Below the pieces are notes generated by a model that worked only from the letters and a program-made list of their open reading frames with translations, did no database searches and was not told where the DNA came from. A stretch of 27,222 nt of DNA from a virus, in the IMG/VR virus record IMGVR_UViG_3300037070_003768, positions 1 to 27,222 of that record. One strand, written 5' to 3'. The translations under genes were made by a program, and so were the position numbers. Positions 1 through 27,222 of the stretch are shown piece by piece. The first letter of the stretch is position 1, and each line of letters opens with the position of its first letter.

Positions 1-133
1 GCAGCGAGCAGTCGCGGATGTCGCGTTGCGCCTTGCGGTCGCGGCCCTGGACCTTGACGCCGAGGGTTTCCAGGCGGGCCACCAGATGCTGGCCGATAAA
101 GCCGAGATGTCCGGTGACCAGAGCGGACTTCAT
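1..133 (-). CDS. NAD-dependent sugar epimerase/dehydratase, N-terminus only
   Basis: Only the first 44 codons are inside the window; the gene runs off the left edge. Residues 6-13 read VTGHLGFIG, the Rossmann dinucleotide-binding loop (GxxGxxG) at the very N-terminus typical of extended short-chain dehydrogenases such as GalE or RmlB. Known members epimerise or dehydrate nucleotide-activated sugars in the cytoplasm. The start codon (131-133) overlaps the stop of the gene upstream as ATGA, so the two minus-strand genes are probably one transcript and translationally coupled. Substrate cannot be judged from this fragment. The context of glycosyltransferase-like genes on the other strand fits a role in making a sugar donor. 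A related reductase of the same superfamily is possible. Confidence 0.75.
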   Translation of the reverse strand, partial: MKSALVTGHLGFIGQHLVARLETLGVKVQGRDRKAQRDIRDCSL

Positions 134-696
134 CCCTTCTCCATCAGTGATTTGAGCGCCGCGTCGTAGGCGGCCTGCCCGGTTTCCTTGGTGTAGCCGA
201 CGCTCTTGACCTCAGTCCCGCCGCCGTCACTACCTGCGATATCGTGGGCGTCGATGGTGATCGACTTGTCGTATTTCTCCACCACCGGCTTGCCGTCCAC
301 GTCGGCACCCAAGTTGATGGTGATGACAAAGCGTTCGCTCAACGGCTTGTCGCCGTTTTTCGCCTCGCCGACGCCCGCGTTCTTGGCCAGGAGTTTGGCG
401 ACGTCGGTGGCCGCCACCAGCGGCTCACGCATGTCGAGCGCACGTCGTGTAATGGCGGGCAACAGCTGCTCCAGATAGGCCAGCGAGCCGATTTTCACCC
501 GGTCCGCTGTCGAGGTGGTTGAATTCCACTCCAGCGTGAACTGTTCTTTCGCCCTCGCAAAGAACTCCAGCTTGCAGATCTCGTAATAGTCGGTCTCGTC
601 GATGCCGAAATCGCTGAAGATCTGCTTGTAGGGGCGGATGTTCATGGCCATTTCGCGGGCCAGCTTCGCCAGGGTGATTTCGTCGAGGTCGATCAT
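130..696 (-). CDS. putative small terminase subunit-like protein
   Basis: This is a 188-residue, mostly helical acidic protein. The reading frame is open further upstream, but I choose the ATG at 694-696 (MIDLDEIT...) because the extension would run into the portal gene and its promoter, and a G-rich stretch (TATGGGG) sits just upstream. Residues 1-100 form helix-rich blocks with a conserved-looking FTLEWNS segment and a run ending in LAKNAGVGE; the tail after residue 120 is beta/loop-like and charged. Proteins with this layout lie next to terminase or portal genes in many podovirus-like phages and are often labelled small terminase or DNA-packaging protein. I see no clear helix-turn-helix, so the call is weak. 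It is transcribed divergently from portal, which is unusual if it is a packaging gene. A regulator or a virion-associated protein are alternatives. Confidence 0.35.
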   Translation of the reverse strand: MIDLDEITLAKLAREMAMNIRPYKQIFSDFGIDETDYYEICKLEFFARAKEQFTLEWNSTTSTADRVKIGSLAYLEQLLPAITRRALDMREPLVAATDVAKLLAKNAGVGEAKNGDKPLSERFVITINLGADVDGKPVVEKYDKSITIDAHDIAGSDGGGTEVKSVGYTKETGQAAYDAALKSLMEKG

Positions 697-719
697 GGTG
701 GCCCCATAGCATGTAAGTA

Positions 720-753
720 TTAAGCAATTATTAGCATTTGTCTGGTTTCTTAG
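720..753 (+). promoter_or_regulatory. putative phage promoter A, upstream of portal
   Basis: Contains TTAAG (720-724), four bases, then TATTAG (729-734) followed by CATTTGT. The same arrangement recurs without gaps at 7725, 9215 and 12274. The portal ATG at 758 lies exactly 29 nt from the first base of TATTAG, the same spacing as in copy B, and no Shine-Dalgarno sequence precedes it. The downstream CTAG of the other copies is replaced here by CTTAG four to five bases later. Whether TATTAR acts as a sigma-type -10 or as part of a phage-polymerase promoter cannot be told from sequence. Confidence 0.6.
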
Positions 754-757
754 CCCG

Positions 758-3127
758 ATGGCAGACCCACAGCTCAATGGCGGCGGCCCGCTTGGCCAGC
801 AAGGCGTCATGAACGTCGTCCCTCCGGCGGCGTATGAGGCCATGCTGCTGAAGCAGCAGCAGGACAAGGCAGCCCAAATGGCCCCGCAACCGGCGGCGGT
901 AGCGCCCCCGGAGCTGGTCGGCTACATCCGCGCCCAGTTCGAGATGATGCGCAACCATCGCAATACCGCCTCTGGCTGGTCCAACCGGATGCTGGAGGCG
1001 CTGCGCACCTTCAACGGGCAATATTCGCCGACAAAAATGCAGGAAGTGAATAAATTCGGTGGCTCCCAGGTCTATGCCAGGCTAACAGCTCAGAAGTGCC
1101 GGGCGGCAAGCTCGCTATTGCGGGATATCTATCTGGGTCCAGACCGGCCATGGTCGGTGCGTCCGCCTGCGGACCCGGATATCCCCGACGAAATCGTGCA
1201 GAAGATCGACGGCCTCATGCAAAGTGAGGCCCAGATGATCCAGCAGACCACCGGGCAACCGGCCTCTCCCGACGATATCCGCAAGCGCAAGGACTCGCTG
1301 ATGGACAGTGCGCGCGAGGCCGCGCGCAAGAAGGCCAGGCAACAGGCCCAGATTGCCGAGGACCGCATCGAGGAATTCCTGCGCGAGGGCGGCTTCTACC
1401 ACGCGCTGGCCGAATTTCTGGTCGATCTGCCGATTTTCCCGTTCGCCTGCATCAAGGGGCCGGTGGTCAAGATCATGCCGCAGGTGAAATGGCCGCCGGG
1501 CGGGGGGCGGCCTACGGTCGAGCAGGTGCCGATAATGACGTGGGGGAGGACATCCCCGTTCGACCTGTGGTGGACGCCGGGGATTGCCGATATCGAGAAC
1601 GCCAGCGTGATCGAGAAATCACGGCTGACGCGGGCCGAACTTAACGATTGCCTGGACCTGCCGGGTTTCGACCATAACGAGGTGCGGGCGGTACTGGACG
1701 AGTACGGGCGTGGCGGCCTGTACGACAACTGGGACACCACGGACGCGGAGCGCGCGGTGCTGGAGTCCCGAGAGAATCCGGCGTGGAACCGGTCCGGTCT
1801 CATCACCCAGATGGAGTTTCATGGCAACGTGCAGGGCCGCATCCTGCAGGAATACGGCATGCCGGGGGTGTCCGACGAATTGCGCGACTACAGGATCGAC
1901 GCATGGTGTATTGGCTCGCATATCATCAAGGCGCAACTATCGCCTTCGCCGCGTGCGCGGCATCCGTATTTCATTACCTCGTTCGAGAAAGTGCCAGGGA
2001 CGCCGCTGGGAAACGGCTTGACCGAGATGATCGCGGATTTGCAGGATGTCGCGAACGCTACGCTACGAGCCTTGGTCAACAATGTCTCGATTGCGTCCGG
2101 CCCGCAGGCGGTCGTCAACGACGACCGTGTGCTGCCGGAGGACAATACGGACGATATCTACCCCTGGAAGCGGTGGCATGTCAGGAACGATCCGGTCGGC
2201 GACAATGCCAAGGCCCCGGTGGAGTTCTTCCAGCCGCAGAGCAACGCCCAGGAACTCATCATGGTGTTCAAGACCTTCGTCGAACTGAGCGACGATGTGT
2301 CGGCGATCCCGAAGTATATTGGCGGCCAGGCCAGCGGCGGGGCGGGCCGAACTGCTTCTGGCTTGGCCATGCTGATGGGCAACGCCTCCAAGATCTTACA
2401 GACGGTGGCCGCCAACGTTGACAGGGACGTGTTCGAGCTGGCGCTGCAGCAACTGGCCGATCTGGTGCTGCTGTCCGATACATCGGGCATCCTGACCGGT
2501 GAGGAGGACCTTTATGTCCAGGGTGTTTCGGTGGCTGTGCAGCGCGAGACCCAGCGCCAGCGCCAGCTCGAATTCCTGCAGCACACCAACAACCCGATTG
2601 ATATGGGCATCATGGGCAACATGGGCCGTGGGGCCGTGCTTCGCTCTGTATCTCAAACTATCGGTCTAGACGGCGACAAGGTAGTGCCGTCGGACGAGGA
2701 GCTGGAGAAGAAGCAGAAGGCCCAGGACGAGCAGGCCGCCCAGCAGGCCATCGGCCAGAAGGTCGAGCAGGGCATCCAGCTCGGCGTCCAGCAGGGCATC
2801 ACCAAGATCACGGCGGAATTGACCCAGGCGGGCATCGCCCAACAGGCGATGATGGGTCAAGGGATGGGGGCCGGGCCTCCTGGCCAGGGTATGGGTCCGC
2901 CTCCCGGCGGGCCGGGGGGTGGTCCTGGTCAGTCCTCGCCTCCCGGTCAACCGCCGGGTGGGCCGCAACCGCCCGCCAACCAGCAGGAAGCTGCCGGGCA
3001 GGCCCAAGGCAACCAGGCTTCCCCCATGAGCAATCAGTTTGCCCAGCCCGCCAACGTGGTGGGCAACCAGCGGCAACCCCCAGGTCCAGGCGGACGACCG
3101 CCCCCTATCGGAGGCGGACCAGGCTAA
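758..3127 (+). CDS. portal (head-tail connector) protein
   Basis: This 789-residue protein is the likely dodecameric ring at the capsid vertex through which DNA is packaged and ejected. The body (about residues 45-640) is a mixed alpha/beta sequence. The segment around residues 520-570 reads IGGQASGGAGRTASGLAMLMGNASK, shortened here to its landmarks GRTASG and MLMGNASK, which is the hallmark of podovirus-type portals just before the long crown/barrel helices. Residues 650-705 are Gln/Lys-rich and helical. From about residue 705 to the end the protein is almost only Gly, Pro, Gln and Met, a disordered tail; this makes it longer than most portals. It has no Shine-Dalgarno and probably a very short leader. 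The gene heads the first plus-strand block. Confidence 0.8.
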   Translation: MADPQLNGGGPLGQQGVMNVVPPAAYEAMLLKQQQDKAAQMAPQPAAVAPPELVGYIRAQFEMMRNHRNTASGWSNRMLEALRTFNGQYSPTKMQEVNKFGGSQVYARLTAQKCRAASSLLRDIYLGPDRPWSVRPPADPDIPDEIVQKIDGLMQSEAQMIQQTTGQPASPDDIRKRKDSLMDSAREAARKKARQQAQIAEDRIEEFLREGGFYHALAEFLVDLPIFPFACIKGPVVKIMPQVKWPPGGGRPTVEQVPIMTWGRTSPFDLWWTPGIADIENASVIEKSRLTRAELNDCLDLPGFDHNEVRAVLDEYGRGGLYDNWDTTDAERAVLESRENPAWNRSGLITQMEFHGNVQGRILQEYGMPGVSDELRDYRIDAWCIGSHIIKAQLSPSPRARHPYFITSFEKVPGTPLGNGLTEMIADLQDVANATLRALVNNVSIASGPQAVVNDDRVLPEDNTDDIYPWKRWHVRNDPVGDNAKAPVEFFQPQSNAQELIMVFKTFVELSDDVSAIPKYIGGQASGGAGRTASGLAMLMGNASKILQTVAANVDRDVFELALQQLADLVLLSDTSGILTGEEDLYVQGVSVAVQRETQRQRQLEFLQHTNNPIDMGIMGNMGRGAVLRSVSQTIGLDGDKVVPSDEELEKKQKAQDEQAAQQAIGQKVEQGIQLGVQQGITKITAELTQAGIAQQAMMGQGMGAGPPGQGMGPPPGGPGGGPGQSSPPGQPPGGPQPPANQQEAAGQAQGNQASPMSNQFAQPANVVGNQRQPPGPGGRPPPIGGGPG

Positions 3128-3142
3128 CCAAGGAGAACGAGC

Positions 3143-3409
3143 ATGACCACAGGCGCTACCGGACCGACGGGTCCTGCGATCAAGACCTTCTACATCAAGA
3201 CTCGCCGGACCAGTCCGTTTCTCTACGAAACCGTCGAGGCGATGGACCGCGAGATGGCGATTAACCAGCTGACAAGCGCCATTCCCGAGGGCGAGCAGCT
3301 TGAGGTTATGGACGTTACCGACATCACCGGGATGGAGGGGCCGACCGGGACAACCGGTGCGTCGGGTCCGACCGGGACAACCGGTGCGTCGGGAGCCGCG
3401 CGCAAGTAA
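3143..3409 (+). CDS. short collagen-like protein
   Basis: The protein has 88 residues and a good AAGGAG ribosome site at 3130. It starts with a brief Gly-X-Y stretch (GATGPTGP), continues with a small globular segment (residues 12-62, with YIKTRRTSPFLYE and an acidic EGEQLEVMDV strand), and ends with a second Gly-X-Y run built of Gly-Pro-Thr, Gly-Thr-Thr and Gly-Ala-Ser triplets. The globular part is not one I recognise. The stop overlaps the start of the glycosyltransferase gene by one base (TAATG), so the two proteins are coupled. The collagen stretches are probably too short to be stable alone, so it may attach to longer collagen fibres encoded downstream or be a substrate of the neighbour enzyme; both are inference. 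Confidence 0.75.
   Translation: MTTGATGPTGPAIKTFYIKTRRTSPFLYETVEAMDREMAINQLTSAIPEGEQLEVMDVTDITGMEGPTGTTGASGPTGTTGASGAARK
3341..3394 (+). repeat. tandem 27-bp duplication in collagen-like tail
   Basis: Two adjacent 27-base units (3341-3367 and 3368-3394) differ only at the last base. Each encodes the nine residues PTGTTGASG. The near identity points to recent duplication by slippage or unequal recombination, the usual way collagen-like repeats change length. Confidence 0.9.
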
Positions 3410-5409
3410 TGTCGCGTTTGATATGGAACGCCATCGTCAAGAACGAGGCAGCGATCATCGACCGCTGCGTCAGCTCACTGTTGCCGCATATCGACGGTGC
3501 CGTCATCGTCGATACCGGCTCCACCGACAAGACGATTGACATCCTGCGGACACGGTTCAAGCAGGCCAACAAACCCATCGAGGTTTATTTACAGGATTTC
3601 ATTGATTTCGAGGACGCCAGGAATTGGGCGTTGTTTTACGCGCGAGAGAGTGCGCTGGAGTGGGATTACCTCCTGCTGGCCGACGCCGACATGGAGTTGA
3701 AGGTCAACAAGCCCAATTGGCTCAACGGCGCGAAGGGATTGTCCTATGACCTCAAGCAGACCGCCGGATCCGTTGGATATTATAATCGACGAGTGGTTAG
3801 TCGCGCAGCTGCAGGCCAGTACGTTGGCGTCACGCATGAGTATCTTGACGTGGCAACGGACGGTTGCCTTGATGGCGCTGAGTTTATCGACCATGCAGAT
3901 GGAGCTAACCGGCCTGAAAAGTTCAGCCGCGATATTGCCCTTCTTGAAAAAGCCCTCGAAACCGAGACTCGTCCCGGACTGATCCAGCGATACCACTTTT
4001 ACTTAGGCCAGTCCTACTTCGATGCGGGCCAGTGGGCCAAGGCGGCGGAGCATTACAAGATACGGACAGAGCTGGGCGGGTTCGACGAGGAAGTGTGGAA
4101 TGCGCAACTGCATTACGCGCACTGTCTGGAAAACCTTGGCGACAAACCTGGATTCCTCTGGGAATTGCTACGGGCCTATCAGCTTCGTCCACATCGAGTT
4201 GAGTCGTTGTACGATCTTGCCAAATATTTCCGGGAACGAGGTGACAACCAGGCTTCGTTGCTCTTTTCCGAATCCGGAATGCGCGTGCCGTACCCCAAAG
4301 ACGATCTGCTGTTCGTCAATAATTACGTATATCGAACTGGCCTGAGAGAAGAATACGCGATCTGCGCCTACTACGATTCGCACCAGCGGCATCGTGGTGC
4401 CAAGGTTTGCAACGCGCTGGCGCTGGACAAGAATGGCACGCATCAATCGCGCGAGCAGGCGCGGGCCAACCAGTATTGGTACCTGAAGCCGCTGGGCCAG
4501 CACGTCGAATCCTTCGATCCCAAGCTAATCGAGTTCGAGCCAGAGCCGGGCTGGGTGCCGATGAACCCCTCCATCATCAACTGGAGTGGTGCACCATCGC
4601 TATTGGTTCGCACCGTGAACTACCGAATTACGCCAGAGGGGGTTTATGCAATACGGGGACGTGACGGTACTTATAGTCGGGAGCATCCTATTAATACTCG
4701 TAATTATCTTCTCAATCTGGATTACGAACTGAATGTCCAATTTAGCGCTGAAATAGAACTGCCGGAGAACTGGCCGGAAGCCAAATACGATCTGGTGCGG
4801 GGATTCGAGGATTCCCGGCTGTTCCAGTGGCACAACCAGTTATGCACGCTTTCGACGGTGCGGGAGCTGAATGCCGGAGGCTGGTGCGAGCAGGTGCTGG
4901 CCCCGATTCTGATTCATGACGGCAAGGCGCGCTATGGCCCCTGGCAGCAAATTTTGCTGCCCAACCGCCAGAACGAAAAGAACTGGATGCCCTGGGTGCA
5001 GGGTGACGTCATCAAATACGTCTACCGGCTGGGCACCCTGGTCGATAGCCAGGGCATGCAGACCTTCCACCGCGATCCGGATCTGGACATTGGCCATATC
5101 AGCGGTGGCTCGCAGGTTTGCACGGCGGAAGGCATTCACATCGCCGTGGTGCATGAGGCCCGGCACATTCCAGGCAGCCCCTGCCGTTACTACCAGCATC
5201 GCTTCGTGACCTTCGCCAACGACGGCGGAGTGCTGCGAATGTCGCCGCCGTTCGTGTTTCACGAACGGCAGATCGAGTTTGCCGCCGGGCTGGCCTACTT
5301 CCCCGATAAAAGACAGCTGATGGTGAGTTACGGGGTTCGGGACTGTGAGGCTTGGGTTGCCACCATGGACCTCGACGACGTGATTGCCTTTATCGCGGAG
5401 GGATCATGA
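3409..5409 (+). CDS. family 2 glycosyltransferase fused to TPR and beta-propeller domains
   Basis: The protein has 666 residues in three parts. Residues 1-180 are a GT-A fold, family 2 glycosyltransferase: KNE at 11-13, the nucleotide-binding DTGSTD at 35-40, ARN at 70-72 and the metal-binding DAD at 92-94. Residues about 190-345 carry helix pairs like tetratricopeptide repeats (YFDAGQWAKAAEHY, YDLAKYFRERGDNQAS). Residues about 380-660 resemble a five-bladed propeller of the GH43/GH130 type, with NPSI, RGFEDSRLF (about 464-472), KNWMPW, SGGSQV and a closing FAAGLAYF...VSYGVRD. Known GT2 enzymes move a sugar from a nucleotide donor to an acceptor. The propeller may bind or trim glycans. It follows the short collagen-like gene with a one-base overlap and overlaps the next gene as ATGA. 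A host glycan or a virion protein are both possible acceptors. Confidence 0.8.
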   Translation: MSRLIWNAIVKNEAAIIDRCVSSLLPHIDGAVIVDTGSTDKTIDILRTRFKQANKPIEVYLQDFIDFEDARNWALFYARESALEWDYLLLADADMELKVNKPNWLNGAKGLSYDLKQTAGSVGYYNRRVVSRAAAGQYVGVTHEYLDVATDGCLDGAEFIDHADGANRPEKFSRDIALLEKALETETRPGLIQRYHFYLGQSYFDAGQWAKAAEHYKIRTELGGFDEEVWNAQLHYAHCLENLGDKPGFLWELLRAYQLRPHRVESLYDLAKYFRERGDNQASLLFSESGMRVPYPKDDLLFVNNYVYRTGLREEYAICAYYDSHQRHRGAKVCNALALDKNGTHQSREQARANQYWYLKPLGQHVESFDPKLIEFEPEPGWVPMNPSIINWSGAPSLLVRTVNYRITPEGVYAIRGRDGTYSREHPINTRNYLLNLDYELNVQFSAEIELPENWPEAKYDLVRGFEDSRLFQWHNQLCTLSTVRELNAGGWCEQVLAPILIHDGKARYGPWQQILLPNRQNEKNWMPWVQGDVIKYVYRLGTLVDSQGMQTFHRDPDLDIGHISGGSQVCTAEGIHIAVVHEARHIPGSPCRYYQHRFVTFANDGGVLRMSPPFVFHERQIEFAAGLAYFPDKRQLMVSYGVRDCEAWVATMDLDDVIAFIAEGS

Positions 5410-6080
5410 TTACCGCCGTCACCGGCTTCGTGCCGATCCCCGGATACCCGCGTTCGGAAGCGACCTATCGGGCGCTGGGGCGCAGGCTGCTCGATTGCGG
5501 CATTCCCATCATGACGCTGGAGAACGACCTGGAGGAGTGCTGGCTGTACGAGTTCCTGGAGGATCGCGGGCGCATGCCGACCCATTCGGTCAGCGACAAT
5601 CCGGACAAGAACACGCTGGCCTACCACATCGTGCAGGCGCAGAAGTCGGAGTGGCTGGCGCTGGCGGCGACACAGAACCCGGAAGCCGAGGTGCTGGTCT
5701 GGATCGACTACGGGATTTTCCATATTCCGGACATAACCCCTCAAATCGTCAGGGATTTCATGGCGCGGGCGGCGGGTGAGAAGACTATCGCGATTCCCGG
5801 CTGCTGGGACGAGGACTACATCTATGACGATCACCATCCGTGCTGGCGGTTCTGCGGCGGGGTGATCGTGGTGCCGAGGCGCTACGTGTTCGCGTTCGAC
5901 CGCGCCATGAAGCGCGAATACGTCCGCTGGATCGACCAGACCAACAACCTGTCCTGGGAGGTCAACACCATCGCCAGGATCGAGCGGAACGAGCCGGATC
6001 TGCCGATCTGGCATTACCAGGCCGACCATGGCCGGATGCTGTTCACTGAATACAAAGCGGGGGTGGAAAATGCCCTATGA
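5406..6080 (+). CDS. HtrL/YibB-like putative glycosyltransferase
   Basis: The ATG at 5406 overlaps the previous stop (ATGA) and has GGAGGG upstream, so I prefer it to the longer frame starting at 5352. The product has 224 residues. It opens with a strand and VTGFVPIPGYPRSEATY, then has VLVWIDYGIF near residue 100 and a WRFCGGVIVVPR block near 155, ending in WHYQADHGRM. This order (early Arg/Tyr motif, WIDxG, FxGGxxxxP, C-terminal DH) resembles the HtrL/YibB/WlaTC family, which is linked to surface glycan synthesis. WID could be the metal-binding equivalent of DxD. No signal peptide or membrane helix is seen. It lies in the same operon as the glycosyltransferase, which supports a sugar-transfer role. 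Family assignment is by eye. Confidence 0.5.
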   Translation: MITAVTGFVPIPGYPRSEATYRALGRRLLDCGIPIMTLENDLEECWLYEFLEDRGRMPTHSVSDNPDKNTLAYHIVQAQKSEWLALAATQNPEAEVLVWIDYGIFHIPDITPQIVRDFMARAAGEKTIAIPGCWDEDYIYDDHHPCWRFCGGVIVVPRRYVFAFDRAMKREYVRWIDQTNNLSWEVNTIARIERNEPDLPIWHYQADHGRMLFTEYKAGVENAL

Positions 6081-7050
6081 TCGCGTGGTTATTTCTTCCG
6101 GGCACGGGCTGTACGTTCGCGGCGCGTCCGGGGTGCTGGACGAGGTGGACGAGGCCCGCAAGGTGGTGGAGCAGGTGGCTACGGCGCTGCGGATGGGCGG
6201 CATCGAGACGGTCACCTACCACGATGACGTCAGCAAGACCCAGAACGAAAACCTGAACCGGATCGTGGACTTCCATAATAGCAAGGCCAGGGACCTCGAC
6301 ATCAGCTGTCATTTCAACGCCTACCAAAGCACGTCCAAGCCGATGGGAACGGAGGTGCTGTACATCACCCAGCATGAACTGGCCAAGAAGATGTCGGCGG
6401 CGATTGCCTCTGTCGGGTTTCTCAACAGGGGCGCGAAAAAACGTAACGACCTGTTTTTCCTCAACCACACGGCGATGCCCGCGATTTTGCTGGAGGTTTG
6501 CTTTGTGGACAGCCAGGCCGACGCCAAGGTCTACCGGGACAGTTTCGACGTCATTTGCAACGAGATCGCGTTCGCGCTGGGGGCTGATTTCGACGGCGAC
6601 ACTGCAATAGAGTTACCCCCTCCGGAAGAAACAGCAGACGAGCTGCTGTGTGCGGGCAAATGTTCGTATTTCGGCGGGCCTGACGATACCGGGGTCAGTC
6701 CCCAGGAAGGGCTGGCGTTTCATTACGATGTTACAAAAACCAACCAGCATCTGTTTCTGCCGTTCGACAATGGGCTGGGTTTAGCCAGAAGGTTAAATCC
6801 CTGGGTTCATTATGTGGCGTGCCGGTGGGATTATGCCGTTACCCCCAAAACAATGCTGGCTAACTCTGGACAGCTGGCGCTGGTGCGCGCAATCAAGACC
6901 GGGCGTGAACTGACCGCCATTCCGGCGGACTGGGGACCGCACCAGGACACTGGCAGAGTGGCCGACCTTTCGCCCAGTCTGATGGCCGATCTTGGAATCG
7001 AGACTGACGACGAAGTAGAGGTTATTTACCCGTACAAAGGAGACACATGA
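6070..7050 (+). CDS. endolysin: N-acetylmuramoyl-L-alanine amidase with C-terminal DPBB-like domain
   Basis: The 326-residue protein starts at ATG 6070, inside the end of the previous gene (11-base overlap). Residues 1-185 are an Amidase_3 (zinc amidase) domain: His12 in SSGHG, a Glu at 28 (or 25) in DEVDEARKVV, His81 in SCHFNAY as zinc ligands, and catalytic Glu142 in LLEVCFVD. Such enzymes cut the amide bond between N-acetylmuramic acid and L-alanine in peptidoglycan. After a Pro/Glu linker (about 187-197), residues 205-326 include ADWGPHQDTGRVADLSPSL and LGIETDDEVEV, the signature of a double-psi beta-barrel as in RlpA-type proteins; here it may bind the wall or be a second hydrolase domain. 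There is no signal peptide, so release would need a holin; it could instead be a virion-borne lysin, given the structural context. Confidence 0.85.
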   Translation: MPYDRVVISSGHGLYVRGASGVLDEVDEARKVVEQVATALRMGGIETVTYHDDVSKTQNENLNRIVDFHNSKARDLDISCHFNAYQSTSKPMGTEVLYITQHELAKKMSAAIASVGFLNRGAKKRNDLFFLNHTAMPAILLEVCFVDSQADAKVYRDSFDVICNEIAFALGADFDGDTAIELPPPEETADELLCAGKCSYFGGPDDTGVSPQEGLAFHYDVTKTNQHLFLPFDNGLGLARRLNPWVHYVACRWDYAVTPKTMLANSGQLALVRAIKTGRELTAIPADWGPHQDTGRVADLSPSLMADLGIETDDEVEVIYPYKGDT

Positions 7051-7634
7051 TGCATCCGTTCCTTGCGATGATCGTTCCGATGGGTGGTTCTATCGGTGGT
7101 GGAGGCCCGGTCGATCCCGGCTATTCGCCGCCGTGGGCACGGCCCAATCCTCCAGGCCAGCCGCCATTGGGGATCTGGGGTCCGACCGACCCGCGTCCGG
7201 GTTATGGCCTTCCCGGCAACCAGCCCTATCCCGACCAGGGTCTTCCCGGTAACCAGCCGTATCCGGATCAGGGTCTTCCCGGCCAGCAGCCGCGCCCGTG
7301 GGATCCGATTCGTTATCCCGACCAGGGCCTGCCGGGCAGCCAGCCGAGGCCGGACCAGGGATTGCCAGCTTTTCCCAGCCATCCGATTTACATCCCGCCG
7401 GTAGGCGCACAGCCGCCGCTGGGGATCTGGGGACCGACCGATCCGAGGCCGGGTTACGGCCTGCCGGGCGAGCAGCCGAAACCGACGCATCCCATCGTGA
7501 TTCCGCCCGACCTGCCGCCGACCACACCCGAAGGTGGCCGGATCGAATGGAAGACGGCGTGGACGCCCACCACCGGCTGGGTGGTGATCGGGATTCCGCA
7601 GGAGCCACATCCAACGCCGTCGTCTAGCTTTTGA
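7047..7634 (+). CDS. Pro/Gly-rich repeat protein of unknown function
   Basis: This 195-residue protein starts with tandem ATGs overlapping the lysin stop (ATGA) and a strong AAAGGAG site. After a hydrophobic N-terminus of about 18 residues it is almost all Pro, Gly, Gln and Asp. A 19-residue block (PPLGIWGPTDPRPGYGLPG) occurs at residues 39-57 and again at 123-141, framing four copies of PDQGLPG. The last 40 residues (GRIEWKTAWTPTTGWVVIGIP) look like a small folded beta segment. The composition suggests an extended, flexible linker-type virion protein. It is the last gene before the terminator. I do not recognise a functional family. A short N-terminal signal or anchor is possible. Confidence 0.7.
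   Translation: MMHPFLAMIVPMGGSIGGGGPVDPGYSPPWARPNPPGQPPLGIWGPTDPRPGYGLPGNQPYPDQGLPGNQPYPDQGLPGQQPRPWDPIRYPDQGLPGSQPRPDQGLPAFPSHPIYIPPVGAQPPLGIWGPTDPRPGYGLPGEQPKPTHPIVIPPDLPPTTPEGGRIEWKTAWTPTTGWVVIGIPQEPHPTPSSSF
7161..7470 (+). repeat. internal repeats in Pro/Gly-rich protein
   Basis: A 57-base unit at 7161-7217 is repeated at 7414-7470 with synonymous changes, encoding identical 19-residue peptides. Between them lie four shorter units encoding PDQGLPG or PDQGLPA. Synonymous divergence with conserved protein sequence indicates that the repeats are old and kept by selection. Confidence 0.85.
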
Positions 7635-7696
7635 GTCAATTGGGGAACGGGTGTCCCGTACCCTCCGGTCGATCATCGAACCGTAACGACAGTCCA

Positions 7697-7723
7697 GGGG
7701 GGCGGGAAACCGCCCCTCTTTTC
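7697..7723 (+). terminator. intrinsic terminator closing the portal-lysin block
   Basis: A perfect GGGGCGG (7699-7705) and CCGCCCC (7710-7716) stem encloses a GAAA tetraloop, followed by TCTTTT. It sits 62 bases after the last stop codon and directly before promoter B, so it separates two transcription units. Confidence 0.9.
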
Positions 7724-7724
7724 A

Positions 7725-7753
7725 TTAAGTAAATATTAACATTTGTTCTCTAG
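7725..7753 (+). promoter_or_regulatory. putative phage promoter B, after the terminator
   Basis: TTAAG (7725-7729), N4, TATTAA (7734-7739), N10, CTAG (7750-7753). It begins just two bases after the terminator T-tract. The ATG at 7763 is 29 nt from the first base of TATTAA, as in copy A, and there is no Shine-Dalgarno sequence. The terminator/promoter pairing is the best contextual support for calling this motif a promoter. Confidence 0.7.
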
Positions 7754-7762
7754 CCTCGCCGT

Positions 7763-8044
7763 ATGGTTGACGAGGTAAAAAGCTGGGTCAGAGAGAATTC
7801 TGCGCTGGTCTATTTTTTGATCGCGCAGATGATCGCTATTGGCGCAGGTGCGGCCTCCATTCTTGCTTATGCCGTAAAATTAGAAACCAGAGTCTCGATC
7901 ATGGAAGAACGCGGCGCGGCCTATACCGTCGCGAGAATGGATGAGTTGAAATATAAGATCGCCGTGCTTGAACAGCAGATTGATAAAAACGAGGACTCGA
8001 TCAAGCGTATCATCAACGAATACCTGAAAGACCGGCCAAAATGA
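7763..8044 (+). CDS. small membrane protein with coiled coil (holin or spanin candidate)
   Basis: This 93-residue protein has a single hydrophobic segment at about residues 14-38 (LVYFLIAQMIAIGAGAASIL) after a charged N-terminus, then a heptad-like region (residues 40-90, VARMDELKYKIAVLEQQIDKNEDSI). Small one-helix proteins with a coiled coil are common in phage lysis cassettes, either as holins or as inner-membrane spanin subunits. It follows the lysin gene by 0.7 kb but is in a separate transcription unit. There is no Shine-Dalgarno in front of the ATG; initiation on a leaderless or very short leader mRNA is likely. A non-lytic structural or membrane role cannot be excluded. Confidence 0.65.
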   Translation: MVDEVKSWVRENSALVYFLIAQMIAIGAGAASILAYAVKLETRVSIMEERGAAYTVARMDELKYKIAVLEQQIDKNEDSIKRIINEYLKDRPK

Positions 8045-8271
8045 TCGAGCGTGGTGGCAATATCGCAGGCGTGCTCGACGTCATGAAGGCGCAGCCGCTG
8101 ATCCTTGGGCTGCTGCTGGTTATTTTTGCGTTGATCGGTTTTGTCTATTTACAGTCTTCGCAATTCAACGACCAGCGCGCCGAGAATGTGAAGTTGTTCG
8201 TGCAGGTTCAGGGCGAAGTCCAGAAGCTGCTTTCCCAGTGCATCGTGCCGCCGCCACCTAACAGGAGCTGA
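8041..8271 (+). CDS. small single-helix membrane protein (lysis candidate)
   Basis: This 76-residue protein overlaps the preceding gene as ATGA. Residues 19-37 (PLILGLLLVIFALIGFVYL) form one strong membrane helix, followed by a polar, partly helical region and a tail with a single Cys and a Pro run (QCIVPPPPNRS). No lipobox is seen at the N-terminus, so it is not an Rz1-type lipoprotein. Paired with the previous one-helix gene it looks like a two-component holin or holin/antiholin or an unusual spanin pair. Assignment rests on size, topology and position. Confidence 0.6.
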   Translation: MIERGGNIAGVLDVMKAQPLILGLLLVIFALIGFVYLQSSQFNDQRAENVKLFVQVQGEVQKLLSQCIVPPPPNRS

Positions 8272-8273
8272 CC

Positions 8274-9218
8274 ATGGCCATATCCGTCATATCCGGCCTC
8301 ACGATTCCGGCGGGGCAATCGCTGTCGAATGCGGTCGATTGCGCCGGGTTTCAGATCATTCGTATTGTTTGTCCGGACGGCTGGACGGCGGCTCCGCTAA
8401 CGTTCCAGACGTCGGCGGACAATGTGACGTTTCATGATTTGCAACACATCCAGAGTGCGACGGGATCTTTTGTAGCCTACGAAACAACGGTTGCCACCGT
8501 GAGGCCGGGAACGGTGCTGGCGATGCCGGTCAATACCGGGGACCTGATGGCCTGGGTCAAGATTCGCTCCGGCACCAGCGTGCTGCCGGTGAAGCAGGAA
8601 GCGGATCGGGTATTCAGCCTGGAGGTATACCCGAAGGCGTCGGGGGCAGGGGTAGAGGGACCAGAAGGACCGATTGGCCCTCAAGGTCCTACTGGTACGC
8701 CTGGTACGCCTGGTACGCCCGGCGCTGCCGGTGTGACCGGCCCTGCAGGCGCTGCGGGACCAACTGGCCCAGCAGGCTCCGGCATAGGCGTCACCAACGG
8801 CAGTAACGCGGCTGCGGGCATGATTGGCGAGGTCATCAGTGGCAACAACGCCGCTGGCCTATCGCTGACAACCAACGTCCCAGCCAACCTTATTACGATC
8901 ACGCTGACTCCCGGCGACTGGAATGTCGGCAGCATCACCACCTTCACTCCGGCAAGCACTGGCGCAAACGGACTCGCTTCCGGTATCACGCTGACGTCGG
9001 GTACGTTGCCGACCGATGCGGAGATTACGTCCGGCGTAGGCATTTTGAACCAGCTGTGGGCGTCCTCGATGCCTTCGAACAAGGTCCAGAATATCCCGAC
9101 CTCGCTGGTCCGGGTTAACACCGCTACGACGAAGAGCGTCTATCTGGTGGTGATGGCGTCGTTCGGCGGCGGCACGGTGACGGCGACCGGATATATGTCG
9201 GCCCGGCGGGTCCGTTAG
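8274..9218 (+). CDS. virion decoration or fibre protein with central collagen-like stretch
   Basis: The 314-residue protein has three parts. Residues 1-125 are beta-rich (SGLTIPAGQSLSNAVDC, then WTAAPLTFQTSADNVTFHDL), like the small beta-sandwich found in phage decoration proteins. Residues about 128-170 are Gly-X-Y triplets (GPEGPIGPQGPTGTPGTPG). Residues 175-314 are beta-rich with PGDWNVGSITTF and a C-terminal VTATGYMSARRV, a pattern seen in jelly-roll tips of phage fibres. A good CAGGAG site precedes the ATG and only two bases separate it from the membrane gene before it. The collagen part likely trimerises the tip. It may bind a receptor or decorate the head. Confidence 0.65.
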   Translation: MAISVISGLTIPAGQSLSNAVDCAGFQIIRIVCPDGWTAAPLTFQTSADNVTFHDLQHIQSATGSFVAYETTVATVRPGTVLAMPVNTGDLMAWVKIRSGTSVLPVKQEADRVFSLEVYPKASGAGVEGPEGPIGPQGPTGTPGTPGTPGAAGVTGPAGAAGPTGPAGSGIGVTNGSNAAAGMIGEVISGNNAAGLSLTTNVPANLITITLTPGDWNVGSITTFTPASTGANGLASGITLTSGTLPTDAEITSGVGILNQLWASSMPSNKVQNIPTSLVRVNTATTKSVYLVVMASFGGGTVTATGYMSARRVR

Positions 9219-9243
9219 TCTTTTATTAAGGGTTACGGGCTAG
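9215..9243 (+). promoter_or_regulatory. putative phage promoter D, upstream of head genes
   Basis: TTAGT at 9215-9219 (overlapping the stop codon of the previous gene), N4, TATTAA (9224-9229), N10, CTAG (9240-9243). It keeps the exact spacing of copies B and C but the first box differs from TTAAG and the N10 is unlike the others, so it is the weakest copy. A normal AGGAGG ribosome site and the ATG at 9274 follow. Confidence 0.45.
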
Positions 9244-9273
9244 TTTTTGTGGGAATCAACAGGAGGCTTTCCT

Positions 9274-9498
9274 ATGGCGGGAAAATTCAAAGGCGAATCC
9301 GAGAAGGATGTCACCTTCGCGGAAGGCGGCGACACCCCGATGTTCGGTCCGCAATCGGCGGGTCCGGACAAGCCGGGAAATACCGGCAAGGACACCGGGT
9401 CAGCGCCTGGTGCCAAGTTCGCCAAGGGCGGATCCGGCAAGATGTTCGGCTTTAGCCCGTCGCAGGACAAGGAAGCCGGTAAAACAGGACAGCGCTGA
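9274..9498 (+). CDS. small Gly/Lys-rich head-region protein
   Basis: I choose ATG 9274 because of the AGGAGG at 9261-9266; a TTG further upstream in frame is not credible. The product is 74 residues, rich in Gly, Lys, Ser and Asp, with no hydrophobic core. It carries FAEGGDTPMFG near the start and FAKGGSGKMFG near residue 47, an internal imperfect duplication of FAxGGxxxMFG. The FAKGG motif recurs in the protein encoded at 12783. Genes of this kind are often found just before scaffold/coat genes in podovirus-like phages, function unknown. Stop and next start overlap (TGATG). Confidence 0.7.
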   Translation: MAGKFKGESEKDVTFAEGGDTPMFGPQSAGPDKPGNTGKDTGSAPGAKFAKGGSGKMFGFSPSQDKEAGKTGQR

Positions 9499-9707
9499 TG
9501 GCCAGGGGACCGAAGCTCATCAAGGAGCCGAAGCAACCCAAGCCGATGGACCCCAACAAGGCGGTGCTGAACCCGCCGCGCATGCGGCCCACCTCCACAC
9601 GCAACTACGGCAAGGGCGGCACGCCGTTGTCGGGTGCGCCCGACATGGGGCTGCGCGGTGCCGGGATTGGCTATGGTGGGCCGGGAGGGATCAAATATGG
9701 CTTTTAA
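9498..9707 (+). CDS. small basic Pro/Gly-rich protein
   Basis: This is a 69-residue basic protein without predicted fold: Lys/Pro-rich first half (GPKLIKEPKQPKPMDPNK) and Gly-rich second half ending GGPGGIKYGF. It contains TRNYGKGG, matching TRNYGK in the protein encoded at 12783. It begins inside the stop of the previous gene and its end overlaps the next start by 11 bases. Likely a minor virion component or nucleic-acid-contacting peptide; function unknown. Confidence 0.7.
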   Translation: MARGPKLIKEPKQPKPMDPNKAVLNPPRMRPTSTRNYGKGGTPLSGAPDMGLRGAGIGYGGPGGIKYGF

Positions 9708-9948
9708 GAAGGACCTGACCAAGCTCACGGCCAAGGGCCGGATCGACACCAACCGGGGCAAGGGCTCCACCACCCAGCGCACCGCGCCGCGCGAGATGGA
9801 AACCCTGACCGGCGGCAACCCGCTGCAGCGGATGATGAATCAATATCCGGCGGCCCCGCAACCAGCTCCCACGCCATCCAGGGCGGCGGATCTTACGCCG
9901 TCACCGACGGCATCGATGCCGTCGCTGGGGATTCCAGACAAGGCATGA
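9697..9948 (+). CDS. small protein of unknown function in head-gene cluster
   Basis: The start at 9697 (MAFKKDLTK) is preceded by GGGAGGG and lies 11 bases inside the previous gene; the longer frame from 9634 would overlap too much. The 83-residue product is basic in its first third (KKDLTKLTAKGRIDTNRGKG) and Pro/Ala/Thr-rich at its end. No family is recognised. It is one of four tiny coupled genes before the scaffold. Confidence 0.65.
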   Translation: MAFKKDLTKLTAKGRIDTNRGKGSTTQRTAPREMETLTGGNPLQRMMNQYPAAPQPAPTPSRAADLTPSPTASMPSLGIPDKA

Positions 9949-10166
9949 GTGCGTCAACCAAGGACATTTCGGCTCACGCGCGCTTTATCCGGAATGCCGC
10001 GCCACAGGTGTACGAGGATTTCTGCAAGGAATTCGAGAAGTACACGGAAGCATCGATTGTCGCCGTGATTGAAACAACGGGTGAAGAACTGGTTCGAGCG
10101 CAAGGACGGGCGCAGCAATGCCTGAAGATCCTGCGCGTTCTGCAGGAGGTTAAGAATGGCAATTGA
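9945..10166 (+). CDS. small helical protein of unknown function
   Basis: The 73-residue protein overlaps the previous stop (ATGA). Unlike its neighbours it is compact and helical: HARFIRNAAPQVYEDFCKEFEKYTE, then a second helical part with GRAQQCLKILRVLQEV. No membrane segment or metal motif. It is probably a small helical-bundle virion assembly factor, in view of its direct overlap (11 bases) with the scaffold gene; this is inference. Confidence 0.65.
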   Translation: MSASTKDISAHARFIRNAAPQVYEDFCKEFEKYTEASIVAVIETTGEELVRAQGRAQQCLKILRVLQEVKNGN

Positions 10167-11208
10167 TGTGACGGTAGATGCCACCCCGAAACAGCAGCTG
10201 CCCTACGATCCCAACGATATTCCGGAGGCGGTCAGGGAGCGCGCGGCGCGCATTGACGCCCTCTATTCGAATGGCCCGTCAGCGGATATCCCCCCTGCTG
10301 GCGAGCCAGGGCCTGTCCAGCTTCCACTGCCTGGGCTGGAGCCCCCGCAGGCACCGCCGGTAAACCAGCCTTCTCCGGCGGCGTCTGCGGAACGTGCTGC
10401 GGAGCCCGACGAACAATCCTGGCACCATCGCTTCCTGGCGATGCAGGGGCGTTACAATGCCAGCCAGCGAACGCTGGGCGAAATGCAGGAGCAGATGGTG
10501 CAGCTGGGCAACGAGCTGGTGCATGCCCAGCAACAGCCCGCGCCGAGGCAAGAGCCACCGCGAAGCAATGTGGAAGCGCCGCGCTACCTGACCGACAAGG
10601 ACGTGCAGGATTACGGCCCTGACCTGGTGAACTTCACCCAGCGCGCGGCTGCCGAAGCCATTGCGCCGCAATTGATGGCGCTCGACCAGCAGAATCGCGA
10701 ACTGCAGGCAAGGCTGGCGCAGGAAGCGCGTGCCCGGCTCGACATGAGAGTCGAGGCGGCGATACCGAATTTCAGGGACATCGACCGCGACCCGCGCTGG
10801 CACCGCTGGCTGCTTGGCATTGACATGCTATCGGGACGTGTGAGACAAACCCTATTGGACGAGGCAATCTCAGCGGCGGATGCCCCTAGAGCTATCTCGT
10901 TCTTCCGTGGATTCCTCAATGAGGAATTCGCCACGGGCCACATTGAGCCAGCGTACTCTTCTCAGCAGGCAGCGCCTCCTAGAGAAGCGGCGGTCCCCCT
11001 GGCTTCATTAGCGGCTCCTGGCAGGGCGAGGCCAGCCACCGGAGGAGACTTCGGCGGGTTGCCCGAGAGCCGTCTATACACTCGCGCTCAAATTTCCCAG
11101 CTCTACACCGCGCACCGTAAGGGTGCCTATGTCGGTCGTGAAGCTGAGTGGAACCGTCAGGAGGCCGACATCATCGCGGCTGGCCGGGAGGGGCGCGTCC
11201 AAAATTAA
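10156..11208 (+). CDS. capsid scaffolding protein
   Basis: The 350-residue acidic protein sits directly before the coat gene, the standard place of scaffolds. Residues 1-80 are Pro/Ala-rich and disordered. Residues 85-210 hold long helices (SWHHRFLAMQGRYNASQRTLGEMQEQMVQL is quoted here only by its landmarks FLAMQGRY and LGEMQEQMVQL; later LMALDQQNRELQARLAQEARARLD). The C-terminus has YTRAQISQLYTAHRKGAYVG and ends in basic residues, matching the coat-binding tail seen in scaffolds of T7- and P22-like phages. It would nucleate procapsid assembly and leave the head before DNA packaging. Sequence divergence in this class is high, so position is half of the evidence. Confidence 0.75.
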   Translation: MAIDVTVDATPKQQLPYDPNDIPEAVRERAARIDALYSNGPSADIPPAGEPGPVQLPLPGLEPPQAPPVNQPSPAASAERAAEPDEQSWHHRFLAMQGRYNASQRTLGEMQEQMVQLGNELVHAQQQPAPRQEPPRSNVEAPRYLTDKDVQDYGPDLVNFTQRAAAEAIAPQLMALDQQNRELQARLAQEARARLDMRVEAAIPNFRDIDRDPRWHRWLLGIDMLSGRVRQTLLDEAISAADAPRAISFFRGFLNEEFATGHIEPAYSSQQAAPPREAAVPLASLAAPGRARPATGGDFGGLPESRLYTRAQISQLYTAHRKGAYVGREAEWNRQEADIIAAGREGRVQN

Positions 11209-11210
11209 CC

Positions 11211-11257
11211 GGGGGCCGCGCAACCAAAATCAGTAGCCCCCAATCACAGGGGTTACT
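11211..11257 (+). promoter_or_regulatory. two mutually exclusive hairpins in front of the coat gene
   Basis: One stem pairs AGTAGCCCC (11232-11240) with GGGGTTACT (11249-11257), nine pairs with one G-U, loop of eight; its 3' arm contains the only plausible ribosome site (AGGGG, 11248-11252) of the coat ATG at 11261. A competing stem pairs GGGGGC (11211-11216) with GCCCCC (11236-11241) and would free that site. Both share the C run, so only one can form. The upstream stop codon ends at 11208, close enough for a terminating ribosome to cover the first G run. Confidence 0.45.
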
Positions 11258-11260
11258 GCT

Positions 11261-12277
11261 ATGCCAATTCCCAGCGCAGGTTTTGCTGGCGCAACATCGG
11301 GCTCATTGCCCGCGCTTACGCCTGTCGGCTCTACACCCAACAACCTCCAGACCACCGGTTTTATTCCCGAGATCTGGTCCGCCAAGCTGGTGGAAAAGTT
11401 CTACGCCTCGACGGTGTTATCTGCGATTTCCAACACCGACTATGAAGGCGAGATCCAGAACCAGGGTGATCGCGTCAAGATCCGCACCAAGCCCACCATC
11501 ACCATTCGTGACTACAAAGCGGATGGCCTGCTTGGGCTCGACCGCCCGACCGGCGGCTCCGTCGAACTCTATATCGGCACCGGCAAATACTTCTCGCTGA
11601 TCCTCGACGACGTGATGGAGGTGCAGTCCGACCTCAACCTGCTGTCGATGTGGTCAGACGACGCCGCCCAGCAGCTCAAGATCGTGGTGGATCGTGATGT
11701 GCTTGGCAGCATTGTCGGCACTTCCGCCGTCGGCAACAAGAGCGATACGGCTGGCATCATCTCCGGCAACATCAACCTTGGCAAAAAGGGCACCCCGATC
11801 ACCATGGTGGGCCGCCAGGCCAATCCGGTGGTTGCCGGACAGGTCGAAATCATCGACGTGCTGCTTCGCCTTGGCCAGTGCCTGGACGAGCAGAATATCC
11901 CGGAGACGGGACGCTGGGTGGTGATGTCGTCCGCTGCCGGACGCCAGATCAAACAGTCCGAACTCAGGCAGGCTTACCTGTCCGGGGATCCGGTGTCGAT
12001 GCTCAGGAACGGCAGGCTGGGGATGGTGGACCGTTTTACCATCTACATCAGCAATTTATTGCCGTCGTCAGCTACCGACGCGACCAACTTCGCGGCCAAC
12101 GAGCAGCCGATCTTCGCCGGGCACAGCCATGCCCTTACGTTCGCAAGCCAAATTTCAAAAGTCGAAACGCTGCGCTCTGAATTGACCTTCGGCCAGATTC
12201 TTCGTGGCCTGCAGGTCTACGGCTTCCAGGTGGTTGATCCCACCGCGCTTTGTGAAGCCCGCGTTCTGCTGGCTTAA
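11261..12277 (+). CDS. major capsid (coat) protein
   Basis: This 338-residue protein has the size and layout of a HK97-fold coat. Early residues (FIPEIWSAKLVEKFYASTVLSAISN) form the N-arm and first helix seen in podovirus coats, followed by an extended E-loop like part (GDRVKIRTKPTITIRDYKADG), the long spine helix region (DDAAQQLKIVVDRDVLGSI), and a P-domain (RWVVMSSAAGRQIKQSELRQAYLSG, with GRWVVMS typical of this class). The C-terminal third (HALTFASQISKVETLRSELTFGQILRGLQVYG) is typical of coat proteins that end in a beta sheet/A-domain. The gene follows scaffold after 52 bases holding a putative RNA switch; its stop codon overlaps promoter C. Confidence 0.9.
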   Translation: MPIPSAGFAGATSGSLPALTPVGSTPNNLQTTGFIPEIWSAKLVEKFYASTVLSAISNTDYEGEIQNQGDRVKIRTKPTITIRDYKADGLLGLDRPTGGSVELYIGTGKYFSLILDDVMEVQSDLNLLSMWSDDAAQQLKIVVDRDVLGSIVGTSAVGNKSDTAGIISGNINLGKKGTPITMVGRQANPVVAGQVEIIDVLLRLGQCLDEQNIPETGRWVVMSSAAGRQIKQSELRQAYLSGDPVSMLRNGRLGMVDRFTIYISNLLPSSATDATNFAANEQPIFAGHSHALTFASQISKVETLRSELTFGQILRGLQVYGFQVVDPTALCEARVLLA

Positions 12278-12302
12278 GCATTTATTAATATTCTCCCTCT
12301 AC
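12274..12302 (+). promoter_or_regulatory. putative phage promoter C, upstream of connector genes
   Basis: TTAAG (12274-12278, including the coat stop codon TAA), N4, TATTAA (12283-12288), N10, CTAC (12299-12302). Spacing is identical to copy B. The motif runs straight into a perfect 11-bp hairpin that begins at the CTAC box. Confidence 0.6.
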
Positions 12303-12327
12303 GCTCCTCCGTCAGCGAGGAGCGTAG
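12299..12327 (+). promoter_or_regulatory. perfect hairpin burying the ribosome site of the first connector gene
   Basis: CTACGCTCCTC (12299-12309) and GAGGAGCGTAG (12317-12327) form an uninterrupted 11-bp stem with a seven-base loop. The 3' arm holds the Shine-Dalgarno GAGGAG and ends at the base before ATG 12328. There is no T-tract, so it is not a terminator. It could be a 5'-end stability hairpin, an RNase III site or a translation control. Confidence 0.75.
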
Positions 12328-12786
12328 ATGGCAACATCCCCTTCCTATCATGGCAATTTCAGCGACCGGGACCACCCGACGCTGGCCAACGTAATTGATT
12401 ACGTCAACGATGCCAGGACCTTGCTGCAGGATAAAATTCCTCCCTACCGCTACGACGATTCCTCGCTGCTGATTGCTCTGAACATCACCATGCTGGAGGC
12501 CCGCAGGCTTCGGGCGGACCTGTTCGTCTTCAAGCTGGAGTCGCGGGGCCAGGTGCAGTCGTTCACCGAGGTGGACGACACCTATGTCGATATCGAGCCC
12601 CAGTTCCGGCTGGCGATCCTGCACGGGATGTGCGGCCACGCGCTGGAGCGCGACCAGGAGGACGTCCAGGACGTCCGCGCCACCACTTTCTTGGGCATGT
12701 TCAACGCCGGGTTGATCGGACGCTCGCTGGCTGGTGTGGCTGGTGGCACGCCGCCTGGCGGGCAACAGGGTGGAGGCCAGGGATGA
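12328..12786 (+). CDS. head-tail adaptor protein candidate
   Basis: The 152-residue protein has an N-terminal helical region (LANVIDYVNDARTLLQDKI), then YRYDDSSLLIALNITMLEARRLRADLF, the pattern of podovirus adaptor proteins that dock on the portal. A middle acidic beta stretch (FTEVDDTYVDIEPQFRLAIL) and a helix (HGMCGHALERDQEDVQD) follow; the last 20 residues are Gly/Gln-rich. It lies directly after the coat gene, as in many short-tailed phages. It would form the ring between portal and tail nozzle. The next gene overlaps as ATGA. Confidence 0.6.
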   Translation: MATSPSYHGNFSDRDHPTLANVIDYVNDARTLLQDKIPPYRYDDSSLLIALNITMLEARRLRADLFVFKLESRGQVQSFTEVDDTYVDIEPQFRLAILHGMCGHALERDQEDVQDVRATTFLGMFNAGLIGRSLAGVAGGTPPGGQQGGGQG

Positions 12787-13115
12787 AACAGGACACCCGC
12801 AACTACGGCAAATTCCATCAGCGGTTCGCCAAGGGCGGTGCCGTCAAGGAAGACGAGATGGGCAAGGACGCGGAGCCTGAGATGGGGGACTCCAACTATG
12901 CCTTCGGCGGGCCGGTCGAGCTGCAGCATCACGAACAATCCGAGACGGTGCAGAACGACAAGGGCGAGTGGATCAACGTCTACGGTGGCACCACACCGCA
13001 GGCTGGCAAAAACATACAGCTGCCGGATACGCCGACCTACCCGACGGTGGACGACGCTGTGAACGCGGCCAAGAAGCGGTCGCTGGATTACGGCAAGGAA
13101 CATGAGGACGAGTGA
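12783..13115 (+). CDS. small protein with TRNYGK and FAKGG motifs
   Basis: Start at ATG 12783 (overlapping the stop before it) gives 110 residues; a longer frame upstream is only a shadow of the adaptor gene. The N-terminus DTRNYGKFHQRFAKGGAVK joins the two short motifs found separately in the 9498 (TRNYGK) and 9274 (FAKGG) proteins. The rest is acidic and polar (VELQHHEQSETVQNDKGEWINVYGG), ending with a helix (VDDAVNAAKKRSLDYGKEH). Function unknown; recurrent motifs suggest a shared binding site in the virion. Confidence 0.7.
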   Translation: MKQDTRNYGKFHQRFAKGGAVKEDEMGKDAEPEMGDSNYAFGGPVELQHHEQSETVQNDKGEWINVYGGTTPQAGKNIQLPDTPTYPTVDDAVNAAKKRSLDYGKEHEDE

Positions 13116-13762
13116 TGAGCAAATCCGACTGCGACAAATACTGGGCCAAGCTGATCGGCCAGGCCAACGTGGTCCTGACCGGCGCTTCCGATGCTGAACT
13201 TCGCGTGCAGCTGTTCGACACCCTGCAGGAGTTCTTCGAAGGCTCCAATTGCTGGATGGAGAACATCAATTTCACGGTGATACCGGATACGCTGGAATAC
13301 ACCTTGATGCCGCTGACGGGCAGGATCGAGCGGCTATTGGGCGTGGTCGATCAGCACAACGTGCCGCAGAACGCGGTCATGATGGACATTGGCACGGTGC
13401 GCTTTTTGTACCCCTACACCAATGCGCAGCCGATGATGGCGACCGTGGTCAAGAACGTCACCGATCCCTTCGGCTGCTACCCACCCAATATTCCGGACTG
13501 GTTCCTGCCGAAATACGGTAATGGGCTTTTGAGCGGGCTATTGGGCTACATGATGCTGCAGCCGGGTCAGTCTTATTCGAACCAGGCAATGGCCTCATTT
13601 CATCTTTCGCGGTTTCGTGGAGTCCTCTCTCACGCACGCTCCGCCACCACGCGCGCAAATACCGTAGGTGCTCAGGCGTGGTCATATCCGCAGTCCTTCC
13701 GGGTGACGGGGCAGCGTGGCGGGGTCAGCACCTACAACGTTCATCCGGCGATCTTGAGGTGA
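13115..13762 (+). CDS. tail tubular protein A-like adaptor candidate
   Basis: I choose ATG 13115 (TGATG overlap, GAGG upstream) over the GTG one codon before. The 215-residue product has an N-terminal helical region (KYWAKLIGQANVVLTGASDAELRVQLFDTLQEFF, named by its landmarks KLIGQANVV and LRVQLFDTLQEFF) and then beta strands with VIPDTLEYTLMPLTGRIERLLGVVD, as in the T7 gp11-type tail adaptor and related gatekeeper proteins. The end is basic and Ser/Arg-rich. With 12328 it makes two candidates for the dodecameric adaptor ring; which one is the true equivalent cannot be told by eye. Confidence 0.6.
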   Translation: MSKSDCDKYWAKLIGQANVVLTGASDAELRVQLFDTLQEFFEGSNCWMENINFTVIPDTLEYTLMPLTGRIERLLGVVDQHNVPQNAVMMDIGTVRFLYPYTNAQPMMATVVKNVTDPFGCYPPNIPDWFLPKYGNGLLSGLLGYMMLQPGQSYSNQAMASFHLSRFRGVLSHARSATTRANTVGAQAWSYPQSFRVTGQRGGVSTYNVHPAILR

Positions 13763-13766
13763 TCCC

Positions 13767-14168
13767 ATGTCGGTTCGCAAGTTCGGCGACTGGACCAGGC
13801 ACAGTACCACGTCGGCGCGGGTCGATCTCGCCATCGACAACAACGGCACCTGGATGGATGCGTTTCAGTTCGGCGAAACCGACGATACCACCTGGACCCT
13901 GCGCGACATGACCTTCGAACTCGACGTCCAGCGCAACGCCTACGACCTGGTGCCGCTGCTGTCGCTGTCGAGCGCCAGCGGGCGAATCGTGGTCGATGAC
14001 GTCAACAAGCGCGTGCTGCATTTCGACGTTGCCGCTGACGACATCCAGGCCAGCCTGACGCCTGGGACCTATCTCTACGATCTCGTCATGGTCGATGCGC
14101 AGGACCGGCGGGTGCCGTTGATGCACGGCTCGCTTGAGGTCACCCAGGGCGTCACCTATCCCCCATGA
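13767..14168 (+). CDS. beta-sandwich structural protein, baseplate/connector-like
   Basis: The 133-residue protein is beta-rich throughout: ARVDLAIDNNGTWMDAFQFG, then TWTLRDMTFELDVQRN, and a C-terminal SLTPGTYLYDLVMVDAQDRRVPLMHGSLEVTQGVT. This alternating pattern with a final beta hairpin and SLEVTQGVT resembles small phage virion domains with an immunoglobulin-like fold. It lies between connectors and fibres and may help attach the collagen fibres. No named family can be confirmed. Confidence 0.6.
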   Translation: MSVRKFGDWTRHSTTSARVDLAIDNNGTWMDAFQFGETDDTTWTLRDMTFELDVQRNAYDLVPLLSLSSASGRIVVDDVNKRVLHFDVAADDIQASLTPGTYLYDLVMVDAQDRRVPLMHGSLEVTQGVTYPP

Positions 14169-14180
14169 ACCGGTGGCGCA

Positions 14181-15476
14181 ATGGTCGTAAAACACAACGA
14201 TCCGGCTAATATTCTCGCCCAACCGGTCATTGTCGTCGGCGGGCCGACCGGGCCGTCGGGTGGACCCACCGGACCCACCGGCCCGGCGGGGCAGGGTACC
14301 TATGTCACCGGGCCGACCGGCAAGGGCGCGTTTACCGGACCAACCGGCTACACCGGCCCGACCGGGCCTGGCGCGTTCACCGGCCCGCAAGGGCCGACCG
14401 GGCTGACCGGTCCGGCGGGGGCGGGCGCGCAGGGGCCTGTCGGGCCTACCGGGGTCACCGGCTACACCGGCCCGCCCGGTACCGGCCCTACAGGATCTAC
14501 CGGCCCGCAAGGCTCGCCCGGATTTGCCTCGACCACGGGCTCGACCGGACCGACAGGCCGGGTGGGCCAGACCGGACCCCAGGGGATTCCGGGCACCGCC
14601 GTCAATACCGGGGCCACTGGACCCAGCGGGCCGACCGGGTTTACCGGACCCAGCGGGCCGACCGGTTTGCCGGGTTCGGCGGTCAATACCGGGGCTACCG
14701 GGCCGACGGGCGTCACCGGGCCGTTCGGCCCGACCGGGCCGCGAGGCATTCCCGGCGATGCCGTCAACACGGGCGCAACCGGGCTTCCGGGCACCGCCAC
14801 CAATACCGGGGCCACCGGGCCGACGGGAGCGGCGTCCACAGTCGCAGGCTCTACTGGACCAACGGGTTCGACGGGTTTGCAGGGCGCTCCGGGCACCGCT
14901 GCCAACACGGGTGCGACCGGACCGACAGGTGGTGGCGGTGGCGGTGGCGGCGCGACCGTTACCGTCAGCGATACCCCGCCCATAAGCCCGGTCGATAACA
15001 GTTTCTGGTGGGAGGGGGACACCGGGCAGCTGTTTTTGAGGGTGAACGATGGGTCCTCCACCCAGTGGGTGGCGGCGACCCTGGGCACCCCCGCCAGCCT
15101 GACCAGATCGGCCATCGTCGCCATTGTCGATGGCGGCGGGGTGGCCATCACCACCGGGATGAAGGGCTATCTGGAGGTGCCGTTCAATTGCACGTTGAAC
15201 CAGGCCGACATGGTGGCGGACCGCAGCGGCAGCATCGTGGTCAACGTCTGGAAATGCACCTACGCCCAGTTCGATGCCGGGGCCACGCACCCGGTGGTGG
15301 GTGATAAAATTACATCTTCAACGCCGCCGACGATCACGACCAACGTCAAATCGTCAGATTCGACACTGGCGTCGTGGATCACGGCGCTTACCACCGGAGA
15401 TATCCTGGCCTTCAACGTCGATAGCGTCACGTCGATCCAGCGTGCCGTGCTCACGCTCAGATATACGAGGGTGTGA
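14181..15476 (+). CDS. collagen-like tail fibre protein with glycine hinge
   Basis: The 431-residue protein begins with the anchor [20 protein letters not shown], which matches the N-termini of two other collagen proteins encoded at 22152 and 22852. Residues about 20-250 are Gly-X-Y repeats, mainly Gly-Pro-Thr, broken at intervals by five-residue non-triplet spacers such as GTAVNTG. Eight Gly residues in a row (about 251-258) form a hinge. The C-terminal part has [23 protein letters not shown], a segment common in phage tail fibres, followed by a beta-rich domain (about 320-431, [29 protein letters not shown]). It would be a trimeric stalk with a globular tip. Anchor and stalk style are shared with 22852, so they may assemble at one site. 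Confidence 0.8.
14239..14953 (+). repeat. Gly-X-Y coding repeats with regular interruptions, first fibre
   Basis: About 235 codons of Gly-X-Y with Pro at X and Thr at Y. Five related spacers ([50 protein letters not shown]) replace triplets with a Gly-five-residue-Gly gap, plus one GFASTTG. The DNA is dominated by variants of ACCGGGCCGACC. Confidence 0.85.
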
Positions 15477-18400
15477 TGGCAACCCTGATCGCTACCGCTG
15501 ATGGCAATTTGACCGGCAGCACCACGTTCGCGGCGGCGGAAGCGGGGACGGGGGCGCTTCAGATGGTCAGGGGCAGTGTAGCCGATATTTCTTCCGGGGT
15601 CACTTGTACGGCGTTCACCGTGACCACCGGCAAGGTGATTGATGCGGTGCTGCTTGTGGTGAGACAGCGAACAACGACTTCGACCGGCACGGTCAAGGTA
15701 GCCTTGAACAAGGGCGGTGTGGAGCAGGCGTCGGTGACGGTTAACAAAACCGATTTGCCGACGTTCAACGGTGCCTTGCATCCGGTGCTGTTCAAATTAA
15801 CGGGCACTGCGACTGGCGACGGTGGTGCGAACTGGACGGTTGTGCTTACGCCGACAGGATCAGGAGATATTTCCTATTACTACAGTGGATCGGCTTTTAA
15901 CCTGACTCGCGCGCTGCGCACCACTACGACACAAGCTCCCGCCGCCGCAGACGATCTCTACATCGTTGGTGAGTTGACGGGTGCTGCCACCAAGAACACT
16001 CGCACCGTGACGATGGACTCCACTGCCGCTACTGTCTATGGCAACGGTGCCATTAACAACAATGCTGGCATCCACATTTCCAACTGGGGCACGCTGACCT
16101 ACGCGGGTGTCGGTGGTTCGACTCCTGCAACTTTTGACGGTGTGAATTCAGCGCAGATCACCACGTCGAATGGCGGGCGAAAGGCAACGGTTTCCGGCAC
16201 GGTCGTGGCCCATATCGGCGCACGAAGTGCAACGACGATGACCACCGGCAAGTATTATTTCGAGCTGACACTGAACCAGAAAACGGCGGCTACGTTTGCC
16301 GGGGTTTTGCTATCGACCGGCACCTACACCGATATGAACGGCGGGCAGAACAGTTTTGAAGTCGCGGATAGCGGCGATATTTATTCGCAGAACAATTTCC
16401 AGAGCAAGAATATCGGGGCGGTTGTCACCAACGATGTGGTTGGCTTTGCCATCGACCTGACGGCGCGATTATGTTGGGTGCGCCGGAATAACGGCACCTG
16501 GAACGCCAGCGGCACGGCCGATCCGGCGACCGGTGTCGGCGGCATTACCATCGATGCCGGGGCGTTCGCGCCTGCGGTCTGCTTTGCTTATGGCTATGTG
16601 GTCGGTGACGCCTGGACCGGCAATTTCGGTCAGGCCGCCTTCGCCAATGCCGCGCCATCAGGCTTCGGCAATTGGGCAACGACCGTTGCCGGTGGTGGCA
16701 ACTACATCCTCCGCGTGGCCGGGGACGTCATCGTCTACCAGTACGGCACGCTGAACATGGGGAGCAGTGCGGGGGGCAGCGGCTATGGGACACTGGACAC
16801 GGCCACGGCTTCCAATGTCACGCTGTCGAACGGTAATCTTACCGTAACCAGCACCGGCACGACAGCAAACGAACAGGGTGCGCGGGTTGCGGCGACAAAA
16901 ACCACCGGCAAATATTACTTTGAGGCCACGATAGTAGCTGGTGGTTCTTTTGGGGTTGCCGTCTGCACGGCGGCATCGACTTACACCAATTTGAACCAGA
17001 GCGGCGCGACGACGGGTGTCGTGATGTTCTGCTTTAATGGTCAGATATGGAGTGCGGGTGCCAATTCAGGTAGTTCGCTGGGTGGTCGCTCGGTAGGTGA
17101 CAAGATCAGCGTGGCGGTCGATCTCGACAACCGCACGATCTGGTTTCGGGTTGCGCCATCCGGCAACTGGAATGGCAGCGGCACCGCTGATCCGGCAACC
17201 AACGTCGGCGGTGTTACGATCCCGGCAGGGGCGATGCTTCCGGCATTCTGTTTCAACACTGCAACCACTTCGGGCACTGGTAATTTCGGCGCGACGGCCT
17301 TCACGGGCACGGTGCCAAGTGGATTTACATCTGGTTGGGATGTAACCAACCCCGCCTCCACCGCCATCCTCGAATTCCAGCAAGTGTCCGCCGATGGCGA
17401 TTTCGGGCTGCGCTGCCTCGACAACTCCACCGTCACCATCACCGGCCAGCCGCGCACGGCGGGCAAGAACGTGGTGAAGTGCAAGCTGACGGCGGATGTG
17501 GCGGGAGCAGGCAATGTGCTCACGGCGACGAGTGGGAGCTTAGGAACTATCCCTAGTAATGCCGGATTAGACGCATCTGGGAATTCTTTGCTGGCTAATG
17601 GTTTCACGGACAATTCTACGTCGGGTGTCCATGCCGTAAACAACACTGGTCCCAGCATCAACAACACCACGCAAACCGGCAGTGTCTGGTTGGCGCGTGG
17701 TAGCGGTCTTAATAATCGCTATGTTCGTGTGTACGTGGGTAACAACACGGCTATCGCGAATAGTACGAGCGGATTTTATTCGGACATCGACCTTCAGGCC
17801 GGAACGGCGGGCACAGTTACGGCGGTCGGTACGGGCGTTGCCACCAGTGTCTCGATCACGGCGGTTGGCGTAGGCTATCTTGTTCGCATCACCGGCAAAG
17901 TTAGCACCGTCAGCAACACACCCAATTTTGCTCTGATTGCATGTTCAGCGGCAGGCACAACGACATATGCAGGCAACACTACTCAATGTTTTATCTACGA
18001 TCACGTTGCTCTCGTTACCACCGCCTCGATGTCCGACACCGTCTTCAACGTCGATGCCGACACCGGCTGGCTTAACGGCGATGCCGTTTGTGTGGCCAGC
18101 ACCACCCGCACTGCTGCCGAATGTGAAATCTTTCCGCTCAATGCCAACGCAGGCGCGTCCTCGTTCACCAGTGCGTTGTATCCGTTTGGATTAAGTAATG
18201 CCAGTATTTGGTCTTCCACCCACCACGGCACCGCGCCGATCCAGGCCGAGATCGGGCTGCTCACCCGCAACGTCAAGATCCGGTCCACGTCGCCGACGCT
18301 GATGAGCTACGTCTACTGCACGGCGCTGGCGACGGTGACGGCGAGCTGGGCGGAGTTTTACTATTTCGGAGCCAACGCCATCGCCAAGCGCGGCATCGAG

Positions 18401-20434
18401 ATCGACGGTGGCGTGGTGGCTAACCCAAAATCCTTTACCTATTGCTCGATCCACGACAACGATTTTAGTGGGGTATATTGCGTAACCAGTACCGTCACGT
18501 CCTTGAACCTGGTCCTGTCCAATAACGTTTTTTGGCTACAGACCTCTGGCACTCCGGCTATGGTTACCATATCGGGCACGGTTGCCAAGGATGACTGGAC
18601 CTTCGATTCCAACCTTGTCATGCGTTGTGGTGGAGCGGGGTTCAATCTGAGCGATATTGGCGGCACCTTTAGCAACAACACGGTCGTTGGACAGACCAAC
18701 AGTTACAGTTTCAATTTAACAGAAGTCGGATCCGCGATAAAACTGGGGAATTTTGACAACAACACCTGTCATTCTACCGGGGCCGGGCTCTCCGTGGCGG
18801 CGTGGTGTGTCGGAACGATCCGCAATTTTACCGCCTGGCGCTGCACCTTTGCCGGAGTGCAGTACAATTATCCATCGACACGCGACCTTACGCTGGAGAA
18901 CCTGACGATCTTCGGCTGTTATACCAATACCACCACCGGCAGTTTTCACGTCTCGGGTGGCGATGGCGTCAATATAAAAGGCGGCGTTATCGCCGGGGAT
19001 TCCCTCACCACCTGTTCGTGGGGGATTCGGATCCAACCCGAATATGCGGTGCAGTTCAACGTCAACAACCTCGATATGTCCGGGGTTGGCGGGGCGGGAA
19101 TTTACCGGTCTCATTTGTGGGCCGACATTGCGCTTAACGGCGGCACCACCGGAGGCACGCCGTGCGGGGTTTTCAACGACTGCAAGTTCAGCGCGCCGCT
19201 GCTGACCACGCCAACCTATTTGTTCAGCCCGTTCGGCGCGGCGCTGGGCTTCCAACGTTGCAACGAGGTTGCTGCTGACCATCGCACCGAAAGCGGTGCC
19301 GGACAGCTGCGGCTGGATGGCGTGGTTTACCGCACCCAGGGACCGTCGTTGCGGATGATGCCGATTTCGTCGTTCAAGCTGGAGAGCGCGCCGTCAGGCC
19401 GGGGTATCCAGGTCAAGGTCGTCGCCGGTTCGACCGTGGCGGCGTCGGTCTATGTGCGCAAGGACGCTTCGTACCGGGGCGCGCAGCCCCGGCTGCTGGT
19501 GCGCGCCAACCCGGCGATGGGTCTCGACGTCGATACGGTGTTGGCAACCTGCAGCGGTACGTCCGGGGCGACGGTCCCGGCGCGCTGGAATAACGTGGCT
19601 CCCTATATCGTGCTTTCCAACAACAACCTGACGATCAGCAATTTGTTTGGCAACGTCATTTCTAACGAGATGGGGGCCAGGGTCAGCAGTCCGATAGGCG
19701 ATAAGACCAGCGGCAAGTGGTATTTCGAAATCAAGTACGACACCGTGACCGGCGTCACCACCACGTTCGTGATCGGGATTGGCACCCCCGGAACTGGCTA
19801 TCTGACGTGGGGATCGACGGCGGTAAACGCGGTCGGGGTGCAGTGCTACGGCGGCTATATCTTCAGCAACAACGTCTACATGAACATCCAGCTTGGCAAT
19901 ATCGCGTCCGGTCAGGTGATCGGCATCGCGGTTGACCTCGACGCCCGGCTGGCCTGGTTCAGGCTCGCGCCCACCGGCAACTGGAACGCCAACGCCTCCT
20001 ACAATCCGGCCACCGGGGTCGGTGGTGTTCCGATTCCGCCCGGCATGATGGTGCCGTTCAATACGATGTGCGCGGGGGGTGGGCTTGTCCCTGGCAATAT
20101 TTTCACCGCCAATTTCGGCGCGAGCGCCTTCACTGGCGCGGTGCCCAGCGGCTTTACGTCGGGCTGGACGGTGCCGCAGGGCACCGGCACCGGAGCGTGG
20201 GAACTGCTGTCCGGCACCACGTCCGTGTTGTCGGCCAGCGACGTCGGCGCGCTGGAGTTCTATGTCGATTGCGACGGCGTGGACGGCTTCGTCAATGTCG
20301 ATGACTGGAGCTTCACCACCAATGGCGTCACCACGACCAACAATCTCTCGAACTGGTTCAACGCGCTGCCGGTCACGAATACCGAAGGCGGCGGCGGTGC
20401 CAGCGGCGGCTACTTCTCGGCGGGGTTCGTGTGA
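15476..20434 (+). CDS. giant tail protein: G8-like fold and beta-helix with three SPRY-like insertions
   Basis: The 1652-residue protein starts at ATG 15476 (TGATG overlap). Residues about 150-960 contain the broken-up parts of a G8-type domain as found in phage beta-helix tail proteins: HISNWGTLTYA, ILRVAGDVIVYQYGTLNMG, TAILEF, GDFGLRCLDNSTVTITG, then TGWLNGDAVCVAST and AEIGLLTRNVKIRS. SPRY-like modules at 216-400 and 439-621, and a carbohydrate-binding-like jelly roll at about 683-849 (SVWLARG...YVRVYVG, VGYLVRITGK), interrupt it. Residues about 940-1290 look like a right-handed beta-helix (repeated Asn/Ile/Thr rungs). A third SPRY-like module (1371-1564) splits a further beta domain that ends ALEFYVDCDGVDGFVNVDDW. 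Likely a receptor- or glycan-binding, possibly polysaccharide-cleaving, tail protein. Confidence 0.8.
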   Translation: MATLIATADGNLTGSTTFAAAEAGTGALQMVRGSVADISSGVTCTAFTVTTGKVIDAVLLVVRQRTTTSTGTVKVALNKGGVEQASVTVNKTDLPTFNGALHPVLFKLTGTATGDGGANWTVVLTPTGSGDISYYYSGSAFNLTRALRTTTTQAPAAADDLYIVGELTGAATKNTRTVTMDSTAATVYGNGAINNNAGIHISNWGTLTYAGVGGSTPATFDGVNSAQITTSNGGRKATVSGTVVAHIGARSATTMTTGKYYFELTLNQKTAATFAGVLLSTGTYTDMNGGQNSFEVADSGDIYSQNNFQSKNIGAVVTNDVVGFAIDLTARLCWVRRNNGTWNASGTADPATGVGGITIDAGAFAPAVCFAYGYVVGDAWTGNFGQAAFANAAPSGFGNWATTVAGGGNYILRVAGDVIVYQYGTLNMGSSAGGSGYGTLDTATASNVTLSNGNLTVTSTGTTANEQGARVAATKTTGKYYFEATIVAGGSFGVAVCTAASTYTNLNQSGATTGVVMFCFNGQIWSAGANSGSSLGGRSVGDKISVAVDLDNRTIWFRVAPSGNWNGSGTADPATNVGGVTIPAGAMLPAFCFNTATTSGTGNFGATAFTGTVPSGFTSGWDVTNPASTAILEFQQVSADGDFGLRCLDNSTVTITGQPRTAGKNVVKCKLTADVAGAGNVLTATSGSLGTIPSNAGLDASGNSLLANGFTDNSTSGVHAVNNTGPSINNTTQTGSVWLARGSGLNNRYVRVYVGNNTAIANSTSGFYSDIDLQAGTAGTVTAVGTGVATSVSITAVGVGYLVRITGKVSTVSNTPNFALIACSAAGTTTYAGNTTQCFIYDHVALVTTASMSDTVFNVDADTGWLNGDAVCVASTTRTAAECEIFPLNANAGASSFTSALYPFGLSNASIWSSTHHGTAPIQAEIGLLTRNVKIRSTSPTLMSYVYCTALATVTASWAEFYYFGANAIAKRGIEIDGGVVANPKSFTYCSIHDNDFSGVYCVTSTVTSLNLVLSNNVFWLQTSGTPAMVTISGTVAKDDWTFDSNLVMRCGGAGFNLSDIGGTFSNNTVVGQTNSYSFNLTEVGSAIKLGNFDNNTCHSTGAGLSVAAWCVGTIRNFTAWRCTFAGVQYNYPSTRDLTLENLTIFGCYTNTTTGSFHVSGGDGVNIKGGVIAGDSLTTCSWGIRIQPEYAVQFNVNNLDMSGVGGAGIYRSHLWADIALNGGTTGGTPCGVFNDCKFSAPLLTTPTYLFSPFGAALGFQRCNEVAADHRTESGAGQLRLDGVVYRTQGPSLRMMPISSFKLESAPSGRGIQVKVVAGSTVAASVYVRKDASYRGAQPRLLVRANPAMGLDVDTVLATCSGTSGATVPARWNNVAPYIVLSNNNLTISNLFGNVISNEMGARVSSPIGDKTSGKWYFEIKYDTVTGVTTTFVIGIGTPGTGYLTWGSTAVNAVGVQCYGGYIFSNNVYMNIQLGNIASGQVIGIAVDLDARLAWFRLAPTGNWNANASYNPATGVGGVPIPPGMMVPFNTMCAGGGLVPGNIFTANFGASAFTGAVPSGFTSGWTVPQGTGTGAWELLSGTTSVLSASDVGALEFYVDCDGVDGFVNVDDWSFTTNGVTTTNNLSNWFNALPVTNTEGGGGASGGYFSAGFV
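16121..16675 (+). repeat. SPRY-like module 1
   Basis: Encodes residues 216-400 of the giant tail protein. Landmarks: GKYYFELTL at the front, VVGFAIDL followed by NNGTW, DPATGVGGITI, GNFGQAAF and PSGFGNW at the end. Homologous to three other modules in this window. Confidence 0.75.
16790..17338 (+). repeat. SPRY-like module 2
   Basis: Encodes residues 439-621. It has [16 protein letters not shown] at the front, GKYYFEATI, KISVAVDLDNRTIWFRV, DPATNVGGVTI, GNFGATAF and PSGFTSGW. It sits inside the G8-like sequence between GTLNMGSS and NPASTAILEF. Confidence 0.8.
19586..20167 (+). repeat. SPRY-like module 3
   Basis: Encodes residues 1371-1564, with [55 protein letters not shown] and PSGFTSGW. 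It splits LATCSGTSG from GTGAWELLSG, which would otherwise form one beta domain. Confidence 0.8.
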
Positions 20435-22152
20435 TGCTGAATTTTCCCGACAGCCCAACGCTCAACCAGGTGTTCAACGCCTACACCTGGGACGGCGAGA
20501 AGTGGATCAATACGGTGGGCGGCATTCCGATGCCGGATTCCGCGCCAACCATTACGTCCAGCGCCACGGTGTCCAATGTCGAGAACGCGGTCTTGGCGCA
20601 CAGCCTGACCGCCAGTGAGTCTGTCACCTGGAGCCTCGTCGGCGGTGCCGACCAGGCCCGGTTCGAACTCAGCGGCTCGACGCTGCGATGGCTGAGTAAC
20701 GGCACCAAGGATTTCGAAGCGCCCAACGACGCCGACGCCAACAACGTCTACGTGGTGACGGTGCGCGCCACCGACAGCGGCAGCCAGACCACCAACCAGA
20801 CCATCAGCGTGACGGTGACGGATGTCGGCGAGACCTGGACGCCGGTTGCGCTCACCGGCCTGATCGGCTGGTGGGACGCCAGCGTGACGGCGAGCCTGAC
20901 GATTGGAAGCGGCAGCAAGATCACCAATATCGCCGACCAGAGCGGCGCGGCCAATCATCTGGGCAACGGAAGTACAACAGAAAAGCCGACCTACAACGCG
21001 ACCGGATTTAATTCCCGTCCGGGAATGGTGTTCGCCACGGCTCTCGATACGAGAATTAACTCGACCAGCGCCTTCCCGATGGGGACAGGGAATACGGTGA
21101 CTTTTTTTGTTGTCACCACGATAGAAAGCAACAGCGATCTTTGGGGCGGCATCCTGAGTTATCTGGCGGCGGGCCAGTCAAATTCCACCGATAATGTCGC
21201 ATCGTGGTCCCTGCTACGCAGCGTCAGCAACCCGGTTGCCGCCATTTGGCGAAATGGAGTTACATCCATAGCAACCGGCATGAGTTATTCGACGCCCTAC
21301 CGGCTGATCGGGACGATCAACTCAAGCGGTCTCATGACGCTGTATGTCAATGGCGTTGCTTCGGGAACGACGGGGACGCAGGCGGGCAACTGGGTAACGG
21401 CTGGCACTGCAACAATAGGCAAGGCTGGCAACTTTCTTTTCAACGGCGTCCTAGCCGAATGCGGCATCGCTACCGGCTTCTCCGATGCGACCACGGTGGC
21501 GGCGCTCGACACCTACCTCAAGAACAAGTGGGGGCTGCAATACGCCACCTGGGATCCCGCCACCGCCAGCAACGCCACGCTTTCCAATGGCAATCTCACA
21601 CTTACGAGTACAGGCGGCAGCACCGATCACGGTGCGCATGTCGCAAGCACAGCAGGAAAAATCACCGGCAAGTATTATTTCGAGGTGACGCTGACGACCG
21701 ATGCGGGCGGTGGCAACAGCGGCTTCGGTGTCGGCACCACGGCATCGACTTACGCCGGTATGGGTCTCAACGCGACCTCCGGTGGCCTGTGCTATGTGAA
21801 CGGCAGCATCTACGCCAATGGCAGCAACACCGGCTCGACCATCAACAATCCCGCAACCGGTCAGGTGGTCGGCATCGCCGTCGATCTTACAGCCCACAAA
21901 ATCTGGTTTATAAATCAGACAGCGCCGGGGGTGAATTACCCGGCGTTACCGCTAAGTGGCTGGAACGGTGATGTGTCGAATGGCTCAGGCCACAATCCAG
22001 CCACGGGCGTGGGCGGCATGACGCTTCCATCGGGCACCATCGTGCCGTTCGCCACCTTCAACGCCAGCGGCAATGTCTACACCGCCAATTTCGGTGCATC
22101 AGCTTTCAGCGGCGCGGTGCCGTCCGGCTTCACATCAGGGTGGACAGTCTAA
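20434..22152 (+). CDS. tail protein with cadherin-like, LamG-like and SPRY-like domains
   Basis: The 572-residue protein starts at ATG 20434 (TGATG). The first 30 residues ([19 protein letters not shown]) are a common attachment peptide of phage fibres. Residues 35-130 resemble a cadherin-like beta sandwich ([41 protein letters not shown]). Residues about 140-370 resemble a concanavalin/LamG domain ([49 protein letters not shown]). Residues 373-570 are a fourth SPRY-like module, ending only two residues before the stop. All three domain types bind carbohydrate or protein in known families, so this is probably a host-binding protein. TAATG links it to the next collagen gene. Confidence 0.8.
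21550..22143 (+). repeat. SPRY-like module 4
   Basis: Encodes residues 373-570 of the LamG-containing protein: [66 protein letters not shown]. At DNA level it shares short exact runs such as AAGTATTATTTCGAG with module 1 and CGGCATCGACTTAC with module 2. Confidence 0.8.
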
Positions 22153-22850
22153 TGGCCACATATTCGAACACGCCTTCGCAAATCATGGCGCAACCGGTGG
22201 TGGTTGTCGGCGGACCGACCGGCCCTGCCGGGGGTGCTACCGGTGTATCCGGCCCGACCGGCAATACCGGGCCAACCGGTTTGCTGGGGGGAATCGGACC
22301 GACAGGCCCACAGGCTACCGGACCGACAGGCCCGCCGGGTATCGGCGCGTATACCGGGCCGACCGGACAGACCGGACCGCCGGGGTCGTATGGTGGGGTT
22401 GGATCGGTGGGACCGACCGGGCCTCCCGGCCCGCAAGGGCCTGGGTTCGCGCCAGCGCAATTGTTCACCACGCATATCGGGCCGTTCGGTCCCTTTGGGA
22501 CGACGCCGACGGCGCTGGGCCTTAACCGGACCTACATCGCCTACGGCAACGCCATCAAGCTGGCGTTCAACGGCATGGTCAACAACACCACCGGGGGCGG
22601 GGTTACCATCGAAATGCGCTACGGCACCGGTACCGCTCCGACTGCGGGGGCGACGACGGGACTGGGTACGCTGTTCGGCATTCCGATCCACCACTTCAGT
22701 TCAGACGCGGCGGGCTGGACCAGTTTTACCATCATGGGACAATACTACCTGAACTACGGCACGACCTACTGGTGCGACCTGGTGGTCACGTCAACGAGCG
22801 GGGTAGGTGCCAGCGTCAAGGACCTCCAATTCCATATGATTGCGCTCTGA
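22152..22850 (+). CDS. collagen-like fibre protein, short stalk
   Basis: The ATG at 22152 overlaps the stop before it (TAATG), giving 232 residues; the GTG four codons upstream is not needed. Anchor [20 protein letters not shown] is the version of the shared anchor closest to that of 14181. Residues about 20-97 are Gly-X-Y triplets with only minor breaks. The tip (98-232) is beta-rich and begins [18 protein letters not shown], ending [11 protein letters not shown]; it looks like a small trimeric jelly roll but no family is certain. Presumably an accessory fibre. Confidence 0.75.
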
Positions 22851-22851
22851 C

Positions 22852-24531
22852 ATGGCCAACACCCCCGCCCAGATCTACGCCAAGCCGGTGGTGGTCGCCG
22901 GAAACACCGGACCGGCGGGTTTGCCCGGCCCGCCCGGCCTGCCCGGCCCGCAGGGGCCTGGCGGCGAAGCCTCGCTGACCGGCGCAACCGGCCCGACCGG
23001 GCCGTCGCAGGGGCCGCTGGGACCAACCGGGCCGCTGGGGCCTTCCGGGGTGACCGGGCCTGGCGGTGCCGTGGGAGTGACGGGGCCTTACGGACACACC
23101 GGCCCGCAGGGCGAGATCGGCAATTACGGCCCCATCGGGCCGACCGGCACTACCGGCGGCCAGGGACCGGTTGGACCCTCCGGGCCGACCGGTTCAATCG
23201 GACCGGTTGGGCTGACCGGAGCCCCCGGACAGGCGTCGGCGACCGGGGCCACCGGCCCGGTGGGCCAGACCGGCCCGTCGGGGCCGCAGGGCATCGCCGG
23301 GGCCGCCGCCGCCACCGGAGCCACCGGGCCAACAGGCGTTACCGGACCGCAGGGACTGTTGGGTCCGGTTGGCGTCACCGGGCCTGCCGGGGTGCAGGGG
23401 CTGCAGGGTGTCACCGGGCCGCTGGGCGTGACTGGCCCGCTGGGTTCGACTGGCCCGGCGGGAGGTATCGGGCCTTCCGGCATCCAGGGCGTAACCGGCG
23501 GCCTGGGGCCGACGGGTTCGACCGGGCCGCAGGGTATACCGGGGATTACCGGGCCTTCCGGGCCTGTCGGATCGCAGGGTATTCCGGGTGCTGCTGGCAA
23601 CATCGGCCCGTTCGGTCCGACCGGACCCACCGGGGCCGGGTTGCAGGGGCCGCAGGGCATTGTCGGTCCGACCGGGGCCAGCGGTCCGACCGGCCTGGGG
23701 GCCACCGGACCTGCCGGGTTTGCCTCGACGACGGGAGCCACCGGTCCCACCGGGCCTGGCGTGGGAGCCCCCGGACCGGCGGGGCCTACCGGCGCTACCG
23801 GCCCTTCGGGGCCGACCGGGGTTGGCGGTTTCAACGGCGTGGACGGCCCGACCGGCTTGACCGGCCCTGCCGGGGTGCCGGGTCCGACTGGCCCCAGTGG
23901 TGTGGGTATACAAGGGGTCACCGGACCCACCGGCCCCCTGGGTCCGCTTGGGATCGGGCCGACCGGGCATACCGGGTCTAATGTCACCGGCTCCACCGGA
24001 GCGGTGGGCCAGACCGGGCCTGTCGGACTGACAGGGCCTGCGGGCGCTGTCGGACCCACTGGGATGACGGGGGCTGGCGGGGTTGGGCCTACCGGGCCTA
24101 CCGGTGCGCTTACCAGCAAGGACGCCTTCCGGGCCAAACTGAGCGCCAACCAGACCGGCATCGCCAACAACGTCAACACACGGGTGCGCTTCAACACCAA
24201 GGTGTTCGACGTCAACAACAAGTACGACACCACCAACTTCCGCTGGACCCCGCATGCCGGGCCGGTGCTGATCGGTGCCGGGCTGACGTTTACTGCTGGC
24301 GTTCGGACCAACACGTCGCCGCAAGTGCTGATTTACAAGAACGGCGCGGCGATTGCCCAGAACGGGGTCGAGACCGACGTCAGCAGCGCCAGCACCCAGG
24401 TGATGGTGGTGGATCTGGCCAACGGCACTGACTACTACGAGTGCTATTGCAATGCTTCGTCCGGTGCGACTTCCACCATCGGCGCGGTCAACTTCGTTAC
24501 AAGTTTCTACGGTGCAGCCTTGATGGGGTGA
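22852..24531 (+). CDS. long collagen-like fibre with C1q-like tip
   Basis: Start at ATG 22852, one base after the previous stop, gives 559 residues. Anchor [15 protein letters not shown], then about 400 residues of Gly-X-Y (about 19-419) with Pro/Leu/Val at X and Thr at Y, broken at spacers such as GQASATG, GFASTTG, GAAAATG. The last 140 residues match a C1q/TNF-like trimer head: [23 protein letters not shown], then [45 protein letters not shown] and a final [12 protein letters not shown]. Collagen stalk plus C1q head is the plan of C1q and BclA-type proteins; a phage fibre with it would be long and flexible. It probably displays receptor-binding tips. Confidence 0.85.
22906..24110 (+). repeat. 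Gly-X-Y coding repeats, long fibre
   Basis: About 400 codons of Gly-X-Y, the longest in the window. The reverse strand carries several long open frames only because this GC-rich repeat lacks stops. The spacer GFASTTG near 23717 is also found in the first fibre at about 14519. Confidence 0.85.
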
Positions 24532-24535
24532 TACG

Positions 24536-24664
24536 ATGGACGAATACACGCTCGTTGTCATGGAAGAGGAGCGGGTTGTCCTGGTGCCCGCCGAAGACTG
24601 CACCATCGAGGTACCAGGTGAATGGCGTCTGATCGAGGTACAGGGACATGGCACTGCTAGGTAG
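24536..24664 (+). CDS. 42-residue acidic mini-protein
   Basis: An ATG at 24536, four bases after the previous stop, opens a 42-codon frame (MDEYTLVVMEEERVV...EWRLIEVQGHGTAR) that overlaps the next gene by 17 bases. It is acidic and strand-rich, with the alternating hydrophobic pattern of a real small beta protein (VVLVPAEDCTIEVPGEWRLIEV). The DNA between 24531 and 24648 is otherwise unassigned, and coding density here is near total, so a small gene is likely. It could be a fibre chaperone or a fragment; function unknown. Confidence 0.55.
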   Translation: MDEYTLVVMEEERVVLVPAEDCTIEVPGEWRLIEVQGHGTAR

Positions 24665-24929
24665 CAAGGCACACACCGAGGGCGATATCAGGCGCTGGCG
24701 GGTCAACTATGATCGCTGGCTGGACAATACCGCCGAGATCGAACAGGTCGATGTCACGTCGCTGTCGCCGACCTGCACGGTCAGCGACATATCGATCCTG
24801 GGGCATGACGTTATTTTCTTTCTTAACGACGGTCTGCTTGGTGAAACCTTTACCGTGACCGTGACCATCACTGATTCGTTTCGGAACGTTAAGACCGATA
24901 CGATTTCGTTCCACGTCGTAGCAGCCTAA
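24648..24929 (+). CDS. small fibre-tail adaptor-like beta protein
   Basis: The 93-residue protein starts with a helical/charged part (RRWRVNYDRWLDNTAEIEQ) and then an immunoglobulin-like sandwich (CTVSDISILGHDVIFFLNDG, GETFTVTVTITDSFRNVKTDTISFHVV). YDRWLDNTA and the Ig-like half are typical of small proteins next to phage fibre genes, sometimes annotated as fibre-tail adaptors. It may link the collagen fibres to the tail. The start lies inside the end of the mini-gene before it. Confidence 0.6.
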   Translation: MALLGSKAHTEGDIRRWRVNYDRWLDNTAEIEQVDVTSLSPTCTVSDISILGHDVIFFLNDGLLGETFTVTVTITDSFRNVKTDTISFHVVAA

Positions 24930-24940
24930 AGGAGAGAACC

Positions 24941-25159
24941 ATGGCCGCAGTTCCAACCACATCTTTTAATCAGTACGCTCCGGGCGGTGTCTGGAAGCAG
25001 ATTTCGGACGGTGACGCTTCAGGTCCCGGCACGACCTACAACCAGTACGCCAATGGCGGCGTGTGGGAGCAGATGCGGTTGATGCTGACGGGAACACCGG
25101 CACTGGACCAGTATTTTCCGGGTAGCGTCTATGCCCAATGCGCGGCCTTGGTGGCGTGA
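24941..25159 (+). CDS. 72-residue protein with three NQYAxGGVWxQ repeats
   Basis: Good AAAGGAGAG site 8 bases before ATG 24941. The protein is almost wholly made of an 11-residue repeat: NQYAPGGVWKQ, NQYANGGVWEQ and the more diverged DQYFPGSVYAQ, separated by about 19 and 23 residues. Aromatic plus Gly-Gly turns suggest small beta hairpins stacked in a threefold arrangement. No family is recognised; location suggests a virion protein. Stop overlaps the next start (TGATG). Confidence 0.7.
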   Translation: MAAVPTTSFNQYAPGGVWKQISDGDASGPGTTYNQYANGGVWEQMRLMLTGTPALDQYFPGSVYAQCAALVA

Positions 25160-25659
25160 TGGCCAAGGAATCCAGGACCGAATCGGTCAACCACACCGAG
25201 GATCGGCACGCCAGGCTGAAGGCGGAGTCCGCGAGGCTGGCAAAGGAAGAATTGCTGGCCGAAGCCAACCGGGCCGAACAGCAGGCGGCGCAGGATCGCA
25301 AGACCGACAAGGCCGAGGTGGCGCATCTCGAACAGCAGGTTGGCCTGCTGTCCGAGGGCGAAACCAGGGACGAACTGCTCGAACGCATTCGCAGGTTGCG
25401 TGAGGACGTGCCGGTGGGACCGCTTGGCCCGCCGCCACCGTCCGAAGCCATGCGCAAGCAGATCGAGATCGAGCAGGAAGCCGGTCGCCAGGCGGTCAAG
25501 GCCGCCGAAGAGCAGGCGGAGCGGACAAGGCTGGCGCGGGAAGAAGTGGCAGCCGACATCAGGAAGCGGGAAGGCACCATGCAGGAGGTCCACCACCCCA
25601 ATCCGGGTATGGACGAGCAGTTTCCTGCCAACAAGGCAACGCTGGGCAAGACAAAATGA
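25159..25659 (+). CDS. coiled-coil protein
   Basis: Start at ATG 25159 (TGATG) gives 166 residues; the in-frame ATG at 25138 lies within the previous gene. Residues 10-80 are charged heptads (ARLKAESARLAKEELLAEANRAEQQ, and later HLEQQVGLL), then GPLGPPPPSEAM as a break, and a second coil (IEIEQEAGRQAVKAAEEQAERT). Ends NPGMDEQFPANKATLGKTK. No membrane helix. It precedes the nozzle gene (ATGA overlap) and may act as an assembly or ejection protein; this is inference. Confidence 0.65.
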   Translation: MAKESRTESVNHTEDRHARLKAESARLAKEELLAEANRAEQQAAQDRKTDKAEVAHLEQQVGLLSEGETRDELLERIRRLREDVPVGPLGPPPPSEAMRKQIEIEQEAGRQAVKAAEEQAERTRLAREEVAADIRKREGTMQEVHHPNPGMDEQFPANKATLGKTK

Positions 25660-27222
25660 CCGCGCTCAAGCTGGACAAATTCGGTGGACAATTGCCTGCC
25701 TGGGACAGTCGGCTACTGCCGGACGGCCAGGCCGACTATTCCCTCAACTGCTATTTGTTCAGCGGCACGCTGATCGGCTGGCGGCAGCCCAAGCATCTCT
25801 ACACGCTGAAGAACGCCGCCGCCAAATACGCTTACCGTCTTCCCAACATGCACTCTAACGACACCAGCATCACGGCAACCGATTCGTTCTGGATGGAATT
25901 CGAGGACCCCGACACCACCGTGATGCGAACCCCCGTGGTGGGTGATTTCTACCAGCGCTATTACTTCTCATCGCCCAGCCAGCCGCCGAAATACAACACC
26001 TACCAGCGCATCATGGACAACAAGCCGCCCTGGCTGCTGGGGGTGCCGGGAAGCGGTTGTGCGCCCGGCGTGGTGGTGGATGGCGGCGGATCGGCGATCC
26101 AGGACGGCTTTGTCAGTGTCGAGCCGGGTGTTAGCGGCAACAGCTACCAGCCCGGCAACTCGATGTTCCTGATGCCCATTACCCCCGATGGGGCATTGCT
26201 GGTAGCCAGCGTCAACTTCATGCCTGCGGCCACCGACCCCAACGTGATCTATCACGCCGTGATCTACAACGACCTCAACGGCAAGCCCTTCCAGCTGATG
26301 GGGGTAGGCAACGAGGTGCAGGGGGTTACTGTCGGTACCACAGCCGCCAGCACCTTCACCAACAGCGTCGGCGTGCAGGCCGACACCGCCTACTGGATCG
26401 GCATTTTTCATGACAACGTGCTGTATGTAAATATCGCCAACGGTCGTAACCAGGGCGAAGCCTACAGCGCCACCTATTCCAACGGCCCGCCGCCCGATAT
26501 TCCCGGCAGTACCACTACGTCCAGCCTGCAGGTATGGACCGACATGATCGGGGCGTCGGTGTTCGCGGCGCGGGCCTATCTCTACACCTGGGTGACCGAG
26601 TACGGCGAGGAAGGCCCGCCGTCGGAGGCGTCCATTGTCAACGGCTGGTCCAACGCGGTCTGGACCGTCAGCCTGTACACGCCGATGATCGAGAACCTGG
26701 GCGCGGATTACGTCGATCCCGACGACGGACTGACCAAGCCTGCGGATCGCAACATCAAATACACGCGAATTTATCGCTCGATTTCCGACCAGTACGGTCG
26801 CGGCACCTTCTTCCTGGTGGCCGAGATTCCCGTCACCCAGGAAACCTATGTCGATGTCGCCGAGGACGACACGGTGTCGCTGAACACCCAGCTGCAGTCG
26901 CTGTACTGGTACGCGCCGCCGCCTGATTTGAAGGGTATCTATCCGGTGCCGAACGGCATGGCCGTCGGCTTCAAGGCCAACGAGATCTGGTTTTCGGAAT
27001 CCTATCGCCCGCACGCCTGGCCGCCGAATTACGTGCTGACAACCGAGTTTCCAATCGTGGGGTTAGGGGTATGTGGACAATCCATCGTTGTATGTACTCA
27101 GGGCTCCCCATATTTGGTCACCGGCATCAATCCGGCCTCGATGGCGCTGACCAAGATCAACCTGCCGGAGCCGTGCCTGCATCGCTCGTCCATCGTCTCT
27201 ACCGATACGACGATTCTCTACG
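25656..27222 (+). CDS. tail nozzle protein, T7 gp12-like, with inserted domain (partial, 3' end missing)
   Basis: The gene starts at ATG 25656 (ATGA overlap) and is open to the window end, 522 codons. LDKFGGQLPAWDSRLLPDGQADYSLNC at the front and AYLYTWVTEYGEEGPPS near residues 306-325 are typical of podovirus tail tubular protein B, the hexameric nozzle. So are RNIKYTRIYRSISD and YPVPNGMAVGFKANEIWFSES. Between GVPGSGCAPG and AARAYLYTW lies about 155 residues not expected in this family (about 140-300), with NSMFLMPITPDGALLVASVNFM and TAYWIGIFHDNVLYV, a jelly-roll-like beta pattern. The inserted domain may sit on the outside of the nozzle and bind the host or a fibre. Confidence 0.75.
   Translation, partial: MTALKLDKFGGQLPAWDSRLLPDGQADYSLNCYLFSGTLIGWRQPKHLYTLKNAAAKYAYRLPNMHSNDTSITATDSFWMEFEDPDTTVMRTPVVGDFYQRYYFSSPSQPPKYNTYQRIMDNKPPWLLGVPGSGCAPGVVVDGGGSAIQDGFVSVEPGVSGNSYQPGNSMFLMPITPDGALLVASVNFMPAATDPNVIYHAVIYNDLNGKPFQLMGVGNEVQGVTVGTTAASTFTNSVGVQADTAYWIGIFHDNVLYVNIANGRNQGEAYSATYSNGPPPDIPGSTTTSSLQVWTDMIGASVFAARAYLYTWVTEYGEEGPPSEASIVNGWSNAVWTVSLYTPMIENLGADYVDPDDGLTKPADRNIKYTRIYRSISDQYGRGTFFLVAEIPVTQETYVDVAEDDTVSLNTQLQSLYWYAPPPDLKGIYPVPNGMAVGFKANEIWFSESYRPHAWPPNYVLTTEFPIVGLGVCGQSIVVCTQGSPYLVTGINPASMALTKINLPEPCLHRSSIVSTDTTILY

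Follow-up and report, generated by a model that had tools for sequence, protein, structure and literature searches.

The four repeated elements A to D in the window (the whole 27,222-nt stretch analysed here, from virus record IMGVR_UViG_3300037070_003768) very probably serve as genuine start signals of particle-building genes, as judged from their sequence and placement. We consider it likely that they are activator-dependent virion promoters read by the host sigma-70 polymerase, and that the activator is a phage-encoded, receiver-less CtrA-like protein. The evidence consists of the architecture of the element, the fixed offset of its -10 box, its conservation ahead of the same genes, the presence of a regulator gene in relatives and the joint absence of regulator and sites.

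Four CtrA-type sites in the window

Coordinates were checked, and motif copies lie at 720 (A), 7725 (B), 9215 (D) and 12274 (C), exactly where the initial annotation had placed them. That annotation described the element as three boxes. Its remark that A keeps the first two holds, A having TTTCTT in place of the CTAG box; the core is better written as TTA(A/G)-N7-TTA(A/G), then N11, then TANNNT. The arrangement TTAA-N7-TTAA, with half-sites 11 bp apart, is exact in B and C and carries one mismatch each in A and D, the first half-site of D being TTAG.

A scan with the exact pattern (up to 3 mismatches) recovered copies B, D and C, where shuffles predict 0.02 hits. Since this pattern was derived from the copies themselves, the fair test is an independent weight matrix, trained only on sites of related phages with the window excluded. 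Its top four positions in the window were 12274 (33.3 bits), 720 (30.5), 7725 (26.7) and 9215 (22.0), after which A, B and C were hit again on the minus strand (18.1, 14.0 and 7.3). The first unrelated position scored only 3.6 bits, and shuffles reached a maximum of 11.2. The statement that no further copy occurs is thereby upheld as to position, with the amendment that A is matched on both strands. A scan for a consensus -35 (TTGACA-like, 16-18 nt spacer) listed none at sites A-D, in line with the lack of a TTGACA box remarked upon before.

Promoter architecture and individual sites

In relatives, TANNNT was found at one fixed offset (26 from the site start) in 35 of 193 sites, compared with a mean of ~1.8 over 44 other offsets. 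This box is present in B, C and D and absent in A. The distance from site to ATG is fixed at 38-39 nt. With the start predicted 38 nt from the first T, the CtrA-type full site thus covers about -38/-24, and starts are predicted at ~758 (plus strand) and 696 (minus strand) for A, ~7763 for B, ~9253 for D and ~12312 for C. The element is laid out like a CtrA-activated promoter, with a sigma-70-like -10 following a full CtrA-type site. In Caulobacter, activating full sites have their 5' end near -35, for example at -39 (PMC4287350; also PMC11264516); full sites at such a distance activate, while half-sites over the -10 repress (PMC4287350).

Site A (720..734, plus strand, TTAAGCAATTATTAG), a full site of the form TTAA-N7-TTAG, lies between divergent genes, as the initial annotation's placing of the copies in gaps or over stop codons would have it. 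The ATG of the portal gene (758..3127, plus strand; portal/head-tail adaptor PHROGs) is 38 nt past the first T of the site and coincides with the predicted start. A site occupies this pre-portal position in most regulator-positive relatives. On the minus strand, the reading CTAATAATTGCTTAA of the same 720..734 lies 38 nt from the ATG, at 696, of the divergent gene (130..696, minus strand). This gene had no Pfam match; from its location beside the large terminase gene in RHph_TM27A, it is probably the small terminase subunit. Site A is thus predicted to be bidirectional and, probably, leaderless.

Site B (7725..7739, plus strand, TTAAGTAAATATTAA) directly follows an intrinsic terminator (7696..7719, plus strand), which had also been reported. 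Its predicted -10, TAGCCT (7751..7756, plus strand), stands at offset 26 as in relatives, and its predicted start, 7763, is the ATG of a 93-aa membrane-protein-like ORF (7763..8044, plus strand), which has homologues in relatives and gave no match in PHROG or Pfam.

Site D (9215..9229, plus strand, TTAGTCTTTTATTAA) overlaps the stop codon of 8274-9218, with a predicted -10 TAGTTT (9241..9246, plus strand) at the fixed offset of 26. Homologues of the 74-aa ORF behind it (9274..9498, plus strand) lie behind the equivalent site in relatives (47-72% identity), the sites of G001, G002 and G003 being strong. Regulator-negative relatives carry TTGTTC-N17-TAGAAT 5' of the 9274 homologue, as if the activator replaced the -35 elsewhere.

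Site C (12274..12288, plus strand, TTAAGCATTTATTAA) overlaps the stop codon of the major capsid gene and has a predicted -10, TACGCT (12300..12305, plus strand), again at offset 26. It precedes a 152-aa gene (12328..12786, plus strand; phrog_23601) whose orthologue lies behind site C in relatives, among them G001, G002, G003 and G006. A hairpin (12298..12328, plus strand) has its 5' arm over the -10/-1 region and its 3' arm carries the GAGGAG ribosome-binding site of the 12328 gene; its energy is -22.6 kcal/mol (z -6.3 against dinucleotide shuffles of the whole leader), and the pairing is kept despite different sequence in L006, L009 and G001. This hairpin would form only in read-through RNA. 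Starts at C, and at D in several relatives, would lie inside hairpins, so that mRNA reading through from further upstream would have its ribosome-binding site masked. Shuffling the upstream arm only (20 observed, 12.8 expected) was discarded as a control, since arms rich in pyrimidines pair regardless. If the activator model is right, the leaderless bidirectional start and the promoter-dependent opening of hairpins suggest that these phages couple translation to promoter use.

Sites and regulator in relatives

In near-complete relatives, nearly all matrix matches were intergenic, in most cases with a start codon 20-110 nt downstream. The initial annotation had named hits in coding regions as often as in intergenic ones as refuting its claim, and this test favours the motif. 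Three targets, each a gene or a gene pair, recur behind the sites across relatives: portal with the divergent terS, the 9274 homologue and the 12328 homologue.

Relatives encode a receiver-less protein of ~160-260 aa that combines an HTH domain with a CtrA-like winged helix. Members of this family turned up in 24 portal-derived loci, among them L001, the closest relative; portals of the closest relatives are 92-94% identical to that of the window. Judging from these relatives, the gene of the window phage itself would lie upstream of the terminase genes, outside the truncated 27 kb record and, if placed as in L001, roughly 2.7-3.2 kb past its left end.

Trans_reg_C matched 20 of 21 regulator members at E<=0.01. 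The L001 regulator fell under the Pfam cut-off and gave no NCBIfam match, and the recognition region is diverged in regulators of the window clade. For the L065 and L060 proteins the best NCBIfam match was CtrA (NF045991; E 7e-10 and 1e-6), in the DNA-binding part only: the alignment of 39 bits covers positions 159-221 of 224 and stays below the full-length equivalog score of 350 bits. The recognition-helix segment reads KIVDVFICKLRKKL in L065 and KIIDVFICKLRKKL in Enterovirga CtrA. There is no N-terminal phosphoreceiver, and in an AlphaFold model (pLDDT 89) the N-terminus is a helical HTH-like domain. Foldseek matches of this model were led by response-regulator DNA-binding domains with E values of only 0.1-0.3; VIA-align scores were <8 for any fold, so that the fold match alone was not counted as evidence of kinship. 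A PDB sequence search with one regulator protein gave no match, while a search with the family profile matched response-regulator DNA-binding domains. Against cultured phages, tblastn with a window-clade regulator gave one weak match only, and with the L065 regulator it found proteins of roseo-/rhodobacter phages.

Of 47 clusters with the regulator, 32 had a portal-proximal site, as did 0 of the 5 clusters without it, with a background of 2.5% of windows. The 15 positive clusters without a portal-proximal site under the strict pattern include some with a near-variant (L018) or a site elsewhere nearby (L129, L151). A Fisher test gave p 0.006, with clusters taken as independent although the absences reflect only about three events; the regulator label changes three times on the portal tree. 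The near-complete regulator-negative genomes G010, G011 and TM27A had no site anywhere. An unrelated Enterovirga prophage, which has a regulator homologue and lacks such a site, is a counter-example. Roseo-/rhodobacter phages with CtrA-domain proteins, scanned as an independent test, had one isolated site each, and we do not extend the link between regulator and site to them.

Proposed mechanism and alternatives

We propose that the -35 box is replaced by the CtrA-type full site (half-sites 11 bp apart, ~-38 to -24) upstream of the TANNNT -10. The protein binding there would most likely be the phage's own receiver-less CtrA-like winged helix, produced at an earlier stage of infection and encoded beyond the record, upstream of the terminase genes; host sigma-70 RNA polymerase would transcribe the virion genes from A-D. 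The protein of close relatives probably switches these promoters on. The window's phage presumably carries the gene, whose product would bind the sites, activate rather than repress and act with this timing. We advance more tentatively a wider account, in which a soil-phage lineage captured the DNA-binding half of CtrA, without receiver, joined to another HTH, as its own late activator, either uncoupling virion genes from the host cycle or imposing them on it. In this account the packaging promoter would be bidirectional and leaderless, and ribosome-binding sites would be exposed only on mRNA that starts at the promoter.

An appreciable though clearly smaller chance is that host CtrA, phosphorylated in step with the cell cycle, reads the sites and thereby ties virion genes to that cycle ('lytic deferment'), the phage protein having another job or acting only as a modulator. 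The consensus, TTAACCATTTCTTAAG, agrees with CtrA sites of Alphaproteobacteria, host CtrA binds and regulates promoters in three unrelated phages (PMC9437464), and CtrA is present in the sole bacterial genome found with a regulator homologue. However, sites are lost in close regulator-less relatives, which is unexpected if host CtrA alone mattered, unless those phages also switched host; most second half-sites read TTAAG or TTAGC, not TTAAC; and the sites stand singly before virion genes, spread over the operons, rather than in dense arrays in one gap or terminal repeat.

That the CtrA-like protein represses a constitutive promoter, keeping virion genes off until its removal, seems improbable. 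The site does overlap the -35 region, where a protein could block polymerase, and CtrA represses one phage promoter (PMC9437464), but no consensus -35 hexamer was found at the sites, whereas the regulator-negative relatives have TTGTTC-N17-TAGAAT ahead of the 9274 homologue, and Caulobacter full sites at this distance activate (PMC4287350).

Recognition by a phage single-subunit RNA polymerase or phage sigma factor is very unlikely: similar, ungapped elements recur at block heads, as such a reader would have it, but the element is an activator-type repeat plus TANNNT at an offset that fits sigma-70. PF00940 had no match in 11 larger relatives, a weak result as controls were equally silent, and among 7 large ORFs of two relatives, Pfam identified DNA polymerase A and an SNF2 helicase, with no RNA polymerase. 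A phage-supplied factor probably reads the sites, and the phage polymerase suggested by the initial annotation is unsupported. Chance AT-rich words, conspicuous in the gaps of a window of 61% G+C, can practically be dismissed, given matrix scores far over shuffles, a reversed-matrix control of about zero, the fixed -10 and ATG distances and the same genes in relatives.

If the preferred activator model is true, phages meet host cell-cycle control in two ways, heeding host CtrA (known) or carrying a constitutive CtrA mimic (proposed). The model would also predict how late genes are switched on in a soil phage group that is widespread and for the most part uncultured, would single out a candidate protein for testing and would allow promoters to be predicted in such genomes. 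A receiver-less CtrA-like protein recognising host sites could disturb the host CtrA regulon.

Comparison with known systems

In T4 late genes such as gene e, early read-through mRNA hides the ribosome-binding site. The start inside a masking hairpin, predicted here from sequence, is alike, while the promoter type is unrelated. The pho box of PhoB/OmpR activators, at promoters without a -35, consists of half-sites repeated in tandem every 11 bp and ends ~11 nt short of the -10. This geometry resembles ours, but the half-sites here are CtrA-like and the regulator has no phosphoreceiver domain. CtrA promoters of Caulobacter and other Alphaproteobacteria (TTAA-N7-TTAA near -35) share with the window sites the half-site word, the 7-nt spacer and the position (-38 here), and differ in that the second half-site of the window type is usually TTAAG/TTAGC and that the sites stand in phage virion operons.

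Among phages, RDJL Phi 2 gp32, RcGingersnap gp59 and the 'CzcR-like' protein of vB_PmaS-R3 share the receiver-less CtrA-type winged helix. Unlike the regulator family, gp32 lacks the N-terminal HTH-like part, and in the other two the N-terminal part is of different sequence; the isolated site in each phage was not seen before portal or capsid genes. Searches of an open-access library gave no phage-encoded CtrA-like activator of virion genes, and one may be described elsewhere. CtrA sites in phages are already known, and a phage-encoded CtrA-like late activator with such a regulon appears to be a new variation on them. The alphaproteobacterial phages Delta, phiCbK and Cp1R7A-A1 likewise have CtrA-type sites in their intergenic promoter regions; there, many sites lie in gaps or terminal repeats beside a small group of uncharacterised genes and are read by host CtrA (PMC9437464), whereas the phage group of the window has one site per virion block and an encoded CtrA-like protein.

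Four promoter-like sites in the virion module

The window genes make up a phage virion module; PHROGs identify portal, major capsid and head/connector proteins. The four motif copies reported there by the initial annotation were all recovered on the + strand, at 720 (A), 7725 (B), 9215 (D) and 12274 (C). Their half-site form is TTA(A/G)-N7-TTA(A/G). TTAA-N7-TTAA is found exactly in B and C; A reads TTAA-N7-TTAG and D TTAG-N7-TTAA. The claim that no further copy exists also held, as a search of the window for TTAA-N7-TTAA with at most one mismatch returned only these four. Long collagen-like G-P-T repeats were observed in predicted virion/tail proteins (14181-15476 and 22140-24531).

Since the pattern was derived from the copies themselves, an independent test was built. 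Using the portal protein as query, we found 80 relatives in IMG/VR, and a matrix was derived from 29 of their TTAA-N7-TTA(A/G) sites, each 20-110 nt ahead of a predicted gene, the window being excluded. The four sites topped the window ranking (33.3, 30.5, 26.7 and 22.0 bits), followed by A, B and C read on the minus strand and then by 3.6; the shuffle maximum was 11.2. Matrix counts carry some circularity where genomes served for training, but none for the window. The reversed matrix gave almost no matches. Unselected pattern matches in near-complete relatives, whose genes were predicted with a simple purpose-made caller, fell nearly all in predicted intergenic DNA, a distribution that favours the motif.

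Sites in relatives precede homologues of terS (the probable small terminase subunit gene)/portal (A), of the 74-aa ORF at 9274 (D) and of the gene at 12328 (C). In three larger relative genomes (G001, G002, G003) a fourth site precedes the gene for a protein of 795-933 aa; G004 has one 72 nt upstream of the regulator gene. Homologues of the gene behind B are present in relatives, where no site equivalent to B was found. In loci L167, L175, L176 and L179, the sites upstream of portal are variants whose half-sites are separated by 8 nt.

Of 193 non-redundant sites in relatives, 35 carry a TANNNT element at offset 26 (counted from the first T), compared to a mean of about 1.8 and a maximum of 6 for the other 44 offsets examined. 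It reads TAGCCT in B, TAGTTT in D and TACGCT in C; A has none at offset 26. Taking TANNNT as -10, the double half-site is predicted to lie between about -38 and -24. In Caulobacter, the 5' end of full CtrA sites that activate is close to -35, for example at -39, and half-sites over the -10 lead to repression (PMC4287350; PMC11264516). These promoters thus have CtrA-activator geometry plus a sigma-70-type -10.

A candidate receiver-less CtrA-like regulator

A protein matching Trans_reg_C (OmpR/CtrA-type, E<=0.001) is encoded by 9 of the 11 larger relatives; the two others lack the sites too. Profile search extended the family to 24 portal-derived loci, among them the closest relative L001 (portal 92-94% identical to that of the window), where the gene (1000-1509) lies about 3.5 kb before portal. 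By synteny, the window phage's gene would lie just past the left end of the record. The regulator carries an HTH-like domain at its N-terminus (ADEGVPLRAIARA...DWPPG) and a winged helix at its C-terminus, and lacks a receiver. CtrA is the nearest NCBIfam model for the L065 and L060 proteins, for the DNA-binding part only; the segment compared is KIVDVFICKLRKKL in L065 and KIIDVFICKLRKKL in Enterovirga CtrA, and window-clade regulators diverge more there. A short tandem repeat (RALHQ x3) separates both domains in L004:5488-6051 and L012:5881-6450.

After clustering of similar portal regions, a portal-proximal site was present in 32/47 regulator-positive versus 0/5 regulator-negative clusters (Fisher p 0.006) and in 2.5% of random windows. 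The regulator label requires three changes on the portal tree (nested clade L030-L057; L026; outlying RHph_TM27A), so independent events are few. Among the 15 positive clusters without the strict pattern near portal, L018 has a near-variant and L129 and L151 a site elsewhere. A further exception is an Enterovirga aerilata prophage of another type, which encodes a regulator homologue (L126, G012:C8 about 111579-112043) but shows no TTA(A/G)-N7/8-TTA(A/G) in 65 kb. Regulator-negative relatives carry TTGTTC-N17-TAGAAT, a sigma-70-like arrangement, before the 9274 homologue.

Most likely, the four sites are late promoters activated by a phage-encoded CtrA-like protein together with host sigma-70 polymerase. 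The main rival is that host CtrA, alone or jointly, acts on them; host CtrA indeed binds promoters of phages Delta, phiCbK and Cp1R7A-A1 and regulates them, its sites clustering in gaps or terminal repeats (PMC9437464). The initial interpretation is partly supported, for the promoter-like elements and probably for a phage factor; no evidence of the proposed phage polymerase was found in the relatives scanned.

In L030, L033-L035 and L046, which belong to the regulator-negative clade, a CCCTATAACATTTCCCGCCAATAGGG-type inverted repeat replaces the CtrA-type site upstream of portal and may be an operator for another regulator. A palindrome-like TTACCGTGGCGGTAA lies near promoters in distant relatives (L059, L064, L065/G006).

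Predicted starts and hairpins

Transcription from A is predicted to begin on the portal ATG (758), and in the minus-strand reading the ATG of the divergent gene, the probable terS (696), is also 38 nt away. An ATG at 38 or 39 nt follows 33 of the 117 relatives' sites having a downstream ATG. Shine-Dalgarno-like words occur in 3/41 relatives' sites with ATG at 36-40 nt and in 26/62 with ATG at 50 nt or more. This spacing suggests a leaderless, bidirectional start at A, with terS and portal mRNAs both predicted to be leaderless; the start of B is likewise predicted on its own ATG (7763). The 696-758 region, like the equivalent place in many relatives, is a near-symmetric, putatively bidirectional promoter with start codons 38 nt away on both sides, usually devoid of Shine-Dalgarno.

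At C, CTCTACGCTCCTCCGTCAGCGAGGAGCGTAGATG forms a hairpin (12298-12328; -22.6 kcal/mol, z -6.3) spanning the -10 and the ribosome-binding site. Pairing is kept despite differing sequence in L006, L009 and G001 (z -5.6 to -7.1), G006 being the exception (-0.3). Similar hairpins occur at several D sites (z to -5.8), but not at the D of the window (z -0.5). With the 5' arm upstream of the predicted start and the ribosome-binding site in the 3' arm, this site would be hidden only in read-through RNA and exposed in promoter-initiated RNA. T4 late genes show comparable masking in read-through mRNA, which the predicted window hairpin would parallel.

Comparison with known systems

No publication describing a CtrA-like activator that a phage encodes for its virion genes was found in the open-access library searched. 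A GcrA homologue is present in phiCbK-like phages (PMC3556154). RDJL Phi 2, RcGingersnap and vB_PmaS-R3 possess, as here, receiver-less CtrA-domain proteins, annotated as regulators, but scanning them revealed no comparable set of sites.
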